From: an uncultured Blautia sp.
GTDB taxonomy: Bacteria; Bacillota; Clostridia; Lachnospirales; Lachnospiraceae
Assembly (NCBI GenBank): GCA_900556555.1
Contig: USPF01000014.1
Coordinates: forward strand, 1-42,854
Direction: 5' to 3'
Length of the DNA stretch: 42,854 bases
In this document: positions 1 through 42,854 of the stretch, piece by piece
Numbering within the stretch: position 1 is the stretch's first letter
How the letters are laid out: every line of letters begins with the position of its first letter
Made by a program: the position numbers and the translations under genes
Notes under the pieces: model-generated
What the model was told of the DNA's origin: nothing
The model's database searches: none
Seen by the model: only the letters and a program-made list of their open reading frames with translations

Positions 1-1023
1 ACAACCGTGTCTTTGGCACAAGATACAAATCCCAAAGAAAAGAAGAGCAGCAAGGTATTTTAATTTCACTTCGTTTGGAGTTCCCTCAAGACCCTTGGTG
101 TATGCAGGAGAAACAACCGGGTCAGCCAGTTCCCAGATTTTTCCTACTGGGTCTTTGAAAGCACCATCACCGTAGATCATAACTTCTACATTTTTTCCGG
201 TTTTTTCAACCATAGCAGTGTGGATTGCAGAAACTACTTCATCACATTTGATTGGGAAGAGTTTTACAGTATCCTCTGTAGCTTTGTTTGACCCCAGAAG
301 TCCGTAAGCATCATTATATCCGCTTCCATTAATGCTGTGATTCATAATATCGTCAAGAGCATATACTTTTTCTGCTCCGTTGGCAGATAAGATACGTTTG
401 GTTCTCTGACGGGTGTGGATGTCACAGGTAAGTACACTCTTTGTATAGGACAGGATTGCTTTTGGATTGTTTGCAAAGATGATTTCTACCTCTGCACCAG
501 CTTCCTGAATCAGTTGTTTGTAATATTCCACATAATCTACACCAGTAAATACGTGTTTTTCGTAACCAAACAGCTCTCTGTATTTCTCTTCAGTGAGAAC
601 ATCAGACCATGGGTTTACACCCTTTTCATCCATGATATCTAAATCAATCAGATGATTTCCTACTTCGTCAGAAGGATAGCTTAACATCAGGACAATTTTT
701 TTACATCCTTTTGCAATTCCTTTGAGACAAATAGAGAAACGGTTACGGCTTAAAATTGGGAAGAGAACGCCTACAGTATCATCCCCGAATTTTTCTTTTA
801 CATCTGCTGCAATAGCATCTACGCTTGCATAATTTCCCTGTGCTCTTGCCACAACAGCCTCTGTTACGGCAATGACATCTTTATCACGAATTTCGAATTT
901 TTCACTTTCTGCTGCTTTTAATACACAGTCTACTACGATTTCCGCAAGATTATCTCCTTCACGGATAATCGGTGCCCGCACACCTCTGGATACGGTTCCA
1001 ACCATACGATTTACAGATTCCAT
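1..1023 (-). CDS. Coenzyme F420-0:L-glutamate ligase family protein (partial, 3' end outside window)
   Basis: The - strand frame is open from ATG at 1023 to the window edge (341 codons). GGAGGG lies about 8 nt upstream of the start. The N-terminal part (TVSRGVRAPIIREGD, then VVARAQGNYASVDAI) and the central YPSDEVGNHLIDLD and DGAFKDPVGKIWELADP stretches match, from memory, the F420_ligase family (CofE-like) as it occurs in Clostridia. The characterised family adds glutamate to F420-0, but these hosts are not known for F420, so the substrate here is uncertain. The last ~18 visible residues after KYLA are hydrophobic and cysteine-rich, unlike the hydrophilic continuation I expect. It is transcribed divergently from the metal-transport operon. 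Confidence 0.8.
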   Translation of the reverse strand, partial: MESVNRMVGTVSRGVRAPIIREGDNLAEIVVDCVLKAAESEKFEIRDKDVIAVTEAVVARAQGNYASVDAIAADVKEKFGDDTVGVLFPILSRNRFSICLKGIAKGCKKIVLMLSYPSDEVGNHLIDLDIMDEKGVNPWSDVLTEEKYRELFGYEKHVFTGVDYVEYYKQLIQEAGAEVEIIFANNPKAILSYTKSVLTCDIHTRQRTKRILSANGAEKVYALDDIMNHSINGSGYNDAYGLLGSNKATEDTVKLFPIKCDEVVSAIHTAMVEKTGKNVEVMIYGDGAFKDPVGKIWELADPVVSPAYTKGLEGTPNEVKLKYLAALLFFGICILCQRHGC

Positions 1024-1060
1024 TTTATGTGCCCTCCATTGATTTCAATCAGATTTTGAA

Positions 1061-1076
1061 GCGGAACATATTCCGC
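1061..1076. promoter_or_regulatory. 16-bp palindrome in the leader of the F420-ligase-like gene
   Basis: GCGGAACATATTCCGC is a perfect inverted repeat (6-bp arms around CATA). It lies about 40 bp upstream of the ATG at 1023, between a likely - strand -10 (TATATAA near 1080) and the ribosome binding site. It could be a repressor operator or a small RNA hairpin. No regulator can be assigned. Confidence 0.35.
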
Positions 1077-1181
1077 CTCTTATATAATACGTTGAAATTC
1101 CCGGCTATGCAAGACAAAAAGAAAATTTTGTGTAAAAAACCATGAATTTTTCCTGGAAATGGTCTGATTTTGTCAAGATAT

Positions 1182-1225
1182 ATCCCCCTACAGGGCTTGT
1201 GGGCTTTGAAAAACTCTGCTAAACT
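1182..1225 (+). promoter_or_regulatory. Promoter with C-tract/G-tract operator (site 1), upstream of the M14-MT/ABC operon
   Basis: The 19-mer ATCCCCCTACAGGGCTTGT (1182-1200) ends in a -35 box TTGTGG (1197-1202), followed after 17 nt by a -10 TAAACT (1220-1225). The same arrangement occurs at 8055 and 11039. C-tract/G-tract elements with AT-rich flanks are typical operators of CsoR/RcnR-family repressors, and one such repressor is encoded at 11836. The assignment of this repressor to the site is an inference. Confidence 0.65.
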
Positions 1226-1298
1226 TACTGCGGTAGGGTAAAATAGTGGGGAAGTCTGCTTTTTTACCGGAGGTTATAGAAAAGGAACGTTTAAATAC

Positions 1299-2993
1299 AT
1301 GAAAGACAATAGAGAATTTTGCCTGGGGAACTTTACCGTAGAACCAGGAAAGAAAAAAAGTGGATTTTTGATGATTGGAGGAGGAGAATTTCAACTTCCG
1401 GCAACCATCCTGCATGGAGAACAGCCGGGAAAAACAGTTCTCATCACAGCAGGGATTCATGCAGAAGAGTATGTAGGCATTCAGTCTGCCCTGGAATTGT
1501 CAGAGATGCTGAAGGTTCAGAAAATTGCAGGTACGGTTGTGATTGTAAAGGTTGTGAACCGCAAGGCATTTGAAGTGCGAAGCGGAAGTGAAAGTCACGA
1601 AGACGGGAAGAACCTGAACCGGGTATTTCCGGGGGACAGGGAAGGAACCTGGTCTGAAAGACTGGCCTATGCTATAGAGAAAGAACTTTTAAGTATTGCA
1701 GATTATTATATTGATCTTCACAGCGGGGACAGTTATGAGCAGCTGACTCCTTATGTGTATTATGCAGGAGCAGCAGCCAAAGAGGTGGTGGAACAGTCAA
1801 GAGAAATGGCACAGCAGGCAGATGTGCCCTACATGGTAGGGTCAAATGTAGCCATGGGAGGCTGTTATAATTATGCGGCATCCTTAGGGATACCAAGCAT
1901 TCTCCTGGAGCGTGGACAGATGGGAGGATGGACCAAGGAGGAAAGTCACTCTACCAGAAGAGATGTGCGCAATATTCTCTGCCATCTTGGGATTTATCAG
2001 GGAGAAAAGGATTACCGCAATTATTATCCCCTGGAGGTCAAAGATCTATGTTATCAGGCAGCCAATGAACAGGGACTTTGGTATCCCTGCAAGAAGCCGG
2101 GTGATATGATCCAGCAGGGAGATATCCTGGGTGTGATCAAAGATTATGAAGGAAAGATTCTGGAAGTGTGTAAGGCTGAGTATGGCGGTGTGATTCTGTA
2201 TCAGACAGGAAGCCTTCAGGTACAGGAATCAGGCTCAGTAATTGCATACGGAAGGATATCCAGAGAGTCTGATAGCAGGAAGGAACGGATTGCAGGCTAC
2301 TGGAGCAAAAGAAGTGACAGTTTTCAGGCTCAGAGAAGAGCAGAGCTTCACAGTTCCATGGCTGACCGGTGGCTTTTGGAAATACAGAAATATCTGCCGC
2401 AGCGAAAACTGAAGATTTTAGATGTGGGATGCGGTTCCGGATTTTTTACCATTTTGCTGGGAAAACAGGGGCACGAGGTGCTTGGCACAGACCTCACCCC
2501 GGATATGATAGAAAAATCAAGAGAACTGGCAAAGGAAGAAGGGGTAGACTGTAAATTTGAGATTATGGATGCAGAAAATCTGGACTTTCCGGATGAGACC
2601 TTTGATGTGGTGATTTCCAGAAATCTGACCTGGACACTTCCAGATGCAGGACATGCTTATGAAGAGTGGTGCAGGGTACTGAAAAAGGGCGGAATCCTTC
2701 TGAATTTTGATGCGAATTACGGCTCCAGCAATTTCGCTGACACTTCTCATCTTCCGGAAAATCATACCCACAATCAAGTGGGAATGGATATGATGCAGGA
2801 ATGCGAAGAGATTAAAAAACAGCTTCCCATAAGCAGCTACATCCGGCCTGCATGGGATGTTGAAACATTAGGAAATCTTGGGATTTTGGAGCTGTCCCTG
2901 GATTTAGGGGTAGGGAAAAGGATTTATATTGAAAAAGATGAATTTTATAATCCAGTGCCTATTTTTACCCTGTGTGGAAAAAAGGAAGAGTAG
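1299..2993 (+). CDS. Fusion: M14 succinylglutamate desuccinylase/aspartoacylase-like domain + class I SAM methyltransferase
   Basis: This is a 564-residue cytoplasmic protein with no signal peptide. Residues ~1-320 form an AstE/AspA-type zinc deacylase: GIHAEE supplies H54 and E57, DLHSGD supplies H141, and LLERG gives the likely catalytic E204. Residues ~332-564 form a Rossmann methyltransferase: DVGCGSG (375-381) is SAM motif I, GTDLTPDMI follows, then DVVISRNLTW and a KKGGILLNFDANYG strand. The zinc and SAM sites look intact. It is first in the operon, three bases before a Nik/Opp-type permease, so its substrate is probably imported or handled by that transporter (a small N-acyl or peptide-like chelator is one possibility). 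The ribosome binding site AAAGGA is rather far from the ATG. The substrate is unknown. Confidence 0.85.
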   Translation: MKDNREFCLGNFTVEPGKKKSGFLMIGGGEFQLPATILHGEQPGKTVLITAGIHAEEYVGIQSALELSEMLKVQKIAGTVVIVKVVNRKAFEVRSGSESHEDGKNLNRVFPGDREGTWSERLAYAIEKELLSIADYYIDLHSGDSYEQLTPYVYYAGAAAKEVVEQSREMAQQADVPYMVGSNVAMGGCYNYAASLGIPSILLERGQMGGWTKEESHSTRRDVRNILCHLGIYQGEKDYRNYYPLEVKDLCYQAANEQGLWYPCKKPGDMIQQGDILGVIKDYEGKILEVCKAEYGGVILYQTGSLQVQESGSVIAYGRISRESDSRKERIAGYWSKRSDSFQAQRRAELHSSMADRWLLEIQKYLPQRKLKILDVGCGSGFFTILLGKQGHEVLGTDLTPDMIEKSRELAKEEGVDCKFEIMDAENLDFPDETFDVVISRNLTWTLPDAGHAYEEWCRVLKKGGILLNFDANYGSSNFADTSHLPENHTHNQVGMDMMQECEEIKKQLPISSYIRPAWDVETLGNLGILELSLDLGVGKRIYIEKDEFYNPVPIFTLCGKKEE

Positions 2994-2996
2994 AAA

Positions 2997-3941
2997 ATGA
3001 AAAAATACGTGACGAAACGACTGTTGCAGCTCCTTCCTATTCTGCTGGTCATTACTTTTTTGTCTTTTGGCATGATGCGTCTGGCAGGCAGTGATGCGGT
3101 GCTGCAAAAAATGGAAAATACAGGGATGGTGGTCTCACAGGAGGTTCTGGAAAAAGCCAGGGCAGAGCTGGGGCTTAATAAGCCGTTTCTGACCCAATAC
3201 TTTGTATGGCTGGGAAATCTGCTTAGAGGAGATATGGGAACCAGTTATATTTCCGGCAAGGAGGTGTTTCCTGCCTTTGTCTCAAAACTTCCGGCAACGC
3301 TGCTGCTGTCAGGGGTATCTCTGCTTCTGACCGTGATGATTTCTATTCCTCTTGGAATCCTGGCGGCTGTGAAACAGAATCGTTTTACAGATTATCTCAT
3401 CCGTGTGGCAAGCTTTCTGGGAAACAGTATGCCCAACTTTTTTGTGGCACTTCTGTTAATGTATTTTCTGGCGATCAGGCTAAAATGGTTTCCTGTGATT
3501 GCGAATGGTGTGACTATAAAAAATGTGGCTTTGCCGGCTTTTACTCTGGCAATCGCCATGTCAGCGAAATATCTCCGCCAGGTCCGTGCAGCAGTTCTGG
3601 ATGAATTAAGCAAAGATTATGTCACTGGTGCACAGGCAAGAGGGATTAAATTTTCCGTTACTTTGTGGAAAAGTGTGCTGCGTTCCTGCCTTGTGACCAT
3701 ACTGACCTTGCTTACGCTTTCCGCAGGAAGCCTTCTTGGAGGAACTGCGATTGTAGAATCTATTTTTATGTGGGATGGTGTGGGAAAGCTTGCAGTAGAT
3801 GCCATTAACATGCGGGATTATCCCATGATTCAGGCCTATGTCATGTGGATGGCTGTGATCTATGTCTGTGTAAATCTGATTACAGATCTTTCTTACCGGA
3901 TGTTAGACCCGAGAATCAGGCTGGGAGGTGAGGAAGCATGA
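2997..3941 (+). CDS. ABC transporter permease, NikB/DppB type
   Basis: This 314-residue membrane protein has the BPD_transp_1 layout: an N-terminal helix (about 9-28), a periplasm-facing segment, then about five helices. The EAA-like loop around ITGAQARG-type residues (DYVTGAQARGIKFSVTLWKS) lies near 203-222 and would contact the ATPase. It belongs to the peptide/nickel/opine importer family (COG0601). It starts three bases after the upstream fusion gene, with GGAAGAG before the ATG, and overlaps the next permease by 4 bp (ATGA), so the two are translationally coupled. The transported ligand cannot be read from the permease. The operator shared with a metal-sensor gene favours nickel, cobalt or a metal chelate over ordinary peptides. 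Confidence 0.9.
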   Translation: MKKYVTKRLLQLLPILLVITFLSFGMMRLAGSDAVLQKMENTGMVVSQEVLEKARAELGLNKPFLTQYFVWLGNLLRGDMGTSYISGKEVFPAFVSKLPATLLLSGVSLLLTVMISIPLGILAAVKQNRFTDYLIRVASFLGNSMPNFFVALLLMYFLAIRLKWFPVIANGVTIKNVALPAFTLAIAMSAKYLRQVRAAVLDELSKDYVTGAQARGIKFSVTLWKSVLRSCLVTILTLLTLSAGSLLGGTAIVESIFMWDGVGKLAVDAINMRDYPMIQAYVMWMAVIYVCVNLITDLSYRMLDPRIRLGGEEA

Positions 3942-4756
3942 GCCGGAATATTAAAAAAAGACTGATTTTTTTCCTGGTGTTGGCGTCTGCACTGCTTCTG
4001 GTGGCCGTGTTTGCAGAATGGCTGTGTCCTTATGATCCAAATGCACAGGATATGGCATTATCCTTGCAGCCACCGGGAAAAGAACATCTTGCAGGGACAG
4101 ACCGGTTTGGAAGAGATTTGTTTTCCAGAATTTTAGTGGGGCTTAGAACCAGCGTTCTGGCTACATTGTCGCTGGTAGCAATCATCACAGCCGTGGGAAC
4201 GGTTCTGGGGGTTCTGTGCGGATATTATGGAGGAATCCTGGATTCTGTTGTAATGCGGATTTCTGATATTTGTCTGGCTTTTCCAGGGCTTGTTTTTGCA
4301 CTTGCTATAGCAGCATTGTTAAATGGGGGGCTTCATAATGCGGTACTTGCCTTGGCTGTCATTAGCTGGCCCAAATATGCCAGAATTGCCAGAAGCCAGA
4401 CTCTGGCACAGAAAAACACCGATTATATAGCGGCAGCAAAGCTGGCAGGAAATACATCCTGGCAGATTATTTTAAGACATATTCTTCCAAACAGTGCAGG
4501 ACAGATTCTGGTGACAGCTATGCTGGATATCGGAACCATGATGATGGAACTGGCGGGACTGTCGTTTCTGGGACTTGGAGCACAGCCTCCTACCGCAGAG
4601 CTTGGAAATATGATGAGCGGAGGGAGAAGTATGATTCAAACCTATCCCTGGGTCATTCTTGGACCGGGACTTGCACTTTTTCTTGTGGTAGTTATATTTA
4701 ATCTGCTGGGAGATACGGTGAGGGATTATCTGGATCCAAGAAACAGCGGAAGATAG
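3938..4756 (+). CDS. ABC transporter permease, NikC/DppC type
   Basis: This 272-residue membrane protein is the second half of the permease pair. It has one N-terminal helix (about 8-26), the family's conserved segment HLAGTDRFGRDLFSRIL (near 51-67), and five further helices. The cytoplasmic coupling loop lies around DYIAAAKLAGN (near 160-170). The C-terminal GDTVRDYLDPR is typical of the COG1173 family. It overlaps the upstream permease by 4 bp and is followed after 40 bp by the substrate-binding protein, which is the usual order for a Nik/Cnt/Dpp importer. Length and topology are normal and no defect is seen. Confidence 0.9.
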   Translation: MSRNIKKRLIFFLVLASALLLVAVFAEWLCPYDPNAQDMALSLQPPGKEHLAGTDRFGRDLFSRILVGLRTSVLATLSLVAIITAVGTVLGVLCGYYGGILDSVVMRISDICLAFPGLVFALAIAALLNGGLHNAVLALAVISWPKYARIARSQTLAQKNTDYIAAAKLAGNTSWQIILRHILPNSAGQILVTAMLDIGTMMMELAGLSFLGLGAQPPTAELGNMMSGGRSMIQTYPWVILGPGLALFLVVVIFNLLGDTVRDYLDPRNSGR

Positions 4757-4796
4757 AAAAAAACACAACAGCTAAAAAGCAGAAGGGAAAATAAGA

Positions 4797-6377
4797 ATGA
4801 GGAACATAAAAAAAGCAGCAGCATTCTTCATGGCAGTCTGCCTTGGAACAGGACTTCTGGCAGGAAGCGGTTCAGAAAAAAGCACCGCCAATACAGAAGG
4901 GGTTTCAGAAGCAAAAGAAAAGAAAACATTTGTCTTTGGAGATACTACTTTTAATCCGGAAAACGAAGAGCCGGATGTAAATCCTCACAACCAGTACGCA
5001 GGATGGGCCTGCATCCGTTACGGAGTGGGGGAAACACTTTTCAAATATTCTGATTCCATGGAGATTCAGCCCTGGCTGGCAAAAGAGTACGAAAACCTGG
5101 ATGAACTGACCTGGAAGATTACTCTTCAGGATGGGATCAAATTCTCCAGCGGCAGAGAACTGACAGGAGAGGCTGTAAAAGAATGTCTGGAGCATCTGGT
5201 AGAAGTTCATGAGCGTGCCAAAGGCGATTTGATGATTGACACTATTACAGCAGAAGGACAGACGGTCACAATCAAGACTACAGAGCCGAAACCAACACTT
5301 TTGAATTATTTAAGTGACCCTTACGGATGCATGATTGATATGGAAGCAGGAATCACAGAGGATGGGATCGTATCAGGAACAGGACCGTATATTGCCAAAT
5401 CTCTGGTATCCGGGGAGCAGTTAAAACTGGTGAAAAATCAGGAATACTGGGATGGAGAGCCGGGATTTGATGAAATCATAGTTCGTACAATTTCAGATGG
5501 TGATACCCTGACCATGGCATTGCAGTCAGGAGAACTTGACGGTGCTTACGGTATGCCATATGCCAGCTATCCGTTATTTGAAAATGAGAATTATACCTTT
5601 TCCAGTTGTGCTACCAGCAGAACCTTTTTTGCACATATGAATTTTGAAAGTCCTGTGATTCAGGATCAAGCGGTTCGAAAAGCCATTGCCATGGGAATCG
5701 ATAAAGAAGGCTTCGTAAACACCCTGTTAGGTGGAAATGGATATCCTGCTGTGGGAGCATATCCGGACAGTTTTTCCTTTGGCGGCGATACCGTTACTAC
5801 AGAATCCTATGACCCGGAAGTGGCAAAAAAAGTTCTGGAAGAAGCAGGATGGATAGATTCTGACGGAGACGGAATCAGGGAGAAAGCAGGACAGAAGCTG
5901 AAAATCCGCTGGCTTACCTATCCAAGCCGTCAGGAGCTTCCGCTTCTTGCAGAATTTGCACAGGCAACCTTAAAAGAAATCGGTATGGAAGTTCAGATAA
6001 ACAGTACGGCTGATCATAATAGCATCCGTACAGATCCTTCCGCCTGGGATGTTTATGCCAGTGCCATGGTGACTGCACCGACCGGAGACCCGGAATACTT
6101 CTTTACCACCCACTGTCTGGACAGCTCCGCTGTTAATAACGGGCAGTATCACAGTGATAAACTGGAGCAGCTGGAAGCAGAGATGGGGAAAACCTTTGAC
6201 CCGGACAAAAGAGGAGAGTTAGCGGTTCAGATGCAGCAGGCCATTCTGGATGACAATGCCTTTGTATTTTGTTCTCATTTAAAAATGAGCATGATCAGCA
6301 AAGCAACTGTAACAGGACTTGTGGCACACCCTTGTGATTTTTATGAGATTACAGCGGACTTGGCTCCTGTAAAGTGA
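4797..6377 (+). CDS. ABC transporter substrate-binding protein, NikA/OppA type (SBP_bac_5)
   Basis: This 526-residue extracytoplasmic binding protein starts with a basic n-region and a hydrophobic signal core (about residues 8-22). The mature part has family hallmarks: GVGETLFKYS, WLAKEYENLDELTWKITLQDGIKFSSG, and VRKAIAMGIDKEGF. The signal ends in LLAGSGSEKS where clostridial relatives normally read LLAGCGSEKS. The lipobox cysteine is therefore serine (AGC, one base from TGC). Unless there is a sequencing error, the protein would not be lipid-anchored by the usual route. It lies between the permease and ATPase genes of the same importer. Ligand specificity (Ni/Co chelate, opine or peptide) cannot be decided from sequence alone. 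Confidence 0.88.
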   Translation: MRNIKKAAAFFMAVCLGTGLLAGSGSEKSTANTEGVSEAKEKKTFVFGDTTFNPENEEPDVNPHNQYAGWACIRYGVGETLFKYSDSMEIQPWLAKEYENLDELTWKITLQDGIKFSSGRELTGEAVKECLEHLVEVHERAKGDLMIDTITAEGQTVTIKTTEPKPTLLNYLSDPYGCMIDMEAGITEDGIVSGTGPYIAKSLVSGEQLKLVKNQEYWDGEPGFDEIIVRTISDGDTLTMALQSGELDGAYGMPYASYPLFENENYTFSSCATSRTFFAHMNFESPVIQDQAVRKAIAMGIDKEGFVNTLLGGNGYPAVGAYPDSFSFGGDTVTTESYDPEVAKKVLEEAGWIDSDGDGIREKAGQKLKIRWLTYPSRQELPLLAEFAQATLKEIGMEVQINSTADHNSIRTDPSAWDVYASAMVTAPTGDPEYFFTTHCLDSSAVNNGQYHSDKLEQLEAEMGKTFDPDKRGELAVQMQQAILDDNAFVFCSHLKMSMISKATVTGLVAHPCDFYEITADLAPVK

Positions 6378-6399
6378 GATGGTGTAGGATAGAGGAGAA

Positions 6400-7188
6400 A
6401 TGTGTGTGAAAGAAGTGTTAAGCTATCAGTCTGTGGAAATCTGTTTTAATGGACAGCGGGTAGTTCATGATGTGAATTTTACCCTGCATCCAGGGGAAAT
6501 CCTGGGAATCGTAGGGGAATCCGGAAGCGGAAAAAGTACGATATTAAAAGCAGCCATGGGGCTTCAGGGAAACAGTGGAAGGGTGACAAAAGGAGATATT
6601 TGTTTTCAGGGAAAAAGCCTTTTGGATTTGTCAGAAAAAGAATTCCGTAAGATACGTGGAGAACAAATAGGGATGATTTTTCAGGATGCAGGAGCATCCC
6701 TGTGCCCGATTCGAAAGATTGGTTCTCAGATTTATGAAAGTATCACTGCTCATAAAAAGATGACCAGGGAAGAAGCAAAAGAAAAGGCACTGAACTTGCT
6801 GGAAAAGCTGAATTTTCAGGATGTGGAGCGGATTTGGAACAGCTATCCTTTTGAACTGTCAGGGGGAATGAATCAGAGAGTGGGGATTGCCATTGCTATG
6901 CTGATGGAGCCTTCTGTCCTGCTGGCAGATGAACCTACCAGTGCACTGGATGTGGCTGTGCAGCGTCAGGTGGTGCAGGAAATGCTTTCTCTTAGAGAAA
7001 TGTTTGGCACGGCAATGCTCCTGGTGACCCATGATATCGGGGTGGCATCAGCTATGGCAGATACGATGCTGGTATTAAAAGACGGAGCAGTCATGGAATA
7101 CGGGGATACCAGACAAGTGCTGGAAGCACCGGAAAATGAATATACCAGGAAATTGCTGGCCGCAGTGCCGAGATTACGGAGGATATAA
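6400..7188 (+). CDS. ABC transporter ATPase, NikD/DppD type
   Basis: This is a 262-residue cytoplasmic ATPase. Walker A GESGSGKST lies near 38-46, the ABC signature is LSGGMNQR, Walker B is LLADEPTSALD, and the switch histidine is in LVTHD. It would power the Nik/Opp-type permease pair upstream. The ATG at 6400 sits only 2 nt after GGAG. An in-frame GTG at 6406 has a better 8-nt spacing and may be the true start. It lacks the long C-terminal oligopeptide-binding extension of many OppD proteins, as is usual for the shorter NikD-like members. Confidence 0.9.
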   Translation: MCVKEVLSYQSVEICFNGQRVVHDVNFTLHPGEILGIVGESGSGKSTILKAAMGLQGNSGRVTKGDICFQGKSLLDLSEKEFRKIRGEQIGMIFQDAGASLCPIRKIGSQIYESITAHKKMTREEAKEKALNLLEKLNFQDVERIWNSYPFELSGGMNQRVGIAIAMLMEPSVLLADEPTSALDVAVQRQVVQEMLSLREMFGTAMLLVTHDIGVASAMADTMLVLKDGAVMEYGDTRQVLEAPENEYTRKLLAAVPRLRRI

Positions 7189-7947
7189 ATGAATCCAGTT
7201 TTAGAAGTGAGAGATATCATAAAAACCTTTGTCACAGAAGGAAAGTCTGATTTTACGGCAGTCAGCCATGTCAGTTTTCAGCTTTATCCTGGTGAGATTC
7301 TTGGAATCGTAGGAGAATCAGGAAGTGGGAAAAGTACCCTTGCCAGAATCATCGCCAGATTGACAGATGCCACAGAAGGAAGAATCCTTCTGGGAAACCA
7401 GGATATTACCAGAGCAAAAGGAGAAGCATTAAGAGCGGCTTACCGGGAAATTCAGATGGTTTTTCAAAATCCGGTATCTTCCTTTGATCCCAGAAAGACC
7501 CTGGGAAACGGAATTGGGGAGAGCCTTAGAAATCATGGCGTCTCAAAAGCAGAGACAAAGGAAAGAGTCCTGGAACTTTTAGAGCAGTGTGGACTACCAA
7601 AAGAGTTTTATGGGCGTTATCCCCATGAAGTCAGCGGAGGACAGTGTCAGAGAGCAGCCATTGCCAGAGCCCTGGCTGTGAAACCGAAGATAGTAATCTG
7701 CGATGAAGCTACCAGTGCCCTGGATGTGACGGTGCAGCAGCAGATTATGGAGTTACTGAGAAACTTAAAAGAAGAGAGAAATCTTTCGTACCTTTTTATC
7801 TGTCATAATCTGGCATTGGTGCAGATGTTTTGTGATCGGGTACTGGTGATGAAAGATGGAAAAATCGTGGAAGAAGGAACACCGGATGAAGTGATCCTGA
7901 ATCCAGAACATACATATACAAAAGCTTTGGTAGAGGCTGTTTTTTAA
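7189..7947 (+). CDS. ABC transporter ATPase, NikE/DppF type
   Basis: This 252-residue second ATPase of the importer has Walker A GESGSGKST near 42-50, signature VSGGQCQR, Walker B IVICDEATSALD, and H-loop FICHN. It begins immediately after the stop codon of the preceding ATPase, with GGAGG just upstream inside that gene, so the two are probably made in equal amounts. The pair fits the heterodimeric ATPase of peptide/nickel importers. It is the last gene of the unit, and a strong terminator follows about 45 bp later. Confidence 0.9.
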   Translation: MNPVLEVRDIIKTFVTEGKSDFTAVSHVSFQLYPGEILGIVGESGSGKSTLARIIARLTDATEGRILLGNQDITRAKGEALRAAYREIQMVFQNPVSSFDPRKTLGNGIGESLRNHGVSKAETKERVLELLEQCGLPKEFYGRYPHEVSGGQCQRAAIARALAVKPKIVICDEATSALDVTVQQQIMELLRNLKEERNLSYLFICHNLALVQMFCDRVLVMKDGKIVEEGTPDEVILNPEHTYTKALVEAVF

Positions 7948-7993
7948 GATGCTAACCGGGGCATGGGGTTATAGAGGAATAAGAATCCTCTGG

Positions 7994-8029
7994 AAAAGAG
8001 ACGCATTGCTTTATTGTGTCTCTTTTTTT
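7994..8029 (+). terminator. Rho-independent terminator after the Nik-type operon
   Basis: AAAAGAGAC (7994-8002) pairs with GTCTCTTTT (8018-8026), and the stem runs into a T-tract of seven. It closes the 1299-7947 operon just before the next promoter. Confidence 0.85.
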
Positions 8030-8054
8030 GTGTAAAATAAAGAGATAAAATTTC

Positions 8055-8097
8055 AACCCCTAGGGGGGCTTGGAAAAAGTTTTTCTTATGATATGAT
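8055..8097 (+). promoter_or_regulatory. Promoter with C-tract/G-tract operator (site 2), upstream of the BtuFCD-like operon
   Basis: AACCCCTAGGGGGGCTTGG (8055-8073) contains a perfect CCCCTAGGGG palindrome and runs into -35 TTGGAA (8070-8075). A 16-nt spacer separates it from -10 TATGAT (8092-8097). Layout and sequence match the sites at 1182 and 11039. Confidence 0.7.
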
Positions 8098-8150
8098 AAT
8101 TGAGGTTTTGAAAGAAACAAAAAATAAAAAGGGTAAAGGAAAGAAAACAT

Positions 8151-9161
8151 ATGAAAAAGAAAGCAATTCTGATGTTACTGGCTGCAACAGTGGTTATGAA
8201 TACAATGGCGGGATGTACACCTTCCGAACAGCCTTCAAAAGCAGAAAATGTGCAGGAAGAACAAAAAGAAGCTGATACAGAGGCAGTCACAGTCACCAGT
8301 GTATTTGGCGAAGATGAAGTAGAGATTACATATCCAAAGGTACCGGAAAGAGTAGTAAGCTTGGCCGGTTTTGCTACAGAAATGATGCTAGCCTTAGGAC
8401 TGGAAGATCATATTGTCGGATATGCATGGCAGGATAATGAGGTGCTTCCTTACTATCAGGAAGCATTTGAAAAACTGGAGCCTCTATGTGCACCTGCTAT
8501 GGATCCTGGAGAAGAGAAAGTGTTAGCAGCAGAGCCGGATTTGGTGTTGTCCTGGGCATCCTGGTCAGATGAAGATTATTTCAATTATAAAAATTTAGAA
8601 AAAAATGATATTCAGACCTATGGTTTTCATACAGAACGCTGGTCAGGAGGACATCTTGACGATGTCTATACAGATTTTCTTAATTTAGGAAAAATATTCC
8701 ATGTGGAAGAGAAAGCAGAGACACTTGTAAACGAAATGAAAACCAATATCGAGGAAACTGCAAAAAAAGTAGAAGAGAAAGAAAAAGTATCGGTGTTTGT
8801 TTGCGATGCGTCTTCAAATGAAGAGGCATGTATGACAGTAGGAGGTGGCTTGCCACAGGAGCTTCTGGAAAAAGCAGGAGGAAAAAATGTAGTCACAGAT
8901 GTGGATTCTAACTGGGAAAGAGGATATAGCTGGGAAAAAATTATAGCAGCAGATCCGGAATGGATTGTTATTGATTACTATGCAAGTGCAGAGGAAGCAG
9001 ATGTAGTATTAGAGCTTCTGAAGTCACATCCTCAGCTTAGCAAAATGCAGGCAGTGGAGAAAGATCAGATTGTGTTGGTTGGATTAACGGATATTTCCTG
9101 TAGTGAAAGAATTGATGAAACTGTTGCTCTTCTCGCAAAAGAATTTCATGATGTAGAATAA
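8151..9161 (+). CDS. Class III (BtuF/FecB/TroA-like) ABC substrate-binding lipoprotein
   Basis: This 336-residue binding protein has a clear lipoprotein signal: basic start, hydrophobic core and lipobox MAGC with C22. The mature protein has the Peripla_BP_2 layout: RVVSLAGFATEMMLALGLEDHIVGY near the start, a long helix, then a second lobe ending with a KDQIVLVG-type strand. Family members bind cobalamin, haem, ferric siderophores or other metal chelates, and the ligand here is not determinable. AGGAAAG lies 8 nt before the ATG. It heads a three-gene importer preceded by the same operator/promoter element as the Nik-type system, which suggests that both are controlled by the same metal signal. 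Confidence 0.88.
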   Translation: MKKKAILMLLAATVVMNTMAGCTPSEQPSKAENVQEEQKEADTEAVTVTSVFGEDEVEITYPKVPERVVSLAGFATEMMLALGLEDHIVGYAWQDNEVLPYYQEAFEKLEPLCAPAMDPGEEKVLAAEPDLVLSWASWSDEDYFNYKNLEKNDIQTYGFHTERWSGGHLDDVYTDFLNLGKIFHVEEKAETLVNEMKTNIEETAKKVEEKEKVSVFVCDASSNEEACMTVGGGLPQELLEKAGGKNVVTDVDSNWERGYSWEKIIAADPEWIVIDYYASAEEADVVLELLKSHPQLSKMQAVEKDQIVLVGLTDISCSERIDETVALLAKEFHDVE

Positions 9162-9175
9162 TGTGGGAGGTTGTC

Positions 9176-10231
9176 ATGCTGAAACATATCAAAAAAAGCA
9201 CTTTTTTATTGATTTGTCTCGGAATGTTTGTTGTACTTTTAGGAGCTATGGTTTTGGGAATTAATCTGGGCGCAGTAGAACTGCGTCCAGATTGGATTTC
9301 TAAGATTATTGTCAATAACATTACAGGAAGAGAAGTATTTTTACAAGAATGGGGAAAATCAGCTCAGAGTATTGTATGGGGAATGCGTTTCCCTAAAGTG
9401 ATTGTTTGTGCCTGCGTAGGAGCTGGATTAACGCTGACAGGTATTTTGATGCAGGCTATGACGAGAAATTCCTTGGCAGATCCTTATATTCTTGGAATTT
9501 CTTCCGGAGCGTCCACAGGTGCCACGGCCATTCTTTTAATGGCAGGGGCGTTCCCTATATTTCAGAATATAACAGTGGGAGCAGGAGCTTTTGCAGGTGC
9601 CATGCTGTCTTCTGTTATTGTTATGATATTAGGGGGTGCGTCAGGCAGATTTAGCCCTGGGAAATTGGTATTATCCGGAACGGCTGTTTCTGCAATTTTC
9701 CATGCTGTTACGAATCTGCTGATTTTTTTAAGTCCAGATAAAAGAAAAGTGAGTTCGGCACTGTTCTGGATGGAAGGATCCTTTTCCAGTGCTGAGTGGA
9801 AAGATGTACTTCCGGCGATACTTACGCTGGCTGCAATTTTTTGTGTGGCAATGCTCTTAAACAGGAGCCTGGATACTTTATTGTTAGGAGAAGACATTGC
9901 CATTACAGTGGGAGTCAACGTCCATTTGATGAAATTGATTATTGTAGTATCTTCGTCCCTGATTACCGGTATCATGGTTTCCATGAGTGGATGTATTGGA
10001 TTTGTCGGACTGATTGTACCTCATATAGCAAGAACGATGATAGGAACTGTCCACAGAAGAATGATTCCATTTGCGATGCTTCTGGGGGCCATTTTTATGG
10101 TGCTGGCAGATATGTTTGCACGAATTATTGTGGCACCTTCAGAACTACCGATTGGAGTTGTCACAGCACTTCTTGGTGCTCCATTTTTCCTGGCTATGTT
10201 AAGAAAAAGTGGATACTCTTTTAGTAAGTAG
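9176..10231 (+). CDS. FecCD/BtuC family ABC permease
   Basis: This is a 351-residue polytopic membrane protein. ATG 9176 is chosen because GGGAGG lies just upstream. Conserved family segments are RFPKVIVCACVGAGLTLTG (about residues 66-84), NSLADPYILGISSGAS, and SGCIGFVGLIVPHIAR followed by RRMIPFAMLLGAIFMVLADMF. Together these form the translocation path and ATPase-docking loop of type II importers (cobalamin, haem, siderophore). About nine to ten helices are visible. It lies 14 bp after the binding protein and 10 bp before the ATPase gene, giving a complete BCD-type importer. Confidence 0.9.
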   Translation: MLKHIKKSTFLLICLGMFVVLLGAMVLGINLGAVELRPDWISKIIVNNITGREVFLQEWGKSAQSIVWGMRFPKVIVCACVGAGLTLTGILMQAMTRNSLADPYILGISSGASTGATAILLMAGAFPIFQNITVGAGAFAGAMLSSVIVMILGGASGRFSPGKLVLSGTAVSAIFHAVTNLLIFLSPDKRKVSSALFWMEGSFSSAEWKDVLPAILTLAAIFCVAMLLNRSLDTLLLGEDIAITVGVNVHLMKLIIVVSSSLITGIMVSMSGCIGFVGLIVPHIARTMIGTVHRRMIPFAMLLGAIFMVLADMFARIIVAPSELPIGVVTALLGAPFFLAMLRKSGYSFSK

Positions 10232-10241
10232 GAGCAGAAAT

Positions 10242-11021
10242 ATGAATCAGATATTAAGTGTAAAAAATCTAAGTTTTTCGGTAAAGGACAGAGAACTCAT
10301 TCATAAAATATCGTTTGATATTCCCAGAGGGAGTTTTGTAGGATTGATTGGTCCAAACGGATGTGGAAAATCTACGCTTTTGAAGACCATTTACCGTGTG
10401 AATCAGGCATCTTCAGGGGCGGTCTATCTCAATGGGGAGGATATTCAAAAAATGTCCAGTAAAGCAGTAGCCAGACAGATGGCAGTAGTTACACAGGAAA
10501 ACGACATTCAATTTGATTTTTCAGTGATGGAATTGATGATGATTGGTCGTTATGCCCATAGAGGAATGCTTCAGAATAGAGATGCTGACGATGAAAAAAT
10601 ATGTAGGGACGCATTGAAGTTGGTAGGTATGGAAGAATTCGAACAGAGAAGTTTTCTGACTTTGTCAGGAGGCGAAAAACAGAGAGTTTTTATTGCCAGT
10701 GCCTTTTCCAGAAAACCACAGATAATTGTATTGGATGAGCCGACAAACCATCTTGATGTGGGGTATCAGTTTCAGATTATGGATTTAATGAAAGCACAGA
10801 AGGAAAGTACCGTCTTTTCTTCTATTCATGATATGAATATTGCCATGCAGTATTGTGATTATATTCTTGCTTTGAAAAATGGAGAAATCGTATCCTCTGG
10901 AACACCGGAAAAAGTATTAACAGAAGCATTGTTAAGAGATTTATTTTCTGTTAGAACAGAGATGATAAAGATGGACAATGGACGTAGTCATATACGGTAT
11001 CTAGGTGCGGTTCACGTATGA
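10242..11021 (+). CDS. FecE/BtuD family ABC ATPase
   Basis: This 259-residue ATPase has Walker A GPNGCGKST near 36-44, signature LSGGEKQR, Walker B IIVLDEPTNHLD, and a switch histidine in SIHDMN. The ATG at 10242 has GGAG 6 nt upstream. It powers the FecCD-type permease encoded just before it. The stop codon is followed only 17 bp later by operator/promoter site 3. I see no terminator between them, so read-through into the downstream regulator genes is possible. Confidence 0.9.
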   Translation: MNQILSVKNLSFSVKDRELIHKISFDIPRGSFVGLIGPNGCGKSTLLKTIYRVNQASSGAVYLNGEDIQKMSSKAVARQMAVVTQENDIQFDFSVMELMMIGRYAHRGMLQNRDADDEKICRDALKLVGMEEFEQRSFLTLSGGEKQRVFIASAFSRKPQIIVLDEPTNHLDVGYQFQIMDLMKAQKESTVFSSIHDMNIAMQYCDYILALKNGEIVSSGTPEKVLTEALLRDLFSVRTEMIKMDNGRSHIRYLGAVHV

Positions 11022-11038
11022 AAAATTTTTGAAATTTT

Positions 11039-11082
11039 ATCCCCCGGGGCGGCTTGTAGGATGCTTTTGGATGATGTAAGAT
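11039..11082 (+). promoter_or_regulatory. Promoter with C-tract/G-tract operator (site 3), upstream of the DJ-1/CsoR unit
   Basis: ATCCCCCGGGGCGGCTTGT (11039-11057) shares ATCCCCC-N6-GCTTGT exactly with site 1. -35 TTGTAG (11054-11059), a 17-nt spacer and -10 TAAGAT (11077-11082) follow. The repressor gene at 11836 lies downstream in the same unit, consistent with autoregulation. Confidence 0.7.
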
Positions 11083-11121
11083 ACAGATATCGTTAAGAAA
11101 TTAATAACGAGAATTCACTAC

Positions 11122-11253
11122 ATGATGCAACAGGTATGCTGTGAACCCTCCGCAAATTTATACAGCATGCAAAAGTTTATGAATCCTAACAAAGAAGGAA
11201 ATATGGTAATGGCAGACCATATTTCCTTTCTTGTCTGCTATGAGATTTCATAA
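11122..11253 (+). CDS. Possible 43-codon small ORF (Cys/Met-rich peptide) in the leader of the DJ-1/CsoR unit
   Basis: An open frame runs ATG ATG ... TAA within the 190-nt leader between promoter site 3 and the DJ-1 gene. The peptide starts MMQQVCCEPSANLYSM, contains five methionines, three cysteines (C6, C7, C39) and H33, and ends FLVCYEIS. It has no signal peptide or membrane helix. A weak GAG lies about 10 nt upstream and there is no strong ribosome binding site. A 13-bp hairpin overlaps its second half, so it could instead be a structured leader or leader peptide. I do not recognise a family. If real, its position under a metal-type operator suggests a metal-binding or sensing peptide. 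Confidence 0.35.
   Translation: MMQQVCCEPSANLYSMQKFMNPNKEGNMVMADHISFLVCYEIS
11194..11229 (+). other. Strong leader hairpin (possible attenuator) upstream of the DJ-1 gene
   Basis: AAGGAAATATGGT (11195-11207) pairs perfectly with ACCATATTTCCTT (11216-11228) around an 8-nt loop, and T-rich sequence follows (TTTCTTG). A second inverted repeat, ATGCTGT (11136-11142) with ACAGCAT (11162-11168), lies upstream. The pair could form an attenuator for the downstream genes. Confidence 0.45.
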
Positions 11254-11273
11254 ACTGGGAAAGGAAAATAAGG

Positions 11274-11861
11274 ATGAATGTAAATATTGTGTTATTTGAT
11301 GATTTTGAAACCATGGATGCTTTGGGCCCGGTGGAACTTTTTGGAAAGCTTCCCCAGCATTTTCATGTGCGGTATCTTTCTGTTTCCGGTGACTTGATCA
11401 ACAGCGTACATGGACTAAAGATATGGACTGACTTTCTGGTGCCGGAAGAAATCGACGGAATACTGCTGATTCCAGGAGGAAAAGGTGCCAGACGGCTTTT
11501 GTGGAAGGACGAAAGATGCCTTAATATCATTAAGAAAGCGGCTGAGAATGCAGATTACTGTGTGATGATCGGGAATGGTTCTGCTCTTTTGGCACAAACG
11601 GGAATGCTTTATCACAGAAGGATTGCAGACTTTCCTATGGATGCAAACTGGAATAGAATGTTTACAGCAGGAATCGAGAGAATCCAAGGGGTAAAAACTG
11701 TGATTGACGGAAAGCTGTATTCCTGTGGCAGCACCATGACAGGCCTGGATACTGCACTTTGGGCAATTTCTGATATTTTAGATATAGCAGAAGCTGAAAA
11801 AGCGGCACAGGCCATTGGATATGAATGGAGTGAAGATGCGGATGAAGACGTCTACAGCTAA
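11274..11861 (+). CDS. DJ-1/PfpI family protein lacking the nucleophilic cysteine
   Basis: This 195-residue cytoplasmic protein has the flavodoxin-like DJ-1/PfpI fold: MNVNIVLFDDFETMDALGPVE at the start, LLIPGGKG (64-71), and the nucleophile-elbow region VMIGNGSALLAQTG (97-110). Most relatives read C-T/N-G at the elbow. Here the Cys position is G100 (IGNG), so a classical cysteine-dependent activity is unlikely and a binding or regulatory role is more plausible. E21 of the usual catalytic pair is present. AAAGGA lies upstream of the ATG. The repressor gene starts inside its 3' end, so the two are tightly coupled. Confidence 0.85.
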   Translation: MNVNIVLFDDFETMDALGPVELFGKLPQHFHVRYLSVSGDLINSVHGLKIWTDFLVPEEIDGILLIPGGKGARRLLWKDERCLNIIKKAAENADYCVMIGNGSALLAQTGMLYHRRIADFPMDANWNRMFTAGIERIQGVKTVIDGKLYSCGSTMTGLDTALWAISDILDIAEAEKAAQAIGYEWSEDADEDVYS

Positions 11862-12126
11862 AGAGGATAAGCAGTATGACAAGGCAATGGTGAACCGGAT
11901 TGCACGGGCAACAGGGCATTTGAAGACTGTGCGGAACATGGTAGAAGAAGGCCGGGATTGTAGTGAGATTCTGGTTCAGCTGGCAGCAGTGAAATCTGCC
12001 ATTAACGGAGCAGGAAAAGAGATGCTGAAGCATTATATAGAAACCTGTCTGGAGGAGGAATTAGAGAAGCAGGATGGAAAAGGCCTGGAAAAACTGAACA
12101 AAAGCATTGACAGCTTTATGAAATAA
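11836..12126 (+). CDS. CsoR/RcnR/FrmR family metal-sensing transcriptional repressor
   Basis: This small all-helical repressor (96 residues from ATG 11836, GGAG 5 nt upstream; ATG 11842 is the alternative) overlaps the DJ-1 gene by 26 bp. The family core is clear: NRIARATGHLKTVRNMVEEG, then DCSEILVQLAAVKSAING. Family metal ligands are Cys35/36, His61 and Cys65 in CsoR (CsoR numbering). Here C42 and C71 fit the two cysteines. The His61 position is Y67 and the neighbouring residue is H66, a non-canonical set, so the metal or reactive ligand cannot be assigned. The family binds C/G-tract operators, and three such sites lie upstream of this gene and its neighbours. Confidence 0.88.
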   Translation: MRMKTSTAKEDKQYDKAMVNRIARATGHLKTVRNMVEEGRDCSEILVQLAAVKSAINGAGKEMLKHYIETCLEEELEKQDGKGLEKLNKSIDSFMK

Positions 12127-12127
12127 T

Positions 12128-12156
12128 AAAGAGGACAATGCTTTTGTTCTTTTTAT
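12128..12156. terminator. Probable bidirectional terminator between the repressor and ROK genes
   Basis: AAGAGGACAA pairs with TTGTTCTTTT (two G-U pairs) and runs into TTTTTATTT on the + strand. The complementary A-rich stretch serves the converging ROK gene. Confidence 0.55.
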
Positions 12157-13287
12157 TTAGATAGAGCCGATAAATTCCTGGATATAAAACAGTGCGGCAC
12201 CGATGGCTGGTGTGTACTGTCCGTGAATGCCTATCAAAAGGTTTTCTTTTTGAAATTCAAATGGTGAGGATGCACTGATACGCTGTGCCAGATATTCAAG
12301 GTCTTCTGCTGTAATATATGGAGCAAGATATCCGCTTAAAATGATAGGTGCATCAATGACCATATTCAAGTTTTTCATTGCAAAAGCAAGGTGATTCAGA
12401 TAATCCTCCCAAATAGGTAGAAATTGAGGTGTCTGTTCTTCTCTCAGCATCCGGAAAAAGTCTTTGATCGTTGTGCCGGATGCTTTTTCTAATGCATTGG
12501 CAGAACAATAGGTTTCCAGACAGCCACGGTTTCCACAGTAGCAGAGAGGTCCGTCTGAATCAATGCACATATGTTCCAGAGTTCCACCATGCATAAAATT
12601 TCCCTGATGAATCTTGTGGTTGGTGATAAGAGCACCTCCGAGATTCCGGTTTAGCAGGAAAATCACAGCATCATCAATATTCGGATGATTCCAAAGTTCC
12701 AGTGCAGCAGCAGATTTAGAGTCATGCTCCATATGACAGGGATAAGGAAGATATTTTGAAAAATCTTCAAGGCACATTCCTGTATTATCCATAATTGTTC
12801 CGTAAGTCACATAAGTATTATCAGGGGAAGTGATTCCCTGAGTGGCAATAGAGATTCCCAGTATTTTATCTTCGTAATGGTTCAGAGCAATCAGTTTCTT
12901 GATTTCTCCGGCAACTTCCTCATAGTAGGAAAGAGTGTTGGAGTAGGGGAGCTGGATGGTATCTGAAAAAACGGTATTTCCATACAAATCCACAACTGTG
13001 ATGTGGAACATATTCTTTAAAATTCCGATTCCAATGGCAAGTTTAAATGTTTCTACAATGCGGATGGCCTGTGCCTTCCGCCCTCCAGTGGAAGCAAAAT
13101 AGCCATTTCTTTCAATGATCCCTTCATTTTCTAAAAGTGTTAGATTCTGGCTGACCGTAGACAGCCCCATTTGCAGTTCCTGAACAATCTGTTGTTTGGA
13201 GGTTACTTTTTTCTGATAGATATATTGGTAAACCTTTGATTTGTTGATTTGTTTTAAATTCATGGTGGTGAGACCTTTATCATTCAT
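12157..13287 (-). CDS. ROK family transcriptional regulator
   Basis: This 376-residue protein has an N-terminal winged-helix domain (MNLKQINKSKVYQYIY through QMGLSTVSQNLTLLENEGIIERNG) followed by a ROK sugar-kinase-like domain. The zinc motif CYCGNRGCLETYC lies in the middle. The NagC/XylR-type architecture indicates a sugar- or sugar-acid-responsive repressor rather than a kinase. The start at 13287 has AGGAG 8 nt upstream. An internal Met (MNLKQ) is possible but has no better site. It is divergent from a mannitol dehydrogenase/fructuronate reductase family gene, its most likely target. Confidence 0.9.
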   Translation of the reverse strand: MNDKGLTTMNLKQINKSKVYQYIYQKKVTSKQQIVQELQMGLSTVSQNLTLLENEGIIERNGYFASTGGRKAQAIRIVETFKLAIGIGILKNMFHITVVDLYGNTVFSDTIQLPYSNTLSYYEEVAGEIKKLIALNHYEDKILGISIATQGITSPDNTYVTYGTIMDNTGMCLEDFSKYLPYPCHMEHDSKSAAALELWNHPNIDDAVIFLLNRNLGGALITNHKIHQGNFMHGGTLEHMCIDSDGPLCYCGNRGCLETYCSANALEKASGTTIKDFFRMLREEQTPQFLPIWEDYLNHLAFAMKNLNMVIDAPIILSGYLAPYITAEDLEYLAQRISASSPFEFQKENLLIGIHGQYTPAIGAALFYIQEFIGSI

Positions 13288-13732
13288 AGCAAAATCTCCT
13301 GAGTTATAACTTTGTCATAGGATTAAGGACCCAAATTTCTCACACTGTCTGGCAATTTTAGCAGTCAGACTATAAATAGGCTGAATTCTGTAATCTCCCC
13401 GTTCCAACCTACTTTTTTATGGTTCAAATAGGTGTGATTTCAGAATAAAAAAAACCCACTTATTCGTGCCTAGGAAATATAGGATAAAAATCACAAAACA
13501 ATATTTTCAAAGACATGAATCCAATTTTGATGTGGGAAGTTTGAGTTAAGAATTAATGATATTTTATAATAGAAAAGGATAAGATGCAACTTGGTATAGG
13601 AATATAGCAAAAATACCTAAAATAAAGACAAAATATTGTGGCTTTTGTCAATGGATTATTTATGGTATGAGTTATATATTTAACTTATGGTTGAAACATA
13701 AGCGTAAGTCGCAGATAAAATGGAGGGTGGAT
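13288..13732. promoter_or_regulatory. Divergent regulatory region; + strand promoter at 13541-13570
   Basis: This is a 445-bp AT-rich intergenic region. A good promoter reads toward the dehydrogenase: TTGAGT (13541-13546), 18 nt, TATAAT (13565-13570), giving a leader of about 155 nt. A split inverted repeat GTGATTT (13434-13440)/AAATCAC (13488-13494) and several CCTA/TAGG repeats could be ROK operator parts, but no convincing single operator stands out. No RNA gene is seen. Confidence 0.55.
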
Positions 13733-15355
13733 ATGAAATTAACAAGAAATGGAATCAAAGCACAGGAAGCATGGGAAAAAGCAGGAATCAGACTTCCGGG
13801 ATATGACGTGGAAAAGGTATCAGAAAAAGCAAAAGAAGCACCGGCCTGGGTGCATTTCGGAATCGGAAATATTTTCCGTATTTTTATTGGTGGTATTGCA
13901 GACGGGTTATTAGAAACAGAGGATTTAGACAGGGGCATCACCTGTGTAGAAACCTTTGATTATGATGTGGTAGATAAGATTTATACACCTTTTGATAATC
14001 TGGGGCTGAGTGTGCTCCTTCACGGTGATGGAACAAGAGAATATAAGGTGCTTGCTCCTTTTGCAGAAGCAGTGAAAGCAATGTCATCCGATGAGGCACA
14101 GTGGAACAGGCTGAAAGAAATCTTCAGCAGCCCATCCTTACAGATGGTATCCTTCACCATCACAGAAAAAGGGTATGCATTGCAGAAAGCAGATGGCTCA
14201 TGGTTTCCATTTGTAGACTCAGATATCAAAAATGGTCCGGTAAAGTCCGTAGGTGCCATGGCTGTTGTGACAGCCATGCTTTATGAGAGGTATCAGGCAG
14301 GAAAATACCCACTGGCACTGGTGTCCATGGATAACTGCTCACAGAACGGTGCAAAGCTGAGAGAATCCGTGATGACCATGGCAGAAGAATGGAAAAAAGC
14401 AGGATTTGTGGAGCAGAGCTTTGTGGACTATGTAAGTGATGAAAACGTAGTGGCATTTCCATGGACCATGATTGACAAGATTACACCAAGACCCAGTGAG
14501 CAGATTGCAAAGGATCTGGAAGATTTAGGGGTAGAGAATATGCAGCCTGTAATTACAGGAAAAAGAACCTATATCGCACCATTTGTAAATGCTGAGAAAC
14601 CCCAGTATCTTGTGATTGAAGACAGCTTCCCTAATGGACGTCCGGCATTGGAAAAAGGATTTGGCGTCTACATGGCTGACCGTGAGACCGTGAATCTGTC
14701 AGAGCGGATGAAGGTAACCGTTTGCTTAAATCCGGTACACTCTGCAACAGGACCACTTGGAGTTGCACTGGGATACGATTTGTTCGCACACATGCTTAAC
14801 ACAGACGAAGATATGATGAAAATGGCACGTATGGTTGCTTATGATGAAGGGCTTCCAGTTGCACCAAATCCGGGCATTCTTTCCCCTCAGGAATTTGTGG
14901 ATGAGCTTTTCAATGACCGGTTCCCAAATGAATACCTGGGAGATACCAATCTCCGCCTGGCCGTGGATGTTTCCCAAATGGTTGGAATCCGTTTTGGGGA
15001 AACCATCAAAGCCTATGTGGCAAAGTATGGGGATGCATCCAGACTGACAGCCATCCCTCTGGGAATTGCCGGATGGCTTAGATATATGCTTGCAGTAGAT
15101 GATGCGGGAAACAAATATGAACTGGCTCCGGATCCAATGAATGAAGAAATCACAGAGCAGTTAAAAGATATTGTGGTAGGAAAACCAGAAACCTTCAAAG
15201 AGCATTTGAAACCAATCCTCTCCAATGAGCGTATTTTCTTTGTAGATATCTACACAACAGGACTGGGAGAGAAGATTGAAAACATGTTCCGGGAAATGCT
15301 GGAAGGTCCTGGAGCAATCAAAGCAACTGTACACAAATATATAGGGAAAGTCTGA
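13733..15355 (+). CDS. Mannitol dehydrogenase/fructuronate reductase family oxidoreductase
   Basis: This 540-residue cytoplasmic NAD(P)-dependent polyol/uronate dehydrogenase (UxuB/MtlK family) starts at ATG 13733, where GGAGGGTGG directly precedes it. An upstream in-frame ATG lacks such a site. The N-terminal Rossmann motif is HFGIGNIFRIF, and the catalytic Lys-Asn-His set is visible in MKVTVCLNPVHSA (near 330). Length matches clostridial long-chain members that reduce fructuronate to mannonate or interconvert mannitol and fructose. The exact substrate is not decidable. It is a single-gene unit controlled most plausibly by the divergent ROK protein, and no strong terminator is seen behind it. 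Confidence 0.88.
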   Translation: MKLTRNGIKAQEAWEKAGIRLPGYDVEKVSEKAKEAPAWVHFGIGNIFRIFIGGIADGLLETEDLDRGITCVETFDYDVVDKIYTPFDNLGLSVLLHGDGTREYKVLAPFAEAVKAMSSDEAQWNRLKEIFSSPSLQMVSFTITEKGYALQKADGSWFPFVDSDIKNGPVKSVGAMAVVTAMLYERYQAGKYPLALVSMDNCSQNGAKLRESVMTMAEEWKKAGFVEQSFVDYVSDENVVAFPWTMIDKITPRPSEQIAKDLEDLGVENMQPVITGKRTYIAPFVNAEKPQYLVIEDSFPNGRPALEKGFGVYMADRETVNLSERMKVTVCLNPVHSATGPLGVALGYDLFAHMLNTDEDMMKMARMVAYDEGLPVAPNPGILSPQEFVDELFNDRFPNEYLGDTNLRLAVDVSQMVGIRFGETIKAYVAKYGDASRLTAIPLGIAGWLRYMLAVDDAGNKYELAPDPMNEEITEQLKDIVVGKPETFKEHLKPILSNERIFFVDIYTTGLGEKIENMFREMLEGPGAIKATVHKYIGKV

Positions 15356-15452
15356 TATGCTCTCATGTATCAAAAAATATACAAAATTATTTACAAATTT
15401 CAAGTGTTAGCAGTGATTCTTAACAAAATAATATAAGAAATACAAAATAGTG

Positions 15453-15481
15453 TTGTTAAAATATTATCAATATGGTATAGT
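15453..15481 (+). promoter_or_regulatory. Main promoter of the redox operon with overlapping Rex-like operator
   Basis: -35 TTGTTA (15453-15458), 17 nt, -10 TATAGT (15476-15481). The -35 is embedded in TTGTTAAAATATTATCAA (15453-15470), which fits the clostridial Rex consensus TTGTTAA-N4-TTAACAA with one mismatch. Rex represses when NADH/NAD+ is low, so this operon would be induced by excess NADH. Confidence 0.65.
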
Positions 15482-15548
15482 TACAAAGTAAATCGGAAAA
15501 GTCACAAGATACAGAATTATAAGTGATTTCTTAGTAGTCAATATGATA

Positions 15549-15573
15549 TCACAAATTTCAAATATTTTTGTGA
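15549..15573. promoter_or_regulatory. Inverted repeat TCACAAA-N11-TTTGTGA in the redox-operon leader
   Basis: Perfect 7-bp arms at 15549-15555 and 15567-15573. It lies between the two Rex-like sites and could be an RNA hairpin or another operator. No regulator is assigned. Confidence 0.35.
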
Positions 15574-15602
15574 CAAAACCGATTATATTTTTTTAGATTG
15601 CA

Positions 15603-15620
15603 TTGTTAAAAATTAAACAA
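15603..15620. promoter_or_regulatory. Second Rex-like operator upstream of mdh
   Basis: TTGTTAAAAATTAAACAA matches TTGTTAA-N4-TTAACAA with one mismatch in the half-sites. It lies about 40 bp before the mdh start, in the transcribed leader, and could act as a roadblock or cooperate with the promoter-proximal site. Confidence 0.6.
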
Positions 15621-15658
15621 TTCCATGCTGAATTTGGAAAAACAGAAAGGAGTACCAT

Positions 15659-16609
15659 ATGAGCAGTAAAATTACGATTATCGGTGCAGGAAGTGTTGGG
15701 GCGACTATTGCATATAACTTATCCAATGAAGAGATTGCTTCGGAGATTGTTTTAATTGATATCAACGAAGAAAAAGTAGAGGGAGAAGTTCTGGATATTG
15801 CCCAGGGAACTTGTTTCCGTGATCCAATCTCCATTGTTGCAGGGACTTATGAAGATGCAAAGGATTCAGATATTGTCATCATTACTTCTGGAATTGCCCG
15901 TAAGCCGGGACAGACCCGTATCGAACTGGCACAGACCAATGTTAATATCTTAAAATCCATTACTCCTCAGATTGTAAAAGCAGCTCCGGATGCACTTTAT
16001 ATTATCGTAAGTAATCCGGTAGATGTTATGACCTATGTATTTACAAAGATTTCAGGACTTCCCGAAAATCAGATCATTGGTTCCGGTACGATTCTTGACT
16101 CTGCCCGTCTTCGCTGCGGGCTTTCAGAACATTTTAAGGTTGCTCAGAAAAACATTCATGCTTATGTATTTGGTGAGCATGGGGACAGCTCCTTTATTCC
16201 GTGGACAGGTGCTTATATTTCCGGTGTCAGTGTGGATGAATATTATCAGTTAGCAAAATCACTGGGAAAAGATGTGGAAGAGCTTGACAAAGATAAGATG
16301 CTGGAATATGTTCAGAAATCCGGCGGAAAAATCATTGCAAAAAAAGGTGCAACCTTCTATGCAGTGTCCAGGGCAGTATGTAAACTCTGTAACATCCTTC
16401 TGTCTGCTTCCGATTCCATTACAACAGTATCTTCCATGATGCATGGGGAATACGGAATCGAAGATGTATGCTTTAGTACACTTACTTTGGTAGGTCCAAA
16501 CGGGGTACAGGGAAAAGTGCCTATGCGGATGAATAAAGCAGAAATCGAACTTCTGAAAAAGAGTGCAGATGCATTGAAGGCAGTCATAGCACAGATTGAT
16601 TTGAATTAG
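15659..16609 (+). CDS. mdh: Malate dehydrogenase, LDH-fold (easily mistaken for L-lactate dehydrogenase)
   Basis: This is a 316-residue NAD-dependent 2-hydroxyacid dehydrogenase of the LDH/MDH superfamily. The N-terminal GAGSVG loop and D34 (VLIDIN) indicate NAD use. H174 in GEHGDS is catalytic, and D147/R150 lie in DSARLR. The specificity position (LDH residue 102) is R81 in GIARKPGQTR; lactate dehydrogenases have Gln there and malate dehydrogenases Arg. Context agrees: fumarase and fumarate reductase follow in the same operon, so the enzyme would reduce oxaloacetate to malate. AGAAAGGAG precedes the ATG. It is the first gene, 16 bp before hdrB, behind Rex-like operators. Confidence 0.82.
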   Translation: MSSKITIIGAGSVGATIAYNLSNEEIASEIVLIDINEEKVEGEVLDIAQGTCFRDPISIVAGTYEDAKDSDIVIITSGIARKPGQTRIELAQTNVNILKSITPQIVKAAPDALYIIVSNPVDVMTYVFTKISGLPENQIIGSGTILDSARLRCGLSEHFKVAQKNIHAYVFGEHGDSSFIPWTGAYISGVSVDEYYQLAKSLGKDVEELDKDKMLEYVQKSGGKIIAKKGATFYAVSRAVCKLCNILLSASDSITTVSSMMHGEYGIEDVCFSTLTLVGPNGVQGKVPMRMNKAEIELLKKSADALKAVIAQIDLN

Positions 16610-16625
16610 AAAGGATAACGGAAAA

Positions 16626-17423
16626 ATGAAATACAGTTATTATCCGGGCTGTACCCTCAGGACAAAAGCCAGGGAACTGGACAAGTATGCAAGGGAGAGT
16701 GCCAAGGTACTGGGGTTTGAACTGGAAGAAGTAGAAGACTGGCAGTGCTGCGGAGGAGTATATCCCCTGGGAACCGATGAGATTGCAACAAAGCTTTCCT
16801 CCATCCGTACCTTAAATGCTGCCAAAGAAAAAAAACAGGATCTTGTGACCATCTGTTCTGCCTGTCATCATGTGATTAAACGTGTCAACGATGATATGAA
16901 GAATGTAGAGGATATACGTACAAAAGCCAATAACTATATGAAGCTGGAAGAACCCTATGAAGGAGAAACCACAGTTCTTCATTACTTAGAGGTATTAAGA
17001 GACAGAGTTGGATTTGACAAAGTAAAAGAAAAAGTGGTTCATCCTCTTACCGGGAAGAAAATAGGTGCTTATTATGGCTGCCTGCTGTTAAGACCTGGAA
17101 AGATTATGGCTTTTGATAATCCGGAAAACCCAGCCATTATGGAAGACTTTATCCGTGCATTAGGTGCAGAACCTGTAATCTATCCGTACCGGAATGAATG
17201 CTGCGGCGGATATATTTCTCTGAAAGAAAAAGAGATGGCACAGAATATGTGTGAAAAAATCATGGACAGTGCATCAGGATTTGGTGCAGATATGCTGATC
17301 ACAGCCTGTCCATTGTGCAAATATAACTTGTGTAAAAATGGAACAGACAGCGTTCCGGTCTATTATTTTACAGAGCTTCTGGCAGAAGCCCTTGGTGTGA
17401 AAGAGAAAAAGGAGGAGGACTGA
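16626..17423 (+). CDS. hdrB: Heterodisulfide reductase subunit B-like protein (two CCG domains)
   Basis: This 265-residue soluble protein has two complete cysteine-rich CCG domains. The first uses C9, C41-C42, C77 and C80 (CCGG and CSAC); the second uses C152, C192-C193, C228 and C231 (CCGG and CPLC). In HdrB these bind non-cubane 4Fe-4S clusters that reduce a disulfide. Lachnospiraceae lack CoM-S-S-CoB, so here the clusters may pass electrons to the neighbouring fumarate reductase proteins or to an unknown thiol/disulfide carrier. It sits 2 bp before hdrC and is followed by hdrA, the canonical HdrBCA set in compact form. Confidence 0.92.
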   Translation: MKYSYYPGCTLRTKARELDKYARESAKVLGFELEEVEDWQCCGGVYPLGTDEIATKLSSIRTLNAAKEKKQDLVTICSACHHVIKRVNDDMKNVEDIRTKANNYMKLEEPYEGETTVLHYLEVLRDRVGFDKVKEKVVHPLTGKKIGAYYGCLLLRPGKIMAFDNPENPAIMEDFIRALGAEPVIYPYRNECCGGYISLKEKEMAQNMCEKIMDSASGFGADMLITACPLCKYNLCKNGTDSVPVYYFTELLAEALGVKEKKEED

Positions 17424-17425
17424 AC

Positions 17426-17824
17426 ATGGAGCGATATATGAGCGGAAAAGATGCGGCAGAACGCATCAAAGAAATTTCCGGAACCAATCCTTTAAAATGC
17501 ATGAAATGTGGAAAATGTTCTGCAACCTGTCCTTCTTTTGCTGAAATGGATATCAAACCCCATCAGTTTGTATCTTATGTTGTCAACGAAGATATAGAAG
17601 CACTTGTAAATTCCAAATCTCTCTGGAAATGCCTCTCTTGTTTTGCATGTGTGGAGCGGTGTCCAAGAGATGTAAAACCAGGAAAAATCATTGATGCTGC
17701 CAGACAGCTTGTGGTTCGTAAAAAAGGCGGGGATTATCTCTCACCTGATGAAATCCCGGAACTTCTTGATCCGGAGCTTCCTCAGCAGTTACTGGTAAGT
17801 GCATTCAGAAGATACAGGAGGTAA
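17426..17824 (+). CDS. hdrC: Heterodisulfide reductase subunit C-like 2x[4Fe-4S] protein
   Basis: This 132-residue ferredoxin-like protein binds two 4Fe-4S clusters: C25, C28, C31, C35 (CMKCGKCSATCP) and C69, C72, C75, C79 (CLSCFACVERCP). In Hdr complexes it links the HdrA flavin subunit to HdrB. GGAGG precedes the start, and the gene lies between hdrB (2 bp) and hdrA (5 bp). Size and cysteine spacing are normal for HdrC. No membrane segment is present, so this is the cytoplasmic (HdrABC) type rather than the membrane HdrDE type. Confidence 0.92.
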   Translation: MERYMSGKDAAERIKEISGTNPLKCMKCGKCSATCPSFAEMDIKPHQFVSYVVNEDIEALVNSKSLWKCLSCFACVERCPRDVKPGKIIDAARQLVVRKKGGDYLSPDEIPELLDPELPQQLLVSAFRRYRR

Positions 17825-17829
17825 GCAAA

Positions 17830-19818
17830 GTGCAGAGAATCGGTGTGTTTGTCTGCCACTGCGGAAGTAATATTGCCGCTACGGTAGATGTGAAAAAAGT
17901 AGTAGAAATAGCTGCAAAAGAACCTGGAGTTGTCCATGCAGAAGATTACCAGTATATGTGTTCTGAGGCGGGGCAGGCGAAAATCCAGGAAGCCATCAAA
18001 GAAAAAAAATTAACAGGAATCGTAGTGTGTTCCTGTTCTCCCCGTATGCATGAGGCTACCTTTAGAAAAGCAGCGGAACGTGCAGGGCTGAATCCTTATA
18101 TGGTGGAAATCGCCAACATCCGTGAGCACTGCTCCTGGATTCATAAGGATATGGAAGAGGCTACAGAAAAGGCAGTTATCCTTGCAAGAGCAGCCATTGC
18201 CAAGGTACATCTGAACAGCCCGCTGAAACCGGGAGAGAGCCGTGTGACCAAGAGGGCACTGATCATTGGCGGAGGTATCGCAGGAATCCAGACGGCTCTT
18301 GATATTGCAGATGCAGGATACGAAGTAGATATTGTGGAAAAGACACCAAGCATTGGCGGAAGAATGTCACAGCTTGACAAGACCTTTCCTACCTTAGATT
18401 GTTCTGCATGTATTCTCACTCCTAAGATGGTGGAAGCCGCTTCCCACGAAAAAATCACTATTTATACATACAGCGAAGTGGAAAAAGTCAGCGGTTTTGT
18501 GGGGAATTTCTCAGTAGATATTAAGAAAAAAGCAAGAAGTGTAGACATTGATAAATGTACAGGCTGCGGTCTTTGCCAGGAAAAATGTCCTTCCAAGAAG
18601 ATTCCAAGTGAATTTAACAGAGGACTCAGCAACAGAACTGCTATCTATACACCATTTGCCCAGGCAATCCCAAATGTGCCGGTGATTGACCGTGAGAATT
18701 GTATGAAATTCAAAACCGGAAAATGCGGCATCTGTTCTAAAGTATGTCAGGCAGGAGCCATTGATTATACCCAGAAGGATGAAATCATCACCAGAAATTA
18801 CGGAGCCATTGTGGTTGCAACCGGTTTTGATACCATCAAGCTGGATCAGTATGATGAATATGCATACAACCAGAGCAAAGACGTGATTACATCTCTGGAA
18901 CTGGAGCGTATCATGAATGCGGCAGGTCCAACAAAAGGCCATCTGGAGCGTCTCTCTGACGGAAAAGCACCGAAGGAAATGGTCTTTATCCAATGTGTGG
19001 GAAGCCGTTGTGCAGACGACAGAGGAAAGCCATATTGTTCCAAAATCTGCTGTATGTACACTGCAAAACATGCCATGCTGATCCGTGATAAATATCCGGA
19101 TGTGAATGTAACGGTATTCTACATTGATGTGCGTACACCTGGTAAAAATTTTGATGAATTTTACAGGCGGGCAGTGGAGCAGTACGGAGTCAATTATATT
19201 AAAGGCCAGGTGGGTAAGGTAATCCCGCAGCCAAACGGAAAGCTGCTGGTACAGGGCTCAGATCTTCTGGATAATAAGCAGATTCTGAAAGAAGCAGATA
19301 TGGTGGTGCTGGCAACTGCCATTGAACCAAATCCAGATGTGCGTAAGATTGCAACCATGCTCACAGCGAGCATTGATACCAATAATTTCCTTACGGAAGC
19401 TCATGCAAAACTCCGCCCAGTGGAATCACCAACAGCCGGTATTTTCCTCTCAGGCGTATGCCAGGGACCAAAGGATATTCCGGAGACTGTGGCACAGGCA
19501 GGTGCGGCAGCCGTGAAGGCCATCGGGCTTCTTGCAAAGGATAAGCTGATGACCAATCCATGTACAGCAAAATCAGATGAACTTCTCTGCAACGGTTGTT
19601 CTGCATGTGCAAATGTCTGTCCGTATGGTGCGATTTCTTATGAGGAAAAAGAAGTAAACGATCACGGTATCCGTGAAACCAGAAGAATTGCAGTGGTCAA
19701 TACAGCACTTTGCCAGGGCTGCGGTGCATGTACAGTTACCTGTCCATCCGGTGCAATGGATCTGCAGGGCTTCTCAAACAGACAGATTTTAGCGGAGGTA
19801 GATGCAATATGCCGATAG
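17830..19818 (+). CDS. hdrA: Heterodisulfide reductase subunit A-like FAD/Fe-S protein (candidate bifurcating subunit)
   Basis: This 662-residue protein starts at GTG 17830, with AGGAGG upstream overlapping the end of hdrC. Order of parts: N-terminal cysteine domain (VCHCG, C9/C11), FAD Rossmann motif GGGIAG near 144, CSAC motif near 194, one 4Fe-4S set CTGCGLCQEKCP near 240, CGICSKVC near 298, a second half of the flavoprotein fold, and two C-terminal ferredoxin clusters CNGCSACANVCP (~587) and CQGCGACTVTCP (~628). In characterised Hdr complexes HdrA carries the bifurcating FAD and delivers low-potential electrons to ferredoxin. It is followed, with a 10-bp overlap, by mvhD. Confidence 0.93.
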   Translation: MQRIGVFVCHCGSNIAATVDVKKVVEIAAKEPGVVHAEDYQYMCSEAGQAKIQEAIKEKKLTGIVVCSCSPRMHEATFRKAAERAGLNPYMVEIANIREHCSWIHKDMEEATEKAVILARAAIAKVHLNSPLKPGESRVTKRALIIGGGIAGIQTALDIADAGYEVDIVEKTPSIGGRMSQLDKTFPTLDCSACILTPKMVEAASHEKITIYTYSEVEKVSGFVGNFSVDIKKKARSVDIDKCTGCGLCQEKCPSKKIPSEFNRGLSNRTAIYTPFAQAIPNVPVIDRENCMKFKTGKCGICSKVCQAGAIDYTQKDEIITRNYGAIVVATGFDTIKLDQYDEYAYNQSKDVITSLELERIMNAAGPTKGHLERLSDGKAPKEMVFIQCVGSRCADDRGKPYCSKICCMYTAKHAMLIRDKYPDVNVTVFYIDVRTPGKNFDEFYRRAVEQYGVNYIKGQVGKVIPQPNGKLLVQGSDLLDNKQILKEADMVVLATAIEPNPDVRKIATMLTASIDTNNFLTEAHAKLRPVESPTAGIFLSGVCQGPKDIPETVAQAGAAAVKAIGLLAKDKLMTNPCTAKSDELLCNGCSACANVCPYGAISYEEKEVNDHGIRETRRIAVVNTALCQGCGACTVTCPSGAMDLQGFSNRQILAEVDAICR

Positions 19819-20252
19819 AAAATAAGGAAGAATTCAAACCGAAAATTGTAGCGTTTTGCTGTAACTGGTGCAGCTATGCAGGAGCGGATCTTGCAGGAAG
19901 CAGCCGTCTTTCCTATCCGGCTGATGTAAAGATCATCCGTGTTCCCTGCTCCTGCCGTGTGAATCCCATGTTTATTTTGAGAGCCTTTGAAAAAGGAGCA
20001 GACGGTGTGATCATGTGCGGCTGCCACCCGGGGGATTGTCATTACAGCACAGGAAATTATTATGCCAGAAGACGAATGGCACTTCTGTTTTCCATGCTGG
20101 ACTATATCGGTGTGGAGAATGGCAGAACCAGAGTAGAATGGGTTTCTGCTGCAGAAGGTGTAAAATTCTCCCAGACCATGAATGAATTTGTGGAAAAAAT
20201 TCACTCTTTGGGAAGAAATGTAAGATTGGAGGATTTAAGATGCAGGAATTAG
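19809..20252 (+). CDS. mvhD: MvhD/FlxD-type iron-sulfur subunit
   Basis: This 147-residue protein starts at ATG 19809 (GGAGG 10 nt upstream, overlapping hdrA by 10 bp). It has the MvhD cysteine pattern CCNWC (17-21), PCSCR (47-49), and CGCHPGDCHY (70-78). In methanogens and Desulfovibrio this subunit joins the electron-input module (hydrogenase, formate dehydrogenase or FlxABC) to HdrA. Its presence says that HdrA is fed by another oxidoreductase. The candidates are the three genes that follow, since there is no hydrogenase here. It overlaps the next gene by 13 bp. Confidence 0.9.
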   Translation: MPIENKEEFKPKIVAFCCNWCSYAGADLAGSSRLSYPADVKIIRVPCSCRVNPMFILRAFEKGADGVIMCGCHPGDCHYSTGNYYARRRMALLFSMLDYIGVENGRTRVEWVSAAEGVKFSQTMNEFVEKIHSLGRNVRLEDLRCRN

Positions 20253-21214
20253 TGAACCGTGCAAAAGAATTGCTGGCTGACAAGACTGTAGCCCGTGTTC
20301 TTGGATGGAAAGCAGGAGACTTGCCTTATAATCCGGAACCGGCTTACTTTGAAACAGAAGAGTCTCTGAAGGATTTCGTGTACAACGGATTCTGTGGGGC
20401 GAATTTGAGCAAATATATGATAGAGGCTTCCAAAATGGAAGGAAAAACTCTGGTATGCCTGAAGCCTTGCGATACATACAGCTTTAATCAATTATTGAAA
20501 GAGCATCGCATAGACCGGGAAAAAGCCTATATCATCGGTGTGGGATGCAAAGGAAAACTTGATATCGAAAAAATCCGCCAGCAGGGAATCAAAGGGATTG
20601 AGCAGATTTCCGGAGCAGAAATGGAAGATGATGCAAGCATGCTTACAATACAGACTCTTTACGGAGAGAAGAGCTGTGCTTATCAGGATGCTATGCTGGA
20701 AAGATGTCATGTCTGCAAAGGAAAAGAACATAAAATCTATGACGAGCTGATTGGTGAGTCAAAAGATACGAAAGATGCGGAACGTTTCGCAGAGGTAGAA
20801 AAGATTGAAGCCATGAGCCCGGAAGAAAAATTTGCTTTTTTCCAGAAAGAATTAAGCAAATGTATCCGCTGCAATGCCTGCCGGAACGTGTGCCCTGCAT
20901 GCAGCTGCCGGAAATGTGTCTTTGACAGCAACAAATTCGACAGTGCCCAGAAAGTAAATGTGGATTCCTTTGAAGAAAAAATGTTTCATATTATCCGTGC
21001 TTTCCATGTGGCAGGAAGATGTACAGACTGTGGGGAATGCAGCAGAGTCTGTCCTCAGGGGATTCCGCTTCATCTGTTCAACCGCAAGTTTATCAAAGAT
21101 ATTAACGAATTTTATGGTGAGTATCAGGCAGGGGAAGACTGCGAGTCAAAAGGACCTCTTACGGATTTCACCTTTGATGATATTGAGCCAGGTGCAGCGG
21201 CAGAAAGGGGATAA
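20240..21214 (+). CDS. 4Fe-4S dicluster electron-transfer subunit, FlxC/FdhB-like
   Basis: This 324-residue soluble protein has an N-terminal FrhB/FdhB-like region (LVCLKPCDTYSF, YIIGVGCKGKLD; residues 70-107), a CHVCK pair (156-159), and two 4Fe-4S sites: C208, C211, C214, C218, plus extra cysteines CSCRKC, and C261, C264, C267, C271. It is the kind of Fe-S subunit that carries electrons between an NAD(P)H-oxidising flavoprotein and MvhD/HdrA in Flx-Hdr complexes. It starts inside mvhD and ends 3 bp before the next Fe-S gene. Assignment as FlxC rather than FlxB rests on recalled family features and gene order. Confidence 0.8.
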   Translation: MQELVNRAKELLADKTVARVLGWKAGDLPYNPEPAYFETEESLKDFVYNGFCGANLSKYMIEASKMEGKTLVCLKPCDTYSFNQLLKEHRIDREKAYIIGVGCKGKLDIEKIRQQGIKGIEQISGAEMEDDASMLTIQTLYGEKSCAYQDAMLERCHVCKGKEHKIYDELIGESKDTKDAERFAEVEKIEAMSPEEKFAFFQKELSKCIRCNACRNVCPACSCRKCVFDSNKFDSAQKVNVDSFEEKMFHIIRAFHVAGRCTDCGECSRVCPQGIPLHLFNRKFIKDINEFYGEYQAGEDCESKGPLTDFTFDDIEPGAAAERG

Positions 21215-21217
21215 TGT

Positions 21218-22249
21218 ATGTTTAAAATAAAAGCAGAAAATCTGCCGGCATTATTCCGTACCATTGCCGCAGAACAAGAATTATATTTGCCGGTAAAAGC
21301 CGGGGGACAGGTAAATTTTGCAGCCTGGAGTGAAGAGGCAGAGGTTTCTCTGGAAACCTTAAAAACAGTGAAATCACCGAAAGATGCCTTCTTTCCACAA
21401 AGTGAAAACCTTTATACCTGTGTAAGAGATGGCAAAAAAATCACCATCGAGCCGGAAGCCTTAAAAGAGCAGAATTTTGTTGTATTCGGAATGAAAGCCT
21501 GCGATGTGCAGGGGGTCAAAATCCTTGACAGGGTATTTTTAAGTGACCCTGTGGACAGTTTTTATGCGGCCAGAAGGGAGCATGGAACCATTGTAGCCCT
21601 TGCCTGCCATGAGCCGGAGGAAAGCTGTTTTTGTAAGGTGTTTGGCATTGATTGTGCAGAGCCGGCAGCAGATGTGGCTGCCTGGATGATCCATGGAGAG
21701 TTATATTGGAAGCCATTGACGGAAAAAGGAGAAACACTTACAGAACAAATAAAAGAAGTTCTCACAGATGCAGAGGAACAGCAGGTAGAGGAAGAAAAGA
21801 AAGCTATCCGTGCAATTGTGGAAAAACTTCCGTATTCTAACCTTTCTCTGAAAGGATGGGGAGAAAAGGACTATATGGAGCGTTTCAATTCTCCTGTGTG
21901 GGAAGAACTGTATAAACCATGTCTGGCATGCGGAACCTGCACCTTTGTGTGCCCGACCTGCCAGTGCTATGACATTAAAGATTACGATACAGGACACGGA
22001 GTACAGCGCTACCGCTGCTGGGATTCCTGCATGTACTCAGATTTTACCATGATGGCTCACGGAAATAACCGTACCAGCCAGATGCAGCGGTTCCGTCAGA
22101 GATTTATGCATAAACTGGTGTATTATCCGCTGAATAATGATGGCCTGTTTTCCTGCGTGGGATGCGGCAGATGTGTGGAAAAATGCCCGTCTTCTTTAAA
22201 TATTGTAAAAGTGATCAAAGCATTTGAGAAACAGGGAGGTGAAGCATAA
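21218..22249 (+). CDS. 4Fe-4S dicluster subunit, FlxB/HydB/AsrA-like
   Basis: This 343-residue protein is related to the beta subunits of sulfhydrogenase (HydB) and anaerobic sulfite reductase (AsrA). The N-terminal half carries VVFGMKACDVQGVKILDR (89-106). The C-terminal half has two 4Fe-4S sites (C235, C238, C241, C245 and C313, C316, C319, C323) separated by a conserved RYRCWDSCMYSDF segment. In related complexes it mediates electron flow from the NAD(P)H/FAD subunit encoded next. Its stop overlaps the next start by one base, implying translational coupling and a stable subcomplex. Confidence 0.85.
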   Translation: MFKIKAENLPALFRTIAAEQELYLPVKAGGQVNFAAWSEEAEVSLETLKTVKSPKDAFFPQSENLYTCVRDGKKITIEPEALKEQNFVVFGMKACDVQGVKILDRVFLSDPVDSFYAARREHGTIVALACHEPEESCFCKVFGIDCAEPAADVAAWMIHGELYWKPLTEKGETLTEQIKEVLTDAEEQQVEEEKKAIRAIVEKLPYSNLSLKGWGEKDYMERFNSPVWEELYKPCLACGTCTFVCPTCQCYDIKDYDTGHGVQRYRCWDSCMYSDFTMMAHGNNRTSQMQRFRQRFMHKLVYYPLNNDGLFSCVGCGRCVEKCPSSLNIVKVIKAFEKQGGEA

Positions 22250-23103
22250 TGCATGAATGTACCTGTCATAAAAATTATACCCTGGATACCCTGATTCCAA
22301 AGGTAGGGGTTATCACAGATATCCGTGAAGAAACACCAGATGTAAAAACCTTCCGTGTCAATGCACCGGAGGGAGGAAAGCTGTTTGAGCATATGCCGGG
22401 ACAATGTGCCATGCTGTGTGCTCCCGGTGTCAGTGAAGGAATGTTTTCTATTACATCTTCTCCAACAAATAAAGAATATCAGGAATTCAGTATCAAGAAA
22501 TGTGGTGCCCTTACGGATTATCTTCACAGCCTGGAAGTAGGAGATGAGATTACAGTCCGTGGACCTTATGGAAATCATTTTCCAGTGGAAGATAAGCTGA
22601 AAGGCAAAAATCTTCTGTTTATTGCCGGTGGTATCGGCCTGGCACCTTTAAGATCCGTGATTAATTACGTGCTGGATAACCGGGAAGACTACGGAACTGT
22701 GGATATTCTCTATGGCTCACGTTCCGCAGATGACCTTGTCCAGTTGAAGGAAATTCAGGATGTGTGGATGAAAACAGAAGGCGTCAATGTGTATCTGACC
22801 ATTGACCGTGAGCAGGAAGGATGGGACGGTCATGTGGGATTTGTTCCTTCTTATCTGAAAGAAATCGGCTTTGATACCAATAAGACTGCTCTTGTCTGCG
22901 GGCCGCCGATCATGATCAAGTTTGTGCTTGCCGGACTGGAAGAAATGGGATTTTCCAGAGAACAGGTTTATACCACCCTGGAGCTGCGTATGAAATGCGG
23001 TGTAGGAAAATGTGGCCGCTGTAACATTGGTTCCAAGTATGTCTGCAAAGACGGGCCGGTGTTCCGGTGTGATGAGATCGACGAGCTGCCTAACGAGTAC
23101 TAA
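22249..23103 (+). CDS. NAD(P)H/FAD oxidoreductase subunit, FlxA/HydG/AsrB/PyrK-like
   Basis: This 284-residue protein has a ferredoxin-NADP reductase fold: FAD-domain segment MPGQCAMLC (49-57) and FSITSSP (66-72), nucleotide-binding AGGIGLAPLR (126-135), CGPPIM (217-222), and a C-terminal [2Fe-2S] site C250, C255, C258, C266. It is the only pyridine-nucleotide-oxidising subunit in the operon and therefore the likely entry point for NADH. NADH versus NADPH cannot be told with certainty, but Rex-like control and malate dehydrogenase favour NADH. In FlxABCD-HdrABC the corresponding subunit starts the flow toward the bifurcating flavin. Confidence 0.87.
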   Translation: MHECTCHKNYTLDTLIPKVGVITDIREETPDVKTFRVNAPEGGKLFEHMPGQCAMLCAPGVSEGMFSITSSPTNKEYQEFSIKKCGALTDYLHSLEVGDEITVRGPYGNHFPVEDKLKGKNLLFIAGGIGLAPLRSVINYVLDNREDYGTVDILYGSRSADDLVQLKEIQDVWMKTEGVNVYLTIDREQEGWDGHVGFVPSYLKEIGFDTNKTALVCGPPIMIKFVLAGLEEMGFSREQVYTTLELRMKCGVGKCGRCNIGSKYVCKDGPVFRCDEIDELPNEY

Positions 23104-23120
23104 GAAAGGAAGACACCAAA

Positions 23121-23795
23121 ATGGAAAATATGGTTAATGTATATTTTTTCGGTAAAAAATACAGCGTACCGGCAGAGCTTACTATTATGACAGCCATGGA
23201 ATATGCAGGATACACCCTGAAAAGAGGATGTGGCTGCCGCCATGGGTTCTGCGGTGCCTGTGCTACCATTTACAGAATCAAGGGACAGAATGAATTAAAG
23301 ACCTGTCTTGCCTGTCAGACACAGGTGCAGGAAGGAATGTATGTGGCAAGCATTCCGTTTTTCCCAACAGACAAAAGAACTTATGATATCAATGAGATAA
23401 AACCCAACCAGCAGGTGATGATGGAGCTTTATCCGGAAATCTACAGCTGTATCGGCTGTAATGCCTGCACAAATGCCTGCACCCAGGATTTGAATGTTAT
23501 GCAGTATATCGCCTATGCTCAGCGTGGAGAACTGGAAAAATGTGCAGAAGAATCCTTTGACTGTGTAGGCTGCGGCTGCTGTTCTGTTAGATGCCCGGCT
23601 GGAATTTCCCATCCGATGGTAGGACTTCTTGCAAGACGCCTGACCGGAAAATACCTGGCTCCTAAGGCAGAGCATCTGGAAAAACGTGTAGAAGAGATCA
23701 ACAGTGGTGCATATGACGAACTGATTGAGCAGATCATGCAGAAACCAATCACAGAAATGCAGGAACTTTACAATAACAGAGACATTGAGAAATAA
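23121..23795 (+). CDS. Iron-sulfur subunit with [2Fe-2S] and two [4Fe-4S] sites, probable partner of the fumarate reductase flavoprotein
   Basis: This 224-residue soluble protein has an N-terminal 2Fe-2S ferredoxin-type domain (C37/C39, C44, C47, C62/C65; GFCGACATIY) and two 4Fe-4S sites, C110-C120 (CIGCNACTNAC) and C148-C158 (CVGCGCCSVRC). The order 2Fe-2S then two cubane sites resembles SdhB/FrdB and TfrB, but the cysteine pattern fits two 4Fe-4S clusters. It is placed 10 bp before the FrdA-like gene and downstream of the NADH-oxidising subunits, so it probably connects the Hdr/Flx module to the flavoprotein. It is not a canonical FrdB and I leave the symbol blank. Confidence 0.82.
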   Translation: MENMVNVYFFGKKYSVPAELTIMTAMEYAGYTLKRGCGCRHGFCGACATIYRIKGQNELKTCLACQTQVQEGMYVASIPFFPTDKRTYDINEIKPNQQVMMELYPEIYSCIGCNACTNACTQDLNVMQYIAYAQRGELEKCAEESFDCVGCGCCSVRCPAGISHPMVGLLARRLTGKYLAPKAEHLEKRVEEINSGAYDELIEQIMQKPITEMQELYNNRDIEK

Positions 23796-23805
23796 GGAGG
23801 GCACT

Positions 23806-25416
23806 ATGTATAAACCATATCCGGAAAATATGATGGAATCCATTAAAAAGGTGGAATCTACAAGAGCAGAGCGTATGGCAACAGAGCCAAGACGCCTGAC
23901 TGCTGATGAGAAAGATGCACTCCTTAGAGAATTTCATCCAGATTATAACCCTGATGCATTTGCAGAAATTAAGGTGGGTCCAAATAAAGGAGAAAGAGCA
24001 CCACGTGAGCTGGCTCATATGCTCCACTCTACAAGCCGTATCCAGAATGAGGAGATTGACCTTACCAAGATTGACTATGATGTGGATGTCCTGGTAATCG
24101 GCGGAGGCGGTGCAGGCTCTTCCTGTGCCATTGAAGCACATAATGCAGGTGCAGATGTTATGATCGTCACCAAACTGCGCATCGGTGACGCAAATACCAT
24201 GATGGCGGAAGGCGGAATTCAGGCAGCCGATAAGGAGAACGATTCTCCGGTACAGCATTATCTGGACTGTTTCGGCGGCGGACATTTTGCAGGAAGACCG
24301 GAGCTTGTAAAACGTCTGGTCATGGAAGCACCGGATGCCATTAAATGGCTGAATGAGCTGGGGGTTGAATTTGATAAAGAAGAAGACGGAGAGATGATTA
24401 CCACACACGGCGGTGGTACCTCCAGAAAGAGAATGCATGCTGCAAAGGATTATTCCGGGGCAGAAATCATGCGTACCGTCCGTGATGAAGTGATCAACCT
24501 TGGAATTCCGGTGGTGGAATTTACTTCCGCAGTGGAACTTCTGAAGGATGAAAAAGGACAGGTAGCAGGTGCAGTGCTTCAGAACATGGAGACCGGAGAT
24601 TATCTGGTAGCAAGAGCCAAAACCGTTGTCATTGCAACTGGCGGTGCAGGAAGAATGCATTACCAGGGATTCCCAACTTCTAATCATTATGGGGCAACCG
24701 CAGACGGGCTGATTCTTGGATATCGTGCAGGAGCACCTCTTCTGTACCAGGATTCCATCCAGTACCATCCAACAGGAGCCGTATATCCTGCTCAGATTCT
24801 GGGTGCACTGGTTACCGAAAAAGTCCGCTCCGTGGGAGCACAGCTTGTAAATGCAGAAGGTGAGGCATATATCCACCCACTGGAGACCCGTGATGTCAAT
24901 GCATCCGGTGTTATCCGTGAATGCCGGGAAGGCAGAGGCGTGGATGTGCCGGGAGGCCTGAAAGGCGTATGGCTGGACACTCCTATGATTGAGATGCTGG
25001 GAGGAGAAGGAACTATTGAAAAGCGTATTCCTGCTATGTTCCGTATGTATATGAATTACGGCATTGATATGAGAAAAGTTCCTATTTTAATCTACCCAAC
25101 CCTGCATTATCAGAACGGAGGACTGGAGATCAACGGAGATGGCTTTACCAAGACCATCCCGAATCTTCTGGTAGCAGGAGAAGCTGTGGGAGGAATCCAT
25201 GGCAGAAACCGACTTATGGGAAATTCTCTTCTTGATATCATTGTATTTGGCCGCAATGCAGGTAAGGCTGCAGCAGCAAAAGCAAAAGAGACAGAGATTG
25301 GAACCATGAACCTTGACCATATTTATGAGTATGCAGAAGAGTTAAAGAAAGCAGATGCAGATGAGCATGATATTTCTCCACTGCTTTTCCCAAACTACGC
25401 ACGCCATGAACGGTAA
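23806..25416 (+). CDS. frdA: Fumarate reductase-type flavoprotein (FrdA-like, soluble)
   Basis: This 536-residue protein starts at ATG 23806, where AAGGAGGG is ideally spaced. FAD binding: VIGGGGAGSS (97-106). Active-site signatures of the FrdA/SdhA family are present: HPTG (321-324), RECREGRG (R371/R374), H434 in LHYQNGG, and R467 in GIHGRNRLMGNSL. The residue that carries covalent FAD in membrane Frd/Sdh (His in SHT..AEGG) is N130 here (ANTMMAEGG), so FAD should be non-covalent. No membrane-anchor subunit with haem ligands follows. The next two genes encode fumarase, which supports fumarate as substrate. Related aspartate oxidase or other FAD reductases are less likely. Confidence 0.86.
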   Translation: MYKPYPENMMESIKKVESTRAERMATEPRRLTADEKDALLREFHPDYNPDAFAEIKVGPNKGERAPRELAHMLHSTSRIQNEEIDLTKIDYDVDVLVIGGGGAGSSCAIEAHNAGADVMIVTKLRIGDANTMMAEGGIQAADKENDSPVQHYLDCFGGGHFAGRPELVKRLVMEAPDAIKWLNELGVEFDKEEDGEMITTHGGGTSRKRMHAAKDYSGAEIMRTVRDEVINLGIPVVEFTSAVELLKDEKGQVAGAVLQNMETGDYLVARAKTVVIATGGAGRMHYQGFPTSNHYGATADGLILGYRAGAPLLYQDSIQYHPTGAVYPAQILGALVTEKVRSVGAQLVNAEGEAYIHPLETRDVNASGVIRECREGRGVDVPGGLKGVWLDTPMIEMLGGEGTIEKRIPAMFRMYMNYGIDMRKVPILIYPTLHYQNGGLEINGDGFTKTIPNLLVAGEAVGGIHGRNRLMGNSLLDIIVFGRNAGKAAAAKAKETEIGTMNLDHIYEYAEELKKADADEHDISPLLFPNYARHER

Positions 25417-25431
25417 TTCAGGAGGAGACCA

Positions 25432-26274
25432 ATGCGGGAAATAGAAGTAAGCAGACTGACCGATGTTATCCAGCGGCTTTGCATAGAAGCCAATGAGCAC
25501 CTTCCGGAAGATGTGAAATGTGCCATCAGACATTGCCGTGCCTGTGAAGATGGGGAAATTGCAAAAGGTGTTCTGGATAATATTATCGAAAATTTTGAGA
25601 TTGCAGATCAGGAACAGGTACCAATCTGTCAGGATACCGGTATGGCCTGTGTTTTCCTGGAAGTTGGACAGGAGGTTCATTTTACAGGAGGAGATTACAC
25701 AGAGGCTATCCATGAAGGTGTTCGCCGTGGATATGACAAGGGATATTTGAGAAAATCTGTTGTAAAAGACCCGGTCCGCCGTGGAAATACGGGAGATAAT
25801 ACACCAGCTATGATCTATACAGAAATCGTACCTGGAGACAAGGTAAAGATTACTGTAGGGCCAAAAGGCTTTGGAAGCGAAAATATGAGCCAGATCCGTA
25901 TGTTCAAACCATCCGCAGGCCTGCAGGGAATCAAAGATTTTATTTTAGAAACAGTGGAAACAGCAGGACCAAACCCTTGTCCGCCTATGGTGGTGGGAGT
26001 AGGAATCGGCGGTACCTTTGACAAATGTGCACTGCTGGCAAAAAAAGCACTGATGCGTCCTTTGGATTCTGAAAACCCGGATCCTTTCTATGCAGATCTG
26101 GAAAAAGAAATGCTGGAAAAAATCAACCAGCTTGGTATCGGACCCCAGGGATTCGGCGGAAAGACGACAGCAATCGGATTAAACATTGAAACGATGCCAA
26201 CCCATATTGCCGGTATGCCTTGTGCAATAAATATTAACTGTCATGTGACCCGCCATAAAACGGAGGTGATATAA
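25432..26274 (+). CDS. fumA: Fumarate hydratase class I, alpha subunit (TtdA/FumA N-terminal type)
   Basis: This 280-residue subunit is the 4Fe-4S hydro-lyase alpha half: PICQDTGMAC (64-73), a NTGDNTPAMIYTEI strand, KGFGSENMSQ, NPCPPMVVGVGIGGT, and the C-terminal NCHVTRHKTE. Cysteines in PICQ, NPCP and NINC are the expected cluster ligands. Family members hydrate fumarate or dehydrate malate or tartrate. Malate dehydrogenase at the start and FrdA just before make malate -> fumarate the natural reaction. GGAGGAG precedes the ATG, and the beta subunit starts 1 bp after the stop codon. Confidence 0.9.
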   Translation: MREIEVSRLTDVIQRLCIEANEHLPEDVKCAIRHCRACEDGEIAKGVLDNIIENFEIADQEQVPICQDTGMACVFLEVGQEVHFTGGDYTEAIHEGVRRGYDKGYLRKSVVKDPVRRGNTGDNTPAMIYTEIVPGDKVKITVGPKGFGSENMSQIRMFKPSAGLQGIKDFILETVETAGPNPCPPMVVGVGIGGTFDKCALLAKKALMRPLDSENPDPFYADLEKEMLEKINQLGIGPQGFGGKTTAIGLNIETMPTHIAGMPCAININCHVTRHKTEVI

Positions 26275-26275
26275 A

Positions 26276-26842
26276 ATGGAGAAACGCCGTATTACACTTC
26301 CACTGACAGAGGAACTGGCTGGTACCCTTCATGCAGGTGACCAGGTGTTAGTGACAGGAACCATCTACACCTCCAGAGATGCCGGACATAAAAGAATGTG
26401 TGAAGCACTGGAAAGAGGGGAAGAGATTCCTTTTGACCCTAAAGATGCCACCATCTATTATGTGGGACCTACCCCTGCAAAACCAGGTGCCGTGATCGGC
26501 TCTGCAGGGCCTACAACAAGTGGCCGGATGGACGCCTATGCCCCTACCATGATGTCTGTGGGAGCAAGAGGAATGATTGGAAAAGGTGCCCGTCTGCCGG
26601 AAGTGGTGGAAGCTATGAAGCAGTATCAGGGTGTATATTTCGGTGCAATCGGAGGTGCCGGTGCACTTCTTGCAAAATGCATCAAAAAGGCAGAACTGAT
26701 TGCCTATGAAGATTTAGGAGCAGAAGCACTTCGGAAATTATATGTGGAAGATATGCCTCTGGTGGTGATTATTGACAGCAAAGGAAATAATCTTTACGAA
26801 AGCGGCAGAGCAGCCTATCTTGCAGGAAAAGAAAACGCATAA
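26276..26842 (+). CDS. fumB: Fumarate hydratase class I, beta subunit
   Basis: This 188-residue protein is the C-terminal half of class I fumarase (TtdB-like): ITLPLTEELAGTLHAGDQVLVTG near the start, SRDAGHKRM, YYVGPTPAKPGAVIGSAGPTTSGRMD, and IGKGARLPEVVEAM. Alpha and beta are separate genes here, as is common in Firmicutes and archaea. E. coli FumA is a fusion. It is translated directly behind the alpha subunit after a strong GGAGG. It completes the route from malate to fumarate and feeds the fumarate reductase encoded upstream. Confidence 0.9.
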   Translation: MEKRRITLPLTEELAGTLHAGDQVLVTGTIYTSRDAGHKRMCEALERGEEIPFDPKDATIYYVGPTPAKPGAVIGSAGPTTSGRMDAYAPTMMSVGARGMIGKGARLPEVVEAMKQYQGVYFGAIGGAGALLAKCIKKAELIAYEDLGAEALRKLYVEDMPLVVIIDSKGNNLYESGRAAYLAGKENA

Positions 26843-26869
26843 AAAGACAGAAGGGGGAGCAAGTTTTCT

Positions 26870-27190
26870 ATGGATTTAAAAGCGACCGCAGATTTAATGG
26901 AAGCACTGATGATCTTATTTTTTGGTCTTTCCTGGCCAATCTCAATCTGCAAATCCTGGATTTCCAGAACCGCAAAAGGAAAGAGCCTTTTCTTTGAAGT
27001 ATTTATCTGGGTAGGATATATTTTTGGTATTGCCCGCAAATTTATGCAGGTATCCATGGGCGTGGAAACGAGCTGGCTGTTTTATCTGGCATGGTTTTTC
27101 TACTGCTTGAACCTCATCGAAATTACCATTGATATGATTTTATATTTCAGAAATGTAAAATTGGATAAAGCGGTAGAAGCAGCAAAATAA
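26870..27190 (+). CDS. Small three-helix membrane protein (PQ-loop/SemiSWEET-like), last gene of the redox operon
   Basis: This is a 106-residue membrane protein with three hydrophobic segments (about 9-29, 42-60, 67-91) and positively charged loops. The GLSWPISICKSWISRTAKGKS stretch resembles the PQ-loop half-transporter pattern (helix, Pro, then a K/S-T-K-G-K-S loop). No histidine is present, so it cannot be a haem-binding FrdC/SdhC anchor. Its position after fumarase suggests a role linked to C4-dicarboxylate metabolism, such as export, or membrane tethering of the complex, but no function can be read from it. GGGGGAGC precedes the start. Confidence 0.7.
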   Translation: MDLKATADLMEALMILFFGLSWPISICKSWISRTAKGKSLFFEVFIWVGYIFGIARKFMQVSMGVETSWLFYLAWFFYCLNLIEITIDMILYFRNVKLDKAVEAAK

Positions 27191-27205
27191 GAGAACATGC
27201 GAAAA

Positions 27206-27243
27206 AACGCAGTGGGTGAAGGAAAATACCCGCTGCGTTTTTT
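27206..27243 (+). terminator. Rho-independent terminator ending the redox operon
   Basis: AACGCAGTGGGT (27206-27217) pairs with ACCCGCTGCGTT (27228-27239, one G-U pair) and is followed by a T-tract. It is the first clear terminator after 15659 and defines the 13-gene unit. Confidence 0.92.
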
Positions 27244-27399
27244 GTACTGTCTGGTTATGAAAAATTCATTTTTATGCCGGAGCCTTTTGTGTTATACTGG
27301 ATGTAAAGCAGGAAAAGCAACAAATCTCAGAGGGAGAGTATTTTTATCGGAAAGATTGTGAAGTACAATACGGAGGCACTTACGAATAGGAGGATTATC

Positions 27400-28467
27400 A
27401 TGAAGACAGAATTTATTACCTTAAATGAAGAACGGAAGGTCACTCTGACCGCATACCTTCAGGAAGTGGGAGGAGCCTTTGGATACATTTCCAAAAGACC
27501 GGCAATCCTGATTTTGCCAGGAGGCGGATATCAATACTGCTCAGACAGAGAAGCAGATCCGGTAGCAATGCCCTATCTGAAGGCCGGTTATCAGGTTTTT
27601 ATTCTCCGCTACTCTGTAAAAGAGCACAGCCAATGGCCAAAGCCACTGGAAGATTATGAACAGGCTATGGCATTGATCCGCAAGAATGCAGAGATTTGGA
27701 AGCTGTATCCGGATAAAGTGGCAGTTCTTGGATTTTCCGCAGGCGGACATCTGGCAGGATGCGCGGCAACCATGGCAAAGGAAAAACCAAATGCAGCTCT
27801 TTTGGGCTATGCGGTAACAAAGGCAGAAGATGTTCAGATGTGTGAACCCCAGGCACCGGATGTAAACAAAGCTGTGGATGCTTCAACCTGCCCATGCTTT
27901 GTTTTTGCAACCTGCAATGACCAGCTGGTTCCTATTGAGAACTCTTTGAAATTCCTTCAGGCACTGGCAGAGCACAGCGTTACCTTTGAAAGCCATATCT
28001 ATGCTTATGGACCTCACGGATTCTCTACAGGTGATTCTTCTGTGCAGTTTCGAGAATCAGAAATGTGCAGCAGAGTCCCACAATGGGTAGAAGACAGTAT
28101 TGGATGGCTGAGAGATATGTTCGGTGATTTCGGAAATGAGGAAATGACAGCACCGGCCTGCAAAGGACATGTTACAGGCGATTATGAACCCATGCTTTCT
28201 GCGGAATGTACCTTTGGGTATCTGAGAAAACATCCTGGTGCAGCAGTTGTCATGACCCCTCTTTTGAAGTGGGTAGAAGAACATACAGAGGAAATCATGA
28301 GTAATGTTCGATTGATTCCGGAAGAGATAGCAGGACAACAGGGACTGGAAACTTTTTATTATATTGCAGACAACCGTATGCTTAAAGAAATTTTTCATTT
28401 TATGGGATTACCAAAAGAAATGGAGGCTGCTATTGAGCATGCTCTTTGTCAGATTCCCAATAAATAA
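27400..28467 (+). CDS. Alpha/beta hydrolase, esterase/acetylxylan-esterase-like
   Basis: This 355-residue cytoplasmic protein starts at ATG 27400 (AGGAGG 6-7 nt upstream). The alpha/beta hydrolase features are in its N-terminal ~240 residues: oxyanion-hole segment LPGGGYQ (39-45), nucleophile elbow GFSAGG with S113, acid D174 (CNDQLVP), and base H206 (GPHGFS). The family (BD-FAE/AXE-like) removes acetyl or other ester groups from small sugars and xylo-oligosaccharides. Residues ~245-355 form an extra C-terminal helical domain that resembles a small DUF1858/DUF-type module and is unusual for these esterases. It has its own promoter region (TATACT near 27294) and stands next to the 77-residue protein gene. 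Confidence 0.82.
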   Translation: MKTEFITLNEERKVTLTAYLQEVGGAFGYISKRPAILILPGGGYQYCSDREADPVAMPYLKAGYQVFILRYSVKEHSQWPKPLEDYEQAMALIRKNAEIWKLYPDKVAVLGFSAGGHLAGCAATMAKEKPNAALLGYAVTKAEDVQMCEPQAPDVNKAVDASTCPCFVFATCNDQLVPIENSLKFLQALAEHSVTFESHIYAYGPHGFSTGDSSVQFRESEMCSRVPQWVEDSIGWLRDMFGDFGNEEMTAPACKGHVTGDYEPMLSAECTFGYLRKHPGAAVVMTPLLKWVEEHTEEIMSNVRLIPEEIAGQQGLETFYYIADNRMLKEIFHFMGLPKEMEAAIEHALCQIPNK

Positions 28468-28487
28468 AGAATAGAAAGGTAGAAGTT

Positions 28488-28721
28488 ATGAATCCACGAA
28501 GGATGCTGGAACTGGCAAAGCTTCAGCAGAAATTTAAGAAAAACCATCCTAAAGTATTTCCATTTTTGAAAGCAGCGGCAGAGAAAGCCTTGCAGGAAGG
28601 CTCAGTTGTAGATATTTCCGTGACCACACCGGAAGGCAAAGTCATGAGAACCAATCTCAGAATCAAGCCGGAAGATATGGAAATCGTAGAACAATTAAAG
28701 CAAATGAGAAAGAATGTATAA
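28488..28721 (+). CDS. Small conserved protein of unknown function (77 aa)
   Basis: The protein starts MNPRRMLELAKLQQKFKKNH, is rich in Lys/Glu, and ends with an amphipathic helix. A predicted helix-strand-strand-helix order (VVDISVTTPEGK and MRTNLRIK as strands) is plausible. There is no signal peptide or membrane segment. GAAAGG lies about 8 nt upstream of the ATG. It lies 20 bp after the hydrolase and shares its terminator. I recognise the type as a common small clostridial protein but know no function. Confidence 0.75.
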   Translation: MNPRRMLELAKLQQKFKKNHPKVFPFLKAAAEKALQEGSVVDISVTTPEGKVMRTNLRIKPEDMEIVEQLKQMRKNV

Positions 28722-28732
28722 AAAAGATAAAG

Positions 28733-28783
28733 AATATCCAGGGCTGTTTGTGATTATCATTCCAGCAGCCCTGGATATTTTTA
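28733..28783. terminator. Bidirectional terminator between converging genes
   Basis: AATATCCAGGGCTG (28733-28746) pairs perfectly with CAGCCCTGGATATT (28766-28779), with T-rich sequence on the + side and A-rich sequence (AAAAAAGATAAAG) on the other. It serves the 77-aa gene and the opposing HAD gene. Confidence 0.9.
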
Positions 28784-28798
28784 AATACAATAAAATAT

Positions 28799-29632
28799 TT
28801 ATTTCACGCCAAATTCCAAAAGCTGTTTCATGGCCTGTTTTCTTCCGGTGAAATGAATGGCATGTAATCCTTGAGCCCGTGCTTCCGCCACATTGTCAAT
28901 CATATCATCTAAAAAGACAGCCTTTGATGGTTCAATATGGAAGTCTTCCATGAGTTTTTGGAAAATTTCCGGTTCTGGCTTCAGGCAGTGTATCTGCCAG
29001 GACATATAACCTCCATCCATGAGCTCCAGAAACTTCAGTTCTTTTTGACAGCGGTTATAAAGTGGTTCTGAAAAATTAGAAAGTACATACAGCTTATATC
29101 CTCTCTTTTTCAGATAAGTAAGCCATTCTCTGGTATAAGAGCAGACAGAAATGGTTCTGCCCATCTCCTGGAATGTTTTTCTGATTTCTTCCTCATAGGC
29201 AGGATTATTGTGGATAAAAGATTGGAGGATTTCCTCTTCCGTTCTTACACCCCGGTCGCCCTCTGTCCATTCAGGACTTAAAAACATAGCTTCAGCAACC
29301 GCCTGAGAGGTTTCTTCGTCAAACTTCAATTCAGCCAGCAGTTTCTTCCAATTGTAACGGACCAGCACCTTGCCGATATCAAAAATCAGTGTGTCAACCT
29401 GTTCTGCTTCCGGAACAATCTGAGGAATCAGTTCATCCTTTGGATGAGTCCACTTGTGTACCAGAAGAAAAGCATACAGGAGAATAGGAACCATTACCGT
29501 GGCAAAAAGAGAGGCCATCAGCATATTGCCGGCCTGGGAATGGTCTATAAGGGCAAAAACCAGTGACAGTACATACATACCTGCCAACAGGATAATTCCA
29601 AGGACTGCCAAGAGTCGTTTCAAGTTCTTCAC
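28799..29632 (-). CDS. Membrane-anchored HAD-superfamily phosphatase
   Basis: This is a 277-residue protein from GTG 29632 (AGGGAG 8 nt upstream); the reading frame extends further but without a ribosome site. Two N-terminal helices (about 8-29 and 38-59) anchor it. A cytosolic HAD-IA (YihX-like) domain follows: nucleophile D85 in FDIGKV, motif II in YVLSNFS, a lysine in CLKPEP, and motif IV FLDDMIDNV. A HAD-IA phosphatase tethered by a helical hairpin is uncommon, since most family members are soluble. The substrate is unknown. It is divergent from, and nearly abuts, the M14 peptidase gene. Confidence 0.8.
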   Translation of the reverse strand: MKNLKRLLAVLGIILLAGMYVLSLVFALIDHSQAGNMLMASLFATVMVPILLYAFLLVHKWTHPKDELIPQIVPEAEQVDTLIFDIGKVLVRYNWKKLLAELKFDEETSQAVAEAMFLSPEWTEGDRGVRTEEEILQSFIHNNPAYEEEIRKTFQEMGRTISVCSYTREWLTYLKKRGYKLYVLSNFSEPLYNRCQKELKFLELMDGGYMSWQIHCLKPEPEIFQKLMEDFHIEPSKAVFLDDMIDNVAEARAQGLHAIHFTGRKQAMKQLLEFGVK

Positions 29633-29691
29633 GTCATAATCTCCCTTGTTTAGAATATCTATTATTATAATAATTTTAGAGGTAATCGTCA

Positions 29692-30651
29692 ATGTATAAA
29701 GTGCCCAGAGGAGGGTTTTTAGGCTATACCTACGAAAATATGCAAAATGATTTGTCTATTTTTTCACATATTTTTGCGGAAAATATACAAATTGACAGTT
29801 TGGGAACAACAGAAGATGGGAGAATGCTTTATCATTTTCGTATAGGAGATGCCCATGCACCGAAAAAGGCATTGATATTTGGCGGGATTCATGGGCGGGA
29901 ATATATGACCAGCCAGCTCCTTATGGAGCAAAGTGCTGAATTTTTAATGAGGATGTGCAAAAAGGAGCCGGATTTTTGCAGAGAACTTCTCAAGGGGAAA
30001 GCCTTGCATATCGTGCCAATGGCAAATCCTGATGGAGCAGCCATCAGCCAGTTTGGAATACATGGGCTGAGAACAGAGAGGTTACGGAATTTGGTAAGAA
30101 GAATTGCCAGGGAAGAGGGAGGCAGACATCCTGGCGGATATTATTTTTCCAGGTGGAAAGCCAACGGATGTGGTGTGGATCTGAACAGGAATTTTGATGC
30201 CTTGTGGGAAAATTACAGAGACGGCAGGAAAAAACCATCTTCAGAGAAATATAAAGGTCTGAAACAGGAATCAGAAATAGAATCTGCTGCACTGGCAGAA
30301 CTTACACGCAGGGAAAAATTTCTTTACACAATTAGTTATCATTCCTCAGGAGAAGTGATTTACTGGAACTTTGGGCAGCAGGGGGAACTTCTGGAACGGA
30401 CAAAGGACTTTGCACAGAGGATAAGTGCTGTGACGGGATACAGGATGGATGGGGAATGGGATGTTTTAGACCCGGGAGGATACAAGGATTGGGCAATTTC
30501 GAAAATGGGAATTCCAAGCCTGACAGTAGAAATCGGACATATGGAATCGCCCCTTCCAGGCTCGTGTTTCCGGGAGATTCTGATGCAGAACAGAGGTGTT
30601 TTTGAAGCAGTTCTAAGGGCACTTTCTGACGAATCCAAGGAAGGAGAATAG
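29692..30651 (+). CDS. M14 family zinc carboxypeptidase (gamma-D-glutamyl-diamino acid endopeptidase-like)
   Basis: This 319-residue protein has the M14 set: H67 and E70 in GGIHGRE, NPDG, the arginine of VDLNRNF (~R167), H217 in SYHSSG, and catalytic E280 in VEIGH. It has no signal peptide, so action inside the cell is likely, for example on imported muropeptides. Family members of this subgroup cleave D-Glu-meso-DAP type bonds or C-terminal residues. GAGG lies about 11 nt before the ATG. It is unrelated at domain level to the AstE-like deacylase at 1299 despite the shared M14 clan. The start is only 59 bp from the start of the divergent HAD gene. Confidence 0.82.
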   Translation: MYKVPRGGFLGYTYENMQNDLSIFSHIFAENIQIDSLGTTEDGRMLYHFRIGDAHAPKKALIFGGIHGREYMTSQLLMEQSAEFLMRMCKKEPDFCRELLKGKALHIVPMANPDGAAISQFGIHGLRTERLRNLVRRIAREEGGRHPGGYYFSRWKANGCGVDLNRNFDALWENYRDGRKKPSSEKYKGLKQESEIESAALAELTRREKFLYTISYHSSGEVIYWNFGQQGELLERTKDFAQRISAVTGYRMDGEWDVLDPGGYKDWAISKMGIPSLTVEIGHMESPLPGSCFREILMQNRGVFEAVLRALSDESKEGE

Positions 30652-30977
30652 CCCCCAGACTGCGGTGTCTGAGGGCGTAAAAGGGGAGGATAAAGTATTT
30701 CTACTTTTTCTTTTGTTGTCTGCGAAGAGTGTCACCCGTTTGTGCCATCCCTTCGTGGACTATTTGTAGTATAACCGGAATTTCAAGGTTTATACAGGAA
30801 AACGAAATATTATTGTTAAATATTTGTCTATTTAAAAAGGTTAATTAATCCTTTCTTTTGCATTAAAAGCATGATATAATTAAATTATCAGAAAATTCAT
30901 GCACAAGACAAAGGAGAACAGTGCAAAGAGAAACGGAAAGATGCCTTTGTCAAAGTGAAAATACAGGAGGAAGCGTT
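30652..30977. promoter_or_regulatory. Intergenic region with a hairpin and the PRTase promoter
   Basis: A hairpin GCCCCCAGAC/GTCTGAGGGC (30651-30676) follows the M14 gene without a T-tract. A likely promoter for the next gene is TTTCTT (30852-30857), 17 nt, TATAAT (30875-30880). The rest is AT-rich and I see no gene in it. Confidence 0.5.
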
Positions 30978-31619
30978 ATGGAAAAAAGAATGTTTAAAGT
31001 ATATGCAAGAGGAGATGAAAAAATCCAGTTAAAGATTATTCCGGGACATTTTGTTACTTCCCAGTCTCATATTACCCATTATTTGGATATGACGACAATG
31101 AAGACACGTTGTGCAGAGGCGGGAAGAATTGCAAAGTTACTATCCACCAGATACGAAACATCTACTCCGGTGGATAGTATTATCTGTCTGGACGGGCTGG
31201 AAGTAGTAGGTGCTTTCCTTGCCGAAGAGCTGGCAAAAGCAGGAGTTTTGTCTATGAATGCACACAAAACTATTTATGTCGTGACTCCAGAATTTAATCC
31301 GAATGGACAGATGCTGTTTAGAGATAATATTCAGCATATGGTAAAAAACAGAAATGTTGTAATCCTTATGGGTTCCATCACAACAGGAGTTACCCTTCAG
31401 CAGTGCATTGAGAGTGTCTTATATTATGGCGGGAAGATTACAGGGGTGTCTTCTATTTTCAGTGCAGTCAATAAGATTGCAGGAATTGATATCAATGCAG
31501 TGTTTTATAAACAAGACGTACCGGATTATGAATCTTACTCTGCAGGGAACTGTCCGATGTGCAAGAAGAAAATAAAAATTGATGCAATGGTAAATGGCTA
31601 CGGATATTCAAAATTATAA
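30978..31619 (+). CDS. Phosphoribosyltransferase-like protein (orotate PRTase-type fold)
   Basis: This 213-residue cytoplasmic protein starts at ATG 30978 (GGAGG 7 nt upstream). The core resembles type I PRTases: IICLDGLEVVGAFLAEELAKAG, a VVILMGSITTGVTLQQCIE loop corresponding to the PRPP-binding segment, and a flexible loop. The acidic PRPP motif is degenerate (LMGSITTG instead of a DDxxxTG pattern). A C-terminal CPMCKKK pair could bind a metal. Such proteins are common in Lachnospiraceae with orotate PRTase annotation, but pyrE function is not supported by neighbours. It stands alone with its own promoter. Confidence 0.7.
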   Translation: MEKRMFKVYARGDEKIQLKIIPGHFVTSQSHITHYLDMTTMKTRCAEAGRIAKLLSTRYETSTPVDSIICLDGLEVVGAFLAEELAKAGVLSMNAHKTIYVVTPEFNPNGQMLFRDNIQHMVKNRNVVILMGSITTGVTLQQCIESVLYYGGKITGVSSIFSAVNKIAGIDINAVFYKQDVPDYESYSAGNCPMCKKKIKIDAMVNGYGYSKL

Positions 31620-31655
31620 AGGAAAAATCCCCTATTATCTGCTCTTTTTTTGTGG

Positions 31656-31661
31656 TATAAT
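31656..31661 (+). promoter_or_regulatory. Extended -10 promoter of the M16 peptidase operon
   Basis: TGG-TATAAT (TG one base upstream of the hexamer) 36 nt before the start of the M16 gene, with a weak TATTAT at the -35 position. The extended -10 explains the poor -35. Confidence 0.5.
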
Positions 31662-31696
31662 AATAAAATATTATGTATAAATTTGGAGGAATTACC

Positions 31697-34615
31697 ATGA
31701 AAATGGAGCAGATACCAGCTTACGAATTAGTTACAGAACAGGAAATACCCGACATACATTCCATGGGTTATCTCCTGAAACATAAAAAAAGCGGTGCCAG
31801 AGTGATGGTACTGAAAAATGATGATGAAAACAAGGTCTTCAATATTGCCTTCCGCACCCCGCCGGCAGACAGCACAGGGGTGGCGCATATTCTGGAACAC
31901 AGTGTATTGTGTGGTTCTAAAAAGTTTCCGCTGAAGGATCCTTTTGTAGAATTGGTGAAAGGCTCATTGAATACCTTTTTAAATGCAATGACTTATCCGG
32001 ACAAGACCATGTATCCTGTAGCAAGCTGCAATGACCAGGATTTTAAGAATCTGATGCATGTCTATCTGGATGCTGTTTTCTTCCCGGATATTTATGAGAA
32101 GGAAGAGATTTTCCGTCAGGAGGGATGGCACTATGAATTAGAAGATGTGGACAGCCCTCTTACTTTGAATGGTGTCGTTTATAATGAAATGAAAGGTGCA
32201 TTTTCTTCCCCGGAGGATGTGCTGGACCGGGAAGTGTTTAATTCTCTGTTTCCAGATACCCCATACGGTGTGGAATCCGGCGGCGACCCAAAGTGTATCC
32301 CTGACCTGAAATACTCAGAATTCCTTTCCTTCCACAGCCGTTATTATCATCCGTCAAACAGCTATATTTATCTGTATGGAAACATGGATGTGGAAGAACG
32401 CCTTAACTGGATGGATCAGGAATATTTATCAAAATACGATGCCATTCCTGTAGATTCTGCCATTGCCCGCCAGGAGCCTTTCCAGGAAATGAAAGAACTG
32501 GTGATGGAATACCCGGTTACTGAAAATGAGCCGGAAGAGCAGAACAGCTATCTGGCTTATAATGTAGTAGTTGGAGACAGTCTGGATGTGGAATTCTGCA
32601 CTGCTTTTGAAGTACTGGATTACACCCTGTTAAGTGCACCGGGGGCACCTGTGAAGCAGGCACTTCTGGATGCAGGTATGGGAAAAGATATTATGGGTTC
32701 CTATGAAGACGGAATTTACCAGCCATTTTTCTCAATTGTAGCAAAAAATGCAGACCCACAGAACAAAGAGCGTTTTGTGCAGCTGATTCAGGATACTTTG
32801 AAAGACATAGTAGAAAAAGGAATGGATAAAAAAGCCATTGCAGCAGGAATCAACTATATGGAATTCCGGTTCCGGGAAGCTGATTTTTCTTCTTTCCCGA
32901 AAGGGCTTATGTATGGAATCGATGTGTTTGACAGCTGGTTATATGATGACAGCAAACCTTTTGACCATCTGAAACGCCTGGATATTTTTGCTGCATTAAA
33001 AGAAAAAGCCAAAACAGGATATTTCGAGGAACTGATAGAGAAATATCTCCTTAACAATACTCACGCATCCATTGTGGTGGTCAATCCGAAACGTGGACTT
33101 GCAGCTAAGCGTGAGAAAGAATTAGAAGAAAAACTGGCTGCATATAAGGCGTCATTAACCCAGGAAGAAAAAGAAAATCTGGTTGCAAAGACGAAACATT
33201 TGAAAGCTTATCAGGATGCACCGGAGACAGAAGAGGCTTTGTGTACGATTCCTCTTTTGAACAGAAGTGATATCAGTACAGAAACAGCCAAAATCTACAA
33301 TACACCGAAAAAGGTGGGAGATACCCTGGTGCTCCACCATGATCTTTATACAAACGGTATCGGATATCTGGATTTGCTGTTTGATGTGAAGGAGGTTCCA
33401 GAGACACTGGTTCCATACCTTGGTATTTTGAAATCTGTTCTGGGATATGTGGATACAGAGCATTATACCTATGGAGAACTGTTCAATGAAATCAATGCCA
33501 GAAGCGGTGGTATTTTGTTCGGGCTTCAGGTCTTTGGAAACGCAAAGAATAATCAGGACACCATGCATATGGTTGGAATCAAAGCAAAAACCTTATATAA
33601 AGATTTGGGATTTGTCTTTGAGATGATTAAAGAAATCATCAGCACTTCCAAATTTGAGGATGATAAACGCCTCTATGAAATTATCGCAAAAATGAAATCA
33701 AGAATGCAGATGAGCATGGCTTCCGCAGGACACAGCACAGCCGTTGCCAGAGCACTGTCTTACTTTTCTGAAAATGCTTATTTTCAGGAAAAGACAACAG
33801 GTATTGATTTCTATAAATTCCTGGATGATATAGAAACCAATTTCCAGGAAAAGAAAGAAGCATTAAAAGCAAATCTGAATGTGTTAATGGGATATGTGTT
33901 CCGGCCGGAAAATCTTACGGTGAGCTACACAGCAGATAGCGAAGGATATCAGTATCTGGAAAAAGAAGTAGAAGGATTGAAACAAGTGCTTTATACACAG
34001 GAAATCAAGCCTGGACAGTTTGTGCCGGAACTGAAAGTGAAAAACGAAGGATTTAAAACCTCCGGACAGGTACAATATGTGGCAGCAGCAGGCAATTTCC
34101 GTGAAGCTGGTTATGAATATACAGGCGCACTGAGGATTCTGAAGGTAATGTTAAGCTATGAGTATTTGTGGACTAACATTCGTGTAAAAGGCGGGGCTTA
34201 TGGCTGTATGAGTGCTTTCAGAAGAAACGGAGACGGATACCTGGTTTCTTACAGAGACCCAAATCTTGGAAAGACCCTGGAGGTATTCAGGAAAACAGGA
34301 GAATTTATCCGTTCCTTTGATGCGGATGAAAGAGAAATGACAAAATATATCATTGGAACCATCAGTGAACTGGATACTCCTATGACACCTTCCGGAAAGG
34401 GAAGTATGTCCTTAAATGCCTGGTTCTCCAAGGTGACAGAAGAAGATTTGAAACAGGAGAGAATGGAGATTTTAAAGGCACAGCCGGAGGATATCAGAAA
34501 ACTTGCCGGAATTGTAGATGCAGTTATGGAACAGAACCGTATCTGTGTTGTAGGAAGCGAAGAGAAACTGGAACAGGAGAAAGCAGTATTTGGTACACTG
34601 ACAAACTTACTGTAA
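31697..34615 (+). CDS. M16C insulinase-family metalloprotease (presequence protease/PreP-like)
   Basis: This 972-residue protein starts at ATG 31697 (GGAGG with good spacing). The inverted zinc motif HILEH (H64, E67, H68) is intact, followed by SVLCGSKKFPLKDPFVELVKG and NAMTYPDKTMYPVAS, typical of M16C/PreP. The rest shows the four-domain layout including the second-half RVKGGAYGC segment that binds the substrate terminus. It has no signal peptide, so it probably degrades short peptides in the cytoplasm. It precedes era and recO by 12 bp and is likely co-transcribed with them. Confidence 0.93.
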   Translation: MKMEQIPAYELVTEQEIPDIHSMGYLLKHKKSGARVMVLKNDDENKVFNIAFRTPPADSTGVAHILEHSVLCGSKKFPLKDPFVELVKGSLNTFLNAMTYPDKTMYPVASCNDQDFKNLMHVYLDAVFFPDIYEKEEIFRQEGWHYELEDVDSPLTLNGVVYNEMKGAFSSPEDVLDREVFNSLFPDTPYGVESGGDPKCIPDLKYSEFLSFHSRYYHPSNSYIYLYGNMDVEERLNWMDQEYLSKYDAIPVDSAIARQEPFQEMKELVMEYPVTENEPEEQNSYLAYNVVVGDSLDVEFCTAFEVLDYTLLSAPGAPVKQALLDAGMGKDIMGSYEDGIYQPFFSIVAKNADPQNKERFVQLIQDTLKDIVEKGMDKKAIAAGINYMEFRFREADFSSFPKGLMYGIDVFDSWLYDDSKPFDHLKRLDIFAALKEKAKTGYFEELIEKYLLNNTHASIVVVNPKRGLAAKREKELEEKLAAYKASLTQEEKENLVAKTKHLKAYQDAPETEEALCTIPLLNRSDISTETAKIYNTPKKVGDTLVLHHDLYTNGIGYLDLLFDVKEVPETLVPYLGILKSVLGYVDTEHYTYGELFNEINARSGGILFGLQVFGNAKNNQDTMHMVGIKAKTLYKDLGFVFEMIKEIISTSKFEDDKRLYEIIAKMKSRMQMSMASAGHSTAVARALSYFSENAYFQEKTTGIDFYKFLDDIETNFQEKKEALKANLNVLMGYVFRPENLTVSYTADSEGYQYLEKEVEGLKQVLYTQEIKPGQFVPELKVKNEGFKTSGQVQYVAAAGNFREAGYEYTGALRILKVMLSYEYLWTNIRVKGGAYGCMSAFRRNGDGYLVSYRDPNLGKTLEVFRKTGEFIRSFDADEREMTKYIIGTISELDTPMTPSGKGSMSLNAWFSKVTEEDLKQERMEILKAQPEDIRKLAGIVDAVMEQNRICVVGSEEKLEQEKAVFGTLTNLL

Positions 34616-34627
34616 AGAGGAGCGTAT

Positions 34628-35536
34628 ATGAGGAAAGATTTTAAATCAGGCTTTGCAGCCATTATCGGAAGACCAAATGTAGGGAAATCTACATTGATGA
34701 ATCATCTGATCGGACAAAAGATTGCAATTACATCCAGAAAACCACAGACTACCAGAAACAGGATTCAAACGGTATATACGGATGAACAGGGACAGATTGT
34801 ATTTCTGGATACACCGGGAATTCACAAGGCAAAAAACAAACTTGGAGAGTATATGGTCAATGTTGCCCAGAGAACCTTTAAGGATGCAGATGTGATTCTG
34901 TGGCTGGTGGAGGCCAGTACCTATGTGGGAGCAGGTGAACGGCATATTGCAGAGCAGCTAAAAACATGTAAGCTTCCGGTGATTCTGGTGATCAACAAAG
35001 TAGATACTGTAAAAAAAGAAGAAGTTCCGTCATTTATCCAGGCGTACAGAAATCTTTATGATTTTGCAGAGATTGTTCCGGTGTCTGCACTGAGAAGCCA
35101 GAATCTGGATACACTTCTGGAATGTATTTTTAAATATCTGCCTTATGGTCCGCAGTTCTATGATGAAGATACCGTGACCGATCAGCCGCAGAGACAGATT
35201 GTGGCTGAAATGATCCGTGAAAAAGCCCTGCGTACACTGGATGAAGAGATTCCTCACGGTATTGCAGTGACCATTGACAGGATGAAAGAACGCCCTGACG
35301 GAAAGATTGTGGATATTGATGCCACCATCATCTGTGAGAGAGACAGCCACAAGGGAATTATTATTGGAAAACAGGGAGCAATGCTGAAGAAAATCGGCAG
35401 CGCTGCCAGATATGAGATAGAAAATATGCTGGAACAGAAAGTGAACCTGAAGGTCTGGGTAAAAGTAAAGAAAGACTGGAGAGACAGTGACTATCTCATC
35501 AAAAACTTTGGATACGATAAGAAGGAAATTGAATGA
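34628..35536 (+). CDS. era: GTPase Era
   Basis: This 302-residue protein has G1 GRPNVGKST (14-22), G3 DTPGIH, G4 NKVD and G5 SAL, then a C-terminal KH domain with [15 protein letters not shown]. Era binds the 3' end of 16S rRNA and assists 30S maturation. GAGGAG precedes the ATG. Its stop overlaps the recO start by 4 bp, the frequent era-recO arrangement. Length and motifs are normal. Confidence 0.97.
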
Positions 35537-36294
35537 GTGATTCCATTACAGTTACCGGCATGGTCTTGTCAGCCATGCCGGTAGGTGATTATGATAAGAG
35601 ACTTGTCATACTGACAAAAGAAAGAGGGAAAATAACAGCCTTTGCAAAAGGGGCAAGACGGCAGAACAGTGCCCTGATGGCAGTTGCCAATCCTTTTGTG
35701 TTTGGGTCTTTTTTTCTTTATGAAGGAAGAACTTCCTATCAGCTCCGCCAGGCGTCTGTTAAGGAGTATTTTTCAGAACTGGCAGCAATTCAGCCCGGAG
35801 TATATTACGGTTTTTATTTTCTGGAACTGGCGGAGTATTATGCCAGTGAAAATACAGACGAAAAACAGATGCTGAATCTTTTATATGTGACCATGAAAGC
35901 ACTGATAAAACAAAAAATGGATAACCGTCTGATACAGCATATTTTTGAATTAAAAGCCATGACCATTAACGGAGAATACCCGGCTGTGTTTGCCTGCAGA
36001 ACCTGCGGTACCACAGAAAATCTCCAGTGGTTTTCCCTGGAAGAAGCAGGCGTATATTGCCGGGAATGTGGGGAAGCAGAGCATGGGCTTATTTATGTCA
36101 GCCCTTCTGCTCTTTATACCCTTCAGTTTATTATTGCGGCTAAATTAGAGAGGCTATATAGCTTTACGGTGACAAAAGAAGTGCTGGAGGAACTGGGAAG
36201 GGTTATGCGGGCATATACCAGGCGTTATATTGACAAAAACTTTAAAAGCCTGGATATCCTGCATCTTATGGGCAATCTTTATACAGATGGATAG
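35533..36294 (+). CDS. recO: DNA repair protein RecO
   Basis: This 253-residue protein has an N-terminal OB-fold ([37 protein letters not shown], split here as a positional description of residues 7-44), a helical domain and a four-cysteine zinc site CRTCG/CRECG near 155-180. RecO loads RecA at gaps with RecF/RecR. It is coupled to era by an ATGA overlap. The MATE gene follows after 25 bp. Nothing is unusual. Confidence 0.95.
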
Positions 36295-36319
36295 CAAAAT
36301 AGAGGAAATGAGGTGAAAA

Positions 36320-37648
36320 ATGACAAATTCAATTGCACAAAAATTTAATGTATTTACCTTACTGAAATTTGCCGTTCCTACTATGGTGATGATGGTCTTT
36401 ATGTCTCTCTATACCATTGTGGATGGGATTTTTGTTTCCAGGTTTGTGGGCAGCAATGCACTTTCAGCAGTAAATATTGTATATCCGGTACTGAACCTGT
36501 TATTTGCATGTGGGATTATGCTGTCTACCGGGGGAAGTGCTATTGTAGCGAGACAGATTGGAGAGAAACGTGATCAGGAGGCAAGAGAGAATTTTTCTCT
36601 TCTGGCAGCAGTAAGTGTTTTGATAGGTATTGTCATTCTGGCTCTTGGGCTGTTAGTTCTTGAGCCGTTGTGCCGGGTTCTGGGCGCAACACCGGTGATT
36701 ATGGAGGATTGTAAAATTTATCTTGGAGTGCTGCTTGGGTTTGGACCGCTGACCATGCTGCAGATGTTTTTTCAGGTGTTTTTTGTTACCGCTGGGAAAC
36801 CTGGTCTGGGACTTGTCCTTACCATTTCCGGTGGTGTCGCAAATATGGTGCTGGACTATGTACTTATGGGGCCTATGGAAATGGGAGTGCTGGGGGCGGC
36901 ACTGGCTACCGGGTTTGGACAGGCTATTATGGCGGTAGCTGGTGTAGGATACTTCTTTTGGGTAAAAGGAAGTCTGCATTTTGTAAAGCCGGTATTCCGT
37001 GGACAGATTCTCTTACAAAGCTGTGGAAACGGTTCTTCTGAAATGGTGAGCAACCTGTCTACAGCGGTAGTAACCTTTTTATTTAACATTACTATGCTGA
37101 GACTGGTAGGAGAAGACGGGGTCGCAGCCATTACCATTGTCTTATACGGGCAGTTTTTATTTACGTCTTTGTATCTTGGTTTTTCCATGGGCGTAGGTCC
37201 TGTGTTCAGTTTTAATTACGGAAACAAAAATCATGAACAGCTGAAGCGGATTTACAAAATCTGCAAATGGTTTATTCTTCTGTCTTCCATTGTGATTCTC
37301 GGCATTGCACTTGTGTTCTCTGAACCCATTGTAGGAATCTTTACGGGAGAGGAAAACCATACTTACGAACTGGCTGTGGAAGGATTTTTCCTGTTTTCCT
37401 TTAATTACCTGTTTGCAGGAATTAATATTTTTGCTTCAGCACTGTTTACTGCACTCTCGAATGGGAAGATTTCTGCCATTATTTCTTTTTGCAGAACCTT
37501 TGTTTTTATTGTAGCAAGCATTGTGCTCCTGCCTATGATCATGGGAATTACAGGAGTGTGGCTGGCTGTGCCTTTGGCAGAACTCATTACTTTATTTATT
37601 TCAGCGGGGTATTTAAAAGGGCAAAAAAAGGTTTATCATTATGGATGA
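36320..37648 (+). CDS. MATE family efflux transporter
   Basis: This 442-residue protein has twelve predicted helices in two halves. The family features are FAVPTMVMMVFMSLYTIVDGIF near 17-36 and the TGGSAIVARQIGE segment near 71-84; the second half begins around residue 235. MATE pumps export cationic drugs or metabolites using Na+ or H+. GAGGTG lies 5 nt before the ATG. It follows recO closely and may be read from the same transcript; no terminator is seen between them. Substrate unknown. Confidence 0.9.
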   Translation: MTNSIAQKFNVFTLLKFAVPTMVMMVFMSLYTIVDGIFVSRFVGSNALSAVNIVYPVLNLLFACGIMLSTGGSAIVARQIGEKRDQEARENFSLLAAVSVLIGIVILALGLLVLEPLCRVLGATPVIMEDCKIYLGVLLGFGPLTMLQMFFQVFFVTAGKPGLGLVLTISGGVANMVLDYVLMGPMEMGVLGAALATGFGQAIMAVAGVGYFFWVKGSLHFVKPVFRGQILLQSCGNGSSEMVSNLSTAVVTFLFNITMLRLVGEDGVAAITIVLYGQFLFTSLYLGFSMGVGPVFSFNYGNKNHEQLKRIYKICKWFILLSSIVILGIALVFSEPIVGIFTGEENHTYELAVEGFFLFSFNYLFAGINIFASALFTALSNGKISAIISFCRTFVFIVASIVLLPMIMGITGVWLAVPLAELITLFISAGYLKGQKKVYHYG

Positions 37649-37681
37649 CAAGAGAATTTACTAAATTCTGCTGTTTAAAGG

Positions 37682-37710
37682 TTGAAAAGATGTATCTGAA
37701 CAGGTATAAT
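37682..37710 (+). promoter_or_regulatory. Promoter of the glycyl-tRNA synthetase gene
   Basis: TTGAAA (37682-37687), 17 nt, TATAAT (37705-37710). The leader is only about 48 nt, too short for a T-box. Confidence 0.8.
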
Positions 37711-37764
37711 AGTGGCTATCAGTAAATTTAGCAAAAGTGATAAAGCATAGAGGAGATTATAAAC

Positions 37765-39159
37765 ATGGAAAAGACAATGGAAAAAATCGTAGCACTTGCG
37801 AAATCAAGAGGTTTTGTATATCCTGGTTCCGAAATCTACGGCGGTCTTGCAAACACATGGGATTATGGTAACCTGGGTGTGGAATTAAAGAACAATGTAA
37901 AAAAAGCATGGTGGCAGAAGTTTGTTATGGAAAGCCCATACAATGTAGGTGTTGACTGCGCCATTCTGATGAACCCTCAGACATGGGTGGCTTCCGGACA
38001 TTTAGGAGGATTTGCAGACCCTCTGATGGACTGTAAGGAATGCCATGAGCGTTTCCGTGCAGATAAGATCATCGAAGACTACTGTGCAGAAAAGGGCATT
38101 GAGCTGGAAGGAAGCGTAGATGCATGGACACAGGAGCAGATGAAAGATTTTATTGAAGAACATCAGATTCCATGTCCTACCTGTGGAAAACATAACTTTA
38201 CCGATATCCGTCAGTTTAATTTGATGTTTAAAACCTTCCAGGGTGTTACAGAAGATGCAAAAAATACCGTTTATTTGAGACCGGAGACCGCTCAGGGTAT
38301 TTTTGTAAACTTCAAGAATGTACAGAGAACTTCCAGAAAGAAACTTCCATTTGGTATTGGCCAGATTGGTAAATCTTTCCGTAATGAGATTACACCTGGA
38401 AACTTTACCTTCCGTACCCGTGAGTTTGAACAGATGGAATTAGAATTCTTCTGTAAACCAGACACAGACCTTGAGTGGTTTGCATACTGGAAACAGTTCT
38501 GTTTAGACTGGCTCTACAGCCTTGGATTAAAAGAAGAAGAAATCCGTTACCGTGACCATTCACCAGAAGAACTCTGCTTCTACAGCAAGGCTACTACAGA
38601 CGTAGAATTCCTGTTCCCATTCGGATGGGGCGAACTGTGGGGAATCGCTGACAGAACAGATTATGACCTGACACAGCATCAGAATGTTTCCGGTCAGGAT
38701 ATGACCTATTTTGATGATGAAACAAACCAGAAATACATTCCATATGTTATTGAGCCGTCTCTGGGAGCTGACCGTATGGTGCTCGCATTCCTGTGTAGTG
38801 CTTACGATGAAGAAGTTCTGGATGCAGAAAAGAATGATGTACGTACTGTGCTTCACTTCCATCCTGCACTGGCTCCTGTAAAGATTGGTGTGCTTCCGCT
38901 TTCTAAGAAATTAAATGAAGGTGCACTGAAAGTATTTACAGAGCTTTCCAAGAAATACAACTGCGAATTTGATGACAGAGGTAATATTGGAAAACGTTAC
39001 CGCCGTCAGGATGAGATCGGTACACCATTCTGTGTAACCTATGATTTCGATTCTGAGACAGATGGAGCAGTGACAGTCCGTGACAGAGATACCATGGAAC
39101 AGGAAAGAATCAAAATCGAAGATTTGAAAGCATACTTCGAAGAAAAGTTCACATTTTAA
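37765..39159 (+). CDS. glyQS: Glycyl-tRNA synthetase, single-chain (alpha2) type
   Basis: This 464-residue class II synthetase is of the archaeal/eukaryotic-like alpha2 type rather than the bacterial two-subunit GlyQ/GlyS. It starts [15 protein letters not shown] zinc-like insertion has [12 protein letters not shown] and CPTCGKHNF. Motif 2 is FRNEIT (with R.REFEQME after it), and motif 3 is [10 protein letters not shown]. The anticodon-binding domain occupies the last ~100 residues. GAGGAG precedes the ATG. It stands alone behind a consensus promoter, and there is no T-box leader, which is notable because many Firmicute glycyl-tRNA synthetases have one. Confidence 0.95.
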
Positions 39160-39169
39160 TACTTAAACC

Positions 39170-39209
39170 AATCAAAAGGCTGTTGCTTGAATGCAATGGC
39201 CTTTTGATT
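39170..39209 (+). terminator. Hairpin after glycyl-tRNA synthetase
   Basis: AATCAAAAGGC (39170-39180) pairs with GCCTTTTGATT (39199-39209), extended by TGTTGC/GCAATG inside, giving about 17 bp. There is no T-tract after the stem, so termination efficiency is uncertain. Confidence 0.6.
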
Positions 39210-39256
39210 AGAGTACATTTGGTTTTCTGCTTTTAGGAAACTTAAGAAAGGGAATA

Positions 39257-39285
39257 TTGATTTATAAAGATACATATGCTATAAT
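39257..39285 (+). promoter_or_regulatory. Promoter of the antitoxin RNA
   Basis: TTGATT (39257-39262), exactly 17 nt, consensus TATAAT (39280-39285). No protein-coding frame of any length follows before the terminator at 39326, so it most likely drives the short RNA. Confidence 0.75.
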
Positions 39286-39291
39286 GCCAGT

Positions 39292-39360
39292 AGGCAAAGT
39301 GATAAGAGTGTCCATGGTGGCACGCAAAAACCCCCAGAGTCGCAACCTCTGGGGGTTTTC
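39292..39360 (+). ncRNA. Putative type I antitoxin RNA (RNAII-like)
   Basis: An RNA of about 70 nt is predicted from the promoter at 39257 to the terminator at 39326-39360. Its segment 39301-39321 (GATAAGAGTGTCCATGGTGG...) nearly repeats 39476-39498, the complement of the toxin start region. The RNA can therefore pair with the toxin mRNA over its start codon: two 8-bp blocks plus GGC, separated by a 2-nt bulge and a 2-nt mismatch. This is the arrangement known from the Fst/par RNAI-RNAII system. Confidence 0.65.
39326..39360. terminator. Bidirectional terminator shared by toxin mRNA and antitoxin RNA
   Basis: AAAACCCCCAGAG (39327-39339) pairs perfectly with CTCTGGGGGTTTT (39347-39359) around a 7-nt loop. 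T-tracts are present in both directions, so each transcript ends in the sequence complementary to the other. Confidence 0.9.
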
Positions 39361-39405
39361 TATTCCGTTTTAGGTGGGTGGTTTATACCCAAGGCTGACT
39401 ACCAG

Positions 39406-39492
39406 CTATTTATCTCCATCCAGCCATTTGCAAATGTAGTAGGCAACTACACTTGCCAAGATAGAAATATAAAATGATAAGAGTATGTCCAT
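39406..39492 (-). CDS. Small hydrophobic peptide, probable Fst-like type I toxin (28 aa)
   Basis: ATG at 39492 (- strand) follows an excellent GGGGGTGA ribosome site 6 nt upstream. The 28-residue peptide begins MDILLSFYISILASVV, spans the membrane once (about residues 4-20) and ends in the charged tail YYICKWLDGDK. Size, single helix and W-L-D..D-K tail fit Fst/holin-like type I toxins of Firmicutes. About 50 nt after the stop the transcript meets the bidirectional terminator. A possible -10 TATTAT lies at 39535-39540 (- strand) with a weak -35. It is too short for normal gene callers. Confidence 0.75.
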   Translation of the reverse strand: MDILLSFYISILASVVAYYICKWLDGDK

Positions 39493-39580
39493 GACGGCTC
39501 ACCCCCTTCCTCTACCTGTCTATTACGCCTAAAAATAATAGAGTGATGGATAAAACTGCGGAAACTCGAGGAGCATAATC

Positions 39581-39609
39581 TTGTAAATTCGACAAAAGAT
39601 TGGTAAAAT
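39581..39609 (+). promoter_or_regulatory. Promoter of the capA-like gene
   Basis: TTGTAA (39581-39586), 17 nt, TAAAAT (39604-39609), 40 nt before the ATG. Confidence 0.65.
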
Positions 39610-39648
39610 AAACCTATATGAAGGAATTACAAGAAGGGGAAATGGAAT

Positions 39649-40932
39649 ATGGACGAAAGAGAAGAACTCCTGAAAAAAGACAGGGAGAGAGAACGCAGAA
39701 GGGAAGAACTTAGGCGAAAAAGAGAAGAAGAGGTACAGAGAAAGAAACGCCTTGCAGTTATTGTTGGAGTTTCGGTTGTGGCACTGCTTATCGTAGGGAC
39801 TATTGTGGGTGTACAGATATCCAAGAAACATAAAGCAGACAAGGCAGCAGAAAAAGCCAGACAGGAAAAACTGGCCAAAGAAAAAGAACAGGAAGAACAT
39901 ACCATAGAATTTCTTGCTGTAGGTGACAATATTGCCCACCAGGCCATCCGGGAATCCGGTATGCAGGAAGATGGCGTATGGAATTATGATCATGTATATC
40001 AGTATGTGAAAGAGGATGTAGAAGCAGCCGACCTGGCACTGGTAACACAGGAGACGGTATTTGTGGAGGACAGAAACCAGGTTTCCGGATATCCAAGTTT
40101 TGGTACACCTCCCGAATTTGGAGATGCACTGGTAAATACAGGGTTTGATGTTGTGGCACATGCGACAAACCATATTATGGACAAGGGTACAAAATCAATA
40201 GAATATACCATGGACTGGTGGAAGAACAATCATCCTGAGACAGAGATTCTCGGTATTCACGAAAGCAAGGAAGCGGCAGAGGGAATTTCGGTTATAAAGT
40301 GCAAGAAGCTGAAAGTGGCTATGGTGGATTATACCTATAGCCTGAATGGAATCGAACTTCCGTCAGGGAAACAATATCTTGTGGATGAATTTGATGAGGA
40401 CAAGGTAAGAGAAGATATCAGGAAAGCAAAAGAACTTGCAGATGTTGTCATCGCAGTGATGCATGTGGGAGTGGAATATGACATGGATGTAGACGAAGAG
40501 ACGCAGCAGTGGGTAGATATTTTCCTGAAAGAAGGTGTGGATATCGTAATTGGTTCTCATCCACATGTGGTCCGTACCATGGAAACCCTTACAGGGGAAG
40601 ACGGGCATAAGATGCTGGTGTATTATTCCCTTGGAAACTTTACATCCACCCAGAACGACCTTCCAAGCCTGTTAGGAGCAATGGCAAAGATTACCATCCG
40701 CAAAGATATGAAAACAGGAGAAATCCAGATACCAGAGCATGAGTTTATTCCATTGCTGATGTACTATGACCGGGAAAATCCGGCAGCGGCAATCTACAAA
40801 TTAGAAGATTATCCGGATGACCTCATTGAAAAACATTCCGTATATCAGGCAAACCCGGGAAAATTCTCCAAAGAGTATTATGAAACACTTTTTGAAGAGA
40901 TAAAAAGTAAAGGGAATGACGAAGGTATTTGA
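39649..40932 (+). CDS. CapA family (poly-gamma-glutamate synthesis protein-like) metallophosphatase, membrane-anchored
   Basis: This 427-residue protein has a very charged cytoplasmic N-terminus (residues 1-37, EERRR/KKR-rich coiled-coil), one membrane helix (38-58), a charged linker, and an extracytoplasmic PGA_cap domain: FLAVGDNIAH near 89, TNHIMDKG, VIAVMHVGVEYD, and GSHPHVVR. These are the usual metal-binding residues of the calcineurin-like CapA fold. Relatives act in capsule or poly-glutamate handling, but no capBCD genes are nearby, so a role in cell-surface polymer metabolism is only inferred. GGGG lies ~10 nt before the ATG. It is a single-gene unit. Confidence 0.87.
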   Translation: MDEREELLKKDRERERRREELRRKREEEVQRKKRLAVIVGVSVVALLIVGTIVGVQISKKHKADKAAEKARQEKLAKEKEQEEHTIEFLAVGDNIAHQAIRESGMQEDGVWNYDHVYQYVKEDVEAADLALVTQETVFVEDRNQVSGYPSFGTPPEFGDALVNTGFDVVAHATNHIMDKGTKSIEYTMDWWKNNHPETEILGIHESKEAAEGISVIKCKKLKVAMVDYTYSLNGIELPSGKQYLVDEFDEDKVREDIRKAKELADVVIAVMHVGVEYDMDVDEETQQWVDIFLKEGVDIVIGSHPHVVRTMETLTGEDGHKMLVYYSLGNFTSTQNDLPSLLGAMAKITIRKDMKTGEIQIPEHEFIPLLMYYDRENPAAAIYKLEDYPDDLIEKHSVYQANPGKFSKEYYETLFEEIKSKGNDEGI

Positions 40933-40986
40933 TGAATTGTATAAAATATATAAATAATACGAGAAAAATAAAAAAATAATATGCAA

Positions 40987-41023
40987 AAATCCATATCAAG
41001 ACTTGCTGATATGGATTTTTTTT
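40987..41023 (+). terminator. Terminator of the capA-like gene
   Basis: AAATCCATATCA (40987-40998) pairs perfectly with TGATATGGATTT (41007-41018), followed by T-tract. It overlaps the next promoter. Confidence 0.88.
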
Positions 41024-41031
41024 GTTATAAT
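41003..41031 (+). promoter_or_regulatory. Promoter of the PPi-phosphofructokinase gene, inside the capA terminator
   Basis: TTGCTG (41003-41008), 17 nt, TATAAT (41026-41031). The -35 lies in the terminator loop and the spacer is its 3' stem and T-tract. Confidence 0.7.
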
Positions 41032-41071
41032 GAATATCAGACTTAATTGTAAACAAGGAGGACGTGTCAAA

Positions 41072-42325
41072 ATGGCAAAGAAAAGGAATATTATCGTAGG
41101 ACAATCAGGAGGACCGACATCAGTTATTAACTCCAGTCTTGCCGGTGTTTATAAAAATGCAATTGAACGTGGATTTAATAAAGTATATGGTATGTTACAT
41201 GGTGTGCAGGGGTTATTAGATGAACAGTATGTAGATCTTTCTACCCAGATTCATTCTGAACTGGATATTGAACTGCTGAAAAGAACACCATCTGCATTTT
41301 TAGGCTCCTGCCGTTTCAAAATGCCGGAGATTCATGAAGACAGAAACATTTACGAAAAGATTTTTGAGATTTTAAATAAACTGGATATTGAAGCATTTAT
41401 CTATATCGGTGGAAATGATTCCATGGATACTATCAAAAAACTTTCTGATTATGCAATCCTCACAGGACAAAGCCAGAAATTCCTGGGTGTTCCAAAGACA
41501 ATTGATAATGACCTGGCACTGACAGACCATACACCTGGATTCGGAAGTGCAGCAAAATACATCGGTGCTTCTACAAAAGAAGTAATCCGTGATGCACAGG
41601 GACTGACCTACAAGAAGAGCATGATTACAGTTATGGAGATCATGGGACGTAATGCAGGATGGCTTACCGGTGCAACAGCCCTTGCTAAGACAGAAGACTG
41701 TGATGGCCCTGATTTAATCTACCTTCCGGAAGTAGCTTTTGATATTGATAAATTCCTCACAAAAGTAAAAGAATTGCTAAAGAAAAAATCTTCTATTGTT
41801 ATTGCTGTGTCTGAAGGAATTAAACTTGCAGACGGCCGTTATGTATGTGAGCTTGGCAGCGTAGGCGATTATGTGGATGCATTTGGTCACAAACAGCTTC
41901 AGGGAACGGCTACCTATCTTGCAAACTTCCTGGCAGCAGAGTGCAACTGCAAAACAAGAGCTGTGGAACTTTCTACACTTCAGAGAAGTGCATCTCATAT
42001 GGCATCCCGTGTGGATATTGATGAAGCATTTATGGTAGGCGGTGCAGCAGTAAAAGCAGCAGATGAAGGCGATACAGGAAAGATGGTTGTAATCGACCGT
42101 GTATCAGATGATCCATACATGAGTGCTACTGGTATCTACGATGTACATAGAATTGCAAATGAAGAAAAACTGGTTCCAAGAGAATGGATGAACAGAGAAG
42201 GAAATTATGTGACAAAAGATTTTGTTGATTATATCAAACCTCTGATTCAGGGAGACTATCAGCCAATCATGGTAAATGGTCTGCCAAGACATCTTGTTTT
42301 AAAAACTAAAAAACAGGGAAGATAA
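41072..42325 (+). CDS. pfp: Pyrophosphate-dependent 6-phosphofructokinase
   Basis: This 417-residue enzyme starts at ATG 41072, where AAGGAGG is well spaced. The PFKA-family fold has two positions that tell the phosphoryl donor: ATP enzymes have GGDGS and PGTIDND, while here the sequence reads GGNDS (D116) and PKTIDND (K142), the signature of PPi-dependent enzymes. MGRNAGW is the substrate-binding segment. It phosphorylates fructose-6-phosphate reversibly. It lies just upstream of pyruvate phosphate dikinase, the other PPi-linked glycolytic enzyme, though each has its own promoter. Length is that of the clostridial 'long' PFP subgroup. Confidence 0.93.
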   Translation: MAKKRNIIVGQSGGPTSVINSSLAGVYKNAIERGFNKVYGMLHGVQGLLDEQYVDLSTQIHSELDIELLKRTPSAFLGSCRFKMPEIHEDRNIYEKIFEILNKLDIEAFIYIGGNDSMDTIKKLSDYAILTGQSQKFLGVPKTIDNDLALTDHTPGFGSAAKYIGASTKEVIRDAQGLTYKKSMITVMEIMGRNAGWLTGATALAKTEDCDGPDLIYLPEVAFDIDKFLTKVKELLKKKSSIVIAVSEGIKLADGRYVCELGSVGDYVDAFGHKQLQGTATYLANFLAAECNCKTRAVELSTLQRSASHMASRVDIDEAFMVGGAAVKAADEGDTGKMVVIDRVSDDPYMSATGIYDVHRIANEEKLVPREWMNREGNYVTKDFVDYIKPLIQGDYQPIMVNGLPRHLVLKTKKQGR

Positions 42326-42344
42326 GAAAAACAACACTAAGAAG

Positions 42345-42375
42345 GCAGCCTGGAAATCAGTCCGGGCTGCTTTTT
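42345..42375 (+). terminator. Terminator after pfp
   Basis: GCAGCC (42345-42350) pairs with GGCTGC (42365-42370), extended by TGGA/TCCG, and is followed by five T. Confidence 0.88.
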
Positions 42376-42429
42376 GTGCGAGAAATTGAAAAAATTTCCC
42401 TGTTTTGGAAAGAAATTAAAAAAACTTGC

Positions 42430-42484
42430 TTGACTATCTACCTTCTTATGTTAAAATAGATGTGTGCGGACAATTTGCCCGCAC
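42430..42484 (+). promoter_or_regulatory. ppdK promoter and leader hairpin
   Basis: TTGACT (42430-42435), 16 nt, TAAAAT (42452-42457). A GC-rich hairpin GTGCGG (42464-42469)/CCGCAC (42479-42484) lies at the predicted 5' end of the mRNA and may stabilise it. Confidence 0.65.
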
Positions 42485-42542
42485 CGAAGAATGTAAACAA
42501 ATGTTTATTTTCTAGTAAGTACATTTAGGAGGAATGTTCAAA

Positions 42543-42854
42543 ATGGCAAAATGGGTTTATATGTTTACCGAAGGTAACGCAACCATGAGAAACCTGCTTG
42601 GTGGTAAAGGTGCTAACCTTGCAGAAATGACAAGCCTGGGACTCCCAGTACCTCAGGGATTCACTGTTACAACAGAGGCATGTACACAGTATTATGAGGA
42701 TGGCAGAAAGATCAATGACGAAATTATGGGTCAGATCATGGAAGCTATCGTAAAATTAGAAGAAATCACAGGAAAAAAATTCGGAGATAAAGAAAATCCT
42801 CTTCTTGTTTCCGTTCGTTCCGGAGCAAGATCTTCTATGCCGGGTATGATAGTA
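42543..42854 (+). CDS. ppdK: Pyruvate, phosphate dikinase (partial, 3' end outside window)
   Basis: These are the first 104 residues of the enzyme that interconverts pyruvate + ATP + Pi and PEP + AMP + PPi. The beginning [20 protein letters not shown], then [20 protein letters not shown] and [13 protein letters not shown], is the ATP-grasp nucleotide-binding domain of PPDK. TAGGAGG lies 9 nt before the ATG. With the PPi-dependent phosphofructokinase upstream it indicates PPi-linked glycolysis. The rest of the gene lies beyond the window. Confidence 0.97.

Follow-up and report, generated by a model that had tools for sequence, protein, structure and literature searches.

We describe a 13-gene operon on the plus strand of a contig of 42,854 nucleotides from an uncultured Blautia species (the whole contig is referred to below as the window). 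Judging from its sequence, the operon probably (about 70% by our estimate) encodes an NADH-dependent, ferredoxin-reducing fumarate reductase within an oxaloacetate-to-succinate branch. The entire reductive branch from oxaloacetate to succinate would be present, together with a soluble flavin-based electron-bifurcating fumarate reductase. NADH would be oxidised at FlxA, with electrons passing through FlxB, FlxC and FlxD to the flavin of HdrA; there they would be split, one going to ferredoxin and the other to HdrC and a specialised HdrB. HdrB would act as an electron conduit to the iron-sulfur protein Fes and on to FrdA, where fumarate would be reduced. Two rounds would give 2 NADH + fumarate + 2 Fd(ox) -> 2 NAD+ + succinate + 2 Fd(red), and the reduced ferredoxin would power Rnf, where present. 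We infer complex formation, direction of the reaction, electron donor, bifurcation and product export. A first-pass annotation had proposed this role and electron route, which remains the best-supported reading on the grounds of co-occurrence, the HdrB subtype, the HdrA signature, the FrdA active site and the lack of a canonical FrdB; its claims of novelty, of likeness to methanogen TfrAB and of dependence on Hdr are corrected below.

Gene content and boundaries of the operon

Thirteen tightly packed genes had been read in this region, and all 13 ORFs lie where they had been placed, all on the plus strand, with intergenic gaps of -13 to +27 bp. Domain calls from profile searches agree with the 13-gene reading. 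The first gene, mdh (15659..16609, 316 aa, PF00056/PF02866), encodes an LDH-like protein. Its best score is with the LDH family (PRK00066, 341.6 bits, cut-off 339; TIGR01771, 332.6, cut-off 303.6), and it also exceeds the cut-off of one MDH model (PRK06223, 289.1 versus 283). At a position that we take to set MDH/LDH specificity, the protein carries Arg in place of the Gln of the aligned Bifidobacterium LDH 1lld (ARKPGQTR versus RQKPGQSR). The nearest LDH-named structure, 1y6j, shares this Arg, so we draw on the operon as well in naming the product a putative malate dehydrogenase.

The Hdr-Flx block follows. Its first gene, hdrB (16626..17423, 265 aa), is of a FrdA-associated subtype, its two CCG domains (PF02754, two stretches) serving non-cubane [4Fe-4S] clusters; hdrC (17426..17824, 132 aa) specifies two [4Fe-4S] clusters (TIGR03290, 4e-18, under cut-off), and hdrA (17830..19818, 662 aa) the putative electron-bifurcating subunit with FAD and [4Fe-4S]. 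Next come the [2Fe-2S] adaptor gene flxD/mvhD (19809..20252, 147 aa, PF02662 FlpD, 185 bits), a [4Fe-4S] protein gene (20240..21214, 324 aa, Fer4_8) named flxC by its position, kept between flxD and flxB, and a flxB-type gene (21218..22249, 343 aa, PF17179; ShyB 5e-59, under cut-off) for an Fe-S protein resembling AsrA and sulfhydrogenase beta. The block ends with flxA (22249..23103, 284 aa; PF00175, PF00970, PF10418), whose FAD/NAD(P)H-binding, [2Fe-2S] product is the putative point of electron entry. Downstream are fes (23121..23795, 224 aa), frdA (23806..25416, 536 aa, PF00890, 222.6 bits), which encodes a predicted soluble fumarate reductase flavoprotein with an N-terminal extension of about 90 aa, and the class I fumarase alpha and beta genes, fumA (25432..26274, 280 aa, PF05681, 400 bits) and fumB (26276..26842, 188 aa, PF05683, 198 bits). 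The TTG starts listed for flxD/mvhD and frdA are upstream extensions; better start codons lie at 19809 and 23806, respectively.

The last gene (26870..27190, 106 aa) had been read as a membrane protein of three helices, and three are present in its predicted structure (AF2 pLDDT 88). The top five fold matches are all SemiSWEETs (TM to target 0.70-0.77, Foldseek E 0.1 or worse). None of 61 loci combines this protein with an AAE transporter; the protein or, in relatives, the AAE-family carrier may export succinate. An intrinsic terminator previously noted at 27206 is visible in the sequence (27206..27243, plus strand): a 12-bp stem with one G-U pair (27206-27217 with 27228-27239), a 10-nt loop and a run of Ts. 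Our terminator scan missed it because the loop exceeds the permitted 8 nt. The scan returned three terminator-like plus-strand sites within operon coding sequence (15789, 17339 and 21929); the total of 16 sites in 14000-29500 is at chance level (14.2 +/- 4.2 in shuffles).

FrdA, its putative partner protein and HdrB

In an alignment of the FrdA family, H321, E338, R341, R362, H434 and R469 are kept in 118/118 rows and T337 in 117/118. All 118 rows have Asn (Asn130 in the window) at the covalent-FAD His site, where the canonical L121 has His. E. coli FrdA without this His reportedly retains fumarate reduction and loses succinate oxidation, and the Asn suggests a reductive direction for FrdA. 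We consider it very improbable that the protein acts on another unsaturated acid or that the pathway runs toward fumarate. On the deepest family branch (L118), fes-frdA does adjoin PrpF-like and MmgE/PrpD-like genes (read by eye), but the operon includes mdh and fumAB, the FrdA catalytic residues are kept, the Asn speaks against oxidation in the light of the E. coli protein, and the reverse reaction is computed at about +49 kJ/mol under standard conditions.

The putative FrdA partner, Fes, joins an N-terminal [2Fe-2S] ferredoxin domain to an HdrC-like C-terminal domain with two [4Fe-4S] clusters, the inter-domain confidence of the model being modest (pTM 0.65). Of 29 operon genomes, 27 gave no canonical FrdB. 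In two operon carriers, Mordavella massiliensis and Clostridium sp. Marseille-P3244, no FrdA-type protein besides that of the operon turned up. A canonical quinol:fumarate reductase or complex II is contradicted by the missing covalent-FAD His, by the score of Fes against the FrdB/SdhB model TIGR00384 (25.7 bits of 88) and by the lack of a complex II-type membrane anchor in the operon, whose sole membrane protein is the SemiSWEET-like one. A type E complex II (SdhABEF) was likewise rejected, as the SdhE model scores 144.7 of 500 on HdrB.

The expectation that hdrABC-mvhD and the FrdA-like gene share one operon held: wherever a close locus has 7.7 kb or more of upstream sequence, the Hdr-Flx block lies upstream of fes-frdA (58/58), and since the order is the same in every one it is not due to chance. 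In the wider FrdA tree, the Hdr-Flx association occurs at three separate places, in three gene orders. By raw genome counts, uncorrected for kinship and with the top 3 to 6 candidates scored per genome in phylum searches, HdrA is present in 35/39 FrdA-family genomes versus 107/359 others, and F-type HdrB, by a score line set after the gap was visible, in 28/39 sampled genomes with the FrdA family and 0/359 without. Because its subtype tracks FrdA, we take HdrB to be the subunit facing FrdA.

The link to Hdr is nevertheless not obligatory, since no HdrA was found in 4 of the 39 genomes with fes-frdA. Other neighbours of fes-frdA include a cytochrome-b-type membrane protein (L118) and a pyruvate carboxylase-like gene, and some loci have none of the operon's genes; as 11/39 FrdA-family genomes also are without F-type HdrB, fes-frdA does not need Hdr everywhere. 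In four loci, HdrC-HdrB immediately precedes fes-frdA with hdrA not nearby, and L122 combines Hdr with a QmoB-like protein and Kor-like and SucCD-like genes. Two distant Hdr-Flx loci, L133 and L144, contain a DcuA/B-like gene, and L144 also an aspartase-like gene (read by eye). We give even odds to a broader reading, in which fes-FrdA is a plug-in soluble module that was joined several times to Flx-Hdr, to Hdr with a QmoB-like protein, to HdrBC alone or to a cytochrome-b-type protein. The dedicated HdrB subtype would be its conduit, with non-cubane clusters wired to a carbon-substrate enzyme and no disulfide reductase involved.

All ten CCG cysteines of HdrB are kept (59/59 close and 18/18 distant loci), as are the eight Cys of HdrC (59/59 close loci). 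Intact HdrB ligands are as compatible with thiol chemistry as with a conduit. We may also envisage two enzymes joined by a diffusible thiol: Flx-Hdr would use NADH (and ferredoxin) to reduce a disulfide, and fes-FrdA would spend the thiol or another carrier on fumarate. This is unlikely in our judgement, even though F-type HdrB is encoded away from frdA in seven genomes and the account of Flx-Hdr in PMC7282089 sends electrons to ferredoxin 'and thiols'. Domain searches found no CCG domain in Fes, so that no thiol-oxidation site is encoded with FrdA, and the operon has a single HdrB; a shared small thiol would not demand an HdrB subtype that tracks FrdA.

Proposed bifurcation and energy conservation

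HdrA aligns across residues 3-660 with methanogen HdrA 5odc_A (693 bits). It has the FAD domain, the inserted ferredoxin domain and the E/K signature of bifurcating complexes, and HdrB with two CCG motifs and HdrC with two [4Fe-4S] clusters are the partners expected in an HdrA complex. The E/K pair, described as a bifurcation signature in PMC9430772, corresponds to E359 and K413 (= E356, K409), kept in all 73 rows (58/58 and 15/15). The signature also occurs in the QmoB-like proteins of the set, which account for two of the 73 rows. The inserted ferredoxin domain keeps its cluster cysteines in 58/58 close loci.

These proteins might instead form a non-bifurcating NADH-dependent fumarate reductase, all NADH electrons going to fumarate. 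Such an enzyme is used in the ATP balance of Blautia luti by Trischler and Mueller 2026 (PMC12773636), whose main text contains neither 'hdr' nor 'heterodisulfide', and HdrA homologues without bifurcation exist (PMC9430772). We regard it as quite unlikely, however: the E/K pair is conserved in every row and the ferredoxin-domain cysteines in every close locus, a plain NADH dehydrogenase has no need of HdrA and HdrC, and RnfC exceeds its cut-off in 32/40 genomes (5 of the 32 only narrowly, at 266-291 bits for a cut-off of 246) and does not in 8/40.

For the preferred bifurcating reaction with 2 NADH, we compute about -49 kJ/mol under standard conditions with ferredoxin at -420 mV, and -33 at -500 mV. 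If the operon works as proposed, Rnf would yield about 0.56 extra ATP per succinate (2 H+ per 2 e- and 3.6 H+ per ATP, the stoichiometries given in PMC12773636); with the 0.42 succinate per glucose given there, this comes to about 0.23 ATP per glucose. HdrABC-type bifurcation would gain fumarate as a further acceptor, and a recognisable HdrB subtype would have a function. Should the plug-in reading be true, many gut Lachnospiraceae and their relatives would have no other complex-II-type enzyme, and their formation of succinate, a gut product of health interest, would conserve energy via ferredoxin and Rnf with no membrane-bound fumarate reductase involved. The operon is present in the genome of B. 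luti MSK.16.34 (L006, L154), which opens the question to direct testing in cultured gut bacteria.

Comparison with known systems

FlxABCD-HdrABC of Desulfovibrio and Clostridia, reportedly the subject of work by Ramos in 2015, has the same seven subunits as the window; in the Flx-Hdr clusters that we sampled from FrdA-less genomes, HdrB belongs to a separate subtype (9/9, L155-L163). Methanogen TfrAB also pairs a FrdA-like flavoprotein with an Fe-S protein, and the parallel drawn earlier stands as an analogy. The proteins fall short of the family models: TfrA gives 330.7 bits on FrdA (cut-off 718) and TfrB 32.2 on Fes (cut-off 385), and Fes is without the CCG half of TfrB. Far under cut-off, positions 19-186 of the NCBIfam TfrB model match Fes and 415-487 match HdrB, so TfrB looks like Fes and HdrB in one chain.

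The literature searched does not contradict the earlier statement that this gene set has no biochemical description; the idea of a bifurcating fumarate reductase, however, is already in print for Pseudoclostridium thermosuccinogenes and, in a related form, for tubeworm symbionts. The 'succinate operon' of P. thermosuccinogenes, for which a link to ferredoxin reduction was proposed, is described as combining seven Flx-Hdr genes with two for fumarate reductase, with fumarate hydratase and with a hypothetical protein that is 'potentially a succinic acid transporter' (PMC7282089). By that description, both operons unite fumarase, HdrABC, FlxABCD, an Fe-S protein and FrdA, and that of the window adds mdh. 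Locus tags give the order fumarate reductase, Flx-Hdr, fumarate hydratase, which differs from the window; the fumarate reductase/Flx-Hdr part is instead ordered as in L133, L137, L141 and L144.

In tubeworm symbionts and Thioflavicoccus mobilis, tfrAB was reported with flxABCD-hdrABC and korABCD, and a tfrAB/flxABCD-hdrABC complex was suggested (PMC6315080). Fumarate reductase and Flx-Hdr genes are interspersed as here, but theirs, as described, is a reductive TCA cluster with Kor; by gene content, L122 appears to resemble it more than the window. Finally, in the methylene-THF reductase HdrABC-MvhD-MetVF of Sporomusa and Moorella, HdrABC-MvhD likewise serves a non-disulfide flavoprotein acceptor, as presented in PMC9430772. 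Acceptor enzyme and donor module differ, and HdrA is longer there and without the inserted ferredoxin domain found here. The HdrB-MetF pull-down reported for Sporomusa in the same source is a precedent for contact between HdrB and a flavoprotein.

Gene content and conservation of the operon

Thirteen co-directional genes, annotated with Pfam and NCBIfam, occupy 15659-27190, intergenic distances lying between -13 and +27 bp, and a hairpin with a 12-bp stem and a T run follows the last gene at 27206 (+), as the first-pass annotation had described. The genes, all on the + strand, encode an LDH-like malate dehydrogenase (15659..16609), HdrB with two CCG domains (16626..17423), HdrC (17426..17824), HdrA (17830..19818), FlpD/MvhD (FlxD, 19809..20252), a FlxC-type Fe-S protein (20240..21214), an AsrA-like FlxB (21218..22249), an AsrB-like FAD/NAD(P)H protein (FlxA, 22249..23103), a [2Fe-2S]/2[4Fe-4S] protein (fes, 23121..23795), a FrdA-like flavoprotein (23806..25416), fumarase alpha and beta (25432..26274, 26276..26842) and a 106-aa membrane protein without Pfam match (26870..27190). 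Among the matches listed, the closest named relatives are Lachnospiraceae, FrdA reaching 91% with locus L001. Elsewhere in the window, we noted by eye a 564-aa ORF (1299-2993) that looks like a fusion of an AstE-type desuccinylase/deacylase domain to a SAM methyltransferase; behind it lies what reads as an ABC transporter of the peptide/nickel type (2997-7947).

Scanning GTDB species genomes with the FrdA alignment returned at least 569 relatives (tblastn E <= 1e-3), not all necessarily of this FrdA family, and the best 80 were kept as close loci. Of these 80, 58 have 7.7 kb or more of upstream sequence, and every one of them carries hdrA, hdrB, hdrC, flxD and flxA in the orientation of frdA and no more than 12 kb from it, with fumA also covered in 51; the remaining 22 end too early to judge the Hdr-Flx block, which one of them (L036) nevertheless carries. 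The Hdr-Flx and fes-frdA operon is a common, conserved unit. In one close locus (L024, Sporofaciens musculi, genome G023), frdA gives a FAD_binding_2 match with four in-frame stops, perhaps sequencing errors.

FrdA residues H321, E338, R341, R362, H434 and R469 are present in 118 of 118 family members and T337 in 117; from alignment with SdhA (7d6v), we take them to be catalytic. Asn130, also found in 118 of 118, takes the place of the His to which FAD is covalently attached in the canonical locus L121. E. coli FrdA deprived of its covalent-FAD His keeps fumarate reduction and loses succinate oxidation which, together with Asn130, suggests a reductive bias for this FrdA. The ten CCG cysteines of HdrB are retained in 59/59 close and 18/18 distant sequences (one of the 18 being of the other subtype), and the eight cysteines of HdrC in 59/59 close and 23/23 distant ones, some of the latter being other ferredoxin-type proteins. 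In HdrA, E359 and K413 align with E356 and K409 in 5odc and occur in 58/58 close and 15/15 distant rows, two of these 15 being a QmoB-like protein; according to PMC9430772, these residues mark bifurcating HdrA.

A discrete FrdA family and its neighborhoods

A FrdA match at E <= 1e-60 is present in 47 of the 398 genomes sampled from the phylum. Thirty-nine carry a full-length relative (51-62% identity, 89% in Blautia luti); in the other eight all relatives are canonical (35-40%) and align over no more than about 87-506. This split defines a discrete family, marked by roughly 90 additional residues at the N-terminus. Surroundings of up to 20 kb were retrieved for every family hit but that of B. 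luti (39 of 40) and for one canonical hit (L121). The fes gene lies directly upstream of frdA in 37 of the 39 distant family loci; L150 starts too near frdA to judge, and no fes match precedes frdA in L116, a second copy in genome G131.

Neighboring genes outside the window's set were identified by eye unless named by Pfam. Full Hdr-Flx stands beside fes-frdA in L113, L133, L137, L141 and L144; HdrCBA and FlxD, without a FlxA match, in L122, L123, L125-L127, L129, L130 and L146; and HdrC-HdrB without nearby HdrA in L124, L142, L147 and L148. L134 and L136 have a pyruvate carboxylase-like gene near fes-frdA (by eye). L122 also contains a 1070-aa QmoB-like flavoprotein (domains by Pfam) and Kor-like and SucCD-like genes (by eye), a set that looks like a reductive TCA branch. 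In L118, which with L119 and L120 forms the deepest branch of the family tree, fes-frdA adjoins a cytochrome-b561-type protein with Fer4 (Pfam) and PrpF-like and MmgE/PrpD-like genes (by eye); this is perhaps a membrane-fed reductase of another unsaturated acid.

On the maximum-likelihood FrdA tree (62 rows: the window, 21 of the 80 close loci and L111-L150, with L121 canonical), the Hdr-Flx neighborhood requires three changes, a number forced by well-supported branches; one gain and two losses may also account for them. Gene order is hdrB-hdrC-hdrA-flx-fes-frdA in the window's group, hdrC-hdrB-hdrA-flx-fes-frdA in L113 and fes-frdA-hdrB-hdrC-hdrA-flx in the L133 group. We found no description in the literature of the possible repeated joining of fes-FrdA to electron modules.

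An HdrB subtype that accompanies FrdA

HdrA (E <= 1e-80) is present in 35 of 39 FrdA-family genomes versus 107 of 359 others (Fisher 2e-13, kinship ignored), with no match in family genomes G420, G336, G111 and G107. The close loci bear out the co-occurrence of hdrABC-mvhD with the FrdA-like gene that had been proposed as a check. In the HdrB search, the top 28 genomes (at least 214 bits and 42% identity) all belong to the FrdA family; the next score is 199.8, below which genomes with and without this FrdA are mixed. With the line set after seeing this gap and at most six candidates scored per genome, F-type HdrB, the subtype associated with this FrdA, occurs in 28/39 family genomes versus 0/359 others (Fisher 2e-34). 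It is absent from the four genomes lacking HdrA and from G073, G115, G120, G422, G079, G170 and G294, some of these eleven being drafts with short contigs.

In an HdrB tree of 55 rows (the window, 12 close loci, distant loci of at least 230 aa, L155-L174 and four from the HdrB search), a branch of length 1.01 (support 100/100) separates 16 rows from the rest. Every one of the 11 rows whose genomes lack this FrdA is among the 16, together with four rows of FrdA-family genomes (G422, G079 and the second copies of G340 and G084) and a copy near frdA in G321, a genome with an F-type HdrB as well; FrdA-family genomes supply all of the remaining 39. PGCT is found in 39/39 F-type versus 1/16 other rows, x-x-[YF]-P follows CCG in F-type HdrB, and a CCGxSSA-like stretch occurs in 12/16 other and 0/39 F-type rows. 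Seven genomes (G050, G390, G225, G275, G410, G250 and G131) encode F-type HdrB apart from frdA, within a separate Hdr-Flx cluster, one of which reaches the sequence end before flxA; the G131 copy (L171) is a long branch. HdrA genes in many genomes without this FrdA contain a single in-frame TGA, as expected for selenocysteine HdrA; none was seen in the listed HdrA genes beside F-type HdrB.

The co-occurrence of HdrB with FrdA beyond gene neighborhood is a new result of our analysis, and a literature search covering HdrB only narrowly returned no prior description of the subtype. The co-occurrence suggests that HdrB is the subunit that faces fes-FrdA. In support, the N-terminal part of the NCBIfam TfrB model aligns with fes and the C-terminal part with HdrB, and the fes C-domain is predicted to adopt an HdrC-like fold. 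A pull-down with tagged HdrB in Sporomusa recovers MetF, the flavoprotein that serves as acceptor there (PMC9430772).

Candidate exporters and published systems

Sixty-one close loci (from the best 80 of at least 569) extend 4 kb or more downstream. In 36 of them an AAE-family transporter match lies downstream of frdA, at most 5.5 kb away; the small membrane protein is present in 9 and neither in 16, and the two never occur together in these 61 (p 1e-4, kinship ignored). The AAE assignment (Asp-Al_Ex, PF06826) was confirmed in L021 and L041. The transporter sits between frdA and fumA in L012, L021, L041, L059, L062 and L073. The best fold matches of the window's membrane protein are SemiSWEETs, mitochondrial pyruvate carriers ranking lower, all with weak E-values. 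Corynebacterium has an AAE-family carrier that exports succinate, and the AAE transporter and SemiSWEET-like protein may be alternative succinate exporters; our literature search, not aimed at exporters, met no prior description of this slot.

A search of 29 operon genomes for canonical FrdB/SdhB (TIGR00384, E <= 1e-12) gave a match in two, B. luti and B. glucerasea, and RnfC exceeds its cut-off in 32 of 40, many of them draft MAGs, five narrowly. B. luti (G006) has a second frdAB with canonical-type SdhB/FrdB (L151), beside membrane-type and FMN-binding-type proteins, which makes it less clear to which fumarate reductase the published B. luti data refer. Those data (PMC12773636) comprise succinate formation, an NADH-dependent malate dehydrogenase and a viologen-dependent fumarate reductase; an Rnf complex is mentioned, and the main text makes no reference to Hdr.

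Among the known bifurcating systems shown in the relevant part of PMC5861303, there is no fumarate reductase, and we found no test of a ferredoxin-linked one in the literature. PMC7282089 describes the same kinds of genes in P. thermosuccinogenes, where CO2 limitation raises their expression about 4-fold, though without significance for every subunit, and assumes a link between fumarate and ferredoxin reduction, after a 2019 preprint cited there; a complex was also suggested for tubeworm symbionts (PMC6315080). Judged by its genes, the window operon is well supported as belonging to a kind already proposed in print.
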